From Cupriavidus taiwanensis (lineage in GTDB: Bacteria > Pseudomonadota > Gammaproteobacteria > Burkholderiales > Burkholderiaceae), in the NCBI RefSeq assembly GCF_900250115.1, contig NZ_LT984804.1, positions 558,001 to 622,000 on the forward strand: a stretch of DNA of 64,000 nucleotides, given 5' to 3'. The position numbers and the translations under genes are program-made. Every line of letters begins with the position of its first letter. Within the stretch, counting starts at the first letter, position 1. The notes under the pieces are model-generated. The model saw only the letters and a program-made list of their open reading frames with translations. It was not told where the DNA came from and did no database searches. This document shows positions 1-64,000 of the stretch, piece after piece.

Positions 1-335
1 GATTGCGCAGAGGCATTCAGGCGCGCACGCCAATGGATGGCCATTTCGCCCTTCCCATCATCGGTGGGGATGGTCAGACCAATGCCATCGACGGTAGGGC
101 ACTGTGCCTCCCATTGATTCAGGCCGAAATTGCGCTCGATCTGAAGCGCCTGATCGAAAATGCATTGGGACGACATCACCTTGCCGCTCCAGACTTCCTC
201 TGCCGTGCGGTTAGTGACCAGCGTGACCTCATAGCCATGATGCAGCAGGGCGCAGCCCAGCAACAGGCCTGCTTGCCCTGCGCCAACAATCGCGATCTTG
301 CGCGGCGTGATCTTCGAAATGGATTGGGTGGTCAT
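1..335 (-). CDS. StyA-like flavin monooxygenase (indole/styrene type), N-terminal part
   Basis: Only the first 111 codons lie in the window; the C-terminal part continues beyond the left edge. The protein starts MTTQSISK and has a Rossmann FAD motif, GAGQAG, at about residues 18-23, followed by a VMSSQC segment and an ALQIERNFGLN segment. I recognise this layout from StyA-type two-component monooxygenases, especially the indole-oxidising branch (IifC/IndA). Such enzymes use FADH2 from a separate flavin reductase to epoxidise indole or styrene in the cytoplasm. The start has a GGAGAG ribosome site. It follows an SDR on the same strand by 68 bp, so both are probably co-transcribed. The family is fairly sure; the indole substrate is inferred from neighbours and remembered sequence similarity. 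Confidence 0.75.
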   Translation of the reverse strand, partial: MTTQSISKITPRKIAIVGAGQAGLLLGCALLHHGYEVTLVTNRTAEEVWSGKVMSSQCIFDQALQIERNFGLNQWEAQCPTVDGIGLTIPTDDGKGEMAIHWRARLNASAQ

Positions 336-403
336 GTCTCTCTCCAGTAGGGGTATCGTGCTTTTTTGGCTGGCGCTTGCGTGCGCCACGGCCGGTGGTC
401 GCT

Positions 404-1192
404 TTAAGCGGTGAGCCGCTGGATGGCTGCCTGCCGGCCTTCCGGGCCCAATGCGCCATAGCCGCCATCGCAGGCGTAGTCGGTGCCCGTGACAAAGCCG
501 GCAGCGTCGGACAGGAGAAAGAGGACCACCTGCGCGACTTCCTCGGGCTTGCCGAGCCGCCCGAGCGGGTGGAAGTCGGCAGCGACGCTGTCGGCCTTCG
601 CCTTGTTGCCACCGCTCAGCGCACTGATCACCGATGACCAGGTCCATCCTGGTGAGACTGAGTTGATTCGAATGTTGTCGGGAGCGAGATCAAGCGCAGC
701 GCTGCGAGTGAATTGCTGGATCGCGGCTTTGGTGATCGGGTACAGCCAGCGCCCGGACTGCGCCACGCCGGCCGAGATCGAGGCAAAGTTCACCACTGCG
801 CCGCCGCCGCGCTTCTTCATCTCCGGCACGCAAGCCTGCAGCATCATCGCCGCGCCAACCACGTTGACGTTGTAGGATTCCAGCCACTGTTCGCGCGTGG
901 ACGCTGCACCATTGTCGACATAGGTGCAGGCGCAGTTGACCAGCAGGTCGATGCCCCCAAAGGCGTTCACGGTCTCGGCGATGCAGGCAGAGATGGCGGC
1001 GTCGCTGGTCACGTCCACTGCAACAAAGCGGCAATGCGCAGCATGGCGTTCCGCAACCTGATTGCCTCCTTGCTCGTCGATGTCGACGACAACGACGTTG
1101 GCGCCAGCCGAGACAAGGGCCGCTATAACCGCTTCGCCGATCATGGTTGCGCCACCGGTCACGATGGCCGTCTTGCCTTGAATTCCTTGCAT
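404..1192 (-). CDS. SDR-family oxidoreductase of the indole-type module
   Basis: This is a classical short-chain dehydrogenase of 262 residues, the normal family length. The NAD(P)-binding motif is TGGATMIG at residues 12-19, an atypical form of TGxxxGxG, and NCA replaces the usual NAG at 86-88. The catalytic set is S138, Y151 and K155 (YPITK). A GGAGAC ribosome site lies just before the ATG. It sits between an AraC regulator gene and the StyA-like monooxygenase, all on the minus strand. In iif-type clusters an SDR oxidises the dihydrodiol made by the monooxygenase, and that role is plausible here but not proven. The other option is a general alcohol or diol dehydrogenase. Confidence 0.85.
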   Translation of the reverse strand: MQGIQGKTAIVTGGATMIGEAVIAALVSAGANVVVVDIDEQGGNQVAERHAAHCRFVAVDVTSDAAISACIAETVNAFGGIDLLVNCACTYVDNGAASTREQWLESYNVNVVGAAMMLQACVPEMKKRGGGAVVNFASISAGVAQSGRWLYPITKAAIQQFTRSAALDLAPDNIRINSVSPGWTWSSVISALSGGNKAKADSVAADFHPLGRLGKPEEVAQVVLFLLSDAAGFVTGTDYACDGGYGALGPEGRQAAIQRLTA

Positions 1193-1510
1193 GTTGTCTC
1201 CACTTTTGTATCGGCTCGCACGTAGCCATGTGAAAGACAGTTTGGTGTACCAGTGACGATGCTTCTATCCGCAATCCGCGTTCCGATATCCGGATAACGA
1301 GCCGATGCAAAGTCCGGGTTGGTCGTATGGAGAGGAGCGGTGCGCGGCAGCGTTGCCGGTTTTTTGGAGCGGCGATTCCAGCCCAGCGGGGATGGTGGAC
1401 TTATTTTGATGTATCAACAATTACGGTGAAGGGAGGCGCGGTTCGATGAGCGATGCATTTGACGCTGTCGGAGCAGCGAGAAGGCTACGGCGCCTAGGAC
1501 CTTGGCTCGC
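1193..1510. promoter_or_regulatory. Intergenic region upstream of the SDR-monooxygenase pair
   Basis: About 318 bp without a gene between the AraC gene stop and the SDR start. It must hold the promoter for the SDR and monooxygenase if they are not read through from the regulator. On the minus strand at 1309-1295 there is TGCA, six bases, then CGTTA, one base away from an XylS/BenR-type half-site (TGCA-N6-GGNTA). No second half-site was found, so it is only a weak candidate. A 17-bp tandem duplication lies at the right end. Confidence 0.3.
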
Positions 1511-1524
1511 CTAGGACCTTGGCT
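1491..1524. repeat. 17-bp tandem direct repeat at the AraC stop codon
   Basis: The unit CGCCTAGGACCTTGGCT occurs twice head to tail (1491-1507 and 1508-1524). The stop codon of the AraC gene (TAG, read from 1513 to 1511) lies inside the second copy, and the first copy carries the same codon just beyond it. The duplication therefore leaves the reading frame and C-terminus unaffected. It looks like a recent slippage event. Confidence 0.9.
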
Positions 1525-2638
1525 CAGCTCCGGCACGGTGCAAGGTCGCCGATGGTGGTACGCCAAAGCGCTTCTTGTAGTAGGCCGCAAACCGGCCCAG
1601 ATGGGTAAACCCGAAGCGATAGGCAATATCCGCGACCGAAACCTGCTTCGCGCCCGCTGCGGCAAGCAGCGCTTGTCGCACGCTATCCAATCTGACGTCT
1701 CGCAGGTAGCCGACCGGCGTCGTATTGAGATGGCGGCGAAAGCCTTCCTCCAGCGCCCGGATGCTGACGCAGGCGACCTGCGCCAGGTCGGCCACGGTAA
1801 GTGGCTGGTCGACATTCGCGTGCACATAATCAATTACGCGCTGCAAATGACGCGGCTTGGCGGGATCGGTGCTGCGGGCAAGGAACTCGGTGTAGGTATG
1901 CGGCTGAAGTAGCAGCAGCGTTCGCAAGAGATAGTCCTCCATCGAAGCCACCGCGACAGGAAACTGGAGCCACTGGGCACCGTGCCGGTCGATATTGCGG
2001 GCAAGGTCGAGTACGGCCTGCGTCCACGAGCTCGACGGCCCCGCTTGCTTCGGAAGGGTGGGCTCGAACGACAGCGGCTCGCCCGGGTCGCGCCCCGTCA
2101 GCAAGGCAAAGCGGTGCTCGATCGCCTCCTTGCTTATCCACAGCAACACCTGCGCACAATCGTCATGCCACTGCATGCGCGTCGGCGTCTCAGGGCTCAA
2201 GAGACTGGCCGTGTGTACATCGGAAAGGAATTTCTGATGCCCGCAAAGAATGTTGGCATGCCCGGTTACCGGAATCTGCGCCAGATAAAAATTCCCCAGG
2301 CGGCCAGGGTCGATCTCGACATGCGCGCCATAGGCGAGGAAGTTGATCGCGGTCTCTTGCAGCCGCACAAGGTTGTGTTGCACATGCAGATGCTGCGATG
2401 CACCAATCACCCGCAGCTCATGGGGGCAAAAGACTGCCGCGACCCTGCCCTGCGTCTCTTCCGGATCCACGGAGCGAAACAACGGGTAGTCAGACAGCAT
2501 TGCGCTCTGCGAGCCGTCTTCTGCACTCGTCGGCGCATCGGTGTTGGAGCTGGACCGGGGGGCGGTTGGCATTTGTCTCGTTCCTGCGGAATTGCATCCT
2601 GGCGTCGTTGGCTGGACAGCAACAGACGCTCGCGCCAT
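1511..2638 (-). CDS. AraC/XylS-family transcriptional regulator
   Basis: The encoded 375 residues end in a two-part AraC helix-turn-helix (about 275-370): LTVADLAQVACVSIRALEEG for the first motif and VADIAYRFGFTHLGRFAAYY for the second. The N-terminal half looks like the AraC_binding_2 effector domain found in XylS, BenR, AndR and IifR-type regulators of aromatic catabolism. The first 45 residues are Ser/Pro/Thr-rich and unlike the family, so the true start may be the ATG at 2500 (MLSDYPLFRS); neither has a strong ribosome site. It lies upstream of and in line with the SDR and StyA-like genes and is probably their activator. The family is certain; effector and targets are inferred. Confidence 0.85.
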   Translation of the reverse strand: MARASVAVQPTTPGCNSAGTRQMPTAPRSSSNTDAPTSAEDGSQSAMLSDYPLFRSVDPEETQGRVAAVFCPHELRVIGASQHLHVQHNLVRLQETAINFLAYGAHVEIDPGRLGNFYLAQIPVTGHANILCGHQKFLSDVHTASLLSPETPTRMQWHDDCAQVLLWISKEAIEHRFALLTGRDPGEPLSFEPTLPKQAGPSSSWTQAVLDLARNIDRHGAQWLQFPVAVASMEDYLLRTLLLLQPHTYTEFLARSTDPAKPRHLQRVIDYVHANVDQPLTVADLAQVACVSIRALEEGFRRHLNTTPVGYLRDVRLDSVRQALLAAAGAKQVSVADIAYRFGFTHLGRFAAYYKKRFGVPPSATLHRAGAEPRS

Positions 2639-2782
2639 TCAATGACTTTGTACTGAAAGTCCCTTTTTGCATCAAGAGGGAAAAGTCCTGCCGCTCGGTC
2701 TTGGCGGCGGAGCAAACCGGGCGCCGTGGTATGTTCTACTGCCGCGCGGCCGCCACGGTCGTCCCATCGCTCACCGTACCTC

Positions 2783-3241
2783 ATGAACAAGTCCATCGAC
2801 ACCTCCGAAGACGAATTCGTCGACAACTACACGCCGGCATTGCTGGCCCAGGCCAGCCAACTGATCTCGGGGGAATTCCACGCCATCGTGGTGGCCAACG
2901 GCTTCACCGTTTCAGACTGGCGCGTGCTGTCAACGTTGTCGGGCGGCAAGCCGATCAGCATCGGAGAACTGGCGCAGCTTTCGGTGACCAAGCAGCCTAC
3001 CGTGACGCGCCTGCTCGACCGGATGGAAGCGCAGGGTTACGTGAAGCGCATTCCCCATGAGACCGACCGGCGCATCACGCTCGTGCGCATCACTGCGCGT
3101 GGCCAAAAGCTGACCTCCGGCCTGATCGCCCAGGCGCGGGCCCACGAAGCGGAAGTGCTGGCACCGCTCGGGGAGAAAAAAGCCGACGAACTGCGTGCCA
3201 CGCTGAAGCTGCTGATCCGGCTGCACCGTCCCGCCATCTGA
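2783..3241 (+). CDS. MarR-family transcriptional regulator
   Basis: A 152-residue protein of normal MarR length. The winged helix-turn-helix covers about residues 45-115, with ISIGELAQLSVTKQPTVTRL as recognition region and DRRITLVRITARG as wing. I start it at MNKSIDTSED because upstream codons encode an Arg/Ser/Pro-rich stretch unlike any MarR protein. It is divergent from the AraC gene (144-bp gap) and convergent with the flavin reductase at the end of the aromatic operon (15-bp gap). MarR proteins of this type often repress aromatic degradation genes and release DNA on binding the aromatic acid or its CoA ester. Control of either neighbouring operon is likely but not shown. Confidence 0.85.
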   Translation: MNKSIDTSEDEFVDNYTPALLAQASQLISGEFHAIVVANGFTVSDWRVLSTLSGGKPISIGELAQLSVTKQPTVTRLLDRMEAQGYVKRIPHETDRRITLVRITARGQKLTSGLIAQARAHEAEVLAPLGEKKADELRATLKLLIRLHRPAI

Positions 3242-3256
3242 GTCCATCTCCCCGCG

Positions 3257-3874
3257 TCAGGCCGGCCGGCGCATCTGGAAGAGCGTGGTCTTGCTGACCT
3301 CGTAGTAATCCGCCGGACCGCCACCGCGCAGGATGGGACGAGCAGCGGCGGTGTCATACACGCCATCCTGGACGAAGGCGCGGGCGATATGCACGCCGAC
3401 CACTTCCCCCAGCACCATCCAGGTGCCCAGCATCGCGCCGTCGGCCCTGCCCAGTTGCATGACTCGAGTCGCGCGGCATTCAAATGACACCGGGCTTTCC
3501 TGTACCCGGGGCGCGCACACCAGGCGCGATGGCGCCTGTGTCAAGCCCGCCAGGACGAACTCGTCGACTTCGGGGGCCACGCCGGCGCTGGTCATGTTCA
3601 TGCGCTCGGCCAGCGGTCGTGTGACCAGGTTCCAGACAAAGTCGCCAGTCGCCTCGATATTGCGCACCGTGTCCTTGTAGCCAACGCTTGAGAAGGCCAC
3701 CACCGGCGGGGAATAGTTAAAGACGTTGAAAAAGGCATAGGGCGCCAGGTTTGGTACCCCTGCCTGGTCCAGGGTGGCAATCCAGCCAATGGGGCGCGGA
3801 CCGACGATGGCGGCCAGCGGATCGTGGCGCAACCCGTGGCCCAGCGTGGGCTCGTAGAAGTGGATGTCGTCCAT
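3257..3874 (-). CDS. Flavin reductase family protein (flavoredoxin type)
   Basis: About 205 residues with the flavin reductase-like split-barrel fold: GPRPIGWIAT near residues 22-31, NLAPYAFFN next, and PVSFEC around 130. Members bind FMN and reduce it, or supply reduced flavin to a partner monooxygenase. It is the last gene of the minus-strand aromatic operon, about 60 bp after maleate isomerase. I start it at MDDIHFYEP; an alternative ATG at 3904 adds ten residues, and neither has a clear ribosome site. It could serve the StyA-like monooxygenase at the left edge, since no other flavin reductase lies near that gene within the window. The partner is an inference. Confidence 0.8.
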   Translation of the reverse strand: MDDIHFYEPTLGHGLRHDPLAAIVGPRPIGWIATLDQAGVPNLAPYAFFNVFNYSPPVVAFSSVGYKDTVRNIEATGDFVWNLVTRPLAERMNMTSAGVAPEVDEFVLAGLTQAPSRLVCAPRVQESPVSFECRATRVMQLGRADGAMLGTWMVLGEVVGVHIARAFVQDGVYDTAAARPILRGGGPADYYEVSKTTLFQMRRPA

Positions 3875-3932
3875 ACGCGTGCGAGATGCACCGCCGCCGG
3901 GCATCCCCGGAGGCGGAGAAGGGTGGGGACGC

Positions 3933-4703
3933 TTAATACTTGCCGCTCAGCAGCTCGCCGCAACCGGCAACTTCCGTGCGGAGATTCAGCTTGCGCAGCA
4001 TCTGCCAGGTCGTGGCCACGGCTGCCGACAGCGTCGGAATGCCGGATTCGTCCTGCACTTGCTGGATCGACGGCAGCGACTGCATCTGCACGCAGGCCGA
4101 CAGTACGATGGCATCCACGCCGGTGGTGTCGACACGCTTGTAGATCTCGAGCAGGTTGGCGGGATCCTGTGCGGCGACCTGCAGGTTATCGGGGATCTCC
4201 AGCGCGGTGTAGTCCTTGACTTCGATGCCTTCGCTCTCGATGTACTCGACCACCATCTTCGTCAGCGGCTTCATGTAGGGGCATACCACCGAGACGCGCT
4301 TCGCGCCCATGGCGTGCAAGCCGTCCACCAGCGCGCCGGCGCTGGTTACCACCGGAGCCGGGTTGCCATTGTCGACGGTGCGCTGGGTGAGACGTGCTTC
4401 GGACACGCGGTGATAGCCTTTGCCCATGCTCATGATGGCCACCAGGCAGGCGTAGCCCAGCACGTCCACGCGCGCGTCGGAGAGTTCGAGGGCGCAGCGG
4501 TCGCTATCGCGGTCCATGGCTTCAAGCTCCTCCTTGACCACCTTTTTCATGCGCATGCGGCTGGAGTGGAAGGTGAAGCGCTCCGCAAAGTCCTTCTCGC
4601 GCTCGCGCAGCATGGCTGGGATTTCCGTCTCCATGGTGGTGTTGGACGACGGCACGATTTGCCCGATGCGCAGCGGCTTCTGGGGCGTCAGCAGGAAAGA
4701 CAT
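3933..4703 (-). CDS. maiA: Maleate cis-trans isomerase (Asp/Glu racemase superfamily)
   Basis: This enzyme should convert maleate to fumarate in the cytoplasm without a cofactor. The 256-residue length matches the family. It has the characteristic PSSNTTMETE segment at 18-27 and the two catalytic cysteines in GYACLVA (C86) and SACVQM (C204), plus SAGALV and PYMKPLTK signatures. Its ATG directly abuts the nitrilase stop codon (TAA then ATG), so translation is probably coupled. In this operon it follows gentisate dioxygenase and an FAH-family hydrolase, which makes it the last step that delivers ring carbon to the TCA cycle. The related arylmalonate decarboxylase and Asp racemase branches lack this exact motif set. 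Confidence 0.9.
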   Translation of the reverse strand: MSFLLTPQKPLRIGQIVPSSNTTMETEIPAMLREREKDFAERFTFHSSRMRMKKVVKEELEAMDRDSDRCALELSDARVDVLGYACLVAIMSMGKGYHRVSEARLTQRTVDNGNPAPVVTSAGALVDGLHAMGAKRVSVVCPYMKPLTKMVVEYIESEGIEVKDYTALEIPDNLQVAAQDPANLLEIYKRVDTTGVDAIVLSACVQMQSLPSIQQVQDESGIPTLSAAVATTWQMLRKLNLRTEVAGCGELLSGKY

Positions 4704-5738
4704 TTACTTGCTCTCGGAAAGGTCGAATGCATTGAGTTCGGCTTGGTCGGCGTCCAGGTCAAGCGTCTGGGCGGCGCCGTCCGTGAATTGCACGGCCTGC
4801 AGCGGCCGGCGGTCGACGCGCAGGTCAAAGATGTCGAAGCGGTTGTAGTGGCCGGTGATGTCATGCATCTGGCGGGGCTGGATGCAGCGCGACAGGTCGA
4901 TGTCGGCGTAGACGATGCCTTCCACGTCGACCAGCGGCTCGCCGATCACGCGGCCGTCCGGGCCCAGGAAGCCGGAGAAGGCGCTGTTACGGCGGGACAG
5001 CAGTTCGCGCGCCTTGGGGTTCAGCGGGCTCATCGCCTCGATGATCTCCTCCGACACCGTCGAGCACGACACTGCGGTAAACACCTTGCCCTCGAAGCAG
5101 TGGGCGGCCGCGCGCACTTTGATCGCCTCGGCCATGTCATAGTCGGCCGGCGCCACCGGCAGCGCGATATAGCTCGCCACGTGCATCAACTCGCCTTGCG
5201 ACAGCAGCGAGAAGCGCGCCAGCGTGTTGGTGTTTTCGCCGCACGCAAGCGAGCCGAGCGGCCCGACGCTGGTCTGGTGCACGCGCAGTGCCGAGGCGTC
5301 GCCATTGGCCCAGGTCAGCTTCTCGGCCCATGTCGGTACCAGCTTGCGGTGGCGGCCCAGGATGCGGCCTTCATCACTGATCGTGACCAGCGTGTTGTAG
5401 AGGGTGCCGACGCCGGTGCGGCTGCGCTCGTTGACGCCAACTACTACGTTGATGTGGTTGGCGTGCGCGGCCTGCGCGATCTTGCGGATTTCCGGGCCCG
5501 GAATTTCGATGGAAGCCTTGACCAGCTTCTCGAACCAGGGACTGGCGTCTACAGGGTTGGCCAGCCAGCTCCAGTACGGGTAGCCGGCCACGAACACTTC
5601 CGGGAATGCGGCCAGCTTCGCGCCGTTGTCCGCCGCCTCTTTGACCAGGCGGCAGACCTTGTCGACCGTTGCGTCGGCATCCAGGAAGACCGGAGTCGCC
5701 TGGACCGCTGCGGCCTTGAATGTTGGCAGGTTGAGCAT
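4704..5738 (-). CDS. Nitrilase (carbon-nitrogen hydrolase superfamily)
   Basis: A 344-residue nitrilase with the full catalytic set: E47 in FPEVF, K132 in RHRKLVPT and C166 in ACGENTN. The CGENTN form is typical of true nitrilases, which hydrolyse nitriles to carboxylic acids and ammonia. The start chosen at 5738 has an AAGGAG ribosome site; an upstream in-frame start gives a Lys/Arg-rich extension and is unlikely. It lies inside the aromatic operon between the FAH-family gene and maleate isomerase. Its substrate is not evident, because no step of the gentisate route needs a nitrilase. An arylacetonitrile or hydroxynitrile feeding the pathway is possible. Confidence 0.9.
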   Translation of the reverse strand: MLNLPTFKAAAVQATPVFLDADATVDKVCRLVKEAADNGAKLAAFPEVFVAGYPYWSWLANPVDASPWFEKLVKASIEIPGPEIRKIAQAAHANHINVVVGVNERSRTGVGTLYNTLVTISDEGRILGRHRKLVPTWAEKLTWANGDASALRVHQTSVGPLGSLACGENTNTLARFSLLSQGELMHVASYIALPVAPADYDMAEAIKVRAAAHCFEGKVFTAVSCSTVSEEIIEAMSPLNPKARELLSRRNSAFSGFLGPDGRVIGEPLVDVEGIVYADIDLSRCIQPRQMHDITGHYNRFDIFDLRVDRRPLQAVQFTDGAAQTLDLDADQAELNAFDLSESK

Positions 5739-5820
5739 TGCAGTTCTCTCCTTACGCTTCCGTATGGCCAGTCCCGAACGCATATCGCGTCGGGATCATC
5801 GTTTCATCGGATACCGGCAA

Positions 5821-6732
5821 TCAGACCGCCACCACCGGGTGGCGCAACGCGCCGATGCCTTCCACCGTGGCCACCACGGTGTCGCCCGGCCACAGCCACT
5901 CCTGCGGGGTGCGGCCTGCGCCGACACCGTCCGGCGTTCCCGTCGCGATGATGTCGCCCGGCTCCAAGGCCATGCCCTTGCTGATGTCCGCGATCAGCGC
6001 GGGCACCTTGAACAGCATGTGGCGGGTATTGGAACTCTGCTTGGTCACGCCGTTGACGGTCAGCGACAGGTCCAGCGCGTGCGGGTCGGGAATTTCGTCA
6101 GCGGTGACGATGACCGGACCGAACGGCGCGTAGGTGTCCTGGCCCTTCGAGTAAATCCATTGGCCAGCGCGGCGGCAGTCGCGTGCCGAGATATCGATCA
6201 TCACGCTGTAGCCAAACACATAGTTCAGCGCGTCAGCCTCCTTCACGCCCTTGCCGCGCGTGCCAATGACGACGGCAAGCTCGACTTCCCAGTCCATTTG
6301 CTGGGTGATTTCCCTGTTGTGCTCAATGGCATCGCCCGGGCCAATCACGGTGGTCGGCGGCTTGGAGAAAATCACCGGCTCCTTGGGCAGTTCCTTGGAG
6401 GTGTCCAGGCTGCGGCTGGATTCGGCCACGTGCTCGACGTAGTTCAGGCCAATGCCCCAGATGTTCTTGCGGGGGCGCGGGATCGGGGCCAACAGCTTGA
6501 CGTTCGAGGCCGGGAAGGCCACGCCGAAGGGCAGCTTGCCGCGATACTCGTTCAGCAGCGCGCTGGTCGAGCGGACTGCCTCGGGTCCCAGGTCGATGAA
6601 CTCGAGCATGGTGGACGGAATGTCCACGCCGACGGCGGCGCCGAAGCGGGCAAGGTCAACGATGCTGCCGTCGACAATGGCGCCCAGGCGGGCGGCGGCG
6701 GTGACTTCCGAGCGATAGGTAACGAGACGCAT
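5821..6732 (-). CDS. Fumarylacetoacetate hydrolase family; candidate maleylpyruvate hydrolase
   Basis: The C-terminal two-thirds of this 303-residue protein is an FAH fold. Metal ligands are visible as E149 and E151 in DWEVELAVVIG and D181 in VMIDISARD, with KPPTTVIGPGD and GTPDGVG signatures. FAH-family enzymes hydrolyse C-C bonds in acylpyruvates. Placed between gentisate dioxygenase and maleate isomerase, it most likely splits maleylpyruvate into maleate and pyruvate, the direct glutathione-independent branch described for HbzF-type enzymes. The start at MRLVTYRSE is favoured because the upstream extension is unlike the family and a GGAG lies 12 bp before the ATG. Fumarylpyruvate hydrolase is the main alternative, but no maleylpyruvate isomerase is seen. 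Confidence 0.85.
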   Translation of the reverse strand: MRLVTYRSEVTAAARLGAIVDGSIVDLARFGAAVGVDIPSTMLEFIDLGPEAVRSTSALLNEYRGKLPFGVAFPASNVKLLAPIPRPRKNIWGIGLNYVEHVAESSRSLDTSKELPKEPVIFSKPPTTVIGPGDAIEHNREITQQMDWEVELAVVIGTRGKGVKEADALNYVFGYSVMIDISARDCRRAGQWIYSKGQDTYAPFGPVIVTADEIPDPHALDLSLTVNGVTKQSSNTRHMLFKVPALIADISKGMALEPGDIIATGTPDGVGAGRTPQEWLWPGDTVVATVEGIGALRHPVVAV

Positions 6733-6840
6733 GGTATTGCTACTCCAGTGAATGCCGCGTTGTCGGCGGCTGCGCAAATCAACAAAGTTCAGGTTGTGCA
6801 AGTCGTGTACATCGGGCAACGCACAACGACGGTTCTTATG

Positions 6841-7968
6841 TCAGGCGGCTAGCACCTGGTGGCCGCCGTTCTCCGACAACGCCTCTTCGCGGTACAGCCC
6901 CAACGAATGCATGACGGGCAGGTCGTTGAAGCAGAACAGCACCGCGTCATCGCCGGACGACGCGTTGGCGTGCTCATGGAAGGCCCAGGAGGGCACGCAA
7001 AAAATGTCGCGCTCGGTCCAGTCAAAGCGCTGGCCATTGATGACTGAATAGCCAGTGCCCTTGGCGACCTGGTAGATGAAGCTGCCGGTGTGGCGATGCG
7101 CCTGGGTGGTTTCGCCCGGGCGCAATCGCTGTATGCTGGCGCCGATCGTCGGCATCACCGGCCCCCCGGTGACCGGATTGACGTAGTGCATCAGCACTCC
7201 GTCGAACGGGCTTCCGTCCGTCACCTTGCTGTGGCGAACCAGCGCCTCGTAAGTCGGCGCCCATTCATACTTGAACATCGGTGAATAAGGCTTGGTCCAG
7301 TTGCCACCGTGAGGGCGCAGGCCCTTGCCGCCCCAGATGGCCGGCATGTCGTCGACCGGATGCGTGACGGCCTGCCGGAGATCCGGATGAACGGCGTAGA
7401 AGCCGGCTTCCATCGCGTTGACCAGGGGAATATCCAGGCCGTCCTGCCAGATGCAGGTCGTGCCGTCGGCCGACACACCATGCTCGTGCCAGGTGCCGTT
7501 AGGCGTCAGCACGAAGTCATTGGCGTTCAGCGTCATCTTGTGGCCATCGACGATCGTGTACGCACCGCTGCCTTCCATGATGAAGCGCAGCGCCGAGGAC
7601 GAATGCGCGTGCGCCGACGCGGCCTCGCCCGGATGCATCACCTGCAGGCCGGAGTAGAGCCAGCCCACGGCCGCCGACACGTCCTGGCGGCCCGGGTTGT
7701 TCAGGTAGATCACCCGGCGGCCCGCTTTCTCAGGCGTAACGAGTTCAACCGAACGCAGTACGTGTTCGCGCAGATCGCGGTAGCGCCACAGCACCGGCAA
7801 CGATTCCGACTTCGGCTGCCACGGCTCGATCTTGTTGGCAACGGTCCAGAGGGCACCCGTCTTGAGAGCGGCCAGTTCCTTGTAGTAGGCCAGCAGCTCG
7901 GGTGTGTCCGCCACGTCTGCACGGCCCGCTACGTTCTCGCGGTAAGTGTCATATGAGGTATTCGACAT
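6841..7968 (-). CDS. Gentisate 1,2-dioxygenase
   Basis: A bicupin Fe(II) ring-cleavage dioxygenase of 375 residues, close to the family norm. The N-terminal cupin holds HAHSSSALRFIMEG with H120 and H122 and a further His near 161 (GTWHEH); the second cupin has HRHTGSFIYQVAKG. Gentisate 1,2-dioxygenases bind one iron through the N-terminal cupin and open gentisate between C1 and C2 to give maleylpyruvate. I start at MSNTSYDT, preceded by a GAGGAAG ribosome site. It lies 58 bp after the CoA-ester hydroxylase fusion and 108 bp before the FAH-family gene, as expected for the lower pathway. A 1-hydroxy-2-naphthoate or salicylate dioxygenase of the same family is the alternative. Confidence 0.88.
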   Translation of the reverse strand: MSNTSYDTYRENVAGRADVADTPELLAYYKELAALKTGALWTVANKIEPWQPKSESLPVLWRYRDLREHVLRSVELVTPEKAGRRVIYLNNPGRQDVSAAVGWLYSGLQVMHPGEAASAHAHSSSALRFIMEGSGAYTIVDGHKMTLNANDFVLTPNGTWHEHGVSADGTTCIWQDGLDIPLVNAMEAGFYAVHPDLRQAVTHPVDDMPAIWGGKGLRPHGGNWTKPYSPMFKYEWAPTYEALVRHSKVTDGSPFDGVLMHYVNPVTGGPVMPTIGASIQRLRPGETTQAHRHTGSFIYQVAKGTGYSVINGQRFDWTERDIFCVPSWAFHEHANASSGDDAVLFCFNDLPVMHSLGLYREEALSENGGHQVLAA

Positions 7969-8026
7969 CGTCTTCCTCTCTTGTGTGTATTCTTCCCCGC
8001 AGGGATCGCCTGAGGGGTAGCAACAA

Positions 8027-10354
8027 TCAGGCGCCGTATGCCGCACGCTTTAGGTTTCGCTCGAGCTGGTCCTTTGCAAGCAGGTATTGTTTGGGCCATT
8101 CGACACGGTGGTAGCCGAGCTTGGCCGTCTCGTGCAGCAGCCAGGCAGGGTCGGCCAGGTGCGGGCGCGAGATTGCGCAAAGGTCGGCGCGCCCCGAGGC
8201 GATGATGCCGTTGACCTGGTCGGCTTCCGTGATTGCGCCCACGGCGATGGTCGGTACGCCAGCCTCGTTGCGGACACGGTCGGCAAACGGGGTCTGGAAC
8301 ATGCGCCCGTATACCGGCTTCTGTGCCGGCGTCACTTCACCGGACGAGCAGTCAATCACGTCCGCACCGGCTTGCTTGAACAGGCGCGCCATTTCGACCG
8401 CGTCATCTGGGCTGATGCCGCCGTTCACCCAATCCGTAGCTGAAATCCGCACAGAAATCGGTTTGTCCTGAGGCCACGCTTCCCGTACCGCCATCAGCAC
8501 TTCGATCGGGAACGCCAGGCGCTGCGCTAGCGTGCCGCCATATTGGTCGGTACGGTGGTTGGTCACCGGGGAGATGAAGCTCGAGAGCAGGTAACCGTGG
8601 CCCGCTTGCAGCTCCAGCCAGTCAAAGCCGGCTGCCGCCGCGCGCCGGGTCGCCGCGACAAAGTCGTCGCGCACGCGGTCCATGTCTGCGCGCGTCATGG
8701 CGCGGGGCGTCTGCGAAATGCCCGGCTGGTAAGGCAGGGCGGAAGCCGAAAGCAGGGGCCAGTTGTTCGCGGGCAGCGGGTGGTCAGCCTGTTCCCAGCC
8801 GAGTTGGGTGGAGCCGCGCCGGCCGGCATGGCCGATCTGCACGCCGATGCGCGCACTGGTGTGTTCATGGACGAACCCGACGATGCCAGCAAAAGCCGAA
8901 GCCTGCTCGTCGTTCCAGAGCCCCGGGCAACCCGGCGTGATGCGTCCGTGGGGCGACACGGCGGTCATTTCCACCATCACAAGTCCGGCACCGCCCAGCG
9001 CGCGGCTCCCGAGGTGGACCATGTGGAAGGTGCCCGGCATGCCGTCCTGGCACGAATACATAGCGGTCGGGGAGACCACCACGCGGTTCTTCAGCGCGAC
9101 CCCGCGTACGGTGTAGGGCGTCAGGAGAGGCGGCACCGCCGTGGCTTCGGTGCCGGCGCGCTTGGCCAGCCAGGATTCATAGCCTTCCAGCCAGGCCTTG
9201 TCGCGCAGGCGCAGGTTCTCGTGCGAGATGCGCTGTGAGCGGGTCAGCAGAGAGTACGCGAACTGCTCGGGTTCCAGTTCTTCATAGCGCTTGACGTTCT
9301 CGAACCATTCGGTGGAGTTGCGCGCCGCATTCTGAATCTTCAGGACTTCGACGGAACGCACCGCTTCGTACTGCGCCAGCGCCGCTTCCAATGAGCCATC
9401 GACGCGCTTGATGGTACGTGCCAGCTCGATGGCATCCTCGAGCGCCAGCTTGGTGCCGGAACCAATCGAGAAGTGTGCGGTGTGCGCGGCGTCACCCATC
9501 AGCACCACCGGCACTTTCTTGTCAGCGCCGTTGTCGGCAGTCAACGTGTTCCAATGCACCCACTTCTCGCAGATCACGCGCGGGAACTGAATCCATATCG
9601 CCGAGCCGCGCAGGTGAGAGGCGTTGCTGATGAGCGGATTCCCATCCAGGTACGGGGCGAACAGGCGCTCGCAGTAGGCGATACCTTCTTCCTGGCTCAT
9701 CTGGTCGATGCCCGCCGCCTTCCACGTTTCTTCGGGCGTCTCGACAATGAACGTCGAAGTCCCGTCTTCGAAACGGTAGGCGTGCGCCTGGAACCAGCCA
9801 TGCTCGGTCGGCACGAAAATGAAGTTGAACGCGTCGAATACCTTTCTCGTGCCCAGCCAGACGAAGCGGCACTTGCGGGTGTCGATATCCGGGCGGAACG
9901 TGTCGGCGTAGCGTTTGCGTACCACGCTGTTCAGGCCGTCAGAGGCAAGGACCAGGTCGGCGTTGTACTTGCGCGCGATGGCCTGGTCGTCGTCGACATT
10001 GGTTTCGAAAACCAGTTCGACGCCGACTTCCTCGCAACGCGCCTGCAGGATGTTCAACAGGCGCTTGCGGCCGATGCCGATGAACCCGTGGCCGCCGCTG
10101 CGCACCGCCCGGCCCTTGAAGTGAACTTCAACGTCGTCCCAGCGATTGAACGCGTCGCCGATCGTGTCGGCCGAAACAGGATCGGCTTCCCGCAGGTTGC
10201 CCAGGGTTGCGTCGGAGAACACAACTCCCCATCCGAAGGTGTCATAGGGGCGATTGCGCTCCACCACGACGACTTCATTGGCGGGATCCTGCAGTTTCAT
10301 CAACAGGCCGAAATAGAGGCCGGCGGGACCACCGCCGATACATACGATCTTCAT
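8027..10354 (-). CDS. Aryl-CoA monooxygenase / old yellow enzyme fusion (salicylyl-CoA 5-hydroxylase or 2-aminobenzoyl-CoA monooxygenase/reductase type)
   Basis: A 775-residue fusion of two flavoenzymes. Residues 1 to about 380 form a class A FAD monooxygenase (GGGPAG at 7-12, a GDAAH segment near 285), and residues about 400-775 an FMN old yellow enzyme domain with [19 protein letters not shown] and [11 protein letters not shown]. The same architecture is known for salicylyl-CoA 5-hydroxylase and for 2-aminobenzoyl-CoA monooxygenase/reductase, which act on ortho-substituted benzoyl-CoA. Next to gentisate dioxygenase and a thioesterase the first reaction fits: salicylyl-CoA to gentisyl-CoA. 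The ATG at 10354 was chosen over an in-frame TTG four codons earlier. Which ortho-substituted CoA ester it takes cannot be told from sequence. Confidence 0.9.
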
Positions 10355-10443
10355 GGCTGTTTCCAAATCAAGTTACTACCGGAGCCTTCGGCGCCCCTGC
10401 GCGGGTCGCGTTGGCATTTGCCCAAGGTCTGAAGGTGCTGGAT

Positions 10444-10959
10444 TCAGACCGTTTCGGGAAAAGGCCTGCCGCCCGGCGCAGAATGCGTCCCGATACGGTG
10501 AGCCAACTCAGTCAACGCCCCATCTTCTGTGCGGGCCGGGGCCGTCCCATGCTCGATGGGAGCGCGCAGGTCTTCCGGGACCGGGATCGCCAGGTGCGTG
10601 TCGAGAGAGGTCATCACGATGGTCTGTGTGGCCGCCAGTCGCACGTCGCCGTCCGCCCCCGAGCATCGCCAGGCCAGCGTGATCGACTTTCCGCCAACAC
10701 GCACCACTTCAAGCTCCAGCCAGACCTTCTCGCCAAAGCGGCTGATCGCTTTGAAGTCCACCTCGAGGTGGACCGTTGGCATCCCGAGCCGGCGCGCGCC
10801 AATCACACCGTGGTACCCATCCGGCAACACGGTGTCGATCCAGCTTTCGATCAGGTCGTTGAACATCACGAAGTACTGGGGGTAGAACACAATCCCAGCG
10901 GGATCGCATTCGGAGAAATGGATCTTGTACTGGCGCCTGAAGGTGTGCGGAGTGGTCAT
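10444..10959 (-). CDS. Aryl-CoA thioesterase, 4-hydroxybenzoyl-CoA thioesterase type
   Basis: A hotdog-fold protein of 172 residues. The motif CDPAGIVFYPQYF at about 18-30 carries the catalytic Asp of the 4-hydroxybenzoyl-CoA thioesterase family. In this operon it most likely hydrolyses gentisyl-CoA (the hydroxylase product) to gentisate and CoA just before ring cleavage. It lies 89 bp upstream of the hydroxylase fusion and 34 bp after the IorB-like gene. The ATG at 10959 is preferred to an in-frame TTG at 10977. The acyl group is inferred from context; fold and catalytic motif are clear. Confidence 0.87.
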   Translation of the reverse strand: MTTPHTFRRQYKIHFSECDPAGIVFYPQYFVMFNDLIESWIDTVLPDGYHGVIGARRLGMPTVHLEVDFKAISRFGEKVWLELEVVRVGGKSITLAWRCSGADGDVRLAATQTIVMTSLDTHLAIPVPEDLRAPIEHGTAPARTEDGALTELAHRIGTHSAPGGRPFPETV

Positions 10960-10993
10960 GATCTTCAATTCCTGCAAGGGGTTCGGAGTCGGG

Positions 10994-12508
10994 TCACGCC
11001 AGCGCGTGGCGCACCAGGGCTTCCTTCAGCTTCTTGCCGTGCTCGTCCGCAAGGGCTGCCTCGCGCAGTTCCCGCAGCGTGGCCGGGGCCAGGCGGGCGC
11101 CGGCCCGCACTACCGCGCTCATCAGGGTCTGGTAATTGGTCAGCCCGCGCACATGCGTGTCGCTATAGCCTTTCACCAGCCGCTGGCACTGCACCACTTC
11201 CAGGGCAAGCGCGGGATTCAGGCGGGCGGCCGCAAGCACCTGTGCCAACCAGTTTTCGATGCGCTCGGTCTCGAGTGCATAGCGCAGCGTGCAACGGCGA
11301 ATGGCGCGCAGACGCGCCACCGTCCACAACATCAGATAGCCGCGCAGGGAGCTGGTCGTGACCACGCGGCCCGCGGTAGTAAAGCGGCGCACCAGGCGGT
11401 GCACGAAGTGCGGCTTCATCAACCAGCGGCCAAGTCCGGCCGGCAGTGTTTCGCAGATTTCTTCCACGCGCGGGTGCATGAACTCATTGATCGCGAGCAG
11501 TTGCTTTTTGCCTGCGCGTACCTCGCCGCGTACGCGCTCGAAGCGGGTGCCGCGCGTCTTGAGGTCGGCCACGCGGATGGTGTCCTCGTATGACATCCAC
11601 AGCGCTAGGTGGCGCGCGGTTTCACGCAGCAGCGGAATATTGCTGACGCCCACCGCCTGGCGCACGGACTGCAGCCGGTCCAGGTAGAGGCCGGCATAGC
11701 CGACATCCTGGTAGTCGAGCATGCGACGCACGCCTTCGACCACGACATGTTGGATTTCTGCCGGTTGCTCATCGCGAACGCGTTGCAGCACTTGGGCCAC
11801 CTTGCTGTCCCGCGGGTTGAATTCGGCAGGAGCAGAGGAATCGGAAGGGGCCGGCGCATCGCCGGCTTCGGCGGTAGCGAAAGCGGCGCCGAATGCGCGC
11901 AGGCTAGGCTTGACACCGACACCGCCGCGCTCGATCGTGGCTTCAAACTGCGCACGGCTGAAGGGCAGCACGCCGGTGCCCGCCAGCGCGCCGAACAGGA
12001 CCGCGCTAATGACGCTGCCGTTAGCCTCTGCCGCCTGGGCCATGTCAAAACGTATGAAACGCTTGGCGGCCTTGTTGGCGTGGGCAATCAGTTCGTTGCT
12101 GTCGACCCGCCCATCTCCCATTGCCGCCTTTTCGGCGATGGAGTAGACACGGTGGGTCGATGCCAGAAGGGTGGTGCGATCCGGCGTCACCAGCGCGCGT
12201 TGGACCGCGCGACCGGCTTCCATCAACTCGGAGGCGAGTACGACATCGACGTCGCCGGGCGTCGGCATCAAGGCAAGCACCGGCATGCGGCCGGCACGCT
12301 CGGCGATCTCGCGCGGAAACAACTCGACGTAATAGATGGTCGCGCCAGTACGCTGGGCCACGCCGGGTACCGAAGTCGTTTGCGCGATGTAGCCGTTGTG
12401 CTCGCCGAGATCCACGATCCAGTCGGCCAGCACACCGCCGCCTTCTCCGCCCATGGCGAGAATGGCGACCTTGATCGTTTTGGCGCTGAGATTGATGGGT
12501 GCGTTCAC
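10994..12508 (-). CDS. Indolepyruvate oxidoreductase beta-subunit-like protein with long C-terminal extension
   Basis: About 504 residues. The first ~190 form a pyruvate-ferredoxin oxidoreductase gamma-type domain (AMGGEGGGVLADW, SVPGVAQRTGATIYY) as in IorB. The remaining ~300 are an extra helical region seen in a longer subfamily of aerobic bacteria. It should pair with the following-described IorA-like protein to decarboxylate a 2-oxoacid oxidatively to an acyl-CoA. The start is a GTG at 12508 with AAGAGG six bases upstream, leaving 22 bp after the partner gene; the longer frame would overlap that gene. The 2-oxoacid substrate is unknown. The C-terminal domain has no role I can assign. Confidence 0.82.
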   Translation of the reverse strand: MNAPINLSAKTIKVAILAMGGEGGGVLADWIVDLGEHNGYIAQTTSVPGVAQRTGATIYYVELFPREIAERAGRMPVLALMPTPGDVDVVLASELMEAGRAVQRALVTPDRTTLLASTHRVYSIAEKAAMGDGRVDSNELIAHANKAAKRFIRFDMAQAAEANGSVISAVLFGALAGTGVLPFSRAQFEATIERGGVGVKPSLRAFGAAFATAEAGDAPAPSDSSAPAEFNPRDSKVAQVLQRVRDEQPAEIQHVVVEGVRRMLDYQDVGYAGLYLDRLQSVRQAVGVSNIPLLRETARHLALWMSYEDTIRVADLKTRGTRFERVRGEVRAGKKQLLAINEFMHPRVEEICETLPAGLGRWLMKPHFVHRLVRRFTTAGRVVTTSSLRGYLMLWTVARLRAIRRCTLRYALETERIENWLAQVLAAARLNPALALEVVQCQRLVKGYSDTHVRGLTNYQTLMSAVVRAGARLAPATLRELREAALADEHGKKLKEALVRHALA

Positions 12509-12530
12509 GATGAACCTCTTGATCGTAGTG

Positions 12531-14726
12531 TCAGAATGCAAAGCGTGCGCGGCGCGCGGCTTCGCGTTTTTGCAGGAAGCCAATCACCGTGTCGCGCAGA
12601 CGCTGACGCAGCTTGTCCAGGCGGGTCGGATTGGTAACAATCTGGGCGCGATAGAACGAGGGGCAAAGCACGGCGGCATGGGAAACCTCGCCGCACAGGC
12701 CGCAACCCACGCAGCTATCCAGGACAGACGCCACCGGGTCGGTGCGCAGAGGATCCGGATTGGGTTTGATCGTCAGCGACGGGCATCCAGACAGGCGAAT
12801 ACACGAGTGGTCGCCGGTACAGGTATCGGAATCCACGCCGAAGCGCTCCCGCACGACGCGTTGGCCATCCGCAATCGCTTTGCGCGTCCTGGGCTTCTCC
12901 CGGCGTTGCTTGTTCAGCATGCACTCGCTCTGGGCGATCAGCACTTTCGGGCCCTTGGCACCCGTGGTCAGCGCTTCCTTGAGCGTTGCCTTCATCGCCT
13001 TCAGGTCATAGGTGCGCCGGATGGTCTTTACCCACTTGACGCCCACGCCGCGCACGGCATCCTCGATGGCATGGCCGGTGCTGCGCGTGTCGTTGTGCGC
13101 CGTGGAAGAGAGGATGTCCTGGCCTCCCGTGGCCGACGTGTAGCTGTTGTCAACGACAATGGTCAGGTTGTCGCTCTTGTTGAACACCGCATTCGCGATA
13201 CCGCTGGTCAGGCCGTTGTGCCAGAAGCCGCCATCACCCATGACGGAGATGGCGCGTTTTCCCGTCGGGGCATTAAGCGCCGCGGCACTGGCGCCACCCA
13301 GGCCGTATCCCATCGTGGTATTGCCGAGGTTGAACGGCGGCAGTATCGAGAACAGGTGACAGCCGATGTCCGCGCTCACGTGGTGCTCGCCGATCTCGCG
13401 CTCGACCAGCTTCATTGCGGTGAAGATCGGACGCTCCGGACAGCCGGTGCAGAAGCCGGGCGGGCGTGCATGAACGCTTTCGTCAACCAGCTTCTGAGGT
13501 TCCAGCACTTCGGCGGCTACGGCATCGACGCTGGCGACCGGGGCTTGCACCAGCGGGATCACCTTGCGCCCGGGCTTTGGCTCGGGCTGCGGCGCGATCT
13601 TGCCGTATTGCTCCAGGAAGGCACGCAGTCCCTTGAGAATAGTGGCGGTGTTGTACTCGCCGGCCATCGGCAGCAGGTCCTTGCCGTGCAACGTGACGTC
13701 GGCACCGGCGATGCGCAGGATATTGGCGGCGTTCTGCTCGATGAAATTGGGCTGTCCTTCCTCCAGCACCAGCACGGCGCGCTTGCCGGCGCAGAAGCGC
13801 TCCCACTCCGAATCGATCAGCGGGTAAGCCACGTTCATGACATACAGCGGGATCCTGGACTCGCCAAACACATCAGCCAGGCCCAGTTGCTCCAGCGCAC
13901 GAATCAGCGTGTTGTAGCTGCCGCCCTGCACGGCGATGCCGATATCGTCAATCTCGCCGTGGAAGAACTCATTCAGTTCGCGCTCCTCGATGAATTTCAC
14001 GGCAGCGGGCCAGCGCTGCTTTACCTTTTCGTGCTCGTGCACGAAGCTGGCCGGCGGCAGCACGATGCGGCTGAGGTCGCGCGCAGGATTGTCCAGCGCA
14101 TCCTGGATCGAGAATTTGCTGCGGCGGTTGTCCGAAGCGACGAACTGGCCATGTACGTGGCAGGAACGCACGCGCAGTTGGAGCATCACCGGGGTATTGG
14201 AAGCTTCAGACAAAGCGAAGCCATCCTTCACCGCCTGAACGATGCAGGGCAGGTTGGGGCGCGGATCCAGCAGCCACATTTGTGACTTCATTGCGAAGGC
14301 ATGGCTGCGTTCCTGCATGATCGAGGAACCCTCGCCATAGTCTTCGCCAACGATGATCAGCGCACCACCGGTCACGCCCCCCGAGGCCAGGTTGGCGAGC
14401 GCGTCGGACGCTACGTTGGTGCCAACGGTGGCTTTGAAGGTCACTGCCCCGCGCAACGGGTAGTTGACCGAGGCGGCCAGCGACGCTGCCGCTGTCGCTT
14501 CGCTCGCACTGTTTTCGAACCTGATGCCGTTCTCGGCCAGGATGTCCTGCGCATCGGCCAGGACGTCCATCAGGTGCGAGATCGGGGAACCCTGGTACCC
14601 CGCGACATACGCGACGCCGGACTCGAGCAGCGCCTTGGTGACGGCGAGGATGCCCTCGCCACTGAATACCTCGCCTGAACCCAGGCGCAATTTCTTGACT
14701 TCCTCAACGAATGAACGCTCAGCCAT
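12531..14726 (-). CDS. Indolepyruvate:ferredoxin oxidoreductase alpha-subunit-like protein
   Basis: A 731-residue IorA-type subunit. It contains the N-terminal pyrimidine-binding domain, a central CTGCPERP motif, a thiamine diphosphate motif (GDGGFWHNG ... NSYTSATGG) and C-terminal iron-sulfur motifs: CxxDHSCxxxxGCP and CVGCGLC with a final CP. Enzymes of this family convert aryl 2-oxoacids plus CoA to aryl-acyl-CoA and CO2 with a low-potential acceptor. It is the first gene of the operon that ends in gentisate cleavage and maleate isomerisation. As no CoA ligase is present, this pair may be the source of the aryl-CoA ester (inference). The ATG has a GGAAGGAAA ribosome site. Confidence 0.85.
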   Translation of the reverse strand: MAERSFVEEVKKLRLGSGEVFSGEGILAVTKALLESGVAYVAGYQGSPISHLMDVLADAQDILAENGIRFENSASEATAAASLAASVNYPLRGAVTFKATVGTNVASDALANLASGGVTGGALIIVGEDYGEGSSIMQERSHAFAMKSQMWLLDPRPNLPCIVQAVKDGFALSEASNTPVMLQLRVRSCHVHGQFVASDNRRSKFSIQDALDNPARDLSRIVLPPASFVHEHEKVKQRWPAAVKFIEERELNEFFHGEIDDIGIAVQGGSYNTLIRALEQLGLADVFGESRIPLYVMNVAYPLIDSEWERFCAGKRAVLVLEEGQPNFIEQNAANILRIAGADVTLHGKDLLPMAGEYNTATILKGLRAFLEQYGKIAPQPEPKPGRKVIPLVQAPVASVDAVAAEVLEPQKLVDESVHARPPGFCTGCPERPIFTAMKLVEREIGEHHVSADIGCHLFSILPPFNLGNTTMGYGLGGASAAALNAPTGKRAISVMGDGGFWHNGLTSGIANAVFNKSDNLTIVVDNSYTSATGGQDILSSTAHNDTRSTGHAIEDAVRGVGVKWVKTIRRTYDLKAMKATLKEALTTGAKGPKVLIAQSECMLNKQRREKPRTRKAIADGQRVVRERFGVDSDTCTGDHSCIRLSGCPSLTIKPNPDPLRTDPVASVLDSCVGCGLCGEVSHAAVLCPSFYRAQIVTNPTRLDKLRQRLRDTVIGFLQKREAARRARFAF

Positions 14727-14792
14727 GGCTTTCCTTCCTGTTGCTTTGGTGGGGACCGGCTGCGAAGCGCAGCGCTAGTCCTCTTTGCAATG

Positions 14793-14820
14793 AGTATAGT
14801 TGAAGGTTAAACAATTCCAA
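14793..14820 (-). promoter_or_regulatory. Candidate sigma70 promoter of the aryl-CoA/gentisate operon
   Basis: On the minus strand TTGGAA (-35, 14820-14815) and TATACT (-10, 14798-14793) are separated by 16 bp. They lie about 67 bp upstream of the first operon gene's ATG, in an AT-rich patch unlike the flanking DNA. The rest of the 334-bp gap (14727-15060) shows no gene. Identified by eye only. Confidence 0.45.
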
Positions 14821-15060
14821 AATCATATATTCGGTCGAAGTGATGGATCAGGAGAGAGGAAAAACCCGTAGTTCCTGAGCTCCGGTGGCGATTACAGCGC
14901 CGCACGCCCTATGAGCGTTTTGGTGAAAGGTGTGCGCGCCGTCAGCGCTGCCGGCTCAGGCCATCGACGACCATGCCGCCCGAGAAAGTGAGAGTCGGTA
15001 CCGATGCCAAGAGGCGACCGTAGGGGGCGATGCCGGTGGTTCTAACGGCAAGCCCCATTC

Positions 15061-16398
15061 TCAGGCGTTGGATTGCAGGGGATCGTGCGCTTTGGCTACT
15101 TGTCGACGAGCGCTCGGCAGAAGCGCCACGGCCAGCGCTGCGGCCAGGCCCGCAATGGAGAAGGTAATGAAGTTCCACTCAAAGCTCAGCCCGGATCCCG
15201 CCACATATCCCCCAAGGAGCGGTCCACTCATTGCGCCAAAACGCGCAAAGCTGAGCGCCCATCCGGTTGCGGCGGCACGAGCGTGCGCCGGGTAGTAGCC
15301 GGCCAGATATCCTGTCAGGATGAGCGATGCAGAGACGCTGCCCACGCCGGCCAATGCCACGAGGAGATAGTTGACGGCGACAGAGTTGCGGAACATCAAG
15401 GCACCAATGGCAACCGAACCAATCAGATAGAAGCTCATGACGGTGCCGCGCGCGCCCATCTTGTCTGCTGCGCCGCCGAGAAACAGGCCGCCCAATGCGG
15501 AGGCGAGACTGAAAACAACCAGGAAGGAGAGGCTAGACCCCAGGTCGTAGCCATTCTTCCGCATAATGGTGGGCAACCATGTGTTGAGGCCGTAGACCAG
15601 CAGCAAGCCGAAGAAAAGCGCCGTCCAGAAGCACGCTGTGGCACGGAGTTGATGACGGGAGAAGATGCTCGACATAACGTCTCGCCATGTTGCCCGGTCC
15701 GCGCTCTTACCCAGGCCGCCTCCGGTCGTCAGCCGGCCATTGCCCGTTCGATCAGCCAATGCCTGCGCTTCGCTGATTCGGCCCTGGCCCACCAGATACT
15801 CCAGCGATTCAGGCAGCAGCCATGCCATCAGCGGTATCAAGACAATGGGCACGGCACCTAGGCCAATGACGCCGCGCCATCCCAGGCTGGGCAGGAACCA
15901 CATGGCGATCAGCGCAGCGCAAAGAATTCCCACGGAGTAGCCTGAGTACATGAGTCCGTAGTTGAAGCTGCGGCGGTGCGGTGGTGAATACTCGATCGTC
16001 AGCGCGGCCGCCACGGGGATCACGCCTCCCAGTCCAAGCCCACCGATAAATCGCAGGATCCCGAATAGAACAGGCGTTGGCGCCCAGGACGCGCCCAGCA
16101 TTGTCAGGGAGAACACCGAAACGCAGAGCAGGAGCATCCGCCGCCGGCCCATCATTTCGCTCAGCGTGCCAATCAGGAAGGCGCCAAAGAACATGCCCAC
16201 CAATGCGTAGCTGCTGAGTGCCCCAAGTTGAAGGGGGGTGAGATTCCAGTTCCGATCCTCGGCCAGCGCGGGCAGTACCGCGCCCATGACACCGACGTCA
16301 TAGCCTTCGAACAGGATGGCGAGAAAGCATACGAGCAGCACCGTACAGGTCGTGCGGAAATGGGGATGCCAAGGTTGGATGCTATGGGCAACGGTCAC
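15061..16398 (-). CDS. MFS transporter, aromatic acid:H+ symporter (AAHS) type
   Basis: A 445-residue inner-membrane protein with the twelve-helix pattern of the major facilitator superfamily. TM1 carries GYDVGVMGAVLPAL, close to the DGYD motif of the PcaK/BenK group, and the loop after TM2 has GTLSEMMGRRRML. These transporters import benzoate, hydroxybenzoates or related acids with protons. I start at a GTG at 16398 with an AAAGGAGAC site; an upstream extension to 16512 is not helix-like and lacks a ribosome site. It is 334 bp upstream of the aryl-CoA operon on the same strand and probably supplies its substrate. Confidence 0.88.
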   Translation of the reverse strand: MTVAHSIQPWHPHFRTTCTVLLVCFLAILFEGYDVGVMGAVLPALAEDRNWNLTPLQLGALSSYALVGMFFGAFLIGTLSEMMGRRRMLLLCVSVFSLTMLGASWAPTPVLFGILRFIGGLGLGGVIPVAAALTIEYSPPHRRSFNYGLMYSGYSVGILCAALIAMWFLPSLGWRGVIGLGAVPIVLIPLMAWLLPESLEYLVGQGRISEAQALADRTGNGRLTTGGGLGKSADRATWRDVMSSIFSRHQLRATACFWTALFFGLLLVYGLNTWLPTIMRKNGYDLGSSLSFLVVFSLASALGGLFLGGAADKMGARGTVMSFYLIGSVAIGALMFRNSVAVNYLLVALAGVGSVSASLILTGYLAGYYPAHARAAATGWALSFARFGAMSGPLLGGYVAGSGLSFEWNFITFSIAGLAAALAVALLPSARRQVAKAHDPLQSNA

Positions 16399-16617
16399 AG
16401 CTTGTCTCCTTTCGGGGCGGCGGATCGGTGTGCTGGGGTGACCGCCTGTATGTAGTTCGGGAGTGATCGAGGTCACGACCGCGCTCCAGCACGTTAGTTT
16501 ATGTGTAAACATATGAAAATGGAAATAACAATTTGGCGACAGAGATGGGGCGCGACGAGGCGAGCGCGGAAGGGAGTGAAGTGGCGAATGCGCCTTCGAC
16601 CTTCACTTCGATGCTGA

Positions 16618-16863
16618 CAGGGCACCCCGGACGCATTCGCGCCGAAACACACCCATCCGGGCGAGGCAATCGCCCATGTGTGGCAGGGAACGCTTGAGCA
16701 ACAGCATGGCGACCAGTTACTGGTCCGCTTGAAGACCGGGGAATCGCTGTTTATCCCGGCCGGCACGCCGCATTCGGCGACGAATGTCGGGCGCGGGCAG
16801 ACGCAGGAACTGGCGACCTATGTCGTCACGAAGGGCGCGCCGCTAATGACGCCGGCAAAGTAG
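16618..16863 (+). pseudogene. 5'-truncated cupin gene remnant
   Basis: An open frame with no start codon encodes the C-terminal 80 or so residues of a single-domain cupin: APKHTHPGEAIAHVWQG, then SLFIPAGTPHSATNVG and a normal end ELATYVVTKGAP. The expected N-terminal third and its start are missing; a stop codon lies just before the remnant. It is likely a leftover of a deletion that also damaged the SDR gene behind it. Confidence 0.7.
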
Positions 16864-16870
16864 TCAGTAC

Positions 16871-17212
16871 CGTCTTGTCAACAATGCCGGTCTCATCATG
16901 GAGCGCTTCGTCGAGCAATCTCCAGAAGCCGTCTCGCGCGTCTTCGATACCAACTTGAAAGGCGCCTCCCTGATGGCCCAAGAAGCGGCACGCAGCATGG
17001 TGCAACGCGGCCAGGGAAGCATCATCAACATCGCCTCGTCGTCGGGCTGCGTGCCGGCGGCCAGATGTCGAGCTACGGTGCATCCAAGGCCGCCCTCATT
17101 CACCTGACGCAAATCATGGCGCTGGAACTGGCCGGCAAGGGCGTACGCGTCAACGCGATTGCCCCTGGCAATATCGAGACGGACATGCACGCCGAATTCG
17201 CCGGCGTGGAAA
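16871..17212 (+). pseudogene. Broken SDR-family gene (truncated at both ends, frameshifted)
   Basis: The translation begins at the NNAG motif (VNNAGLIMERFVEQSPE) with no Rossmann N-terminus, runs to INIASSSG, then shifts frame around 17055-17066 and continues as QMSSYGASKAALIHLTQIMA with the YxxxK motif, to VNAIAPGNIETDM. It ends in unrelated sequence before the C-terminal part of an SDR. Both ends are lost, so no functional dehydrogenase is possible. With the cupin remnant it marks decayed DNA between the aromatic and copper regions. Confidence 0.8.
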
Positions 17213-17223
17213 ACTGCCGCAGG

Positions 17224-17832
17224 TTAGGCAATCCCCTCATCCTTCAACGCCTGCTTCACGGCCGGCCGCTCACCAACGCTCGACCGATACGCCTGCAGTG
17301 CAGGCCACCGATCGAGCGACAGCTTGAAATGATCCGGCCATCTCAGGATGGTGAACAGGTAGGCATCCGCGACACTGAACTCTCCCATCAGGTAGTCCTT
17401 GTCCGCGAACTGCGGAGCCAGCCAGTCGAACCGCTGTGACAGCCGTGCCCACGTCGCCTCTTTCTGCTCCTGCGGCGTGCCGGGTTTCCACAACGGCCCA
17501 AAGCCCTTGTGCAGTTCTGACGAAATGAAGTTCAGCCATTCCTGCAGCCGATAGCGCTCCAGCGTATTGCACGCCGGCGCCAGCGCTTTTTCCGGGGCCT
17601 GGTCGGCAATGTACTGGACCACCACGGCCGCCTCGGTGAGCCGGTCGCCGCTCTCGAGCGCCAGCGTCGGCACATAGCCTTTGGCATTGATGGTCTTGTA
17701 GTCCGCGCCGCTCTCGGTTTGGTGCGGCTCGGCGCGCAGGTCGACGCGCTCGGTGGAGAAGGGCAGGCCGGTCTCGATGAGGATGATATGTGGCGCCAGT
17801 GAACATGCGCCCGGAGCGTAGTACAGCTTCAT
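17224..17832 (-). CDS. Glutathione S-transferase, beta-class like
   Basis: A 202-residue cytosolic GST with an N-terminal thioredoxin-like domain (MKLYYAPGACSLAPH, with the beta-class Cys at 10) and an all-helical C-terminal domain (FSVADAYLFTILRW). Beta-class GSTs conjugate glutathione to electrophiles or act as thiol-disulfide enzymes. It has a strong AAGGAGG ribosome site. It is next to but separate from the aromatic operon. It does not look like a zeta-class maleylpyruvate isomerase, so I do not place it in the gentisate route. It ends against the SDR remnant, 11 bp away. Confidence 0.88.
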   Translation of the reverse strand: MKLYYAPGACSLAPHIILIETGLPFSTERVDLRAEPHQTESGADYKTINAKGYVPTLALESGDRLTEAAVVVQYIADQAPEKALAPACNTLERYRLQEWLNFISSELHKGFGPLWKPGTPQEQKEATWARLSQRFDWLAPQFADKDYLMGEFSVADAYLFTILRWPDHFKLSLDRWPALQAYRSSVGERPAVKQALKDEGIA

Positions 17833-18178
17833 GATGGTACCTCCTTGGTAACGCGCGCCAGCGTGAGGACGTCAGGGGTGATTTAGCAATCGACATGCCC
17901 AAGCAATTTCTCGCCGCTGGTTGCCGAACTCCGAAGCACGCAATCACGGCGGCGAAGCGTGTCAGTAACCGGCTCGACCGGTGCCTGCGCGCGACGGAAT
18001 GGATTGCAAGGCGCGTAGCAGAATTTGCCAGGCGAGCGCTTCTGGCCTCCGTTTCTCGTGCCGGCGCAGGGTGGAGCCCTTGGGAATGTGCCTTGCAGCG
18101 GCGGTACTCCGACTGCCCCCCGAGGTGGCTCCGGCTTCATGTGGAGGGCACCATGGAAGGACATGCGCCTGCGCCCGC
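17833..18178. other. Gap between the GST and cusF-like genes, no gene seen
   Basis: About 346 bp. Open frames here have no family character and look like chance frames in GC-rich DNA. No RNA gene, strong terminator or repeat was found. Confidence 0.5.
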
Positions 18179-18532
18179 CTACCTGGGCTGCATGTCGATG
18201 ACGGTCGGCTTGCCGTCGACCTTGTCGAACGTGACGGAAACCGGGTCGCCTTCCTTGAAGTTCTTCAGCGCGGCGCGGTCCTTGACCGGGAACGCCATGG
18301 TCATGGCGGACATGCCGAGGTTCTCGATGGGGCCGTGCCTGAGCGTGACCTTGCCGGTCGACGCATCGATCTTCTTGATCTCGGCTGGAACAGGTTGAGA
18401 GGCCTGCTTCGACGCGGCGGCAGGCTTGTTGTCCATGCCCTGCATAGGATGGCCGTCCATGGATCCCGCTGCGAATGCGGTGGAGGCGGCCACGAGGGTG
18501 AGCGCGAGTGCGAGAGTCTTGGCGGTTTTCAT
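18179..18532 (-). CDS. cusF: CusF-like periplasmic copper/silver-binding protein
   Basis: A 117-residue exported protein with a cleavable signal peptide ([20 protein letters not shown], then AAG). The mature part ends in the CusF barrel with the metal site region [18 protein letters not shown]. It keeps the His and the MxM methionines, but the Trp that caps Cu(I) in E. coli CusF appears to be replaced by Met. CusF binds Cu(I) or Ag(I) in the periplasm and hands it to CusB. Its ATG overlaps the cusA stop codon by four bases (ATGA), so it is the last gene of the operon and translationally coupled. Confidence 0.88.
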
Positions 18533-21500
18533 TGCGATTCGTCCTGAAGTGAAGGGTGGGTGGAAACTGGGGCAACAGGGGCAACCCGGGTCTGCCGTCG
18601 GCGTATCAGCCAATACACCGCCGGCACGACAAGCAGGGACAGCAATGGGGCAGTCACCATGCCGCCGACGATCGGCGCGGCAATGCGCTGCATCAGTTCC
18701 GAGCCGGTGCCGTGCGACCACATGATGGGAAGCAGGCCGCCGAGAATGACGGCGACCGTCATGGCCTTGGGGCGTACGCGCTGCACCGCCCCTTCGCGGA
18801 TCGCGTCGAGAAGCGCTGACGGCGTGGTTTCGCCACGGTTTTCGCGTTGGTTCCAGGCTTGCTTCAGATAGAGCAGCATGATGACACCGAACTCCGCCGC
18901 TACGCCGGCCAGCGCAATGAAGCCGACCACGCCGGCGACGGAGAGGTTGTAGCCCAGCAGATAGAGCAGCCAGAAGCCGCCGATCAGGGCAAGGGGCAGT
19001 GTGCCCATGATCAGCATCGCCTCGTCGAGGCGGCCGAAGATCAGGTAGAGCAGCACGAAGATGATCAGCAGCGTGAACGGCACCACGACCTTGAGCCTGG
19101 CCGTTGCCCGCTCCAAATACTCGAACTGCCCCGACCAGCTCAGCGAGTAGCCCGCGGGCATTGGTACCGCCTTTGCCACCGCGGCCTGCATCTCGCGCAC
19201 GGCCGAACGGAGATCTCGTCCGCGAATATCGACATAGACCCAGCCGGACAGGCGCGCATTCTCGCTGCGCAACATCGGCGGGCCTGGCACCACTTCGATG
19301 CGCGCCACGTCCGCAAGCGTGATCTGCAGTCCCTTGTCCGTGACGATGGGCAGCGCGCGCAATTGCTCGATGGAATCGCGATAGTCGCGCGGGTAGCGGA
19401 CGTTGATCGGAAAGCGTGCCAGCCCGTCGACCACTTCACCGACATTCTCGCCCCCGATCGCCGATGACACGATACTCTGCACGTCCTCGATATTGAGGCC
19501 GTACCGGCCGGCGGAACCACGGTCGATCTTCACGTCGATATAGCGGCCGCCGGTGAGGCGTTCGGCAAGCGCCGAGGTGACACCCGGTACCGTCCTGACG
19601 GCGTCTTCTATCCTTGTGGCAAGCCTGTCGATTTCCTTCAGGTCCGCGCCGGCGACCTTGATGCCCACCGGACTCTTGATACCCGTGGCGAGCATGTCGA
19701 TGCGGTTGCGTATCGGCGGCACCCAGATGTTCGACAAGCCAGGCACCCTGACCACGCGATCCAGTTCCTCCACCAGCCTGTCGGTCGTCATGCCAGGCCG
19801 CCACTGATCCCGGGGCTTGAAGCGGATGGTGGTTTCGAACATTTCGATAGGTGCCGGATCGGTGGCGGTATCGGCGCGGCCTGCCTTGCCGAAGACGGTC
19901 GCGACCTCGGGCACGGCCTTGATGAGGCGATCGGTCTGTTGCAAGAGCTGCGCCGCCTTGCCGACGGACAGGCCCGGCAACGCCGATGGCATGTACAGCA
20001 GGTCTCCCTCATCGAGCGGCGGCATGAACTCCCCGCCGATGCGCAGGATGGGCCAGGCGGTTGCCGCCAGCAGCAGTACCGCGATCGCGATGGTGGTCCT
20101 GGGATACGAGAGCACTCTGGCAAGCAAGGGCTGGTAGGCACGGATCAGCCACCGGCTGAGCGGATTGGCCTGTTCCGGCGGAATCCTGCCGCGGATCATG
20201 TAGCCCATCAGCACGGGCACCAGCGTGACCGACAGGCCGGCAGCGGCCGCCATGGAGTAGGTCTTGGTAAACGCGAGCGGCGAGAACAGCCGCCCCTCCT
20301 GCGCTTCCAGCGTGAATACGGGAATGAACGAGAGCGTGATGATCAGCAGCGAGAAGAACAGGGCCGGGCCCACCTCCGCTGCGGAATCGCCGATGACGCG
20401 CCATCGCTGCTCGGTGGTCGGTTCCCGTCCCGGGTTGTCGGCGTGCCAGTGTTCCAGGTGCTTGTGGGCATTCTCGATCATCACCACCGCCGCATCGACC
20501 ATTGCGCCAATGGCGATGGCGATGCCGCCAAGCGACATGATGTTGGCATTCACCCCCTGGTAGCGCATCACCAGAAACGCGGCCAGCACGCCGAGCGGCA
20601 GCGAGACGATGGCAACCAGCGCGGACCGCAGGTGAAACAGGAACAGCAGGCACACCAGCGCCACCACGACGAATTCCTCGATCAGCTTGCCTGTCAGGTT
20701 ATCCACCGCACGCTGGATCAGCGCCGAGCGATCGTAGGTCGTCACCACCTCCACGCCGTTGGGCAGGCTCGTTTGCAAGGTGGCAAGCCTGGCCTTGACC
20801 GCGTCGATGGTCTCGAGCGCATTCTTGCCGGAACGCATCACGATGACGCCGCCCGCGACTTCGCCCTGACCGTCGAGTTCCGCGATGCCGCGCCGCATTT
20901 CCGGCCCGAGCTGGATGGTGGCGACGTCTCCCAGCCGTACCGGGATGCCGGCCTCGCTGGTGCGCAGCGGAATCTGGCGGAAGTCGTCGAGCGTCTTCAG
21001 GTAGCCGCTGGCGCGCACCATGTATTCGGCTTCGCCCAGCTCCAGCACCGAGCCGCCGGTTTCCTGGTTCGCGCCTTTGAGCGCCGCCAGCACCTTGCCC
21101 TGCGACAGGTTATAGGCCCGCAGCCGGTCCGGCATCAGCACGATCTGGTACTGCCTGACCATGCCCCCCAGCGACGCGACTTCGGCCACATTCGGCAGCG
21201 ACTTGAGCTCGAAGCGCAGGAACCAGTCCTGCAAGGCGCGCAACTGGCTGAGGTCGTGCTGCCCGCTCCGGTCGACCAGGGCGTACTCGTAGATCCAGCC
21301 TACGCCGGTCGCATCCGGGCCAAGCGCCGGCCTGGCGCCGGCGGGCAGCCGGGATTGCACCTGGTTCAGGTATTCCAGCACGCGCGAGCGCGCCCAGTAG
21401 AGATCGGTGCCGTCCTCGAACAACACATAGACATAGGAGTCACCGAAGAACGAATAGCCGCGCACGGCCCTGGCGCCAGGCACGGACAGCATCGTCGTGG

Positions 21501-21708
21501 TGAGGGGATAGGTGACCTGGTTTTCAACGATCTGCGGGGCCTGGCCGGGAAATGGCGTGCGGACGATCACCTGCACGTCGGACAGGTCCGGCAGCGCGTC
21601 GAGCGGCGTGCTGCGCACGGCCCCCAAGCCCCAGGCGGTCAGCACGGCAGTGGCCAGCAGCACCAGCAAGCGGTTGCGGATCGAGGCCAGGATAAGCCGC
21701 GCGATCAT
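18529..21708 (-). CDS. cusA: CusA-like heavy-metal RND efflux pump
   Basis: A 1059-residue inner-membrane pump of the HME-RND class that drives Cu(I)/Ag(I) export with the proton gradient. It starts [20 protein letters not shown] and shows family signatures [32 protein letters not shown] in TM4 and [20 protein letters not shown]. The start at 21708 overlaps the cusB stop by four bases (ATGA); a longer upstream frame runs through cusB in another frame and is spurious. Its own stop overlaps the cusF start in the same way. It works with CusB and CusC as a tripartite pump. Specificity for Cu/Ag rather than Zn/Co is inferred from the CusF partners. Confidence 0.92.
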
Positions 21709-23249
21709 GGCCTGGCTCCCGGGGCGGAAGCGGCGGGCTCGACCGATGACAGCGTTGCCGCACCGTCGCGGTCGAGCCGAAAGCGGAAGCGGATGCGGTC
21801 GCCGGGCTTGAAGCCTTTCGGCATGCCGGAAGCGGGTGCGGCAAAGTCCATGGTCATGGCGCCCCAACTGGCCGACGGGATCGGCTCGTGCGAAATCGTC
21901 ATGCCTTCCGCGCTGACCGCCTCCACGCGTCCGGTGCCTTCGTGCTCCGGCCCTGCGCCGGCGCCCGCCCGCGCGGCGGATGCTGCGGTCATGCGCTGCG
22001 TGGCACCGCGCAGGCTGGCCTCGGAATCGAGCAGGAACTGGCCGGATACCGCCACCTTCTGTCCGGCCTCGAGGCCATCGAGCACTTCGGTCTGTCCGGC
22101 GGAAGCGATCCCGGTCTTGACCTCGACCGGACTGAAGCCACCGGCACCGGTCGCCACCATGACGAGGGTGCGCGTTCCGGTGCGGATCAGCGACTCGGTC
22201 GGCACCAGCAGCCGGTCCGGGCCAGGTGCGGCCTCGAAGCGGGCCGCCACGAACATGCCCGGCAACAGCTGACGTCCCTGGTTCTGCAGTTCGATCCGCA
22301 CCCTGACGGTACGGGTGGCGGGGCTGATGTCGGGCAGGATGGCGTCGACCTTGCCGGTCAGCGTCAGTCCCGGCAGCGCGGCCGCGACCGCAGACACCGC
22401 CTGTCCCGGCCGTAGCCCTGCGACATGGGTCTCCGGCACATCGGCCAGCACCCATACCGTCGCCAGGCTGGCAAGGCGAAACAGCGTGGTGCCGGCAGAG
22501 ACCGTCATGCCGTCGCGCGCACCGACCTCGGTGACGATCCCGTCCACGGGACTGGTGATGGCAAGCCGCGGCTGCAGCTTGCCGGTGTCCTGCACCAGGC
22601 GGATGTGGCTGTCGGTCATGCCGGCCTGCCGCATGCGGGCGATCGCGGCCTCGCGCAAATCGCCCTGCAGGCTGGTGCCCATGCGGCTCACCGCCAGGTA
22701 TTCCTCTTGCGCGGCAACCCATTCCGGCGCGTAGATCTGCGCCAGTAGCTGGCCTTTGCGCACCGGATCCAGCGTGGTCCTGGCATAGGCGTGCTCGACG
22801 AACCCGGTGGTACGGGCCTGCAGCACTTCGATGCCGCGCTCGTTGAGCGCGACATTGCCGGGGACTTCGAGCGCGGATGCGAGCGGGCCGGCTTTTACTT
22901 CCGCCGTGCGCACGCCAAGGTTCTGGGTCACGCGGCTGTCGATGCTGACGGTCGCGCCGCCGCCGGCTTCCTCGTACACGGGCGACAGCGGCATGTCCAT
23001 GAAGGGCGACTTGCCGGGTTTGTCGAAGCGCTGGCCCGGCACCATCGGATCATGCCAGTAGAGGATGCGCTTGCCGGTGCCCGGATCGATATCGCCGGCC
23101 TTCAGGTTGGCGCCATCGCTGCCGCTGGCCGGCATGTCGGACGCGGCGATGTGCCGGCGTCCCTGTTGATGGCCGAGATAATAGGCACCGCCCGCGCTTG
23201 CCAGCACGAACAGGACCGCCATGGTCCGTGCAATCACGGTCTTTTTCAT
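21705..23249 (-). CDS. cusB: CusB-like membrane fusion protein with C-terminal CusF domain
   Basis: A 514-residue periplasmic adaptor with an N-terminal membrane anchor ([20 protein letters not shown]). Next comes a heavy-metal-binding segment ([10 protein letters not shown] ... [10 protein letters not shown]), then the usual lipoyl, hairpin and barrel domains. The last ~80 residues form a second CusF-like domain, [19 protein letters not shown], which retains the Trp and MxM ligands. This fusion is longer than E. coli CusB and puts a metal chaperone module directly on the adaptor. Start and stop overlap cusC and cusA by four bases each. Confidence 0.92.
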
Positions 23250-24553
23250 GGTTGGGCTCCTTGCGCGGGCATGGCTTGCGCGGCGGTCGGCAATGGCATC
23301 AGGAACGCAAGCTCGGCCCAGAGCCTGGCGGTAGCTGCCTCCAGCCTTAGCCGTTCGAGCGAGAGTTCGAGCGCCTTGCGGCTGGCCTCCGCCACGGCGG
23401 CGAGGCTGCCGGCGCCGGTGCGATAGGCGCTCAGGGCCGCCTCGGTCTGCGCCTGCGCCAGTGGCAAGGTGGTATTGCGATAGCGCTCCAGGCGCGTCTG
23501 CCCGAGTTGCAACTCGGCCTGCTTGCCGCGCAGCTGTCCGATCAGGCCGCGGCGTACCGCTTCGGCTTGCGCCCGCGCAGCGTCGGCCTGCGCCAGCCTG
23601 GCGGCCAGTTCGCGGTCCTGGCGATGTTCCTGGTCCCAGGGCACCGGCAGCGAGACGTTCAGCGACACCATGTTGGAGTAGGCGGGACCGCGCTGGCTGT
23701 ACATCAGCTCGACGCTGACATCAGGCAGCCTGTTCTCGCGCGCGACGCGGCTTTCCGCCTCGGCCACGCCGGCCTGCGCCTGCGCGGCAGCGACGTCGGG
23801 CAGTTGCGTGGCGCCGGCAGCATCCAGGGTGTCGAGCCAGGCCGGAACCTCGAGCGCGGGGCGCTCGGCCAGCGGCAACGCCGCCGCATCGCCGACCCAC
23901 CGCCGCAGCATCGCCCGGGCCGAGGCCACCGCGGCGCGGGCTTCGTCTTCGCGATCCTGCAGTTGCTGCCATGCGATCTGGGCGGCCAGGATCTCGGCGC
24001 GTGCGCCGCGGTTGCCACGATACGCAGCCTGTGCCGCATCGATCATCAGCCTGGCCGATTGCGTCTGTTCGGCGAGCAGCTGGTGCGCGCGTTCCGCATA
24101 CCAGCGGTCCAGCCACGCCGTGGCGGTGCCGCGTTGCACGTTGGCCAGCGCCACCATGCGTTGGGCCTCGGCCGAAGACGCCTCGGCCTCGAAGCGCTCG
24201 GCGCGGGCCTGGCGCTTGGCCGGGCGGGTGAATTCCTGCATCAGGCTGAGCGACCGCATGGTCATCGAATCCGTGCCAAGCGAGAACCGGTCCGGACCAT
24301 TCGCCGGGACGTTGTTGACGCCGACCTTCAGCACCGGATCCGGCATCTGCCTGCCAGCTACGGCCATCTCGATGGCCGACTGTACGGCCGAGCGCGAGGT
24401 CTCGGCATCGGCCGAACGCGACGCGGCCAGCGCGAGCGCTTCCTGCAAGGAAAGGGCGGGCGCGGACGCTGCCCACGCCGGAGCGATCACGGCAAGCAGC
24501 GTGAGGGCGAGCGCCAGCCGGCACGCGCACCTGGTGGATAAGCGCAAATGCAT
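23246..24553 (-). CDS. cusC: CusC-like outer-membrane efflux channel (TolC family)
   Basis: A 435-residue outer-membrane factor with a signal peptide (LALALTLLAVIAPAWAAS). It shows the two-fold repeated, Ala/Gln/Arg-rich coiled-coil pattern of the TolC/OEP family, including ARAEILAAQIAWQQLQDRED and the conserved Pro-containing strand ends. It forms the exit duct for the CusBA pump. The ATG at 24553 has a GGAGG site seven bases upstream; further upstream starts have no signal peptide. It lies 72 bp after the cusD-like gene. Confidence 0.9.
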   Translation of the reverse strand: MHLRLSTRCACRLALALTLLAVIAPAWAASAPALSLQEALALAASRSADAETSRSAVQSAIEMAVAGRQMPDPVLKVGVNNVPANGPDRFSLGTDSMTMRSLSLMQEFTRPAKRQARAERFEAEASSAEAQRMVALANVQRGTATAWLDRWYAERAHQLLAEQTQSARLMIDAAQAAYRGNRGARAEILAAQIAWQQLQDREDEARAAVASARAMLRRWVGDAAALPLAERPALEVPAWLDTLDAAGATQLPDVAAAQAQAGVAEAESRVARENRLPDVSVELMYSQRGPAYSNMVSLNVSLPVPWDQEHRQDRELAARLAQADAARAQAEAVRRGLIGQLRGKQAELQLGQTRLERYRNTTLPLAQAQTEAALSAYRTGAGSLAAVAEASRKALELSLERLRLEAATARLWAELAFLMPLPTAAQAMPAQGAQP

Positions 24554-24625
24554 AAAGCCTCCGCAAAGCAACGGCCACCCTGGAGCCCATGGCTCAGGGC
24601 ACGACAACAGGCGTTGCTGCGAAGG

Positions 24626-25024
24626 CTAGGTCCGGAAACAGCAGTGAAGGATGGGGAGGGGGCGTGGCGGCGCGCGGGAAATGGCCTCGCCGGGTGTGGC
24701 GACGCGATGGGCCAGTACCGGTATCGGCGCGGGCACCACGACATTGACCAGCACCGGATGGAAGGCCGGAAGCTGGGGCGCGGCATGGTCGGCCGACTTC
24801 GAGCCGAGCTGGCAGTGCTCCTGGCACAGCCCATCGTGAACACCAGACCCGGCATGCTCGCTGGCCATGTCGGGGCAGGCCTCGGTCATGCCCGCCATCT
24901 GTTCCGTCGCGGCTAGCGAATAACGGCTGCCGTCGCAGGCGTACGCCGCCGCTGCCAGTTGCACTGTCAGGAAAGCGCTCAGCAGGAAGGCGGCCAGCCA
25001 GAGCCGACGGAAAGTCGTACGCAT
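24626..25024 (-). CDS. Small exported protein at the head of the Cus operon (CusD position)
   Basis: A 132-residue protein starting MRTTFRRLWLAAFLLSAFLT, which reads as a signal peptide or anchor ending AAAYACDG. The mature part is rich in His, Cys, Met and Pro (GVHDGLCQEHCQLG ... ILHCCFRT), fitting a metal-related periplasmic or membrane protein. It is the first gene of the minus-strand operon and holds the place of CusD/SilD-like genes in cusDCBAF clusters of Cupriavidus. I cannot assign a biochemical role. No clear ribosome site precedes the ATG. Confidence 0.6.
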   Translation of the reverse strand: MRTTFRRLWLAAFLLSAFLTVQLAAAAYACDGSRYSLAATEQMAGMTEACPDMASEHAGSGVHDGLCQEHCQLGSKSADHAAPQLPAFHPVLVNVVVPAPIPVLAHRVATPGEAISRAPPRPLPILHCCFRT

Positions 25025-25179
25025 GAGAGATGCCCGGGTTGGCAGGAATGGTAGCAGCGTTTGGCGTCCGGCGGCATAGGCCGGTTGGCGGACACCTGCA
25101 ATCCGTCCCCATCGTCGCCGCGCGGCCCTTCGCGCAGTCGATGGCATCGACCAGGCGGCAGATGACGCCCGTTTGCACC

Positions 25180-25204
25180 TTACCGGGATGTAATCGATGC
25201 GTAA
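25180..25204. promoter_or_regulatory. Candidate response-regulator site (TTAC-N6-GTAA)
   Basis: TTAC at 25180-25183 and GTAA at 25190-25193 form an inverted repeat with a six-base spacer; a second GTAA starts at 25201, one helical turn after the first. It is 155 bp upstream of the cusD-like start. Repeats of this kind are bound by OmpR-type metal response regulators, but none is encoded here. Confidence 0.35.
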
Positions 25205-25341
25205 CGTCTTGGTCAGGAACTGGCCCATACCATCGGTGGACCGGGCGGGTGCGTTGCCGAAGTCCCCTTCTGTCTGGTGTACCGACCCATACTGGTTGCA
25301 GGCATGGCCATGCGGCCGGGAGCAGTACAGCCCGGTTGCGC

Positions 25342-25372
25342 TTGACCTTGCAACGATGGGAAGGTGCAGGCT
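25342..25372 (+). promoter_or_regulatory. CueR-type (MerR family) copper promoter
   Basis: TTGACC (25342-25347) serves as -35, followed by a 19-bp spacer and CAGGCT as -10. The spacer holds the dyad ACCTTGC ... GAAGGT, nearly the canonical CueR box (ACCTTGCC ... GGCAAGGT). The over-long 19-bp spacer is a hallmark of MerR-family activated promoters. It lies about 50 bp upstream of the P-type ATPase start. Confidence 0.7.
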
Positions 25373-25424
25373 GCCGTCTCTGGGGTACGCAGTCGATGGC
25401 GGACCCGACAACCAGGTGAACAGG

Positions 25425-27701
<2,277 letters not shown>

Positions 27702-27785
27702 GGCGGATGGGTGAGGACACGGAGTGACCCTGTTTATTTTTCAGGAGTCAGGTGTAGTGATGAAGCTTTCTGGTCCAGGCGCCGC

Positions 27786-28328
27786 ATGAAAAAATCAGGC
27801 AAGCCACGCTGGCGGATCGCGGCGCTGCTTGTGCTTGGCGCGGCGATTGCCACTGCCGTTGCACTGCAGACCCGGCAGTACCTTGATACGCCCTCTGGTG
27901 CCGGCAAACAAGGCGATATGCGGCAGCTGCGCATCGATGCCACCGATCCGGTCAGCGTCGCGCAGGGTCGCAAGATCTACGCACAGCAATGCGCCGCATG
28001 CCATGGCGCCAACCTGGAGGGCCAGGCCAACTGGCGCGAGCGGCTACCGAACGGCCGCATGCCGGCACCGCCGCATGATGCGTCCGGCCATACCTGGCAC
28101 CATCCCGACGCCGTGCTGTTCGCGATCACCAGGAATGGGCTGGTAGCCGGGGTGACTGCGCCAGAGGGCTATGTCAGCGATATGCCAGCCTTCGGCCAGT
28201 CGCTGTCCGACCAGGACATTGTTGCCGTGCTGGCGTATATCAAAAGCACCTGGCCACGGAAGATGGCTGCGGCGCAGCGGGAGGTTACGGAGGCGCATGC
28301 CGTGCGGAAGCAGGGCGCTGCGCAGTAG
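27786..28328 (+). CDS. Membrane-anchored c-type cytochrome
   Basis: A 180-residue protein with an uncleaved N-terminal anchor (residues 10-27) and one haem c site, CAACH with C69, C72 and H73. A likely axial Met is M133 in DMPAFG. The fold matches small cytochrome c class I domains, facing the periplasm. It is 84 bp behind the copper ATPase on the same strand and could be part of the same transcript. Such cytochromes sit next to copper export genes in several proteobacteria, but the electron partner is unknown. The upstream in-frame extension is Arg-rich and not credible. Confidence 0.85.
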   Translation: MKKSGKPRWRIAALLVLGAAIATAVALQTRQYLDTPSGAGKQGDMRQLRIDATDPVSVAQGRKIYAQQCAACHGANLEGQANWRERLPNGRMPAPPHDASGHTWHHPDAVLFAITRNGLVAGVTAPEGYVSDMPAFGQSLSDQDIVAVLAYIKSTWPRKMAAAQREVTEAHAVRKQGAAQ

Positions 28329-28420
28329 TCGCATATCCCCGGCCACCAATCGCAGTTTCCGCCTGGCGCTGCGACGGATCCAAGCCTGACAGTGCGCACG
28401 GGCCACTGCCATCGACTGGT

Positions 28421-28478
28421 TTGATCCTTTTGAGCATGTTTTAGATTATATCTAGTCTCGAAATGAGCATTGGCTAGA
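28421..28478 (+). promoter_or_regulatory. Candidate promoter and dyad before the nitroreductase gene
   Basis: An AT-rich patch contains TTGATC (28421-28426) and ATTATA (28445-28450) with 18 bp between them, a possible promoter. The dyad TCTAG (28451-28455) and CTAGA (28474-28478) immediately follows and could be a regulator site. Found by eye. Confidence 0.35.
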
Positions 28479-28518
28479 CCTAAAGTGGAGTCTCCCAAGC
28501 TACTGAGGAGAGCCCTCC

Positions 28519-29154
28519 ATGACCAAGGAAATCATCCGGACCAATGCAGTCATCCAATGCATCTTGAGCCGTAGCGCGGCCAAGTACTACGATCCCGCCG
28601 CCGCGTTGAGCGACGACGAAATCCGCGCGCTGGTACGAATCGGCACCAGCGCGCCGACATCCTTCCACATGCAGAACTGGCGCTTCATCGCCGTGCGTTC
28701 CGCCGAGGCCAAGGCACGGCTCAGTCCGATCGCCTGGAACCAGCCCCCGATCACCGAAGCTGCCGTGACCTTCATCGTCTGTGGTCAGTTGGCCGATTCG
28801 AGCGTAATACCCGATCGCCTGGCGCCGCTGGTGGAGGCGGGCATCATGCCGGCGGAGATGGTGCCGGAATGGGAGATTCCCGCGCGCGACCTGTACATGG
28901 ATTATCCGCAGCGCCAGCGGGACGAGGCGGTACGCAGCGGCACCTTCGGCGCGGCGGCAATGATCTACGCGGCACGTTCGCTGGGCCTGGGTTCGACGCC
29001 GATGATTGGTTTCGATGCCGAAGCGGTGCACCGCGAGTTCGGACTGGCCAGGAACGAAGTGCCAGTCATGCTGTTGTCCGTGGGCGCAGAGCGCACCGGA
29101 AACTGGCCGCAAAAACCGCGCCTGCCGGTGGCCGATGTGCTGGACCTGGTATAA
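28519..29154 (+). CDS. Nitroreductase-family flavoprotein
   Basis: A 211-residue FMN-dependent nitroreductase-like protein. The family's N-terminal S-x-R/K-x-Y/F element appears as LSRSAAKYYDP, followed by APTSFHMQNWRFIAV for FMN binding and a C-terminal GLGSTPMIGFDAEAVHREFG segment. Members reduce quinones, nitro compounds or act as NAD(P)H:flavin oxidoreductases. It has a GAGGAGAG ribosome site and is followed after 63 bp by an AhpD-like gene and then an AraC regulator, all on one strand. The set looks like a small stress or detoxification cassette. The substrate is unknown. Confidence 0.87.
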   Translation: MTKEIIRTNAVIQCILSRSAAKYYDPAAALSDDEIRALVRIGTSAPTSFHMQNWRFIAVRSAEAKARLSPIAWNQPPITEAAVTFIVCGQLADSSVIPDRLAPLVEAGIMPAEMVPEWEIPARDLYMDYPQRQRDEAVRSGTFGAAAMIYAARSLGLGSTPMIGFDAEAVHREFGLARNEVPVMLLSVGAERTGNWPQKPRLPVADVLDLV

Positions 29155-29217
29155 GCGGCGCGCCGCCGCACATGGATTTTCCCAAACTGGTGAAGCCAGT
29201 AACTTACAGAGACTACG

Positions 29218-29763
29218 ATGCCAAGAACTGCTGCCCTGAAGCCGGAACAAGTGCCGGCCGATTCGAAACCGACCCTCGATGCGTTCACCAGGAACATGGG
29301 ATTCACCCCGAACATGATGGCGACGTTCGCCCAGAGTCCGATCGCGTTCAACGCATGGGCCACCCTGCTGGGCTCGCTGAGCAAGGCGCTCGACGTGAAG
29401 ACGCGTGATAGCATCGGCCTCGCCGTGTCCGAAGTGAACGGCTGCAATTACTGCCTGACGGTTCACAGCTTTACCGCCGAGCATATGGCCAGGCTGGCGC
29501 CCGATGAGATCGTTCTCGCCCGGAAGGGCCATGCCAGCGATCCGAAGCGCGACGCCGCGGTCCGGTTTGCGCGCAAAGTCATCGAGACCCGCGGCAACGT
29601 CGGCGACGCTGACTTCCAGGCCGTCCGCGAGGCTGGCTACACCGATGCGCACATCATGGAAATCGTCGCGCTGGTTGCCATGTATTCCCTCACCAACTTC
29701 ATCAATAACGTGTTTGATCCCGAAAAGGACTTTCCTGCCGTTGCGCCGGCCGGCTCGATCTGA
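29218..29763 (+). CDS. AhpD-like / carboxymuconolactone decarboxylase family peroxidase-related protein
   Basis: A 181-residue all-helical protein with the redox motif EVNGCNYCLTVHSF: C76, C79 and H83, the CxxC-x3-H arrangement of AhpD-like alkylhydroperoxidases. Such proteins reduce peroxides through the vicinal thiols. The C-terminus (IVALVAMYSLTNFINN) is typical of the uncharacterised peroxidase-related subgroup. It lies 63 bp behind the nitroreductase gene and probably shares its transcript. Confidence 0.87.
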   Translation: MPRTAALKPEQVPADSKPTLDAFTRNMGFTPNMMATFAQSPIAFNAWATLLGSLSKALDVKTRDSIGLAVSEVNGCNYCLTVHSFTAEHMARLAPDEIVLARKGHASDPKRDAAVRFARKVIETRGNVGDADFQAVREAGYTDAHIMEIVALVAMYSLTNFINNVFDPEKDFPAVAPAGSI

Positions 29764-29920
29764 CGCGGTCCGCTCGCATCGATTCGTCTCCGGTTGGTGC
29801 GAGCACCCTGCCCAAGCCTGGAGGTACCAGGGAAAGATTCCCGGGATACTGAAAAGCCAGCGAGGGACCGTCGTGCAATTGCCATAACATGCGTGATCGT
29901 TTCAGGTTCCCGAGATCCTA

Positions 29921-30889
29921 ATGTCCCAAGTCGACTGGCTGAGCCAGCTGCTGCAAATGATCACCATCACCGGCCGGCTGGAGGTCCGTTGCGTCTATGG
30001 TGCGCCATGGCGGGTAGCTTGGCCTCAGTCCGCGGCACACGAGATTCCCTACCACGTCGTACTCAAGGGCCGCGCGATCGTCGAGAACCCGCAGGCGCAG
30101 ACGACCCTGGAGTTGCTGGCAGGAGATATCGTGCTGTTGCCTCACGGGTCCGCGCACGTGCTGCACGATGGCAGTGGACGGGAGCCGGGTCGTACCTTTA
30201 ACCGTCACGGTTCCGCGGGATGGATGCTTAGCCAGAATGATGGCCCGGGCGAGCCTCTGGACCTGTTATGCGGGCGATTTCTCATCGAGCCACCCCATGA
30301 TCGTCTGCTTCGCAATTATCTGCCCACAAACCTGGTGGTACGCGCGATGGACAGCGATCGCGAAGAGGCCGTGGCCTCCGCTTCGAATCATCTGGCCGGG
30401 CTGCTGGAACTGATGCGCCTGGAGTCCACCGGCGACAAACTGGGCGGATGCGCCATGCTCAACGCGCTTACCTCGGCGCTGTTCACGCTGGTGCTGCGCG
30501 CAGCCAGCGAATCCGGGCAGGCCCCCGCAGGGTTGTTGGCGCTTGTCGGTCATCCACGGCTGGCACCCGCCATTTCAGCCATGTTCGCCGATCCCGCGCG
30601 CCCCTGGACCTTGCCGGATCTGGCCGAATTGTGCAGCATGTCACGCGCCACCTTCATGCGGCACTTCCAGGACAAGCTGGGACGCTCGGCCATCGAATTG
30701 CTGACCGATATCAGGATGAGCCTGGCCGCCAACGCGCTGAAAAAGCCGGCGATGACCACCGAGGCCGTGGCGGATTCGGTCGGGTATCGGTCCGTGGCCG
30801 CGTTCCGACGTGTATTCACGGAGACCATGGGAATGACGCCGGGGCAATGGCGCCGTCTGGCTCGCGCAGCGGATTACGACGCTGCATGA
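29921..30889 (+). CDS. AraC-family regulator with N-terminal cupin
   Basis: A 322-residue regulator. The first ~190 residues form the cupin-type effector domain of the AraC_binding cupin_6 group (GRLEVRCVYGAPWR, YHVVLKG, GDIVLLPHGSAHVL). The C-terminal ~100 residues hold two helix-turn-helix motifs, TLPDLAELCSMSRATFMRHF and TTEAVADSVGYRSVAAFRRV. It follows the AhpD-like gene by 157 bp in the same direction. This subfamily often sits beside and activates genes for oxidoreductases of reactive compounds, which fits the two genes before it. The inducer is unknown. Confidence 0.9.
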   Translation: MSQVDWLSQLLQMITITGRLEVRCVYGAPWRVAWPQSAAHEIPYHVVLKGRAIVENPQAQTTLELLAGDIVLLPHGSAHVLHDGSGREPGRTFNRHGSAGWMLSQNDGPGEPLDLLCGRFLIEPPHDRLLRNYLPTNLVVRAMDSDREEAVASASNHLAGLLELMRLESTGDKLGGCAMLNALTSALFTLVLRAASESGQAPAGLLALVGHPRLAPAISAMFADPARPWTLPDLAELCSMSRATFMRHFQDKLGRSAIELLTDIRMSLAANALKKPAMTTEAVADSVGYRSVAAFRRVFTETMGMTPGQWRRLARAADYDAA

Positions 30890-30909
30890 TTGCCGGGTTT
30901 GACGAACAA

Positions 30910-30937
30910 AAGGCCCGTCGCCGATGCGACGGGCCTT
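30910..30937 (+). terminator. Hairpin terminator after the AraC gene
   Basis: A perfect 12-bp stem AAGGCCCGTCGC / GCGACGGGCCTT with loop CGAT, 20 bp behind the AraC stop. A and T runs at the stem ends make it a likely factor-independent terminator, possibly working in both directions. Confidence 0.75.
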
Positions 30938-30955
30938 ATCTGTATCAAACGGCGG

Positions 30956-30959
30956 TTAA
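30956..30959. repeat. Target-site duplication TTAA, left of the IS5 element
   Basis: TTAA directly precedes the left terminal repeat and recurs at 32151-32154 right of the element. Four-base YTAR-type duplications are usual for the IS5 family. Confidence 0.7.
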
Positions 30960-32150
30960 GGATGCTCTGCACAATTAGCCGGCGGATGTGCTTGCAATGA
31001 ATCGTCGAGCCAGCGAGCATGTGGCGCATGAAACAAACTGACCTTGGACTGAACTTGTCGACCAAGCGCACCCGCAAGCGCGAATTCCTGGACGAGATGA
31101 ACCGTGTGGTGCCATGGGCCGATCTGGTGATGCTGATCGCTCCGTACGCCCCGGAAGGCAAGCGCGGCCGTCCCCCGTTCGCGGTCGAGGCAATGCTGCG
31201 CATCCACTTCCTTCAGCAATGGTTCGGCCTGTCGGACCCGGCGATGGAAGAAGCGCTGCACGACGTGCCGCTGTATCGGGAGTTCGCCGGGCTGGACAAC
31301 TGGACGGTGAGGCTGCCCGACGAGAGCACCATCCTGCGGTTCCGTCACCTGCTGGAGAAGCACAAGCTGGCCGCTCAGATCCTCGCGCTGGTCAACGACA
31401 TCCTTCGCGACAAGGGATTGATGCTGCGCGCGGGCACGGTGGTGGACGCGACACTGATCAGCGCACCGAGTTCGACCAAGAATGGGTCGGGCGAACGCGA
31501 CCCAGAGATGCACCAGAGCAAGAAAGGAAACCAGTGGTATTTCGGCATGAAAGCGCACATTGGCGTGGACGCCGAAAGCGGGCTGGTGCACACGGTGCGG
31601 GGCACGGCGGGCAAGGTCAACGACGTGGTTGAGGGCAACAGCCTGCTGCATGGAGAGGAAACCGACGCGTTCGGCGATGCGGGCTATCAGGGCGTGGAGA
31701 AGCGTCCGGACGCGCGGGCGGGCGTGAACTGGCACGTAGCGATGAAGCCAGGCAAACGTCGCGTCCTGGACCAAAGCAAACCACTTGGCGCGCTCGTCGA
31801 TCAGGTCGAGCGAATCAAGGCGGGCATCCGGGCCAAGGTCGAGCATCCGTTCCGGGTCATCAAGCGGCAGTTCGGCTACACCAAGGTCCGCTATCGAGGG
31901 CTGAGGAAGAACACCGCGCAACTCATGACCTTGTTCGCACTGTCCAACTTGTGGATGGCGCGCGGCAAACTGCTGGCTGCCGGGGCATGAGCGCGTTTCT
32001 GGCTCACGCCGATGCCTCGCGCGCAGCCCGCGAATGCTGCTTCGCGCGTGCGAGATAGCTTCGCTCCGAGCTGATAGGTTGGCGTCGTGGCGCATTCAGC
32101 TTCCTGTTAAACGGCCAAGCACACTCGATTCGCGTTTGTGCAGAGTATCC
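30960..32150 (+). mobile_element. Complete IS5-family insertion sequence, about 1.19 kb
   Basis: The ends are inverted repeats GGATGCTCTGCACAA (left) and GGATACTCTGCACAA (reverse complement of the right end), with one mismatch over 15 bp. The element holds one intact transposase gene and is flanked by TTAA on both sides. The left end lies 22 bp past the AraC terminator hairpin. Intact ends, frame and target duplication suggest a recent and possibly active insertion. The IS name cannot be assigned without a database comparison. Confidence 0.88.
31019..31990 (+). CDS. IS5-family DDE transposase
   Basis: An intact 323-residue transposase with an N-terminal DUF772-type domain (VVPWADLVMLIAPYAPEG, GRPPFAVEAMLRIHFLQQWF) and a DDE catalytic domain. 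Likely acidic residues are the Asp of VVDATLISAPS, the Asp of FGDAGYQGVEK and the Glu of KVEHPFRVIKRQFG. It catalyses cut-and-paste movement of the element that encloses it. No frameshift or internal stop is present. Confidence 0.92.
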   Translation: MWRMKQTDLGLNLSTKRTRKREFLDEMNRVVPWADLVMLIAPYAPEGKRGRPPFAVEAMLRIHFLQQWFGLSDPAMEEALHDVPLYREFAGLDNWTVRLPDESTILRFRHLLEKHKLAAQILALVNDILRDKGLMLRAGTVVDATLISAPSSTKNGSGERDPEMHQSKKGNQWYFGMKAHIGVDAESGLVHTVRGTAGKVNDVVEGNSLLHGEETDAFGDAGYQGVEKRPDARAGVNWHVAMKPGKRRVLDQSKPLGALVDQVERIKAGIRAKVEHPFRVIKRQFGYTKVRYRGLRKNTAQLMTLFALSNLWMARGKLLAAGA

Positions 32151-32154
32151 TTAA

Positions 32155-32365
32155 CGGAGATTCAATTTTGCAGCGCCAACACCACCACCAAGGTGGGGTG
32201 TAAGTTGGTGGCGTGGGGACACATCAACGCAGGCACGGTGCACACCACACGCCTTCGATGTGGGTGCTTTTTTCAGATGCTATGGCGTGGTGTCGAAGGT
32301 CCGCGCACACTTCCCCGGACCGCAACGGCCATGCAAGCGGTGACACCAGAGTCAGGAACCGCCGG
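32155..32365. other. Non-coding stretch right of the IS element
   Basis: Together with the IS tail (31991-32150) this leaves about 375 bp without a gene. An imperfect dyad built on CACCACC and GGTGGGGTG occurs near 32180-32210. I see no gene or RNA in it. Confidence 0.4.
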
Positions 32366-32929
32366 CTAGCGAAACCTGAACATCCCTTGCCAGAATGCCT
32401 CGAACGGGCTGACGGGTATGTCGGTGCGCGCCGTGCCGGCATGCGCCGGCGCTGCGGCGTCGTCCTCGGCGCAGGCGTGGCGCGACTCATGCAGTGCATA
32501 GACGCTGTCGGCAATTCGTCCGGCGAGTTCCGTCTCGCAGTCCTTGCCCAGCAGGATGCCGAACAGGACGTCGCGCGAATGCCCCTGGTCGGCAAAGCGC
32601 ATCGCGATGGCAACCATCTTCTCGTAATGCTCCTGCGCGGCGCGTCTCGCCTGCTCCTGTGCCTGGCGTTCCTCGGCCTCTTGTGCGGCGTGCTCGGCTT
32701 CCCACTTGCGCATTTCGCGTTCGAAGACGTCGTCGTAGACCTGGCGCTGCTCGGCGTCGGACAGGATCGCATAGGCATCGCGGATCTGCTGGAAGGCGGC
32801 ATGGCTTTCGGCTTCGCGACCGGGATTGCGGTCCGGATGCCATTTCATTGCCGCACGGCGATAGGCAAGCTTGATCTCATCCAGGGTGGCATCGGCCTGT
32901 ACGCCAAGCGTCGCGTAGAGCGTGGTCAT
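32366..32929 (-). CDS. DnaJ-domain protein
   Basis: A 187-residue protein with an N-terminal J-domain (about 1-68) including the HPD tripeptide at 31-33, which stimulates Hsp70 ATPase activity. A highly charged Glu/Ala/Arg helix (about 75-110, likely coiled coil) and a C-terminal region without zinc or substrate-binding domains follow. It is therefore a class C J-protein that presumably recruits DnaK to a specific client. The flanks give no client; it lies between the IS element and phaB. Confidence 0.88.
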   Translation of the reverse strand: MTTLYATLGVQADATLDEIKLAYRRAAMKWHPDRNPGREAESHAAFQQIRDAYAILSDAEQRQVYDDVFEREMRKWEAEHAAQEAEERQAQEQARRAAQEHYEKMVAIAMRFADQGHSRDVLFGILLGKDCETELAGRIADSVYALHESRHACAEDDAAAPAHAGTARTDIPVSPFEAFWQGMFRFR

Positions 32930-33082
32930 GGGGAGCGGGGCGGAGGAGAGCGAAGGCGTTCATGCTAGCACGCCGCCCCGGCACGGAGCTTCCCGCCTTG
33001 CTCATGCGCCGACACTGCGACCCGCCGGGGCGATGCTGACGCATGGCTGCGTCAACATCGCCCCGGCCGGAGTGTCGAGGGT

Positions 33083-33826
33083 TCACTGCAAATGTTGTCC
33101 GCCGTTGATCGCAATGTTGGCGCCGGTCAGGAAGCCGGCTTCATGCGAGCAAAGATAGGCGACCAGCGCCGCCACTTCGTCCGGCTGTCCCAGGCGGCCG
33201 ACGGGGATATGCGGAATGATCCTGGTGTCGAGGATCTCTTGCGGGACCGCCGTCACCATCCTGGTGGCGATAAAGCCCGGCGACACTGTGTTGACCGTCA
33301 CGCCGCTCTTGGCCACTTCGAGCGCCAGCGATTTGGTGAATCCATGCATGCCGGCCTTGGCCGCCGCGTAATTGGTCTGTCCGAAGCCGCCCTTGGAACC
33401 AATGATCGACGAGATATTGATGATGCGGCCCCAGCCGCGCTTGACCATGCCTTCACACACCGGCTTGGTCATGTTGAATACCGAGTCGAGGTTGGTGCGC
33501 ATGACCGCGTCCCAATCGATCTTGTCCAGCTTCCTGAAACTGGCATCGCGTGTGATACCGGCGTTGTTGACCAGGATGTCAGTGGCGCCCAGCTCCTCGT
33601 GAATGGCCGCAACACACAGCTGGCACGAGGCGTAGTCGGCAACGTCCACGGGATAGGCATGGAATTTTCTTCCGCCTTCTTCCATTTTCGCCAGCCAGGC
33701 GTCGACGCCGCGGTTGCCATGCGAATGCGTGACCGCGATGGTGCAACCCGCGTCCTGTAGCCGGACGCTGATCGCTTCGCCAAGCCCGCCCATGCCACCG
33801 GTCACGATGGCGATTTTTTTTGTCAT
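33083..33826 (-). CDS. phaB: NADPH-dependent acetoacetyl-CoA reductase
   Basis: A 247-residue SDR very like PhaB: TGGMGGLG at 9-16 for NADP(H), THSHGNRGVDAWL, NNAGITRDASFRKLD, NISSIIGSKGGFGQTNYAAAK with the catalytic Ser, Tyr and Lys, and a final GANIAINGGQHLQ. It reduces acetoacetyl-CoA to (R)-3-hydroxybutyryl-CoA for polyhydroxybutyrate synthesis. An AGGGGATC site precedes the ATG at 33826. A phasin gene lies directly upstream on the same strand, which supports a storage-polymer role. No PHA synthase or ketothiolase is in the window, so this is probably one of several phaB copies. Confidence 0.92.
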   Translation of the reverse strand: MTKKIAIVTGGMGGLGEAISVRLQDAGCTIAVTHSHGNRGVDAWLAKMEEGGRKFHAYPVDVADYASCQLCVAAIHEELGATDILVNNAGITRDASFRKLDKIDWDAVMRTNLDSVFNMTKPVCEGMVKRGWGRIINISSIIGSKGGFGQTNYAAAKAGMHGFTKSLALEVAKSGVTVNTVSPGFIATRMVTAVPQEILDTRIIPHIPVGRLGQPDEVAALVAYLCSHEAGFLTGANIAINGGQHLQ

Positions 33827-33955
33827 GTCTGCGATCCCCTGTGTCTGAAATATGCGGGACATGCGCCGGGTCGGGTCGGCCACGGTTCCGGGCGTTGTCC
33901 CGCATCGGTACGGCAAGCGGCCGGGCGCCGGCGCCGCCAAACGCGGCTGGCGGTA

Positions 33956-34519
33956 TTACTCCGCCGTGTGCGGGGCGGGTGCAGTGCGGCGTCGTACGCC
34001 CTTGGACGTGGCTTCGGCGGCAGCATCGAAGCTGCTCCCCGCCATCTGCATCGCCTGCTTAGCCGTCGCTTGCATGGAGTCGAAGAGCGCGGTCGTGGCG
34101 TTAAGCGCCTCCTGCCAGGCGACCAAAGGCGTCATCGAGGTTGCCGGGGCGTTGCTCAGCGCGGTTTCCATGAATCCCTGTACCTCGCGCTTGCCGGCGG
34201 CGTACTGCACCTCCAGCACCTTCTCGACGTTGGCCTGGGCATCGGCAACAATGTCCTGCACACGGCGTCGATACGCCAACATCGCTTCGGCCGTGGGTTG
34301 GAACAATTCCGCTTGCAGTTCAACGAGTTCTTGCGTGTCTTTGGTCGACAAGGCCTTCCTGGCGCAATCCTGCCCGTCTTCCAGGGTCGTTTTCATGGTC
34401 TGGAGATTCAGCTCCACCAACCTGGCGATGCAATCCAGCGACTTGCTGGCCAGCCCCGCCCAGGCGTCGATGCCGGTGATCTGAAGCTTGCTGATTTGCT
34501 CAGGGAACCACTTTGTCAT
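33956..34519 (-). CDS. Phasin-family polyhydroxyalkanoate granule protein
   Basis: A 187-residue, Ala/Gln/Glu-rich, helical protein without signal peptide, starting MTKWFPEQISKLQITGIDAW. The pattern NLQTMKTTLEDGQDCARKAL and YRRRVQDIVADAQANVEKVL is typical of phasins. They coat PHB granules and control their number and size. It lies 129 bp upstream of phaB on the same strand; the GGAGAC site supports the chosen start. The C-terminal tail is basic (SKGVRRRTAPAP), as in several phasins. Confidence 0.87.
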   Translation of the reverse strand: MTKWFPEQISKLQITGIDAWAGLASKSLDCIARLVELNLQTMKTTLEDGQDCARKALSTKDTQELVELQAELFQPTAEAMLAYRRRVQDIVADAQANVEKVLEVQYAAGKREVQGFMETALSNAPATSMTPLVAWQEALNATTALFDSMQATAKQAMQMAGSSFDAAAEATSKGVRRRTAPAPHTAE

Positions 34520-34677
34520 ATTGCGTCTCCAGATAAGTTCCGCCCGTCGCAACGATGGCGACACCAGTGCTGCGCGCAGCGGAGGGTCAGGGCACGACGA
34601 TTGCCATGCCCACATTGGCAATGCCGGCTGCCGCTTGCCGCGCAGGCAGGCCGGCGAAGTCGACAGGTCCCGAAGGG

Positions 34678-34923
34678 CTAAAGCAATGGTCTGCAGGCGG
34701 TTTGCTGGCGTGCCTTGCCGTCGCTTGCGCGAACACGACCGACCGCTTTGAGAAAGGCGTAGCCTTGAATCGTGACTTGCGGGTGTGCAAGGGTTGGCCC
34801 GAGACGCTCGAGCGTAATGAACTGCTTCTCAAGCAGTGCCTGCATGTCCGCGTGGTCCAGCTCGATGGCGTCCGAGTGGTCGTTCACGAGGACCAGCGTG
34901 GCGAATTCATGATGACTCAGCAC
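34678..34923 (-). CDS. Small protein of unknown function upstream of the phasin
   Basis: An 81-codon frame from a GTG at 34923 with GGGAGAC a few bases upstream. The product (MLSHHEFATLVLVNDHSDAI ... GPTLAHPQVTIQGYAFLKAV) is acidic to neutral, with no signal peptide or membrane helix. I do not recognise its family with certainty. The codon pattern and ribosome site make it plausible, and its place before the phasin and phaB genes suggests a small accessory protein of that operon. Confidence 0.5.
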   Translation of the reverse strand: MLSHHEFATLVLVNDHSDAIELDHADMQALLEKQFITLERLGPTLAHPQVTIQGYAFLKAVGRVRASDGKARQQTACRPLL

Positions 34924-35310
34924 AGTTGTCTCCCAAGCTATAGGTCTGTTCTTGCTACGGGACTACACTACACCGCAGGTCCGCCTGGATCGGGGGGGCC
35001 AGTCATCGCAGACCACATCCTGGCGACGACAAGCTTGCCGCTCGCGCCAGAAACTCCATCTTAGGTGCCCATCACCGGCGCTTCAATGTCCTTGTCGACG
35101 GTCGCGAATATTTTCTGCATGGGTCCCATGGGCTCTGATAGGGTGCCCGAGCAAATTGGCAGAGCGCTATCCCCATGGTTTGTTAGCCCGACCGGTCGGT
35201 CATTGATTTGCCAGCGCGGTCTCAACGGCAGCGTGATGGTTGCAGAGTCGGGATCAATGCCGGGCCAACGCAAGGGGTGAGCTGGTGTGACGGACGCGCC
35301 TCGGCCTGCC
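34924..35310. other. Gap before the LuxR gene, no confident gene
   Basis: About 390 bp. A 70-codon minus-strand frame (35061-35273) has no good start or family match. It probably carries the promoter of the small gene-phasin-phaB unit near 34930-34980. Nothing else is evident. Confidence 0.4.
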
Positions 35311-36450
35311 TCACCCCATCCCCACCACGCTAGACAGCAACAGCTTCACCAGCACCGCCTGCCGCGTCGCCCCCGTCTTGGCAAAGATCCCCCGCAGATG
35401 CGCCCGTGCGGTGTTCTTCTTCACGCCCAGCCGCGCCGCGGCTTCATCGAGCGTCAGCCCGTCGACCATCAGCAGGGCCAGTTCGATTTCGGTAGGCGTG
35501 AGGTGGAACAGCTTGCGCAGGCTGGCGTGGGTGTTGCGCGGCGAGCCCGCGGGATCGCGGATAAAGACCGCCACCGCGGGGCGGCGGGCCTTGTCCTCGG
35601 TGCGGTAGCTGAGCGGGATGGGCCGCACCAGCACGCTCAGCGGCGTGGGCGCGGCGGGCCGGCTGAGCGTGGTGACTTCGCTGCGGGGCGTGGCCAGCGC
35701 ATGGGCCTGCGCGGCGCTCTCCAGAATCTTGCGGAACCTGCGGTTCTCCATCGGGCAATGCGCGTGCAGCGCGCCGTCCGCCAGGTAGAGGCCGTCGCGG
35801 GCGCGCAGCAGGCGGCCGGCAACGTCGTTGGCGCGGATGCAGCGGCCGTGCTCGTCGAGGATGACCGTGCCCACCTGCATGCGGTCGACCGCATCGGCGT
35901 AGAGCGACCGTTCGGAGGCCAGCACGTCGAGCGCGGCATGCAGGTCGACGGCGCGTTTCAGGTGGGGCAGCAGGTCCTGCAGCAGTGCCTTGTCGGCGCT
36001 GCCGAAGTCCTGTCCCGCCGCGGTGCGGCTGATGAACAGCGCGCATTCGACGCCATCCGGCGTGACCAGGTTGACGGCCAGGATGTAGCGCAGGCCGAGC
36101 GGCTGCAGGTATTGCGCATAGAACGGATGGGCCAGCCAGCCGGATTCGCCGAATAGTTCGTCGGCACTGAAGAGCCGGTCGGGGTGCAGGTCCAGGAACG
36201 GGCACAGGGCGTAGTACTGCTCGCTGTATGAAGGCTCGCCGGGAAGATGAGGGCCGTAGTCGGAGGCGTTGACGATCAGGCCCGGGCGGTCGGTGGCGGG
36301 GTGGCGCAGCACCAGCGTGACGAACGTGGCGGCCAGTCGCTGGCGGAGGCTTTCGAGGAAGCCGGCCCAGGGCACGGTTTCGGTGGGGCCCTGGTAGAGC
36401 TGGGCGAGCAGGGCGCTAAGCTCGGCGGCAGGGAGGGAAGCTGGCAGCAT
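35311..36450 (-). CDS. LuxR-family regulator (TeiR-like), copy 1
   Basis: A 379-residue regulator. The C-terminal LuxR helix-turn-helix is in about 315-375: LTPTEIELALLMVDGLTLDE, then KKNTARAHLRGIFAKTG. The N-terminal ~300 residues match those of the second copy at 47.3-48.5 kb (YQGPTETVPW, HPATDRPGLIVNASD, LLPHLKRAVDLH), so the two are paralogs. Length and layout resemble TeiR, the LuxR-type steroid-responsive regulator of Comamonas. The frame extends upstream into a palindromic repeat, so the ATG at 36450 is preferred. It probably controls genes of the nearby steroid-type cluster; this is inferred. Confidence 0.85.
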   Translation of the reverse strand: MLPASLPAAELSALLAQLYQGPTETVPWAGFLESLRQRLAATFVTLVLRHPATDRPGLIVNASDYGPHLPGEPSYSEQYYALCPFLDLHPDRLFSADELFGESGWLAHPFYAQYLQPLGLRYILAVNLVTPDGVECALFISRTAAGQDFGSADKALLQDLLPHLKRAVDLHAALDVLASERSLYADAVDRMQVGTVILDEHGRCIRANDVAGRLLRARDGLYLADGALHAHCPMENRRFRKILESAAQAHALATPRSEVTTLSRPAAPTPLSVLVRPIPLSYRTEDKARRPAVAVFIRDPAGSPRNTHASLRKLFHLTPTEIELALLMVDGLTLDEAAARLGVKKNTARAHLRGIFAKTGATRQAVLVKLLLSSVVGMG

Positions 36451-36484
36451 GATCGAGGCGTTTCGGTGGACTGCCGGTTTGCTT

Positions 36485-36612
36485 CCCTCTCCCGCTTGCG
36501 GGAGAGGGGCAGGGGGTGAGGGCAGGCGGTGGGCAAGCACGGTGCGCCATCACTTCGTGGATGCTCCGGCCCTCACCCCCAACCCTCTCCCACGGTGTGG
36601 GAGAGGGGAGCG
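36485..36612. repeat. Paired palindromic (REP/BIME-like) element
   Basis: Two hairpins, CCCTCTCCCGC-TT-GCGGGAGAGGG at 36485-36508 and a similar CCCTCTCCCAC/GTGGGAGAGGG at 36583-36606, flank a middle part. That part contains GGGGGTGAGGGC and its complement GGCCCTCACCCCC, so the whole can fold into a larger structure. The middle shares ACTTCGTGGATGC with the elements at 50.3 and 60.0 kb. Confidence 0.85.
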
Positions 36613-36712
36613 TCTGCGTGAGGCGGTAGCAAGCACTTGCGCTTTCGCGTGCCCGAGCCTGGACCTCATCCCATCGTACCTGCCCCTGCCGCCGCCTCAT
36701 CGTCCATTCGGC

Positions 36713-38635
36713 CTAAGGCCTATCCCGCAGCCACGCCACGATCCGCTCGGCGGCCTGTTCGGGGCTGTCGCCGGTGGTGTCGATGCGGATTTCCGGATGC
36801 TCCGGCGCTTCGTAGGGCGAGTCGATGCCGGTGAAGTTCTTCAGCTCGCCTCGGCGCGCCTTGCGGTACAGGCCCTTGGGGTCGCGCTGCTCGGCCACGG
36901 CCAGCGGCGTGTCGATGAAGACTTCGATGAACTCGCCGTCACCGGCCAGTGCGCGCGCCATCTCGCGTTCCGAGCGGAACGGCGAGATGAACGACACCAG
37001 CACGATCAGCCCCGCGTCCAGCATCAGCCTGGCGACTTCGGCCACGCGCCGGATATTCTCGATGCGGTCGGCTTCGGAGAAGCCCAGGTCCTTGTTCAGG
37101 CCATGGCGCACGTTGTCGCCATCGAGCAGGTAGGTGTGGTGCCCCAGCGCGTGCAGACGCTTTTCCACCAGATTGGCGATGGTGGACTTGCCCGCGCCGG
37201 ACAGGCCAGTGAACCAGACGATGCGCGGTGACTGGTGCTTGAGCGCGGCATGCGCGCGGCGGTCGACGTCGATGGCCTGCCAGTGGACGTTCTGCGCCCG
37301 GCGCAGGGCAAAGTGCAGCATGCCGGCGCCGACCGTGTTGTTGGTCAGGCGGTCGATCAGGATAAAGCCGCCCAGCTCGCGGTTGCGCGTGTACGGGTCG
37401 AAGGCCACCGGCTGGTCCAGGTGCAGGTTGCACACGCCGATCTCGTTCAGCTCCAGCGTGCGCGCGGCCAGGTGCTCCAGCGTATTGACGTTGACCTTGT
37501 ACTTGGGCTGGGCCACGGTCACGCCCACGGTGCGCGTACCGAGCTTGAGCAGGTAGGGGCGCCCGGGCAGCATGGCGTCCTCGTTCATCCATACCAGCGT
37601 CGCTTCGAACTGATCGGCCACCGCCGGCGGGTCTTCGGTGCAGGCCAGCACGTCGCCGCGGCTGATGTCGATCTCGTCGGCCAGGGTCAGCGTCACCGCC
37701 TGGCCGCGCATGGCCTGCTCGCATTCGCCGGCGGCGCCGACGATGCCGGCCACGCGGCTTTCGCGGCCGGAGGGCAGCGCGCGCACGCGGTCGCCACGCC
37801 GGACCACGCCGGCGCTGACGGTGCCGGCAAAGCCGCGGAAGTCCAGGTTGGGGCGGTTGACCCACTGCACCGGCAGCCGGAACGACTCGTCCTGCGCGGG
37901 CACGTGGTCGATCGGCACGCTCTCGAGGTAATCCATCAGCGTCGGGCCCTGGTACCACGGCGTATTGGCGCTGGCTTCGGTGATGTTGTCGCCGCGCAGC
38001 GCGGACATGGGGATGCAGACGATATCGGTCAGTCCGATCTGCCGCGCGAACTCGCGGTATTCCTTCTCGATGCGCGTATGGACCTCGCGCGAGTAGCCGA
38101 CCATGTCCAGCTTGTTGACGGCCAGCACCACGCGCCGGATGCCCAGCGTCGAGACCAGGTAGCTGTGGCGGCGGGTCTGGGTCTGCACGCCGCGGCGCGC
38201 ATCGACCAGCAGGATGGCCAGGTCGGCGGTGGAGGCGCCGGTGACCATGTTGCGGGTGTACTGCTCGTGCCCGGGCGTGTCGGCGACGATGAACTTGCGC
38301 TTGTCGGTGGCGAAGAAGCGGTAGGCCACGTCGATGGTGATGCCCTGTTCGCGCTCGGCGGCCAGGCCGTCCACCAGCAGCGCGAAGTCCAGGTCCTCCC
38401 CCTGCGTGCCCATCTTCTTCGAGTCGGCCTCGAGCTGCGCCAGCTGGTCTTCGAACAGCATCTTCGATTCATACAGCAGCCGGCCGATCAGCGTGCTCTT
38501 GCCGTCGTCGACGCTGCCGCAGGTGATGAAGCGCAGCAGGCTCTTGCTTTGCTGGGCACGGAGATACCGGGCGACCTCGTTCTGCGCGCCGGTGGGTTGC
38601 GCCATCGCCGGCGCGTTGTCGATCAGGGTTTGCAT
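36713..38635 (-). CDS. cysNC: Bifunctional sulfate adenylyltransferase subunit 1 / adenylylsulfate kinase
   Basis: A 640-residue fusion. The N-terminal ~430 residues are the CysN GTPase: GSVDDGKST at 40-48, [12 protein letters not shown] and NKLDMV. The C-terminal ~190 are an APS kinase with P-loop GLSGAGKST near 477-485. With CysD it activates sulfate to APS, and the kinase part then phosphorylates APS to PAPS. It starts one base inside the cysD stop (TGATG), so translation is coupled. Assimilatory sulfate reduction in most betaproteobacteria uses APS directly, so the kinase domain points to PAPS use by a sulfotransferase, such as the one 2.2 kb away. Confidence 0.94.
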
Positions 38636-39531
38636 CAGAAGTATCCCTCCTGCTTTTTCTTCTCCATCGAACCGGCCGAATCGCTGTCGATCAGCCGTCC
38701 CTGGCGCTCCGAGGTGGTCGCCCGCAGCATTTCCTGGATGATGCCGCCGAGCGTGTCGGCGTCGCTCTCGATCGCGCCGGTGAGCGGGTAGCAGCCCAGC
38801 GTGCGGAAGCGCACCTTGCGCAGCTGCGGGGTTTCGCCCGGACGCAGTGGCAGGCGTTCGTCGTCGACCATGATCAGGGTGCCGTCGCGTTCGACCACGG
38901 GCCGTTCCCTGGCGAAGTACAGCGGCACGATCGGGATCTCGTTCAGGTAGATGTATTGCCAGATGTCGAGCTCGGTCCAGTTCGACAGCGGGAATACGCG
39001 CAGGCTCTCGCCCTTGCGCTTGCGCGTGTTGTACTGGCGCCAGAGTTCGGGGCGCTGCATCTTTGGGTCCCAGCGGTGCTGCGCGGTGCGCACCGAGAAC
39101 ACGCGCTCCTTGGCGCGGGACTTCTCTTCATCGCGGCGCGCGCCGCCAAAGGCGGCGTCAAAGCCGTAGTGGTCCAGCGCCTGCTTCAGGCCCTGCGTTT
39201 TCCACACATCGGTGTGGACGGCCGAGCCATGCTCGTGCGGGCTGATATTGCGCGCCAGCCCTTCGGGGTTGATGTGCACGCGCAGGTCCAGCCCGAGCCG
39301 GGCCGCGGTCTGGTCGCGGAACGCGATCATCTCGCGGAACTTCCAGGTGGTATCGACATGCAGCAGCGGGAACGGCGGCCGCGCGGGATGGAAGGCTTTC
39401 ATCGCCAGGTGCAGCATCACCGCGCTGTCCTTGCCGATCGAATAGAGCATGACGGGGTTCTCGCATTCCGCCACCACCTCCCGCATGATGTGGATGCTCT
39501 CGGCCTCCAGTTGCTCCAGGTGGGTCAACAT
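38635..39531 (-). CDS. cysD: Sulfate adenylyltransferase subunit 2
   Basis: A 298-residue ATP-pyrophosphatase fold protein. The PP-loop is SIGKDSAVM at 31-39; the family hallmarks [18 protein letters not shown] and [15 protein letters not shown] are present. CysD makes APS from ATP and sulfate, with CysN coupling GTP hydrolysis. The true start is the ATG at 39531 with an AAGGAGAC site; the longer frame runs into the promoter region. It is the first gene of the cysD-cysNC pair and is divergent from the DUF1214-sulfotransferase genes, with two copies of the cluster's 18-bp motif between them. Confidence 0.94.
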
Positions 39532-39640
39532 CGGGGTCTCCTTTTTTACGCTTGGTCCTCTGGGTTTGCCGGTGCCGCGCAGGGTTGCCGCGGTCGTCCG
39601 GCATGGGCCAAAAGGTAGCGAGCCGGGGGCCTGCGCCACT

Positions 39641-39658
39641 TCGTCCGGGCGGACTAAG
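39641..39658 (+). promoter_or_regulatory. 18-bp cluster motif, site A
   Basis: TCGTCCGGGCGGACTAAG, between divergent cysD and DUF1214 starts (109 and 103 bp away). Matches the motif at 39684, 47045, 47124, 48974, 50708 and 61730. Inside it GTCCG-GG-CGGAC is a perfect dyad. Confidence 0.55.
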
Positions 39659-39683
39659 AAATCGCGGGCCGCGGCGCGCATTT

Positions 39684-39701
39684 CCTAGTCCACCCGGACG
39701 A
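39684..39701 (-). promoter_or_regulatory. 18-bp cluster motif, site B
   Basis: TCGTCCGGGTGGACTAGG on the minus strand, inverted relative to site A with 25 bp between them; 16 of 18 positions agree with site A. It lies 60 bp before the DUF1214 start. The A/B pair makes a long inverted repeat. Confidence 0.55.
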
Positions 39702-39761
39702 GGAAGGAGCCGCCCTGCGCTGGGTATCGTTGCTGCGCCGACGAACCACGGGAGCAGGCAG

Positions 39762-40883
39762 ATGGCGATATCCGCCGAAGACCAATTGCTGAGCGGCCAG
39801 ACCTGGGCCGAGTTTTGTGATGTGCTCAAGCGCAGCGGGCAGCAGATCCTGCGCCCGGAAGCGCCGACCGACGCGCTCACGCGCGCCGAGGGCTTCCGCT
39901 ACCTGAGCCGCTTGCTGCGCATTGCGCTGGAAATGCACGTGGAATTCGCCGATCCGGCATTCCCCGGTTTCTTTTCGCCGTCGCACGAGACCGCCAAGAT
40001 CGGCGCCGACAATCCGGACAACCTGTACCGCTATGCGCGGCTGGACGGCAGCGCGGCGTACCGCATCCGCGGACGGCGCGGCACGGTGGCGTACCTGAGT
40101 TTCGGCACGCAGAAGGGCGGCTACGAAACCGACGGGCGCATGGTCCAGACCGGCTTTATCGACAGCAACAAGCTTGCCGTCGAGCAGGACGGCAGTTTCG
40201 AGATCACCCTCGGCGCCCAGCCGCAACCGGGCAACTGGGTGCGCATGGAGCCGGCCACCAATGCCCTGGTGGTGCGCCAGACCTTCCTCGACCGCAAGGC
40301 AGAAACGCCCGCCGAATTGCAGATCGAGCGCATCGACGCCCACGGCAAGCCGCCGGCGTTGAGCGCGGAGCGCCTGCACGCCGGACTGCTGCGCGCCGCG
40401 GGTTTTGTCGAGGGCACCGCGCGCATCTTTGCCGACTGGGCCCAGGGGTACGGCGGCCACGTCAACGCCCTGCCGCCGGCGGACCAGGCGGTTTGCCAGG
40501 CGGCCGGCGGCGATCCCAACATCTACTACTACCACTCCTGCTGGCGGCTCGCGGACGACGAGGCGCTGGTGGTCGAGGTCGACCGGGTGCCGGACTGCGA
40601 GTTCTGGAACTTCCAGATCAACAACTACTGGATGGAATCGCTCGACTACCGCTACCACGACATCTGCCTCAACAAGCACGGTGCCCGGCTCAACGCCAAC
40701 GGAGGCGTCACCGCGATCCTCAGCGCGCGCGACCCGGGCCTGCCCAACTGGCTCGAAACCGCGGGCCATCACCACGGCACCATGTGCTGGCGCTGGGTCG
40801 GCGCGGCGCAGCCGTCGCATCCGCGCACGCGCGTGGTCAAGCTGGCATCGCTCGGTGAACATTCCAGGGAGAACAACGCATGA
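39762..40883 (+). CDS. DUF1214-domain protein
   Basis: A 373-residue protein without signal peptide. The C-terminal ~130 residues look like the DUF1214 domain (YYYHSCWRLADDEALVVEV, FWNFQINNYWMESLDY, HHHGTMCWRW). The function of this family is not established. The start at MAISAEDQL has GGAGCAGG upstream. Its last four bases (ATGA) overlap the sulfotransferase start, so the two are made together. DUF1214 genes commonly sit in steroid or lipid catabolic clusters of actinobacteria and sphingomonads, which fits this neighbourhood. Confidence 0.8.
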   Translation: MAISAEDQLLSGQTWAEFCDVLKRSGQQILRPEAPTDALTRAEGFRYLSRLLRIALEMHVEFADPAFPGFFSPSHETAKIGADNPDNLYRYARLDGSAAYRIRGRRGTVAYLSFGTQKGGYETDGRMVQTGFIDSNKLAVEQDGSFEITLGAQPQPGNWVRMEPATNALVVRQTFLDRKAETPAELQIERIDAHGKPPALSAERLHAGLLRAAGFVEGTARIFADWAQGYGGHVNALPPADQAVCQAAGGDPNIYYYHSCWRLADDEALVVEVDRVPDCEFWNFQINNYWMESLDYRYHDICLNKHGARLNANGGVTAILSARDPGLPNWLETAGHHHGTMCWRWVGAAQPSHPRTRVVKLASLGEHSRENNA

Positions 40884-42049
40884 ATGCCATCAACGTGGAA
40901 CGCCTGCTGGCGCAGGCGAGCGAGCGGGCCGGCGGCCTGGCTGACTTCGGCCCGGGCAACTATCGCGAGGCGCTGCGGGTGCTGTCGGACTCGCTGGCAC
41001 GCGAGGCCAACCTGTCGCCGCAAGGCGCGCACATGCTGGCAGGCAAGCTGCAGGCCCAGCTGGTGAACCGGCTGGTGGTCCAGGACTACTGCCGGCGCCA
41101 TCCGGAGATCCTGCAGGAACGCGTGGAAGACCCGCTGGTCATCGTCGGCCTGCCGCGCACCGGCACCACGCTGCTGCAGCGCATGCTGGCCACCGACGCG
41201 CGTTTCAGCTCGGCGGCGTGGTGGGAGACCCGCTATCCGGCCCCGCTGCCGGGCGAGGACGTGCGCGACCCCGGCCGGCGCATCGCCGCGGCGCGCGAGG
41301 AAGTCGCGCAGATGATCCAGCTCATCCCGGACATCCTCGCGATCCACCCGCTCGACGCGATGGCCGCCGACGAGGAATTCATGCTGATGGAGCATTCGTT
41401 CCTGTGCGCGATGGATTCCTACGCCAATGTGCCGGCCTACACCGGCTGGCTGGCGCGGCAGGACCACACCGAGGTCTATGCCTGCCTGAAGACCATGCTG
41501 CAGTTCCTGCAGTGGCAAAAGCGCCAGCGCGGTGAGACCTCGGCGGTGCCGGCGCGGCGCTGGGTGCTGAAGACCCCGCAGCACCTGCATACGCTGGAGG
41601 TGCTGTTCCGGGTGTTCCCCGGCGCGCAGGTGGTGCTGACCCACCGCGATCCGCTGCAGACCATTCCGTCGATGGCGAGCATGGCGCATACGCTGTGGAA
41701 GCTGTACGCCGACGATCCAGACCCCGCCACGGCCGGCCGCCAGTGGAGCGAACAGATGCGGCGCGGCACCGATCACGCCATGGCCGTGCGCGACGCCATG
41801 CCCGCCGAGCGCTTCCTCGACGTGCGCTTCGAGGATACGGTGCGCGATCCCTTCGGCGTGGCGCAGGCGGTCTACCGCTTCGCCGGCATGCCGCTGACCG
41901 AGGCCGCGCGCGCCGGCATGTGGGCCTGGATGGAAAGCAACCCGCGCAACCAGCGCGCGGCGCACGCCTACACGCCGGAACGGTTCGGGCTGAGCCAGGC
42001 GCAGCTGGAGCGCGATTTTGCCGGTTACCGCGCGCGGTATCTTCAATGA
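40880..42049 (+). CDS. PAPS-dependent sulfotransferase family protein
   Basis: A 389-residue protein of the Sulfotransferase_3 type. The PAPS 5'-phosphosulfate loop is GLPRTGTTLLQ starting at 90; the 3'-phosphate region is VVLTHRDPLQTIPS in the second half. It transfers sulfate from PAPS to a hydroxyl or similar group; the acceptor is unknown. Its start overlaps the DUF1214 stop (ATGA). The PAPS-making cysD-cysNC pair is directly divergent, and an SDR follows after a palindromic element. In this cluster a steroid, terpenoid or CoA-linked intermediate is a plausible acceptor. Confidence 0.88.
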   Translation: MNAINVERLLAQASERAGGLADFGPGNYREALRVLSDSLAREANLSPQGAHMLAGKLQAQLVNRLVVQDYCRRHPEILQERVEDPLVIVGLPRTGTTLLQRMLATDARFSSAAWWETRYPAPLPGEDVRDPGRRIAAAREEVAQMIQLIPDILAIHPLDAMAADEEFMLMEHSFLCAMDSYANVPAYTGWLARQDHTEVYACLKTMLQFLQWQKRQRGETSAVPARRWVLKTPQHLHTLEVLFRVFPGAQVVLTHRDPLQTIPSMASMAHTLWKLYADDPDPATAGRQWSEQMRRGTDHAMAVRDAMPAERFLDVRFEDTVRDPFGVAQAVYRFAGMPLTEAARAGMWAWMESNPRNQRAAHAYTPERFGLSQAQLERDFAGYRARYLQ

Positions 42050-42080
42050 GCTGTGGCCTCCCAACTCCCGCTTGCGTACT

Positions 42081-42199
42081 CCCTCTCCCGCTTGCGGGAG
42101 AGGGTTGGGGAGAGGGCGGGAGTATCCACGAAGTAAAGGCTGTCGCTATTTCACACGCCTGCCCTCTCCCCCGGCCCCTCTCCCGCAAGCGGGAGAGGG
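42081..42199. repeat. Paired palindromic (REP/BIME-like) element
   Basis: Hairpins at 42081-42104 (CCCTCTCCCGC-TT-GCGGGAGAGGG) and 42176-42199 (CCCTCTCCCGC-AA-GCGGGAGAGGG form) flank a spacer with TCCACGAAGT, the reverse complement of the ACTTCGTGGA core of the other elements. It separates the sulfotransferase and SDR genes. Confidence 0.85.
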
Positions 42200-42256
42200 G
42201 AGCACACAATTGGCCTTTCTGACAGGCTCTCAAGAAATCGAAACAGGAGACAACCC

Positions 42257-43048
42257 ATGCTGCTGAAAGACAAGATCGTCATCGTATCCGGCATCGGCCC
42301 CGGACTGGGCATCAAGCTCGCTGTAGAAGCGGCGCGCGAGGGCGCCCGCGCCGTGGCGATCGCCGCGCGCACCGCCGCGAAGCTGGACGAGGCGCAGGCC
42401 CGCATCGACGAACTGGGCGCGGACTGCGAAGTCCTCAAGGTGGTGACCGACATCACCGACCGCGCCCAGTCGCGCCACCTTGCCCACGAGACCCTGCGCC
42501 GCTTTGGCCGCATCGACGCGCTGGTCAACAGCGCCTTCCAGCACGGCAATTTCCCGGAGCCGGTGGAAGCCGCCGACCTGGACGTGTGGCGCCAGGTGTT
42601 CGACACCAATGTCTTCGGCACCATGACGCTGACGCAGGAGGTGGCGGCGCTGATGAAGCCCCAAGGCGGCGGCGCCATCGTGATGATCAACACCCAGGCC
42701 ACGCGCAAGCCGATGCCGGGGGAATCCGGCTACGCGGCGTCCAAGGGCGCGCTGGCGGTGGCGGTCAAGTACCTGGCACGCGAGCTGGGGCCGCATGGCA
42801 TCCGCGCCAACAGCATCTTCATGGGCTGGATGTGGGGCGCGCCGGTGCAGGGCTATGTGCGCCACGCCGCCGCCGAGCAGGGCGTGAGCGAAGACGCGGT
42901 GATGGCGCCGGTGACCGCCCAGATCGCGCTGGGCCGCATGCCGAGCGACGACGACTGCGCGCGCGCTGCGCTGTTTCTCGTGTCAGACTACGCCAGGGCC
43001 ATCACCGGCGCCTCGCTCGACGCCAATGGCGGCGATTTCATGCCCTGA
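42257..43048 (+). CDS. SDR-family oxidoreductase
   Basis: A 263-residue short-chain dehydrogenase. The cofactor motif is GIGPGLG (residues 12-18), unusual in having Pro, and NSA replaces NAG. The active-site Tyr and Lys are in YAASKGA; at the usual Ser position (13 before Tyr) there is a Thr (MINTQATRK). A Thr there may still work. The GGAGAC ribosome site is clear. It follows the sulfotransferase and precedes the DHH protein on the same strand, so it is likely part of the same catabolic set. Substrate unknown. Confidence 0.85.
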   Translation: MLLKDKIVIVSGIGPGLGIKLAVEAAREGARAVAIAARTAAKLDEAQARIDELGADCEVLKVVTDITDRAQSRHLAHETLRRFGRIDALVNSAFQHGNFPEPVEAADLDVWRQVFDTNVFGTMTLTQEVAALMKPQGGGAIVMINTQATRKPMPGESGYAASKGALAVAVKYLARELGPHGIRANSIFMGWMWGAPVQGYVRHAAAEQGVSEDAVMAPVTAQIALGRMPSDDDCARAALFLVSDYARAITGASLDANGGDFMP

Positions 43049-43073
43049 GCCGCCCGACCATCACAAGCCTGCC

Positions 43074-44081
43074 ATGACACGCTACTTTGCCTTCAACGGC
43101 GACGCCGACGGCCTGTGCGCGCTGCAGCAGCTGCGCCTGGTGCAGCCGGGCGAGGCCGCGCTGGTTACCGGCGTCAAGCGCGATATCCGCTTGCTCGAGC
43201 GCATCGACGCGCGCGCCGGCGATACCGTGACGGCGCTCGACATCTCGCTCGAACAGAACCGCGACGGGCTGCTGCGGCTGCTTGGCGCCGGCGTCCGGGT
43301 GGACTACTTCGACCACCACCACGCCGGCGCGCTGCCCTCGCATGCCGGGCTGCGCGCGCATATCGACGAGGGCGCGCAGGTCTGCACCAGCATCCTGGTC
43401 GACCGCCACCTGGGCGGGCGCCACCGGCGCTGGGCGGTCACCGCCGCCTTCGGCGACAACCTCGGCGAGGTCGCGCGCGGCATGGCGGCGCAGCTGGGGC
43501 TGGACGCGCGCCAGACGGCGGTGCTGGAACGGCTGGGCACCTGCCTGAACTACAACGCGTACGGCGAGTGCGTGGCCGACCTGCATTGCGATCCCGGCGA
43601 ACTGGCGCAGCACATGCTGCCCTTCGCCGACCCGCTCGACTTCGCCGCGCAGTGCGCCACCTACACGCTGCTGTGCCAGGGCTACGAGGACGACATGGCG
43701 CGGGCGCGCCGGCTGTCGCCCGTGCACGAGGTGCCCGGCGCCGCGCTTTTGGTGCTGCCCGACGCGCCGTGGGCGCGGCGCGCGGTCGGCGTGCTGGCCA
43801 ACGAGCTGGTGCGCGGGCGGCCCGGCGATGCCATCGGCCTGCTGTCGCCCAGGTCCGGCGGCGGCTTCGTGGTCAGCGTGCGGGTGCCGGCGCACAGCGT
43901 GACCGGCGCCGCCGACTTCTGCCGCGCCTTCGACACCGGCGGCGGCCGGCGCCTGGCCGGCGGCATCAACCACCTGCCCGACGCCGACGTCGAGCGCTTC
44001 ACGCGCAGCTTTGCCGACTGCTTCGGCGCGCCACTCAGCGCGGCGGGACAAACTCCGTCACCTCCAGCTCGAAGCCGGTAA
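43074..44081 (+). CDS. DHH-superfamily phosphoesterase-like protein
   Basis: A 335-residue protein with the DHH pattern: FNGDADGLCALQQL near the start, VDYFDHHHAGALPSH around 83-97 as the DHH motif, and GGGRRLAGGINHL near the C-terminus as the DHHA1 motif. Members are Mn-dependent phosphoesterases acting on short RNAs, cyclic dinucleotides or similar. It begins 25 bp behind the SDR. Its last 47 bp overlap the end of the RibBA-like gene on the other strand. A direct role in the catabolic cluster is not obvious. Confidence 0.82.
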   Translation: MTRYFAFNGDADGLCALQQLRLVQPGEAALVTGVKRDIRLLERIDARAGDTVTALDISLEQNRDGLLRLLGAGVRVDYFDHHHAGALPSHAGLRAHIDEGAQVCTSILVDRHLGGRHRRWAVTAAFGDNLGEVARGMAAQLGLDARQTAVLERLGTCLNYNAYGECVADLHCDPGELAQHMLPFADPLDFAAQCATYTLLCQGYEDDMARARRLSPVHEVPGAALLVLPDAPWARRAVGVLANELVRGRPGDAIGLLSPRSGGGFVVSVRVPAHSVTGAADFCRAFDTGGGRRLAGGINHLPDADVERFTRSFADCFGAPLSAAGQTPSPPARSR

Positions 44082-45135
44082 CGGCGCGATACGGCACAGG
44101 ATGGCTCAGCAGGCGTAGCTTGTGCGCGCCTACGTCGCGCAGGATCTGCGCGCCGACGCCGAGCGCGCGCTGCGCGAAGGCGGGCGCGGGCGCCGCGGCG
44201 GCGGGCGCGGCCAGCCGCTCCAGCCGCTGCTGCGGCGATTCGCGCTCGTCCAGCAGCACCAGCACGCCACAACCCTCGGCGCCGATCCGTTCCAGCGAGC
44301 GCTCCAGGTTCCACGCCGGCTGCGCGGGCGTGCCGAAGGCCAGCACGTCGCGCTGCATCTCCACTGCCTGCACGCGCGTCAGCACGGGGGTGTGCGGGTC
44401 GGGCTGGCCCAGCACCAGCGCCAGGTGCAGCGCGTCCACCGGCGCGTCATGGTAGGCGTGCACGGTGAAGCGCCCGAACGGCGTGGCCAGTTCGGTCGAG
44501 CAGGACCGGCGCAGCGTGCCCTCGGTCAGCAGCCGGTGGTGGATCAGGCCGCTGACGGAAACCCCCGGCAGGCCGTGGCGCTGGGCGAAGGCCAGCAGGG
44601 CGGATCCGCGCAGCAGTTCGCCGTCGTCGTCTAGCACCAGCGCATAGGCCCCGGCGGCGACGCGTCCGGCCAGCCGGGGCAGGTCGGAGCACGCTTCGGC
44701 AAAACCCGCGCGGCGCAGCACGCCGTCCGGCTGCGCCACCACCGGGAAGATATGGCCGGGCTGGACCAGGTCGGGCGGGCGGGCGCGCGGCGCGGCCGCC
44801 ACGCGCAGCGTCAGCGCGCGGTCGGCGGCCGAGATGCCGGTGCTGACGCCGCTGGCCGCCTCGATTGACACGGTGTAGCGCTCGCGCTGGCGCTGGCCGG
44901 CGGCCATCGGCGGCAGCTGCAGCAGCGCGCGGCGGGCCTCGGTGATGGCCATGCAGACCAGCCCGCGCGCCTCGGCCGCCATGAAGTTGACATCGGCCTC
45001 GGTGGCGCGCTCGGCGGCCACCAGCACGCAGCCGGTGGCTTCGGCGGTCTCGTCCTCCAGCACCACCACGCGCTGGCCGGCGGCGAGCGCTGCCAGCACC
45101 TCGGCCATCGGCGCCAGGACGGTAGCGGGGCTCAT
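44035..45135 (-). CDS. RibBA-like protein with degenerate active sites
   Basis: A 366-residue protein with the layout of dihydroxybutanone-phosphate synthase (RibB) plus GTP cyclohydrolase II (RibA). The fold signatures survive: TVSIEAASGVSTGISAADRA and GHIFPVVAQPDGVLRRAG. Key residues are lost: the EDRENEGD loop is EDETAEATG, GHTEA is GFAEA, and the three Zn-binding Cys and the arginine-rich part of the RibA half are absent. It therefore probably cannot make either riboflavin precursor. The stop of the neighbouring esterase gene relation is the reverse: that gene follows this one upstream, with its stop overlapping this ATG (ATGA). A regulatory or flavin-linked binding role is possible. Confidence 0.78.
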   Translation of the reverse strand: MSPATVLAPMAEVLAALAAGQRVVVLEDETAEATGCVLVAAERATEADVNFMAAEARGLVCMAITEARRALLQLPPMAAGQRQRERYTVSIEAASGVSTGISAADRALTLRVAAAPRARPPDLVQPGHIFPVVAQPDGVLRRAGFAEACSDLPRLAGRVAAGAYALVLDDDGELLRGSALLAFAQRHGLPGVSVSGLIHHRLLTEGTLRRSCSTELATPFGRFTVHAYHDAPVDALHLALVLGQPDPHTPVLTRVQAVEMQRDVLAFGTPAQPAWNLERSLERIGAEGCGVLVLLDERESPQQRLERLAAPAAAAPAPAFAQRALGVGAQILRDVGAHKLRLLSHPVPYRAVTGFELEVTEFVPPR

Positions 45136-46106
45136 GCCGCCTCCTGGCTGCGGTCGTTGCCGAAGGCCTGGCGCAGCGCCGCGGCGGCGGCATCTAGCAC
45201 GTGGCTGGCGGCCTCCATCACCCCTTGCATGCTGGCGAAGCCATGGATCTGGCCGGGCCAGCGGCGCACGGTGGCGCTGCCACCGGCGCGTTGCAACGCC
45301 GCGCCGTAGGCCTCGCCCTGGTCGCGCAGCGGATCGAATTCGGCGGTGATGATGGTGGCCGGCGGCAGGCCGTGCAGGTCGCGCTGGCGCAGCGGGCTGG
45401 CGCGGACATCATCGGCGTCGGCGGGCGTGGCCAGGTACTGGGCGCGATACCAGTCCAGCTCCGCGGCGCCGAGGAAGTAGCCCTGCGCGCAGTCGCGATA
45501 GCTGGCGCTGGCCGCGGCGCCATCGCTGCAGTCCAGCCAGGGATAGAGCAGCAGCTGGTGCCGCAGCGCGATGCCGCTGCCGCGCAGCTGCTGGCACGCC
45601 ACCGCGGCCAGGTTGCCGCCGGCGCTGTCGCCGGCGACGGCCAGCCGGGTCGGGTCGGCCCCGAGTTGCGCCGCATGGGCGGCGGCCCAGCGCACCGCGG
45701 CGACGGCATCGTCGGCCGCGGCGGGGAAGCGGGCCTCGGGCGCGAGCCGGTAGTCGACCGACAGCACCAGCGCGCCGCTGCGCCGGGCCAGGCCGCGGCA
45801 GATGTTGTCGTGCGAATCGAGCCCGCACAGCACGAAGCCGCCGCCGTGGAAATAGATCACGAGCGGCAGCGCCGCGTTGCCATCGGCCTGGTTGGGCTCA
45901 TCGGGCCGGTACAGGCGCGCCTGCAGCGGACCGGCCGGGCCGTCGAGGCTGAGGTCTTGCTGCGCGGCGACGGCGTCGCCGGGCGCGAAGCCGGGCATGG
46001 CTGCCAGCGCGGTGCGGTAGTCGGCGGCCCGCAGCGTGGCGAAATCGGGGCTGGGCATGGCGGCCATGGCGTCAAGCATGGCGCGGGCCTGGGGATCGAG
46101 CGGCAT
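45132..46106 (-). CDS. Alpha/beta-hydrolase, HSL-family esterase
   Basis: A 324-residue esterase of the hormone-sensitive lipase family. The oxyanion motif HGGGFVLCG, the nucleophile GDSAGGNLA, the acid in EFDPLRDQGE and the final His in IHGFASM are all present. It hydrolyses short-chain esters or possibly a steroid or terpene ester or lactone. It has an AGGAG site before the ATG at 46106; its stop overlaps the RibBA-like start by four bases. A far longer frame continuing to 48461 is chance. It is transcribed after the SDR at 46.2-47.0 kb. Confidence 0.9.
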   Translation of the reverse strand: MPLDPQARAMLDAMAAMPSPDFATLRAADYRTALAAMPGFAPGDAVAAQQDLSLDGPAGPLQARLYRPDEPNQADGNAALPLVIYFHGGGFVLCGLDSHDNICRGLARRSGALVLSVDYRLAPEARFPAAADDAVAAVRWAAAHAAQLGADPTRLAVAGDSAGGNLAAVACQQLRGSGIALRHQLLLYPWLDCSDGAAASASYRDCAQGYFLGAAELDWYRAQYLATPADADDVRASPLRQRDLHGLPPATIITAEFDPLRDQGEAYGAALQRAGGSATVRRWPGQIHGFASMQGVMEAASHVLDAAAAALRQAFGNDRSQEAA

Positions 46107-46153
46107 GGTGGCTCCTGAAGGGCGAGGAATCGGGTGTGGAGGCCGACGGCAAA

Positions 46154-46969
46154 TCAGGCCTGCAACGCGAACGACGGCGCGCTGCCGGCGGCAATGCCCT
46201 GCGCGCGCGCCAGCGCCGCGTGCGCGGCCTGCGCGTGCGGCAGGATCCAGAACTGGCCGGCCGAGACGCCATCCAGGATCACGCGCGCGGCCTGGTCTGC
46301 GGTCAGGCCTGCGGCGATGCCCGTGCGCAGCGCGCCGTTCATCTGGTGCACCTCTTGCGGCGCGGCGCCGTCCAGGTCCGCCGCGATGCGGGTGGCAACC
46401 GGGCCGGGGCAGACCACCGACACCTTGATCGGCAGGCCCGCCGCCTGCAGCTCCAGCGCCAGCCCTTCGCTCAGCGCCACCACGCCCTGCTTGGACAGGG
46501 TGTAGGGCGCCAGCCAGGGCCCCACCGCGAGGCCCGCCATCGACGCTACGTTGACGATATGCCCCGAGCCCTGCGCCGCCATACGCGGCACGAAACAGCG
46601 CAGCGCATGCAGCACGCTCCACAGGTTGACGCGCATGACCTTGTCGAACACTTCGGGCGGCAGTTCCCAGCAGCGTCCGGTGGCGAGCACGCCGGCGTTG
46701 TTGAACAGCAGGTCGACGCGGCCCAGCTGCCGGAAGCTTTCGTCGCACAGGTGCGCGATCTGCCGCGCGTCGGCGACGTCGGTGGGCACGGCGACGACGC
46801 TCGCGCCGTCGCGTGCCAGCGCCGCGCGTGCGGCTTCGAGCGCTTCGGCGTCGATATCGGCCAGCGCCAGCGCATAGCCTTGCGCGGCCAGCGCGTGCGC
46901 CAGCGCCAGCCCGATGCCGCCGGCTGCGCCGGTGATCACTGCGGCCTGCTGCCGCGGGTTTGCCGCCAT
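46154..46969 (-). CDS. SDR-family oxidoreductase
   Basis: A 271-residue classical SDR: TGAAGGIG for cofactor, FNNAGV, and catalytic Ser, Tyr and Lys in VASMAGLAVGPWLAPYTLSK. The start at MAANPRQQ has an AGGAG site. It is the first gene of a minus-strand unit with the esterase and RibBA-like genes, and is divergent from the second LuxR regulator. Two copies of the 18-bp motif lie in that divergent gap. It probably oxidises a hydroxyl group of the cluster's substrate or an intermediate. Confidence 0.88.
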   Translation of the reverse strand: MAANPRQQAAVITGAAGGIGLALAHALAAQGYALALADIDAEALEAARAALARDGASVVAVPTDVADARQIAHLCDESFRQLGRVDLLFNNAGVLATGRCWELPPEVFDKVMRVNLWSVLHALRCFVPRMAAQGSGHIVNVASMAGLAVGPWLAPYTLSKQGVVALSEGLALELQAAGLPIKVSVVCPGPVATRIAADLDGAAPQEVHQMNGALRTGIAAGLTADQAARVILDGVSAGQFWILPHAQAAHAALARAQGIAAGSAPSFALQA

Positions 46970-47044
46970 GGTGAAGATCTCCTGAAAACGGCGGCGTCCA
47001 TCGCCGCGCATGGCTCCTTGTAGCGGCGGCGCGGCGCGCGGGCA

Positions 47045-47062
47045 TCGTCTGTTTGGGTAAGG
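47045..47062 (+). promoter_or_regulatory. 18-bp cluster motif, site C1
   Basis: TCGTCTGTTTGGGTAAGG, 75 bp upstream of the divergent SDR start. The left 12 positions fit the consensus; the right part is one base short. Confidence 0.45.
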
Positions 47063-47123
47063 AGGCCCCTGCGCCACGATTGCATAGGGGTTTGCCCTTG
47101 GCGGGCGGGCATGGGTCTGTCCT

Positions 47124-47141
47124 TAGTCTGTTTGGGGTATG
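47124..47141 (+). promoter_or_regulatory. 18-bp cluster motif, site C2
   Basis: TAGTCTGTTTGGGGTATG, 207 bp upstream of the LuxR ATG. Fits TCGTCYGNNYGGRSTAKG with one mismatch at position 2. Confidence 0.45.
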
Positions 47142-47348
47142 TGTTTGCGCCGCCGCCGCGTGACGATGGGCCTGTCCCGCGGGACTAGTCCGGCCGGCGT
47201 GCGTGGCCGGGCTGCCTAGGGCAAACCATGAAGGCGGGGGCCCAGCCGCGACCCCTTTGCCGTCCCTATAATCGGGGCACAAAAAAGAGGGCCACAGAGC
47301 CCGCACAAGCCAGCGGCCCGGCTCGTCCGGAGCGCTGAGCACGCCACA

Positions 47349-48548
47349 ATGGAGACAGAGGAAATGCTGATGGAGGTTAGCCAGAGCCAGGCGGCCGCAC
47401 ACCTGTTCGCGCAGGCGACGGTGTCGCTGTCGGAATTCAGCGCATTGCTGGGCAATATCTACCAGGGCCCGATGGAGCAGGTGCCATGGGGCAAGGCGCT
47501 GGAGCAGATCCGGCGCCAGCTCAATGCCAATTACGCCACGCTGATCCTGCGCTCGCCGGCCACCGATCGTCCCGGGCTGATGATCAACGCGTCCGAGCAT
47601 GGCTCGACCCTGCCGGGCGAGACCTCCTACAACAACTACTACTACGCGCTGGACCCGTTTATCGGGCTGCCGTCGGACCGGGTGGTGACCATCGACGAGC
47701 ACGTCGGGCCCGGCATGTGGTGCAAGAGCGAGCTGTACCTGCAGTTCCTCAAGGATGTCGGCATCCGCTACATCCTGGGTGCCGACCTGCGCACCGACGA
47801 CGGCGTGGAATGCCGCTTCCGCGTCTGCCGCGACCATGACGGCCCCGACTTCTCCGCCGCGGACAAGGCGCTGTGCACCTCGCTGCTGCCGCACCTGAAG
47901 CGCGCGGTGGACCTGCACTCGCGTCTCGACGTGGTCGAGTCGGAACGTACCGTCTATGCCAGCGCCATCGACCGCATGCTGGTCGGCATGGTGATCCTGG
48001 ACGAGTCGGGCGCCATCATCAAGACCAATGCCGCCGCCGATGAAATCCTCGGCGCCAAGGATGGCATTCGTGTCGCCAAGGGCGGGCTTGACGTCGAGTA
48101 CGGCCAGGAGAACCGCAAGTTCCAGCGTTTGCTGCGCCAGGCCATGATGGGCCACCTCGGCACAGCGCCGGCGCTGATGGAGGCGATGTCGATCACGCGC
48201 CCGTCGGGCAGCGCCAGGCTGGGCGTGCTGATCCGCACTATCCCGCTGAGCGAGTGGTCCGAGGACAACCGCAAGCGCCCCGCCTGCGTGGTGTTTATCC
48301 GCGACCCCGAACGCCGTTCGCAGGCCTCGCACGAGGTGGTGCGCCAGCTGTTCGACTTCACCCCGGCCGAGACGCAGCTGGCGCTGCAGCTGGCCAACGG
48401 GCTCACGCTCGATGAAGCCGCGGACGAACTCGGCATCAGCAAGAACACCGCGCGCGCGCACCTGCGCGCGATCTTCTCCAAGACCGGCGTGACCCGCCAG
48501 GCCACGCTGGTGCGCATGCTGCTGAGCAGCGTGATCTCGCTCGGCTAG
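47349..48548 (+). CDS. LuxR-family regulator (TeiR-like), copy 2
   Basis: A 399-residue regulator with a C-terminal LuxR helix-turn-helix (FTPAETQLALQLANGLTLDE and SKNTARAHLRAIFSKTG) and a long N-terminal sensor region. It is a paralog of the protein at 35.3-36.4 kb, with near-identical HTH segments. It resembles TeiR, the LuxR-type steroid-responsive activator of Comamonas, in size and layout. The start may instead be 47364 or 47370, as AGAGGAA lies just before the latter. It sits in the middle of the catabolic cluster beside copies of the 18-bp motif and is my best candidate for the regulator that binds them. Confidence 0.87.
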   Translation: METEEMLMEVSQSQAAAHLFAQATVSLSEFSALLGNIYQGPMEQVPWGKALEQIRRQLNANYATLILRSPATDRPGLMINASEHGSTLPGETSYNNYYYALDPFIGLPSDRVVTIDEHVGPGMWCKSELYLQFLKDVGIRYILGADLRTDDGVECRFRVCRDHDGPDFSAADKALCTSLLPHLKRAVDLHSRLDVVESERTVYASAIDRMLVGMVILDESGAIIKTNAAADEILGAKDGIRVAKGGLDVEYGQENRKFQRLLRQAMMGHLGTAPALMEAMSITRPSGSARLGVLIRTIPLSEWSEDNRKRPACVVFIRDPERRSQASHEVVRQLFDFTPAETQLALQLANGLTLDEAADELGISKNTARAHLRAIFSKTGVTRQATLVRMLLSSVISLG

Positions 48549-48557
48549 GGCAAGGCG

Positions 48558-48902
48558 TCAGGGCTTTGCGCTGAGCACCAGCGCAAAGCCCTCCGGCGTG
48601 CGCAATACCGCGCGCGTCTCGTGCGGACCCTGCGCCGCGGGCTGCGCCACCGTGGCGCCGGCATCCACCAGCCGCGCCATCGCCGCGGCAAGATCGACTC
48701 CCTCGTCCACCTTGAAGGCCAGCGCCGGCTGGTCCACCAGCCGTTCCTCGCCGGCCACCAGCGCCAGCGTCAGCGCCCCCGCGTCGAGCGCGCAATAGCG
48801 GCCGCCGTCGCGGAACTTGAGCGGCAGTCCCAGGGCTTCGGTGAAAAACGGCAGCGCGGCGTCGAGGTCCGCAACGGGGTAAAGCAGCAGCCTGGCTTGC
48901 AT
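48558..48902 (-). CDS. VOC (glyoxalase/bleomycin-resistance) family protein
   Basis: A 114-residue single-module VOC protein: LLLYPVADLDAALPFFTEAL at the start, RLVDAGATVAQPAAQGPHE in the middle and LRTPEGFALVLSA at the end. Such small proteins act as dimers with a metal site, as isomerases, lyases or binding proteins. An AAAGGAAC site precedes the ATG. It converges with the LuxR gene (9-bp gap) and is divergent from the LLM oxidoreductase. Which reaction it catalyses, if any, is not visible. Confidence 0.82.
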   Translation of the reverse strand: MQARLLLYPVADLDAALPFFTEALGLPLKFRDGGRYCALDAGALTLALVAGEERLVDQPALAFKVDEGVDLAAAMARLVDAGATVAQPAAQGPHETRAVLRTPEGFALVLSAKP

Positions 48903-48973
48903 GGTGTCTGTTCCTTTCGATAGGCGCGGGCGGATTGCCCGGTGCCCATGATAGGGACGCGCCCGGCGCGGCT

Positions 48974-48991
48974 CATAATCCAATCAGACGA
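48974..48991 (-). promoter_or_regulatory. 18-bp cluster motif, site H
   Basis: TCGTCTGATTGGATTATG on the minus strand, in the divergent gap between the VOC gene (72 bp) and the LLM gene (119 bp). Fits the consensus at most positions. Confidence 0.45.
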
Positions 48992-49109
48992 TGTTGCGAC
49001 GTCTCGCGCCGACCACACTGCGATCACACAGGCCGCTTCCGGCCCAAGGCGCAGCGCCTCGCAGTGCCCCGGATGCGGTCCTGTACCGCCAAACCAAGAG
49101 GGGACTGCA

Positions 49110-50261
49110 ATGCGTTTTTCGTTGATCTATGAAGCCCAGACCGTCGATGCCTCGCGCGCCGGCGACCACAAGGTGTTCGATGAAATCATGGAACAGGTGG
49201 TGCTGGCCGAGGACATGGGCTTCGACGTGGTCTGGGCGGTGGAGCACACCGCGCTGACCAACTACGCGCACATGAGCGCGCCGGAAACCTTCCTGGCCTT
49301 CGTCGCCGGGCGCACCCGGCGCATCGGCATCGGCCACGGCGTGGTGTGCCTGCCGCCGGCAATGAATCATCCGGTGAAGGTGGCCGAGCGCATCGCCACG
49401 CTCGACATCCTGTCCGGCGGCCGCGTGCATTTCGGCGTGGGCAAGGGCGGCACGCAGCAGGAGGCCGGCACCTTCGGCTATGACCTGAACAGCCTGCACC
49501 CGATGATCGACGAATCGATGTACCTGATCCCGAAGATCATGACGCAGGAAGAGATCGAGCACGACGGCGAGTTCATCAAGATCCCGCGCCGCCCGATCCA
49601 TCCCAAGCCGCGCCAGGACCCGCACCCGCTGATGTACCTGGCCTGCACCAATGCCGACACGCTGCAGCGCGCCGGCGCGCGCGGCATGGGCGCGCTGGTG
49701 CTCGGCTTCGGCGGACCGGAGGATGTGGCGAAGAAGAACGAAATCTACCGCGCCGCGTGGGAGAGCCGCAAGGCCGAGGACCAGGTGGGCTTCCGCCCGC
49801 ACCAGCACCTGGCGGCGCTGTGCCCGACCATCGTGCTCGAAGACGGCCTGGCCGCGCGCAAGATCGGCATCAAGGGGCAGCGCTATTTCATGGAGTCGCT
49901 GTCGTACTGGTATGCCGGCGGCGAGCGTCCCGATCCGTCGGCGTGGGACGACGAGCATGTCACGGCAACCGATGCGCAGGGCAAGGCGGTGATCAACACG
50001 AAGTTTGCGTCGGAGAAGGTGTCAGTGGACTTCAGCGATCCGTCGATGATGATGCTGAACCCGAACCATGCCTATGGCACGGTGGACGACTGCATCGGCT
50101 ACGTGCAGCGGCTGATTGATGCCGGGGCCGATGAAATCCTGTTCATCTGCCAGATGGGGACGGTGCCGCAGTGGGCGCAGCTTGAGACCATCCGCAATAT
50201 CGGCGAGTACGTGATACCGCATTTCCGCAAGCAGGGGAGGAAGCTGCGGGCGCTGGCGTGA
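49110..50261 (+). CDS. LLM-class flavin-dependent oxidoreductase
   Basis: A 383-residue bacterial luciferase-like TIM barrel. Signatures are EDMGFDVVWAVEHTALTNYA near the start, GIGHGVVCLPPAMNHPVKVA, ERIATLDILSGGRVHFGVGK and GADEILFICQMG near the end. The family uses reduced FMN (as monooxygenase) or F420. The C-terminal part contains a substrate-side insertion not unusual for the group. It has an AGAGGGG site and stands alone between the VOC gene and a repeat region. In a steroid-type cluster a Baeyer-Villiger-like or ring-cleaving oxygenation is possible, with the flavin reductase at 53.8 kb as donor; this is inference. Confidence 0.88.
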   Translation: MRFSLIYEAQTVDASRAGDHKVFDEIMEQVVLAEDMGFDVVWAVEHTALTNYAHMSAPETFLAFVAGRTRRIGIGHGVVCLPPAMNHPVKVAERIATLDILSGGRVHFGVGKGGTQQEAGTFGYDLNSLHPMIDESMYLIPKIMTQEEIEHDGEFIKIPRRPIHPKPRQDPHPLMYLACTNADTLQRAGARGMGALVLGFGGPEDVAKKNEIYRAAWESRKAEDQVGFRPHQHLAALCPTIVLEDGLAARKIGIKGQRYFMESLSYWYAGGERPDPSAWDDEHVTATDAQGKAVINTKFASEKVSVDFSDPSMMMLNPNHAYGTVDDCIGYVQRLIDAGADEILFICQMGTVPQWAQLETIRNIGEYVIPHFRKQGRKLRALA

Positions 50262-50296
50262 GTTGCGCAGGCTCTGGCTCCCCTGCGGTTTGCTCC

Positions 50297-50668
50297 CCTC
50301 TCCCGCAAGCGGAACAGAAGCACGCAAGCGGGAGTTTGAAGACCCGAGGCAAATGCTTCCGCCGCGGGTTTGCTCCCCTCTCCCGCTTGCGGGAGAGGGG
50401 CGGGGGAGAGGGCGGGCGCGTGCCATAGCGACGGCCTTCACTTCGTTGATGCACCGGCCCTCACCCCAACCCTCTCCCGCAAGCGGGAGAGGGAGCACGC
50501 AAGCGGGAGTTTGAAGACCTCAGGCAAATGCTTCCGCCGCGGGTTTGCTCCCTCTCCCGCAAGCGGGACAAGGAGCACGCAAGCAGGAGTTTGAAGACCC
50601 GAGGCAAATGCTTCCGCCGCGGGTTTGCGCCTCTCTCCCGCTTGCGGGACAGGGGCGGGGGTGAGGGC
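50297..50668. repeat. Mosaic of palindromic repeats
   Basis: Several CTCTCCCGC/GCGGGAGAG palindromes are mixed with a longer repeated block (GGAGTTTGAAGACC, then GGCAAATGCTTCCGCCGCGG and TTTGC) that occurs three times, with GAAGACC starting near 50339, 50512 and 50594. One paired element like those at 36.5 and 42.1 kb, including CACTTCGTTGATGC, lies at about 50371-50492. It fills most of the 531-bp gap between the LLM and HsaA-like genes. Confidence 0.85.
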
Positions 50669-50707
50669 CGGCGCATCCACGAAGTCCCCTCGGCACAGCG
50701 CGACATA

Positions 50708-50725
50708 GCTAGTCCCAACAGACGA
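50708..50725 (-). promoter_or_regulatory. 18-bp cluster motif, site D
   Basis: TCGTCTGTTGGGACTAGC on the minus strand, 67 bp before the GTG start of the HsaA-like gene. Agrees closely with sites A and B in the right half (GGACTA). Confidence 0.5.
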
Positions 50726-50792
50726 TGGCACGCCGCCGCGCCGGTGCAAACATCGGTGCCAGCCACAAAACCAGGCAAACAAGGAGACCGCG

Positions 50793-51986
50793 GTGCATCA
50801 CGACGACAACCCCAAGGAACTGGCCGCACGCCTGATTGCGCGTGCCGAGCAGATGATCCCGGCGCTGGCCGAACGCGCGGCTCGGGCCGAGGCCGACGGC
50901 CGCATTCCCGCCGAAACCATTGCCGAGATGCAGGCCGCGGGCTTGTTCAAGGTGCTGCAGCCGCGCCGCCACGGCGGCTACGAGCTGGAGCCGCAGACCT
51001 TCTTCCGCATCCAGATGGCGCTGGCCCGCGGCTGCATGTCCACTGCCTGGGTCTACGGCGTGGTCGGCGTGCACAACTGGCAGCTGGCGCTGTTCGACGA
51101 GCGCGCGCAACAGGAAGTATGGGGCAACGATCCCGCCACAATGATCGCCTCGACCTACATGCCGGTGGGCAAGGTCACGCCGGTGGCAGGCGGCTACCGC
51201 TTCTCCGGCCACTGGAAGTTCTCCAGCGGCAGCGAGCTGTGCGACTGGATCTTCCTCGGCGGGCTGGTGCCGCCGGCCGAGCCGGGTGGTGCCTATGACT
51301 ACCGCACCTTCCTGCTGCCGTGCTCGGACTACAAGATCGTGCGCAACTGGGATGTGCTGGGCCTGCGCGCCACCGGCAGCCACGACATCGTGGTCGACGA
51401 CGTGTTCGTGCCCGACTACCGCACCCATCGCGCCGTCGACGGCGCCATGGGCACCAGCCCCGGGCTGGCGGTCAATGACGTGCCGCTGTACCGGCTGCCG
51501 TTCGCGCAGATCTTCGTGCGCGCGGTCTGCACAGCCTGCATCGGCGCGCTCGAAGGCACGCTGGACGACTTCGTTGCCTACGCCGACGGCCGCGTCAGCA
51601 GCAACGGCGGCAGCAAGACCGCCGAAGACGGCGGCGCGCAGCTGGCCTGCGCCAGCGCGCAGGTGGCCATCGACGAGATGCGGACCATCCTGGAGCGCAA
51701 CTTCGACGAGCTGCTGGCGGTGGCGCGCGACGGTGGCCAGGTCGACACGCCGCGCCGCCTGCATTTCCGCTACCAGGCGGCGCAGGTGGCGGAGCGCTGC
51801 GCGCAGCTGGCCAACGGCCTGCTGCGCTACGCCGGCGGCAACGGCATCTACCGCAGCAACCCGATGGTGCGCCGCTTCGTCGACCTGCACGCGGCGCGCG
51901 CGCACTACGCCAACAACATGGACCGCTTTGGCCAGAACCTGGGCGGCGTGATGATGGGCCGCGCCAACACGGATTTTTTCATCTGA
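50793..51986 (+). CDS. HsaA/TesA2-like flavin-dependent monooxygenase (acyl-CoA dehydrogenase fold)
   Basis: A 397-residue protein of the acyl-CoA dehydrogenase fold, in the branch of two-component monooxygenases (HsaA, TesA2, p-hydroxyphenylacetate hydroxylase C2). Signatures are LQPRRHGGYELEPQTFF, RGCMSTAWVYGVVGVHNWQL, FSGHWKFSSGSELCDWIFLG and GLRATGSHDIVVDDVFVP. In steroid degradation HsaA hydroxylates the aromatised A ring using FMNH2 from HsaB. The start is a GTG with an AAGGAGA site. The KstD-like and flavin reductase genes follow, giving the expected partners. The exact phenolic substrate is not known. Confidence 0.85.
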   Translation: MHHDDNPKELAARLIARAEQMIPALAERAARAEADGRIPAETIAEMQAAGLFKVLQPRRHGGYELEPQTFFRIQMALARGCMSTAWVYGVVGVHNWQLALFDERAQQEVWGNDPATMIASTYMPVGKVTPVAGGYRFSGHWKFSSGSELCDWIFLGGLVPPAEPGGAYDYRTFLLPCSDYKIVRNWDVLGLRATGSHDIVVDDVFVPDYRTHRAVDGAMGTSPGLAVNDVPLYRLPFAQIFVRAVCTACIGALEGTLDDFVAYADGRVSSNGGSKTAEDGGAQLACASAQVAIDEMRTILERNFDELLAVARDGGQVDTPRRLHFRYQAAQVAERCAQLANGLLRYAGGNGIYRSNPMVRRFVDLHAARAHYANNMDRFGQNLGGVMMGRANTDFFI

Positions 51987-52010
51987 GCCGCCCCGGCATG
52001 AGGACCCAAC

Positions 52011-53765
52011 ATGAGCCAGAGCAGAGCGCGCATGCAGCCCGGCGAATTTGACGTGGTGGTGGTCGGCTCCGGCGCCGGCGGCATGCTGGCCGCCTGCCGC
52101 GCCGCCGACCGCGGCCTGTCGGTAGTGGTGCTGGAGAAGAGCAGCCAGTACGGCGGCACCTCGGCGGTGTCCGGCGGTGGTATCTGGATTCCGCTGAATC
52201 ACCATATCGAGCCGGCGGGCGGGCAGGACGACTACGCCAGTGCGCTGGAATACGTGCTCGCCTGCACCGGCGAGCACGGCGACCCGCAGCGCATCCGCGC
52301 CTACCTGGAGCAGGCGCCGCGCATGCTGCAGTACCTGGAGCAGCAGGCCGGCGTGCGCTACTACACCCTGCCGCGCTACGCCGACTACTTCCAGAAGCTG
52401 CCGGGGGCGATGCCGGGCTACCGCGCGCTCGACCCGATGCCGTTCGACGGCGCGCGGCTGCGCGAAGAGTTCGACCGGCTGCGGCCGCCGTCGCCCGGCA
52501 CGCTGGTGGGCGGGCGCGTGGCCGTGACCTCGGGCGAGGCGCACGCGCTGCTGTGCCGCTCGCCCGGCTGGTTCGGGCTGGCGCTGCGCGAGTTCGCCCG
52601 CTACTGGCTCGACCTGGGCTGGCGCCGCAAGACCCGGCGCGATCGCCGCCTCACGCTCGGCAACAGCCTGGTCGGCGGCCTGCGGCGCGCGATGATGGAT
52701 CGTGCGATCCCGCTGTGGCTCGATACCGCGCTGCAGGACCTGATCGTCGAGGACGGCGCCGTGCGCGGCGTGCGCGCCGTGCAGGACGGCCGCGTGGTCG
52801 AGATCCGCGCGCTGCGCGGCGTGATCCTGGCCGCGGGCGGCTTCGAGCGCAACCAGGCCATGCGCGAACAATACCTGCCGCAGCCGACCCGGGCCGCCTG
52901 GAGCGCGACGCCGCCGAACAATACCGGCGACGCCATCCGCGCCGCGCAGGCGGCCGGCGCCGGCGTGGCGCTGATGTCGCACGTGTGGGGCGCGCCCACG
53001 CTGCAGGTGCAGGGCGAAGAGAAGCAGCGCGCGCTGTTTATCGAGCGCGCCATGCCGGGCTGCCTGGTGGTGAACGGGCAGGGCCGGCGCTTCGTCAACG
53101 AGGCCGCGCCGTACTCCGAGTTCGTGCCGGCGATGTACCGCGACCACCAGCAGAGCGGATGCAGCGTGCCGGCCTGGATGGTGTTCGATGCCACCTTCCG
53201 CCACAAATACCCGTGCGGGCCGATCCTGCCGGGCTCGGTGATGCCGGACCGCAGCATCCCGGCCAGCCTGTCCGGCATCCTGGTGCGCGCCGACTCGCTG
53301 GCGCAGCTGGCGCAGAAGATCGGCGTGGATGCCGAGGGCCTGGCCGGCAGCGTCGCGCGCATGAACGACTACGCCGCCACCGGCGTGGACGCCGAGTTCG
53401 GCAAGGGCGACAACCTGTTCGACACCTACTACAGCGACCCCGCGGTGCGGCCCAACCCCTGCCTCGCGCCGATCGGCAAGGCGCCGTTCTACGCGGTGCG
53501 GCTCGATGCCGGCGATATCGGCACCAAGGGCGGCCTGGTCACCGACGCCAGCGCACGCGTGCTGCGCGATGACGGCAGCGCCATCGCCGGCCTGTTCGCG
53601 ATCGGCAATACCAGCGCCTCGATGATGGGCACCAGCTATCCCGGTGCCGGCTCCACGCTGGGCCCGGCGATGACCTTCGGCATGATCGCCGCGGACGTGA
53701 TTTCGCAGCATGCGCGGCAGCCCGCCGCCACGCACCCCGCTCAACCTGTACAGGAGGCTCTATGA
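52011..53765 (+). CDS. 3-Ketosteroid delta1-dehydrogenase-like FAD enzyme (KstD/TesH type)
   Basis: A 584-residue FAD enzyme: GSGAGG at 19-24, EKSSQYGGTSAVSGGGIWIP, and the C-terminal GTSYPGAGSTLGPAMTFG. The latter matches the KstD active-site motif in which Tyr and Gly polarise the C3 ketone. A RYADYF segment near 120 corresponds to the second catalytic Tyr region. KstD removes hydrogens from C1-C2 of 3-ketosteroids. A GAGGA site precedes the ATG, 22 bp behind the HsaA-like gene; the stop overlaps the flavin reductase ATG (ATGA). Activity on a non-steroid cyclohexenone cannot be ruled out. Confidence 0.86.
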   Translation: MSQSRARMQPGEFDVVVVGSGAGGMLAACRAADRGLSVVVLEKSSQYGGTSAVSGGGIWIPLNHHIEPAGGQDDYASALEYVLACTGEHGDPQRIRAYLEQAPRMLQYLEQQAGVRYYTLPRYADYFQKLPGAMPGYRALDPMPFDGARLREEFDRLRPPSPGTLVGGRVAVTSGEAHALLCRSPGWFGLALREFARYWLDLGWRRKTRRDRRLTLGNSLVGGLRRAMMDRAIPLWLDTALQDLIVEDGAVRGVRAVQDGRVVEIRALRGVILAAGGFERNQAMREQYLPQPTRAAWSATPPNNTGDAIRAAQAAGAGVALMSHVWGAPTLQVQGEEKQRALFIERAMPGCLVVNGQGRRFVNEAAPYSEFVPAMYRDHQQSGCSVPAWMVFDATFRHKYPCGPILPGSVMPDRSIPASLSGILVRADSLAQLAQKIGVDAEGLAGSVARMNDYAATGVDAEFGKGDNLFDTYYSDPAVRPNPCLAPIGKAPFYAVRLDAGDIGTKGGLVTDASARVLRDDGSAIAGLFAIGNTSASMMGTSYPGAGSTLGPAMTFGMIAADVISQHARQPAATHPAQPVQEAL

Positions 53766-54310
53766 GCGCCAGACCCCAATCCAGTCCGGATTCCAGCGCC
53801 GAAGCCGGTGGCGCGCTGCGCGATGACATGCTGAAGGCGATGCGCCGCATGGCCCGCTCCGTTGCCGTGATCAGCTGCCGCGACGGCGAGCGCCGCTATT
53901 CGATGTCGGTGACCGCGGTCGATTCGCTGTCGGCCGATCCGCCGTCGCTGCTGATCTGCATCAACCGCAACTCGTCGATCTATCCGCCGCTCGATGCCGG
54001 CGCGGACTTCTGCATCAACCTGCTCGCCGCCGACCATCGCGATATCGCGGTGGATTGCAGCGGCCGGCTCAAGGGCGAGGAACGCTTCACCAGCGGCGAG
54101 TGGGAGGACGACCTGCTCGGCGTGCCGTGCCTGCGCAATGCCCAGGCCAACCTGGTGTGCCGGCAGGACGGCCGCTTCGACTATGGCACCCATGCGGTCT
54201 TTATCGGCCGGCTGCGCGAGGTCAGGCTGGCCGGCGAGGTCTCGCCGCTGGTCTATGTCGACGGCGCCTATACCACCTCCGCGCCGCTGCGCGCGCTGTG
54301 CTCGGCCTGA
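53762..54310 (+). CDS. Flavin reductase (HsaB/TesA1-like)
   Basis: A 182-residue flavin reductase-domain protein: MARSVAVISCRDGERRYSMS, DPPSLLICINRNSS and FCINLLAADHRDIA are standard for HsaB/HpaC-type reductases. It supplies reduced flavin, most likely to the HsaA-like monooxygenase two genes upstream and perhaps to the LLM enzyme. Its ATG overlaps the KstD-like stop by four bases. The next dehydrogenase gene begins 17 bp after its stop. Confidence 0.9.
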   Translation: MSARPQSSPDSSAEAGGALRDDMLKAMRRMARSVAVISCRDGERRYSMSVTAVDSLSADPPSLLICINRNSSIYPPLDAGADFCINLLAADHRDIAVDCSGRLKGEERFTSGEWEDDLLGVPCLRNAQANLVCRQDGRFDYGTHAVFIGRLREVRLAGEVSPLVYVDGAYTTSAPLRALCSA

Positions 54311-54327
54311 GCCCCGGAGGCGCCAGC

Positions 54328-56052
54328 ATGCATCCCGATTCCGTCACGCCGGTCTACGCACCGCTGCGGCTCGATGACCCGGATGCGCATCCGTGGCAGG
54401 CAGCCTGCGACGCGGTGGTAGTGGGCTTCGGCGCCGCGGGCGCCTGCGCCGCGCTGGAGGCGGCGCAAGGCGGCGCGCGCGTCATCGTCGCCGAGCGCTT
54501 TGAAGGCGGCGGCGCCAGCGCGAAGAGCGGCGGGGTGGTGTATGCCGGCGGCGGCACCTCCTACCAGGCCGCCGCGGGCTATGCCGATACGCCGCAGGCC
54601 ATGGCGGATTACCTGCGCCAGGAGACCGGCGGCGTCGTCAGCGAGGCCGCGCTGCAGTCCTTCTGCGAGCGCAGTCGCGACATGCTGGCCTGGCTGGAGG
54701 GCTTGGGCGTGCGCTTTGCTGCCACCGTGCCGCCGCGCAAGACGTCGTACCCGGCGCAGCCGTATTACCTCTATTACTCCGGCAACGAAGCCGTGCCCGC
54801 TTACGCGCGGCACGCTACGCCAGCGCCGCGCGGGCACCGCGTGAAAGGCCCCGGCATGTCCGGCCGCACGCTCTACGGCGTGTTGCGCGGCGCGGTCGAG
54901 GCCCGGACGGACATCACCGTCATGCGCCAGACCGCGGCGCGCCGGCTGATCGTCGACAAGAATGGCTCGGTCATCGGCATCGAGCTGTGGCAGGTGCCGC
55001 CCGGACGCCACCAGAAGCGCCACGCCCGCCTGGCGCGGCTGGCCGAGCGCCTGCACAACGCCATGCCCGGCGTCGCCGACCTGCTGCGCCGGCGGGTGCT
55101 GCAGCTCGAGCTGCGCCATGCGCAACCGGTGGCGGTGCGCACCCGCGCCGTGGTGCTGGCCACCGGCGGCTTTATCTTCAACCGCGCCATGGTGGCGCGC
55201 CATGCCGGCAAGTACCTGCAGAACTGGCGCCTCGGCGCGACCGGGTGCGACGGCAGCGGCATCCGGCTCGGTGAATCGGCGGGTGCGGCCGCGCGGCACC
55301 TGGAGCGCGTATCGGCCTGGCGCTTTATCAATCCGCCGTTCGACTGGGGCCGCGGCTGCGTGGTCGACGCGCAGGGCGCGCGCATCGGCAACGAGGAAAC
55401 CTATGGCGCCACGCTGGGCCACGCCATCTGCGAACGGCATGGCGGGCGCGCCTGGCTGATCCTGGACCGCGCGCTGGCGCGCGCCGCGCTGCGTGAATGC
55501 CTGGGCGGCCGCTTGTGGGCGTTCCAGGCCTTGCCCGCGGCAATGCTGTTGCTCGCCGGCGCCACGCGTGCCTCCAGCATCGAGGCCCTGGCCGGCAAGC
55601 TGGGCATGCCAGCGGCCGCGCTGCGCGCCACCCTCGACGCCTATAGCGCCGCCGCGCGCGGTGAGATTCCCGACCCGGCCGGCAAGTCCGCGCCGATGTG
55701 CGCCTCGCTCGAGACCGGGCCATGGGTCGCGCTCGACATCTCGGCGAACTCGCGCGTCTTCCCCTGTCCGGCGATCACGCTCGGCGGGCTGTCGGTGGAA
55801 GAGTCCAGCGGCCGGGTGCTGGCCGCGGCCGATGGCGCCTCAGAAGGTGCCCCCATAGCGGGCCTCTACGCCGTGGGCCGGACCGCGGTGGGCATCGCCT
55901 CCAACCATTACGTAAGCGGCCTGTCGCTTGCCGACTGCATCTGGTCGGGACGCAACGCGGGCCGCCATCTCGCACAACAGCCTGCCGGCCACCCCATCGG
56001 CGGACAGCAGGCGCATACCCACCAGGAGACTACCCATGAGCCGACGTACTGA
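54328..56052 (+). CDS. FAD-binding dehydrogenase, delta4-(5alpha)-ketosteroid dehydrogenase-like (TesI type)
   Basis: A 574-residue flavoprotein of the fumarate reductase/KstD superfamily: GFGAAG at 33-38, GGGASAKSGGVVYAGGG, and near the C-terminus NHYVSGLSLADCIWSGR. The Y-x-S of that motif fits the Tyr/Ser pair described for delta4-(5alpha)-ketosteroid dehydrogenases. A CCCGGAGG site precedes the ATG. With the KstD-like enzyme it would complete A-ring desaturation (TesH/TesI pair). Its last 17 bp overlap the next SDR gene. A different enone oxidoreductase role is possible. Confidence 0.8.
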   Translation: MHPDSVTPVYAPLRLDDPDAHPWQAACDAVVVGFGAAGACAALEAAQGGARVIVAERFEGGGASAKSGGVVYAGGGTSYQAAAGYADTPQAMADYLRQETGGVVSEAALQSFCERSRDMLAWLEGLGVRFAATVPPRKTSYPAQPYYLYYSGNEAVPAYARHATPAPRGHRVKGPGMSGRTLYGVLRGAVEARTDITVMRQTAARRLIVDKNGSVIGIELWQVPPGRHQKRHARLARLAERLHNAMPGVADLLRRRVLQLELRHAQPVAVRTRAVVLATGGFIFNRAMVARHAGKYLQNWRLGATGCDGSGIRLGESAGAAARHLERVSAWRFINPPFDWGRGCVVDAQGARIGNEETYGATLGHAICERHGGRAWLILDRALARAALRECLGGRLWAFQALPAAMLLLAGATRASSIEALAGKLGMPAAALRATLDAYSAAARGEIPDPAGKSAPMCASLETGPWVALDISANSRVFPCPAITLGGLSVEESSGRVLAAADGASEGAPIAGLYAVGRTAVGIASNHYVSGLSLADCIWSGRNAGRHLAQQPAGHPIGGQQAHTHQETTHEPTY

Positions 56053-56800
56053 AGGAAAGATCGCCATCGTCACCGGGGCCGCCAGCGGCGTCGGCAAGGA
56101 AGACGCGCTGCTGCTGGCGCGCGAAGGCGCGCGCGTGGTGCTGACCGACCTCAACGAGGAGGCGGGCCACGCGCTGGCGCGCGAGATCGGCGAGACCGCG
56201 CTGTTCGTGCCGCACGACATTGCCAGCGAAGCCGGCTGGCAGCAGGTGATGGCGCGCACCGAACAGCGCTTCGGCGCGCCCAGCGTGCTGGTCAACAACG
56301 CCGCCATCCTGATGCTGGGCTCGGTCGAGGAGGCCACGCTGGAGCAGTGGCAGCGCGTGATGCGCATCAACGCCGACGGCTACTTCCTGGGCTGCAAGTA
56401 CGGCGTGGCGGCGATGAAGACGGGCGGCGGCAGCATCGTCAATATGTCGTCGGTGGCGGCGCTCGGCGGCATGGGTGCGTTCTGCGCCTATAGCGCCAGC
56501 AAGGGCGCGGTGGCCGCGCTGACGCGCGCCGTCGCGGGCCATTGCAAGCAGAGCGGCTACCGCATCCGCTGCAACTCGATCCATCCGGACGGCATCCTGA
56601 CGCCGATGACCGCGGCCTTCCTGCCAGGCGGCGCCACCGTGCTGCCCGAGGAAGTCGGCGGGGCCGAGCCGATGCAGCGCATGTGCCATCCGCGCGACGT
56701 GGCCAACCTGGTGCTGTTTCTGGCGTCGGACGAATCGCGCTTCATCAACGGCGCGGAACTGCGCATCGACAACGCGCAGACCATCATGGGCGTGGCCTGA
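56036..56800 (+). CDS. SDR-family hydroxysteroid/cyclic-alcohol dehydrogenase-like protein
   Basis: A 254-residue classical SDR: TGAASGVG, NNAAIL and catalytic Ser, Tyr, Lys in MSSVAALGGMGAFCAYSASK. It is a close paralog of the protein at 63.2-63.9 kb (shared segments include RVMRINADGYFLGCK and GYRIRCNSIHPDGI). This SDR group includes hydroxysteroid and cyclopentanol/cyclohexanol dehydrogenases. An AGGAGA site lies inside the end of the previous gene, which it overlaps by 17 bp. The reductase and ligase genes follow. Confidence 0.88.
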   Translation: MSRRTEGKIAIVTGAASGVGKEDALLLAREGARVVLTDLNEEAGHALAREIGETALFVPHDIASEAGWQQVMARTEQRFGAPSVLVNNAAILMLGSVEEATLEQWQRVMRINADGYFLGCKYGVAAMKTGGGSIVNMSSVAALGGMGAFCAYSASKGAVAALTRAVAGHCKQSGYRIRCNSIHPDGILTPMTAAFLPGGATVLPEEVGGAEPMQRMCHPRDVANLVLFLASDESRFINGAELRIDNAQTIMGVA

Positions 56801-56836
56801 GCACGCGCCGGGCAGTCACGAGGAAACAACAAGATC

Positions 56837-57901
56837 ATGGCGCCAGTGCAATTCCATCGGCTGCAGATCGCCGAAGTGGTCGCGGAGACGGACCAGGCGC
56901 ATTCACTGGTATTCGCGCTGCCGGAGGCACTGCGCGAGACCTTTGCCTACCGCCCCGGCCAGTTCCTGACGTTGCGCGTGCCGGTCGACGGCGTGCCGCT
57001 GCAGCGCTGCTATTCGCTGTCCAGTTCGCCGGGCGTGGACGGCGCGCTGCGCGTCACCGTCAAGCGCGTGCAGAGCGGGCGCGTGTCCAACTGGATCTGC
57101 GACCATCTCGACGCCGGCGATACGGTCGAGGCGATGCCGCCGGCGGGCGTGTTCACGCCGCCCGCGCTGCAGGGCGATTTCCTGCTGCTGGCGGGCGGCA
57201 GCGGCATCACGCCGGTGCTGTCGATCGCCAAGGCGGCGCTGCGGCACGGGCGCGGCGCGGTCACGCTGGTGTATGCCAACCGCGACGAGCGCTCCATCAT
57301 CTTTCGCGAGGCGCTGGCGGAACTGGCGCGCAGCCATCCCGGCCGCCTGCGCGTGATTCACTGGCTGGACAGCGTGCAGGGCCCGCCCACGCAGCGCCAG
57401 CTCGAGGAACTGGTGCGGCCGTGGAGCATGGCGCAGTGCTTTGTCTGCGGCCCCGGCCCCTTCATGGACGGCGCCCAGGCCGCGCTGCAGGCGCTGGGCG
57501 TGCCGCGCGGCCAGCTGCACGTGGAGCGCTTCGTATCGTTGCCCGATGCGCCGGCGGCCACGGCGCCGGCCAGCGTGGCCGCGACCGAAGCCACGCAGGC
57601 CGCCCAGGCCGCGCCCGCGATGCGCGGCGCTGCGCTGACCGTGCAACTGGACGGCGCGACCCACCAGGTCGGCGTAGCGCCCGACGAGACCGTGCTCGAC
57701 GCGCTGCAACGCGCCGGCGTGGCCGCGCCCAACTCCTGCCGCGCCGGCCTGTGCGGTGCCTGCATGTGCCAGGTGACGCGGGGCGACGTGACGCTCGGCG
57801 AAAACCATGTGCTCGACCGCGCCGACCTGGAGGCGGGCTGGACCCTGGCCTGCCAGGCGCGCCCGGCCAGCAGCGAAATCCACCTGAAGTTCCCGGATTG
57901 A
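56837..57901 (+). CDS. Oxygenase reductase, KshB/PaaE-like (FAD, NAD(P)H, plant-type [2Fe-2S])
   Basis: A 354-residue electron-transfer protein. The FAD site is RCYSLSSSP, the nucleotide site GGSGITPVLS, and the C-terminal plant-type ferredoxin has C301, C306, C309 and C339 (CRAGLCGAC ... ACQ). An Ala/Thr-rich linker (about 242-265) joins the parts. Proteins of this layout, such as KshB, feed electrons to Rieske oxygenases like the 9alpha-hydroxylase KshA. No Rieske oxygenase is in the window, so its partner must lie elsewhere. It lies 36 bp after the SDR and 1 bp before the ligase gene. Confidence 0.88.
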   Translation: MAPVQFHRLQIAEVVAETDQAHSLVFALPEALRETFAYRPGQFLTLRVPVDGVPLQRCYSLSSSPGVDGALRVTVKRVQSGRVSNWICDHLDAGDTVEAMPPAGVFTPPALQGDFLLLAGGSGITPVLSIAKAALRHGRGAVTLVYANRDERSIIFREALAELARSHPGRLRVIHWLDSVQGPPTQRQLEELVRPWSMAQCFVCGPGPFMDGAQAALQALGVPRGQLHVERFVSLPDAPAATAPASVAATEATQAAQAAPAMRGAALTVQLDGATHQVGVAPDETVLDALQRAGVAAPNSCRAGLCGACMCQVTRGDVTLGENHVLDRADLEAGWTLACQARPASSEIHLKFPD

Positions 57902-57902
57902 C

Positions 57903-59534
57903 ATGACTCCATCTGACACCCTCGACGCCATTGTGGCACCGGCCGGCATCGACGCCACGGCAAACGACAGCATTGCCGAGACCATTCCCGAGCTGCTGCG
58001 GCGCGCGGCCAGCCGCCACGGCGAACGCATCGCCATCCAGGAAGACGGGCTGCGCCTGAGCTACGCCGCACTCGACGCGCACCGGATCGAAGCGGCGCGC
58101 GCGCTGATGGCGCTCGGCGTACAGCCCGGCGACCGCGTGGCCGTGTGGGCGCCGAACTTCTCCGAGTGGATCATCGCGGCACTGGCCACGCACAGCGTGG
58201 GCGCGGCGCTGGTGCCGCTCAATACGCGCATGAAAGGGGCCGAAGCCGGCGCGGTGCTGGCCGACAGCGGCGCGCGCCTGCTGTTCTGCGTCGACGGCTT
58301 CCTCGGCGAAAGCTATCCGCAGATGCTGGCGCCGCATCGACCCGCCACGCTGGAGCGGCTGGTGATCCTGCGGCCGGGGCAGGGCCGGGCCGCCGGCGCG
58401 GACGAATTGACGTGGGACGATTTCCTCGCGCGGGCGTCGCACACCGAGCCGGCGGCATTTGCCGCGCGTGAAGCCGGCGTGCGCGGCGACACGCCGATGG
58501 ACATCATGTTCACCTCGGGCACCACCGGCCGGCCCAAGGGCGTGATGACCGCGCACGCGCAGAACCTGCGCGCCATCGACGGCTGGGCCGCCATCACCGG
58601 CGTGCGCGCCGGCGACCGCTACCTGATCGTCAATCCGTTCTTCCATACCTTCGGCTACAAGGCCGGATGGCTGGCGGCGCTGTCGCGCGGGGCCACGGTG
58701 CTGCCTCACCTGGTGTTCGACGCCGAGGCCGTGATGACGCGCGTCGAGAACGAACGCATCACGGTGCTGCCTGGCCCGCCAACGCTGTACCAGACGCTGC
58801 TCAACGCGCCGCGCCTGCGCGAGTTCGACCTTTCATCGCTGCGCGTGGCGGTGACCGGCGCCTCGGCGATCGCACCGGCGCTGATCCAGCGCATGCGTGA
58901 CGAACTGGGCTTCGACACCATCATCACCGGCTATGGGCTGACCGAATCATGCGGCTTCGCCACGCTGACGCGCTCCGGCGACGACGCCGAAACCGTTGCC
59001 GCCACCTCCGGCCGCGCGATGCCGGGCATCGAAATCCGCTGCATCGATGCGCACGGCGAGGCGGTCGCCACCGGCCAGCCGGGCGAAGTGCTGGTGCGCG
59101 GCTACAACGTGATGCAGGGCTATTTCGGCCTGCCGGAAGCCACCGCGGAAGCCATCGACGCCGACGGCTGGCTGCACACGGGCGACGTCGGCACGCTCGA
59201 TGCGCGCGGCTACCTGCGCATCACCGACCGCATCAAGGACATGTTTATCGTCGGCGGCTTCAACTGCTACCCGGCCGAGGTGGAGAAGCTGCTGGTGGCG
59301 CATCCGGCGGTGGCCCAGGTCGCGGTGGTGGGCATGCCGCATGACCGCCTCGGTGAGGTCGGCCGCGCCTATGTGGTACTGCGCCACGGTGCGCGCGTCG
59401 ACGCCGACACGCTGATCGCCTGGGCACGCCGGCACATGGCCAACTACAAGGTGCCGCGCGAGGTGCTGTTCGTGAGCTCGCTGCCGGTGAGTGCGGCGGG
59501 CAAGGTGCTGAAGTACCAGCTGCGTGAAGCCTGA
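57903..59534 (+). CDS. Acyl-CoA synthetase, FadD3-like
   Basis: A 543-residue ANL-superfamily ligase. The AMP/phosphate loop is FTSGTTGRPKG, followed by FFHTFGYKAGW, GYGLTESCG, the hinge YLRITDRIKDMFIVGG and the catalytic Lys in SAAGKVLKYQL. It activates a carboxylic acid with ATP and CoA. In steroid degradation FadD3 activates the propionate side chain of the C/D-ring indane; that role is plausible here. It starts one base after the reductase stop (TGACATG), so translation is probably coupled. Confidence 0.9.
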   Translation: MTPSDTLDAIVAPAGIDATANDSIAETIPELLRRAASRHGERIAIQEDGLRLSYAALDAHRIEAARALMALGVQPGDRVAVWAPNFSEWIIAALATHSVGAALVPLNTRMKGAEAGAVLADSGARLLFCVDGFLGESYPQMLAPHRPATLERLVILRPGQGRAAGADELTWDDFLARASHTEPAAFAAREAGVRGDTPMDIMFTSGTTGRPKGVMTAHAQNLRAIDGWAAITGVRAGDRYLIVNPFFHTFGYKAGWLAALSRGATVLPHLVFDAEAVMTRVENERITVLPGPPTLYQTLLNAPRLREFDLSSLRVAVTGASAIAPALIQRMRDELGFDTIITGYGLTESCGFATLTRSGDDAETVAATSGRAMPGIEIRCIDAHGEAVATGQPGEVLVRGYNVMQGYFGLPEATAEAIDADGWLHTGDVGTLDARGYLRITDRIKDMFIVGGFNCYPAEVEKLLVAHPAVAQVAVVGMPHDRLGEVGRAYVVLRHGARVDADTLIAWARRHMANYKVPREVLFVSSLPVSAAGKVLKYQLREA

Positions 59535-59552
59535 CCAATGGGGATATCCAAC

Positions 59553-59999
59553 ATGACCGACATTGCCGACATCGCCGACCGCCTTGCGCGCCTGGAAGCC
59601 GCGGAGGCGATCCGTGCGCTCAAGCTGCGCTACCTGCGGGCATGCGACGACAAGGATCCCGAAGCCATGCGGGCCTGCTTCGTGGCCGACAACGCGCATA
59701 TCCACTATGACCGCATCGGCAGCTTTCCCGGGCGTGATGCGCTGGTGCAGTGCTTTGCGGAGCTGGCTTGCCGGCCTACGCTGCGCGAGATGCACTTTGC
59801 CGGGCAGTCGGAGATACGGGTACTGGATGACGAGTCGGCGCGGGGTAGCTGGGACCTTGCGTACCTGGCGCTGGATGATGCCAATGGTTCGCGTACGTTC
59901 CTGAGCGGGCGCTATGCGGATGAGTATGTGCGGGTCGATGGCGTGTGGTTGATCCGCTCGACGGTGTTTACGACGGGATTGCTGTCGCAGGAAGGATAA
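59553..59999 (+). CDS. NTF2/SnoaL-fold protein 1
   Basis: A 148-residue protein of the SnoaL-like (ketosteroid isomerase/NTF2) fold: LKLRYLRACDDKDPEAMRAC, CFVADNAHI, then SRTFLSGRYADEYVRVDGVW. The fold is shared by ketosteroid isomerases, dehydratases and non-enzymatic proteins. GGGGAT precedes the ATG at 59553; an ATG at 59538 is the alternative. It follows the ligase by 18 bp and is the last gene before the repeat array. An isomerase or dehydratase acting on a cyclic ketone is a guess. Confidence 0.82.
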   Translation: MTDIADIADRLARLEAAEAIRALKLRYLRACDDKDPEAMRACFVADNAHIHYDRIGSFPGRDALVQCFAELACRPTLREMHFAGQSEIRVLDDESARGSWDLAYLALDDANGSRTFLSGRYADEYVRVDGVWLIRSTVFTTGLLSQEG

Positions 60000-60006
60000 A
60001 ACCGCG

Positions 60007-60725
60007 CTTGCGTGAGGTGGTGGCAAGTTCGACCACCCGCCGGTTTGCTCCCCTCTCCCGCTTGCGGGAAGGGGGCAGGGGAGAGGGCAGGAGCATGGCA
60101 AGCACGACATGGCGACACTTCGTGGATGCTTCGGCCCTCACCCCCACCCCTCTCCCACTGCGCGGGAGAGGGGAGCGTATGCGTGAAGCGGTGGCACGTT
60201 CGAACACGTTCGCACCCCGCCGGTTAGCTCCCCTCTCCCGCTTGCGGGAGAGGGGCCGGGGGAGAGGGCAGGAGCATGGCAAGCACGATAAGACGACACT
60301 TCGTGGATGCTTCGGCCCTCTCACGCACCCCTCTCCCACTGCGCGGGAGAGGGGGCCCTATGCGTGAAGCGGTGGCACGTTCGAACACGTTCGCACCCCG
60401 CCGGTTTGCTCCCCTCTCCCGCTTGCGGGAGAGGGGCAGGGGAGAGGGCAAGAGCATGGCAAGCACGACATGGCGACACTTCGTGGATGCTTCGGCCCTC
60501 TCCCCCACCCCTCTCCCACTGCGCGGGAGAGGGGAGCGTATGCGTGAAGCGGTGGCACGTTCGAACACGTTCGCACCCCGCTGGTTTGCTCCCCTCTCCC
60601 GCCTGCGGGAGAGGGGCCGGGGGAGAGGGCAGGAGCATGGCAAGCACGACATGGCGACACTTCGTGGATGCTTCGGCCCTCTCATCCACCCCTCTCCCAC
60701 TGCGCGGGAGAGGGGGCGTCTGCAA
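60007..60725. repeat. Tandem array of four about 180-bp palindrome-bearing repeats
   Basis: The core CGTGGATGCTTCGGCCCTC recurs at 60121, 60302, 60482 and 60663, giving periods of 181, 180 and 181 bp. Each unit contains two hairpins (CTCTCCCGCTTGCGGGAGAG and CTCTCCCACTGCGCGGGAGAG forms) plus GTGGCACGTTCGAACACG. The array fills nearly all of the gap between a plus-strand gene end and a minus-strand gene end. The same building blocks appear singly elsewhere in the window. Confidence 0.92.
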
Positions 60726-60745
60726 GGGGCTGGCTCGCCAGGGCA

Positions 60746-61612
60746 CTATTCCACGATGGCCGGATGCACCGCCGGCGGGCCACCCAAAGCCTCTCGATAC
60801 GAAGGCGGCTGCACCCCCTCCGCATCGACAATCCCATACTCCAGCGCCGCCTCCGCCGCGATCAGCACCTGGCCCGATTTCTCCATCAGCCCGGGATCGC
60901 GATACAGCGCTTCGATGACCTTCCCGGTAAATTCCGGAGTCTCCGCCACCGGCGCGAACGCCGCGTACTTGTCCGGATGCTGCTCCCATACCCGCAGCGT
61001 GCGCGCGGTGCGCAGCGGTCCCATCCACACCGACACCGCCGCCACGCCATGCGGCCGCAGGTCCACCGCCATGTCGTGCGCGAACTTGTCGATCCCTGCC
61101 TTCTGCGCGCCATAGGCCGGCCCATGCATATAGCAATTGGCGCCGAACGACGACGTGAACACGATCAGCCCGCGTCCCTGCGCCGCCATCACCGGCGCGG
61201 CGTGCCAGCTGGCCACGTAGCCGGAACGCAGCCCCACGTCGAGGATGCCGGCCATCTCCAGCGGCTTCTGCCAGAACGGCCCCGGCTGGATCAGCTGGTC
61301 ATGCAGGTAGGTGGCGTTGTTGACCAGGATGTCGAGTCGTCCGGCTTCTGCGCGCACGCGGCGGAACAGCGCCGCGACCTGGGCGTCGTCGCCATGGTCG
61401 CAGGCCACCGCGATGCCGCGCCCGCCAAGCGCATCGACCTCGCGCGCGGTGGCGTGGATGGTGCCCGGCAGGGGGGCGCTGCCTTCCTGCTCGGTGCGCC
61501 CGGTCACGTACACCGTTGCGCCAGCCGCGCCGAGCGCCAGCGCGATGCCCTTGCCGGCGCCGCGGGAGCCGCCCGTGACGACCGCGACGATGGCCTGTTC
61601 CGACTGCTTCAT
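60746..61612 (-). CDS. SDR-family oxidoreductase
   Basis: A 288-residue short-chain dehydrogenase: TGGSRGAG for cofactor, NNATYL in place of NNAG, and Ser, Tyr, Lys in TSSFGANCYMHGPAYGAQKA. It is longer than the classical SDRs nearby because of an insertion around FWQKPLEMAGILD and a C-terminal tail. The AAAGGAGAC site fixes the start at 61612. It is divergent from the second SnoaL-fold gene, with an 18-bp motif copy in the gap. The C-terminus ends against the repeat array. Substrate unknown. Confidence 0.86.
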   Translation of the reverse strand: MKQSEQAIVAVVTGGSRGAGKGIALALGAAGATVYVTGRTEQEGSAPLPGTIHATAREVDALGGRGIAVACDHGDDAQVAALFRRVRAEAGRLDILVNNATYLHDQLIQPGPFWQKPLEMAGILDVGLRSGYVASWHAAPVMAAQGRGLIVFTSSFGANCYMHGPAYGAQKAGIDKFAHDMAVDLRPHGVAAVSVWMGPLRTARTLRVWEQHPDKYAAFAPVAETPEFTGKVIEALYRDPGLMEKSGQVLIAAEAALEYGIVDAEGVQPPSYREALGGPPAVHPAIVE

Positions 61613-61729
61613 GTCTGTCTCCTTTGTCCGTGAAGTGCGGGCGCCGTTGCCTCCGCCCGCGCCCGTCCAAGCTTGGGGCGGGCGCCGTCCCGGTACATCC
61701 TTCGTTCGGACTAAACGGCGCCGCGGCGG

Positions 61730-61747
61730 ACTACCCCAGGCGGACGA
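61730..61747 (-). promoter_or_regulatory. 18-bp cluster motif, site E
   Basis: TCGTCCGCCTGGGGTAGT on the minus strand, between the divergent SDR (117 bp) and SnoaL-fold (104 bp) starts. Further half-sites CGGACTA occur on the plus strand near 61707 and 61727. Confidence 0.45.
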
Positions 61748-61851
61748 TGGTCCCTGGCACGGCAGGGCCGACGATATCTGCCATCCCAACCACCGGTCCG
61801 GCGCGCCGCCCAGGCATCGCCGCCGGTCATAACCAAGGAGTGAGCCTGGCC

Positions 61852-62271
61852 ATGTCCGAACTGGAGCCCAAGCAAGCCATCCACGCGCTGACCTGCCGCT
61901 ATGCGCAGGCGGTGGACCGGCGCGATTTCTCAACCCTGGCCGAGCTGTTCACGGCGGATGCGCGGCTGAGCGGGCCGGGCTTCCACATGGAAGGACCGCA
62001 AGCCATTGCCAAGGGCATGGCGGAACTTGGCCAGTACCGCGCCACGCAGCACCATGTGCACCAGCAGCTGGTGGACATCCACGGCGATACCGCGACCGGC
62101 GAAACCTATTGCGTGGCCAACCACGTGTACCAGCAGGACGGCGTGCAGCGCAAGCTGGACTGGGGCATCCGCTACCAGGACCGCTTCGAGCGCTTGCAGG
62201 GCCAGTGGCGCATCGCGGCGCGCGAACTGGTGGTGGACTGGACGCAGGACCTGCCGCTGCGGGAGGCATGA
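61852..62271 (+). CDS. NTF2/SnoaL-fold protein 2
   Basis: A 139-residue SnoaL-like protein: KQAIHALTCRYAQAVDRRDF, AELFTADARLSGPGF, and HHVHQQLVDIHGDTATGETY. The pattern is that of SnoaL_4 members found in steroid and aromatic catabolic clusters. AAGGAG lies 12 bases before the ATG. Its stop overlaps the next SDR's ATG (ATGA). Function is not established; isomerase, dehydratase or hydroxylase-associated roles are known for the fold. Confidence 0.84.
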   Translation: MSELEPKQAIHALTCRYAQAVDRRDFSTLAELFTADARLSGPGFHMEGPQAIAKGMAELGQYRATQHHVHQQLVDIHGDTATGETYCVANHVYQQDGVQRKLDWGIRYQDRFERLQGQWRIAARELVVDWTQDLPLREA

Positions 62272-63125
62272 TGACGACCAATCGTGGACTGCAAGGCAAG
62301 ACCGCACTCGTCACCGGCGGCGCCGGTGGCATCGGCGCGGCCAGCGCGCTGGCGCTGCTGCGCGATGGTGCGGCGGTCGTGCTGATGGGCCGGCGCCGTG
62401 AAGCGCTGGAAGCGGCACGGCGAGAGCTGCTTGCGCAAGTGCCCGGCGGCACGGTTGCCGTCAACGTCGGCGACGCGTGCCGCGAGGCCGATGTGCAGGC
62501 CGCGCTGCGGCAGGCCTGGGAGCTGGAGCGCCGCATCGATATCGTGGTGGCGACCGTCGGCGGCGGTGGCTTCCGTCCCATGCTGATGCATGACACGGCG
62601 TCCCTGATGGCGGAGCTGGAGCTGAATATCGCCAGCGCCTTCCTGGCGATCCGTCACGCCGCGCCGCTGATGGCGCCGCAAGGCGGCGCCATCGTCTGCA
62701 TTTCTTCGAACGCGGCACGCATGACCTGCCGCTGGCTGTCGGCGTACTGCGCCGCCAAGGGGGGCCTGGAAGCCTTCGTGCGCGCCGCCGCCGAGGAACT
62801 GGCCGGATGCGGCATCCGCGTCAATGCGGTGCGGCCCGGCCTGACCCGCTCCGGAGCGACCGGGCCGATGTTCGACAACCCGGCCATGCTCGACAAGTTC
62901 GTTGCACAGATGCCGCTGGGCCGCGCCGGCGAGCCGGACGACATCGCCAGCGCGGTGCGCTACCTGGCCGGGCCGGAATCGGGCTGGGTCACCGGGCAGA
63001 GCCTCGCCGTCGATGGCGGCAGCGAGCTGCGCGGCAATCCCATCCTCGATGAAACCGTGGCGGCAGTGTATGGCGAAGCCGCGCTGCAAGCGGTGCTGGC
63101 CGGCAGGATTCCCGACGCCATCTGA
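62268..63125 (+). CDS. SDR-family oxidoreductase
   Basis: A 285-residue classical SDR: TGGAGGIG for cofactor, GRRREALEAARREL, an unusual ATVGGGG in the NNAG position, and Ser, Tyr, Lys in SSNAARMTCRWLSAYCAAKG. The basic GRRR after beta2 suggests NADP(H). Two ATG codons in tandem (62268 and 62271) can start it; GGGAGGC lies just upstream. It is coupled to the SnoaL-fold gene by a four-base overlap and followed after 25 bp by another SDR. Confidence 0.86.
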   Translation: MMTTNRGLQGKTALVTGGAGGIGAASALALLRDGAAVVLMGRRREALEAARRELLAQVPGGTVAVNVGDACREADVQAALRQAWELERRIDIVVATVGGGGFRPMLMHDTASLMAELELNIASAFLAIRHAAPLMAPQGGAIVCISSNAARMTCRWLSAYCAAKGGLEAFVRAAAEELAGCGIRVNAVRPGLTRSGATGPMFDNPAMLDKFVAQMPLGRAGEPDDIASAVRYLAGPESGWVTGQSLAVDGGSELRGNPILDETVAAVYGEAALQAVLAGRIPDAI

Positions 63126-63150
63126 AGCGGACCATCCAGGGAGAGCAACG

Positions 63151-63909
63151 ATGAACCAGGTCAAGGGCAAGGTCGCGCTGGTTACCGGCGCGGCGAGCGG
63201 GGTAGGGCGTGCCGATGCGCTGCTGCTGGCGGCGCAAGGCGCGCGCGTGGTGCTCAGCGACGTCAATGAAGAGGCGGGGCAGGCGCTGGCGCGCGAGATC
63301 GGCGATACGGCATTGTTCGTGCGCCACGACATCGCTAGTGAAGAAGACTGGGCCAGGGCCATGGCGGCGGCGCACGACCGCTTCGGGCGGCTCGACGTGC
63401 TGGTCAACAATGCGGCCATCTGTCCGCCGGGATCGATTGAGCAAACCTCGCTCGACACCTGGCGGCAGGTCATGCGCGTCAATGCGGACGGCTACTTTCT
63501 CGGCTGCAAGTTCGGCGTGCAGGCGATGAAGGGCAACCCCGCCGGCGGCTCGATCGTGGTGATGTCGTCGGTGGCGGCGCTGGGCGGACTGCCGATGATG
63601 TGCGCGTACAGCGGCGCCAAAGGTGCCGTGACCGCCCTGGCGCGCAGCGTGGCCGTGCACTGCAAGCGCAACGGCTACCGCATCCGCTGCAATTCGATCC
63701 ATCCCGACGGCATCTGGACGCCGATGACGCAGGCGCTGGTGCCCAACCTCGACCCGGTGGCGCTGGGCATCGGCACGGACCCGATGGCACGCATGTGCCA
63801 GCCGGAGGACGTGGCCAACCTGGTGCTGTTCCTGGCGTCGGACGCGTCGCGCTTCATCAATGGCGCGGAACTGCGCGTCGATAACGCGCAACTGATCTCG
63901 GGGCTGTAA
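63151..63909 (+). CDS. SDR-family hydroxysteroid/cyclic-alcohol dehydrogenase-like protein, paralog
   Basis: A 252-residue classical SDR: TGAASGVG, NNAAIC, and Ser, Tyr, Lys in MSSVAALGGLPMMCAYSGAK. Long stretches agree with the SDR at 56.0-56.8 kb (EEAGQALAREIG, VMRVNADGYFLGCKFG, IRCNSIHPDGI), so the pair arose by duplication. Replacement of the residues after the catalytic Ser (LPMM against MGAF) hints at different substrates or stereochemistry. AGGGAGAG precedes the ATG. Confidence 0.88.
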   Translation: MNQVKGKVALVTGAASGVGRADALLLAAQGARVVLSDVNEEAGQALAREIGDTALFVRHDIASEEDWARAMAAAHDRFGRLDVLVNNAAICPPGSIEQTSLDTWRQVMRVNADGYFLGCKFGVQAMKGNPAGGSIVVMSSVAALGGLPMMCAYSGAKGAVTALARSVAVHCKRNGYRIRCNSIHPDGIWTPMTQALVPNLDPVALGIGTDPMARMCQPEDVANLVLFLASDASRFINGAELRVDNAQLISGL

Positions 63910-63917
63910 GGCCGGAT

Positions 63918-63945
63918 GCGGCGGCCCGCCTGCGCGGGCCGCCGC
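63918..63945. terminator. GC-rich hairpin between convergent genes
   Basis: A perfect 12-bp stem GCGGCGGCCCGC / GCGGGCCGCCGC with loop CTGC, nine bases after the last SDR stop. It lacks a T run, so termination is uncertain, but its place between convergent genes suits a shared terminator. Confidence 0.45.
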
Positions 63946-63962
63946 GGGTCCGCCTCGGCGCC

Positions 63963-64000
63963 CTAGCTGTACTGCGCCACGATCTCGCTCACCGTGCGCA
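63963..64000 (-). CDS. C-terminal end of an unidentified gene
   Basis: A minus-strand frame enters from the right edge and ends RTVSEIVAQYS at a TAG (63965-63963). Eleven codons are too few to name a family. Its stop lies just past the hairpin, as expected for a real convergent gene. Confidence 0.35.
   Translation of the reverse strand, partial: RTVSEIVAQYS

Follow-up and report, generated by a model that had tools for sequence, protein, structure and literature searches.

Gene content of the locus

Why should a catabolic gene region of Cupriavidus taiwanensis carry genes for making PAPS beside the gene of an enzyme that would use it? The window analyzed here is 64,000 nt of C. taiwanensis DNA (assembly GCF_900250115.1, contig NZ_LT984804.1, positions 558,001-622,000, forward strand), and all coordinates below are those within the window. 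Genes for CysD and a CysNC fusion (36713-39531, - strand) are divergent from genes for a DUF1214 protein, a sulfotransferase, and a short-chain dehydrogenase (SDR) (39762-43048, + strand). An earlier note had described this arrangement, and every gene it named was recovered by profile searches. CysD, the ATP sulfurylase small subunit (38635..39531, -), scored 575 bits with NF009214 (cutoff 413), and CysNC, the ATP sulfurylase large subunit fused to APS kinase (36713..38635, -), scored 1091 bits with the CysN/APS-kinase fusion model (cutoff 715). The DUF1214 protein (39762..40883, +) matched its Pfam model with 30.9 bits (cutoff 25), the PAPS-dependent sulfotransferase (40880..42049, +) is a member of Sulfotransfer_3 (142.9 bits, cutoff 27), and the SDR of the module (42257..43048, +) matched NF005909 with 365 bits (cutoff 258). 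The start of the sulfotransferase gene overlaps the DUF1214 stop (40880 versus 40883). An additional member of the locus, absent from the earlier gene list, encodes a DHH/DHHA1 phosphoesterase (43074..44081, +, in a frame open from 43026).

The explanation we prefer, with a probability of roughly 0.6, is that one sulfotransferase of a steroid-catabolic regulon is supplied by a self-contained PAPS cycle of its own. We infer all of the enzyme activities of the module; the observed base of this explanation is its gene content, its conservation, an exchange of phosphatases, a genome-level tie to KshA, and shared regulatory boxes.

Sulfate activation and a separate assimilation set

CysD and CysN are in general enzymes of assimilation, and cysD-cysNC could be housekeeping genes of ordinary sulfur metabolism that stand beside the sulfotransferase by chance. 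However, a second contig (C1) of the same genome carries another cysD, a cysN whose product has no kinase domain, and a cysH showing the paired cysteines typical of APS reductases. With an APS-reductase-type CysH and a kinase-less CysN, assimilation should need no PAPS. The earlier note took as its premise that Betaproteobacteria usually reduce APS directly and need PAPS mainly for sulfotransferases; the separate assimilatory genes it had proposed to look for are present, and the genome has sulfate-activation genes besides cysD-cysNC. Also against chance speak the conserved pairing with the sulfotransferase (78 of 80 loci) and the predicted boxes that face both operons. Because the second cysD-cysN-cysH set exists, we rejected housekeeping assimilation as the role of cysD-cysNC and regard it as highly improbable.

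CysNC combines the CysN GTPase and APS kinase in one chain with the kinase P-loop intact, and this P-loop is kept in 78/78 relatives. All 43 genomes of the family having the sulfotransferase also have, on the same contig, a long CysNC-type frame with an APS kinase, within 17 kb in 42 and across contig ends in the 43rd. The cysD-cysNC pair was also seen with neither this sulfotransferase nor DUF1214 nearby in the five genomes examined for it.

Conservation of the module

We compared 80 sulfotransferase loci from ten genera, including 62 loci of a DHH architecture (type A) and 16 of a CysQ architecture (type B). Both PAPS-binding motifs, the 5'-phosphosulfate loop and the 3'-phosphate-binding Arg-x7-Ser, are present in all 80 relatives of the sulfotransferase. 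The co-occurrence in relatives that the earlier note had suggested examining was borne out, with cysD in 78/80 loci, cysNC in 78/80, and both in 77; the neighborhood is thus conserved across the ten genera. DUF1214 is found in all 78 loci with cysD, and of the 79 loci with a delimited DUF1214 frame only L091 does not have it immediately before the sulfotransferase. An SDR lies near the sulfotransferase in most loci. A fold search with the DUF1214 protein gave strong matches only to 6ans, a solved relative to which no function is assigned, and to uncharacterized Vibrio proteins.

Near more distant sulfotransferase relatives on Sphingomonas, Novosphingobium, and Mycolicibacterium plasmids, no cysD or cysNC annotation was found in the stretches examined. 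Stretches with 30-31% identity lie under genes annotated as type I polyketide synthases on three Planktothrix plasmids.

Removal of PAP by a DHH protein or CysQ

The two architectures differ in their phosphatase. The DHH gene is found in 62/62 type-A loci and in 0/16 of type B, and a CysQ-like gene in 16/16 type-B loci and in 1/62 of type A. CysQ is the usual PAP phosphatase, and the representative from type-B loci scored 296 bits (cutoff 228.8).

The DHH protein of the window had no match in Pfam at E 0.1, and phmmer against solved structures gave no meaningful match; a Pseudomonas relative matched DHHA1 with an E value of 6e-4 (20.7 bits, under the cutoff of 25.9). A fold search did find matches. 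The AlphaFold2 model (pLDDT 93.6) has the DHH/DHHA1 fold, and its best Foldseek match was a proven PAP phosphatase (E 8e-13), with RecJ structures scoring equally well in a second structural comparison. Residues Asp10, Asp12, Asp56, Asp80-His81-His82, and Asp128 are invariant in 39 DHH sequences, and Asn8 occupies the position of a metal-contacting His (His6) in the archaeal PAP phosphatase. Since the best Foldseek match of the DHH model is a PAP phosphatase, the locus seems to encode PAPS synthesis, PAPS use, and by-product removal, with the DHH protein as the candidate PAP phosphatase. Such DHH proteins are often labelled "acetyltransferase" in databases.

MtPAPP of Methanothermococcus is described in the available passages of PMC10322725 as a DHH-family enzyme active on PAP whose gene lies close to those for ATP sulfurylase and APS kinase. 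The likeness extends to the DHH-DHHA1 fold and the nearby sulfate-activation genes, but the two proteins are only 12% identical, His6 is replaced by Asn in the window protein, and by that account MtPAPP serves sulfate reduction rather than sulfation.

Association with steroid degradation genes

The region of the module also encodes a protein matching KshA_C (254 bits, over the cutoff), an HsaC-like protein (299 bits with the HsaC model, under the cutoff of 450), and a KstD-like flavoprotein (52011..53765, +; 577 bits with the 3-oxosteroid 1-dehydrogenase model, under the cutoff of 788). These three genes share one region, as in a 9,10-seco steroid regulon. Together with CoA transferase genes they resemble the 9,10-seco clusters of Proteobacteria covered in PMC4810484, the accessible main text of which contains no "sulf" word, whereas a sulfotransferase module is present here. 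The same source, in its accessible part, has Cupriavidus necator ATCC 17699 growing on testosterone and not on cholate.

KshA was found in 43/43 genomes of the family with the sulfotransferase versus 12/256 without it, and in 47/47 genomes of further tested loci, a set overlapping the first by at least three genomes (G667, G671, and G681 share KshA coordinates with G213, G251, and G087). The earlier note had proposed sulfation of a steroid, terpenoid, or intermediate as a regulated step of catabolism; with KshA in all genomes of these partly overlapping sets, the substrates can be limited to the steroid class, and the sulfation step itself is one that we infer. Because 12 genomes of the family have KshA without the sulfotransferase, the latter is not needed for every KshA pathway. 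Two of those 12 KshA matches are weak, and in one of the genomes a LuxR-cysNC-cysD run continues into a contig end. The sulfotransferase and KshA are on different contigs in 28 of the 43 genomes. In a sparse class-level sample, six genomes had a match at E 1e-60, and in three of them no KshA was found at E 1e-50; the class-level matches are 34-39% identical, one of them within a 2538-residue frame.

A predicted regulatory box shared with steroid genes

Two copies of a motif between the operons had been noted earlier, and both were found, one toward each operon. The predicted box, TAGTCC-N4-GGACGA, lies at 39641-39656 (-) toward cysD-cysNC and at 39686-39701 (+) toward the DUF1214-sulfotransferase operon, with a -10-like hexamer 23 nt past each (39612..39617, -, and 39725..39730, +). 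The exact box, with the last G left open, occurs five times in the whole 7.0 Mb genome versus six for a reversed control, a count that is not unusual. What stands out is their placement: four of the five sites fall on one 48 kb stretch of contig C2, at cysD, DUF1214, the hsaC-like gene, and kshA; the motif was defined from the cysD and DUF1214 sites, and only the hsaC-like and kshA sites are independent. A first, shorter motif with one mismatch allowed lacked specificity (6 matches versus 27 for the control), and the 16-base form was used in its place; a short-motif match at 43293, inside the DHH gene, was treated as chance.

Across the 80 related loci (1.6 Mb) the box occurs 116 times versus 3 for the reversed pattern. 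It stands before DUF1214 in 53/62 type-A loci and in only 1/16 type-B modules. A TAnnnT hexamer follows 22-23 nt past the box at 73 of 110 distinct sites, and at other distances at two. In Cupriavidus, and in some Pseudomonas, core steroid genes have this box in front of them as well; 5/5 Cupriavidus/Ralstonia genomes examined have it ahead of kshA at a spacing of 22 nt, and the hsaC-like site of the window genome has no hexamer at the usual spacing. In ten Burkholderia genomes the best KshA match, searched with its 20 kb, had no exact box up to 10 kb away, and a single one-mismatch box lies 8.7 kb from it; the steroid link in Burkholderia is one of genome content only.

A LuxR-type regulator of 409 aa (35311..36540, -), with a GerE domain slightly under the cutoff (22.6 versus 23.5 bits), is a candidate activator of the boxes. 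A relative is encoded in 61/62 type-A loci and 0/16 type-B loci. A LuxR-type activator probably turns on the two operons by binding the predicted box, which sits before the -10 element as a class II activator site would. One-mismatch boxes also lie in the window: ahead of this LuxR-type gene (36700..36715, -), which may be chance; ahead of an SDR gene (46154-47077; box 47172-47187, -); and ahead of acyl-CoA dehydrogenase and KstD-like genes (50710..50725, +), without a hexamer at the usual spacing and possibly also by chance. The steroid stretch encodes a second LuxR-type regulator (47349..48548, +; GerE, 29.8 bits).

Possible roles of sulfation

In the mechanism we propose, CysD and CysNC would convert sulfate and ATP to PAPS, and the sulfotransferase would pass the sulfo group of PAPS on to a hydroxyl group on a compound derived from a steroid. 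In type A the DHH phosphoesterase, and in type B CysQ, would clear the inhibitory by-product PAP, and the LuxR-type activator would turn on both operons by acting on the predicted box.

A steroid is the likely acceptor. It is improbable, by comparison, that steroid exposure induces sulfation of something else, such as an envelope lipid, a polysaccharide, or a signal molecule. The solved sulfotransferases nearest to the window protein, 2zq5 (which we take to be Stf1) and 2z6v, are both uncharacterized and presumably both mycobacterial, in keeping with such a non-steroid target. So is the action on host signaling reported for Stf1/Rv3529c of M. tuberculosis in the accessible text of PMC8882603. 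Against it speak the association of the module with the ring-degradation enzyme KshA and, in Cupriavidus, the box that the module has in common with kshA and the hsaC-like gene.

What the sulfate would do is a more tentative matter. It may serve as a leaving group by which an otherwise unreactive hydroxyl is eliminated, the neighboring SDR acting as a partner, along with SnoaL proteins in loci that have them. Slightly more speculative is a full sulfation-elimination route of steroid catabolism, in which PAPS would be spent on converting an unreactive hydroxyl, on a ring or the side chain, to a leaving group, allowing the skeleton to be opened, DUF1214 would be an unrecognized partner enzyme, and the dedicated phosphatase would clear PAP. 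Somewhat less probable again is conjugation outside the pathway proper, by which a steroid or a toxic phenolic or catecholic intermediate would be made soluble, retained or excluded, or detoxified, and later desulfated elsewhere. Animal sulfotransferases conjugate steroids, the module is missing from some KshA genomes as expected for an accessory function, and the genome encodes PF00884 sulfatases elsewhere (four complete and two partial matches). However, a profile search of the steroid stretch found no PF00884 sulfatase there. The fixed place of DUF1214 beside the sulfotransferase, with an SDR nearby in most loci, resembles a multi-enzyme step, and the full PAPS supply would suggest a flux beyond trace.

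Comparison with described systems

The earlier note knew of no described pathway of this kind in Burkholderiales, and our literature searches found, among the matches listed, no published description of this PAPS module in steroid catabolism. Text term searches of PMC6895838, PMC12239570, and PMC3068626 gave no match. For a published "sulfotransferase-like" protein of bile-acid degradation, the literature matches listed gave no support. Since genomes with a key gene of steroid breakdown often encode a complete set for making, using, and recycling PAPS as well, some of them under one apparent switch, our results suggest that sulfate attachment is an undescribed part of steroid use in bacteria. 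Conservation of the PAPS-cycle genes across ten genera, in genomes that bear KshA, points to a reaction that is still missing, and the DUF1214 protein, for which a structure is solved, and the DHH proteins gain a testable role.

An analogy for sulfate as a leaving group is offered by curacin CurM and olefin synthase, where, in the available passages of PMC3903477, the sulfotransferase uses PAPS to activate a hydroxyl group and subsequent double-bond formation is accompanied by loss of the sulfate. Those sulfotransferases are domains of biosynthetic synthases, whereas the present one would be a free enzyme in a catabolic setting. Removal of a ring hydroxyl during steroid catabolism is itself described for SteC, which acts on the C12 hydroxyl in Comamonas testosteroni (PMC13101464); SteC is, however, described as a dehydratase, and the word sulfotransferase is absent from the accessible text of that paper.

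A Mycolicibacterium plasmid carries a 33% identical sulfotransferase relative followed by an SDR gene and a gene that is no DUF1214 relative. In M. tuberculosis, the product of Rv3531c may be a DUF1214 protein. Rv3529c-Rv3531c stand in the cholesterol-catabolism gene list of PMC6429209, in the available table of which no PAPS genes lie beside Rv3529c, whereas cysD-cysNC adjoin the sulfotransferase operon here. The module described above provides a lead for the sulfotransferase gene in that mycobacterial list.

Organization of the sulfotransferase module

The window occupies C2:558001-622000 of the 7.0-Mb, three-contig Cupriavidus taiwanensis genome. On its minus strand lie the genes encoding CysNC (36713-38635) and CysD (38635-39531), and on the plus strand those encoding a DUF1214 protein (39762-40883), a Sulfotransfer_3 sulfotransferase (40880-42049) whose start overlaps the DUF1214 stop, an SDR (42257-43048), and a DHH phosphoesterase (43074-44081), a candidate PAP phosphatase. 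A LuxR-type gene (35311-36540) is located behind cysNC. The earlier note had described cysD-cysNC as divergent from the DUF1214, sulfotransferase, and SDR genes, with two motif copies between them, and both points held: the minus-strand pair (36713-39531) is set against plus-strand genes (39762-43048), and two exact sites of the predicted regulatory box TAGTCC-N4-GGACGA are present.

To the right of the module, the window encodes a luciferase-type monooxygenase, an acyl-CoA dehydrogenase, a KstD-like protein, an AMP-binding ligase, and SnoaL proteins. Past the window end are genes for an HsaC-like dioxygenase, a CoA transferase, a thiolase, KshA, and an MMPL transporter that matches a sterol-sensing domain. 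The transporter gene (140-2659 of extracted stretch L103) is immediately upstream of kshA, and a relative adjoins KshA in ten Burkholderia stretches as well. A DDE transposase gene (31019-31990) lies left of the steroid stretch. A structural model of the DUF1214 protein could be aligned (71-74% identity) with 6ans, the solved structure of an uncharacterised Burkholderia cenocepacia protein. Relatives of the DHH protein (P0001-P0120) are in many cases annotated "acetyltransferase" in public records, with one "putative phosphoesterase" and one "DHH family phosphoesterase."

Judged by gene content, sulfate assimilation is separate from the module. Contig C1 encodes CysD and a 434-residue CysN frame (47-48% identical) having no kinase domain, together with a CysH carrying the CC and CxxC pattern typical of APS reductases; the separate assimilatory cysD/cysN whose existence was earlier in question are thus present. 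The 0.6-Mb contig C3 has a further APS kinase gene close to a sulfotransferase frame of 251 residues, which matched as two separate segments (C3:329459-334016); the two are possibly a Nod-factor sulfation set.

Conservation of the module in two architectures

We analyzed the best 80 of 197 sulfotransferase relatives from one scan of named genomes, in stretches of up to 10 kb on either side; these include many close relatives and are not 80 independent cases. The closest are from Cupriavidus (up to 96% identity); also represented are Ralstonia, Paraburkholderia, Pandoraea, Burkholderia, Collimonas, Pseudomonas, Halopseudomonas, Comamonas, and Aromatoleum. Both cysD and cysNC were found in 78 loci each and together in 77, so the co-occurrence with the sulfotransferase proposed earlier extends over ten genera. 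The L029 stretch ends within the cysD side, L083 starts inside cysNC, and neither gene was seen in the L032 stretch.

Sixty-two loci share the window's architecture (type A), and in 16 all genes run in one direction (type B). The DHH gene is present in 62/62 type-A and 0/16 type-B loci, and a CysQ-like gene in 1/62 and 16/16, respectively; the CysQ representative scores above the CysQ equivalog cutoff. These unrelated candidate PAP phosphatases thus replace each other between architectures; of the arguments from sequence alone, this speaks most strongly for the module being a working PAPS cycle. From the protein families, CysD/CysN would convert sulfate to APS, the CysNC kinase domain APS to PAPS, the sulfotransferase would pass the sulfo group of PAPS to a hydroxyl, and DHH or CysQ would convert PAP to AMP.

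PAPS-binding motifs are intact in all 80 sulfotransferases, as is the APS kinase P-loop in 78/78 CysNC matches. The DUF1214 end adjoins or overlaps the sulfotransferase start in 78 of the 79 loci with a delimited DUF1214 frame, a SnoaL gene separating them in L091 (Aromatoleum). This locus also has a TauE/SafE sulfite exporter gene (7422-8207) between cysNC and DUF1214, and TauE relatives occur in two type-A loci. Most loci also encode a small SRPBCC (polyketide cyclase-like) protein, present in 53/62 of type A and 16/16 of type B (L030, L041, and L082 among them). The module halves of Pseudomonas guariconensis are separated by a frame of 938 residues (L071:5896-8712) in which Tc-toxin-type and RHS repeat matches were found. 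In two family genomes (G101 and G177; sulfotransferase 50% identical), cysD-cysNC is approximately 10-15 kb from DUF1214-sulfotransferase on one stretch.

The association has limits. Neither this sulfotransferase nor DUF1214 was near cysD-cysNC in the five genomes inspected on this point (G280, G275, G216, G062, and G056). Plasmid-borne sulfotransferase matches were all below 60% identity. On a Sphingomonas and a Novosphingobium plasmid, a DUF1214 gene with 48-49% and 42-43% identity to that of the window lies 5-7 kb from the sulfotransferase relative, a Mycolicibacterium plasmid has none beside it, and no cysD or cysNC is annotated in these three stretches.

Co-occurrence with KshA

Of 299 family genomes screened, 43 have the sulfotransferase (E 1e-60) and 55 have KshA (E 1e-25), an enzyme of steroid ring degradation. 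KshA was present in 43/43 genomes with the sulfotransferase versus 12/256 without; two of these 12 matches are weak, and in another (G296) a LuxR-cysNC-cysD run reaches the contig end. A KshA search (E 1e-40) was also set up for 49 of the 80 named loci; the genomes of 47 could be searched, and 47/47 were positive, a set overlapping the 43 by at least three identical genomes. Of 16 genomes compared for gene position, 15 have the sulfotransferase and KshA on the same contig at a distance of 26-52 kb; in the remaining 27 of the 43, drafts included, the two are on separate contigs. APS kinase (E 1e-40) occurs in 140/299 genomes; a long CysNC-type frame with this domain is on the sulfotransferase contig in 43/43, within 17 kb in all except G298, where the module spans contig ends. 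Across 369 genomes at class level, the sulfotransferase (E 1e-60) was found in six and KshA (E 1e-50) in four, with three in common; the three sulfotransferase matches without KshA are 34-39% identical.

A directional box also found at some steroid genes

The box occurs 116 times in the 80 loci with its last G left open (115 end in GA), versus three for the reversed pattern. It is upstream of DUF1214 in 53/62 type-A loci, 40 of which have it in two copies, versus 1/16 type-B loci. At 73 of 110 distinct sites, the box is followed by a TAnnnT hexamer beginning 22 or 23 nt later, and at only two was one seen at any other distance within the 45 nt examined; this spacing would suit an activator overlapping the -35 region.

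In C. taiwanensis, four of five exact sites are on the steroid stretch: the two at the module, one upstream of an HsaC-like gene, lacking a hexamer at the usual spacing, and one upstream of kshA with the hexamer at 22 nt. The genome-wide exact count is not above the reversed control (5 vs 6). The box precedes kshA with 22-nt spacing in four further KshA loci (5/5 counting this genome), three from the same genus and one from G087, whose coordinates are those of the Ralstonia soli locus L056. In several Pseudomonas loci it is also upstream of KstD-like and LuxR-type genes. Burkholderia retains the box at the module, but the 20-kb stretches surrounding the top KshA match of 10 Burkholderia genomes contained no exact box; these genomes (genus g11) were assigned to Burkholderia from coordinates in common with named loci. 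The nearest was a single one-mismatch site 8.7 kb away; ten comparison stretches from the same genomes held no exact and one one-mismatch site.

Predicted acceptor and fate of the sulfo group

Because of the tie to KshA and the shared box, the acceptor is predicted to be a steroid hydroxyl. Our guess is that sulfate is lost afterwards by elimination. Three observations prompt it: the PF00884 profile found no sulfatase in the steroid stretch; the module is accompanied by an SDR and, among type-B loci, also by SnoaL proteins, whose fold includes dehydratases; and there is a precedent. The precedent is that of the CurM/OLS sulfotransferases (PMC3903477). The main rival is that sulfation serves as conjugation for solubility or detoxification.

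In the steroid-, bile-salt-, and KshA-related literature, mostly outside subscription papers, none of the papers listed described such a sulfotransferase/PAPS module, and a similar search found no paper mentioning both DUF1214 and a sulfotransferase. A mycobacterial cholesterol gene list takes in Rv3529c to Rv3531c, and one passage calls Rv3529c the Stf1 sulfotransferase, which tentatively suggests a wider role.
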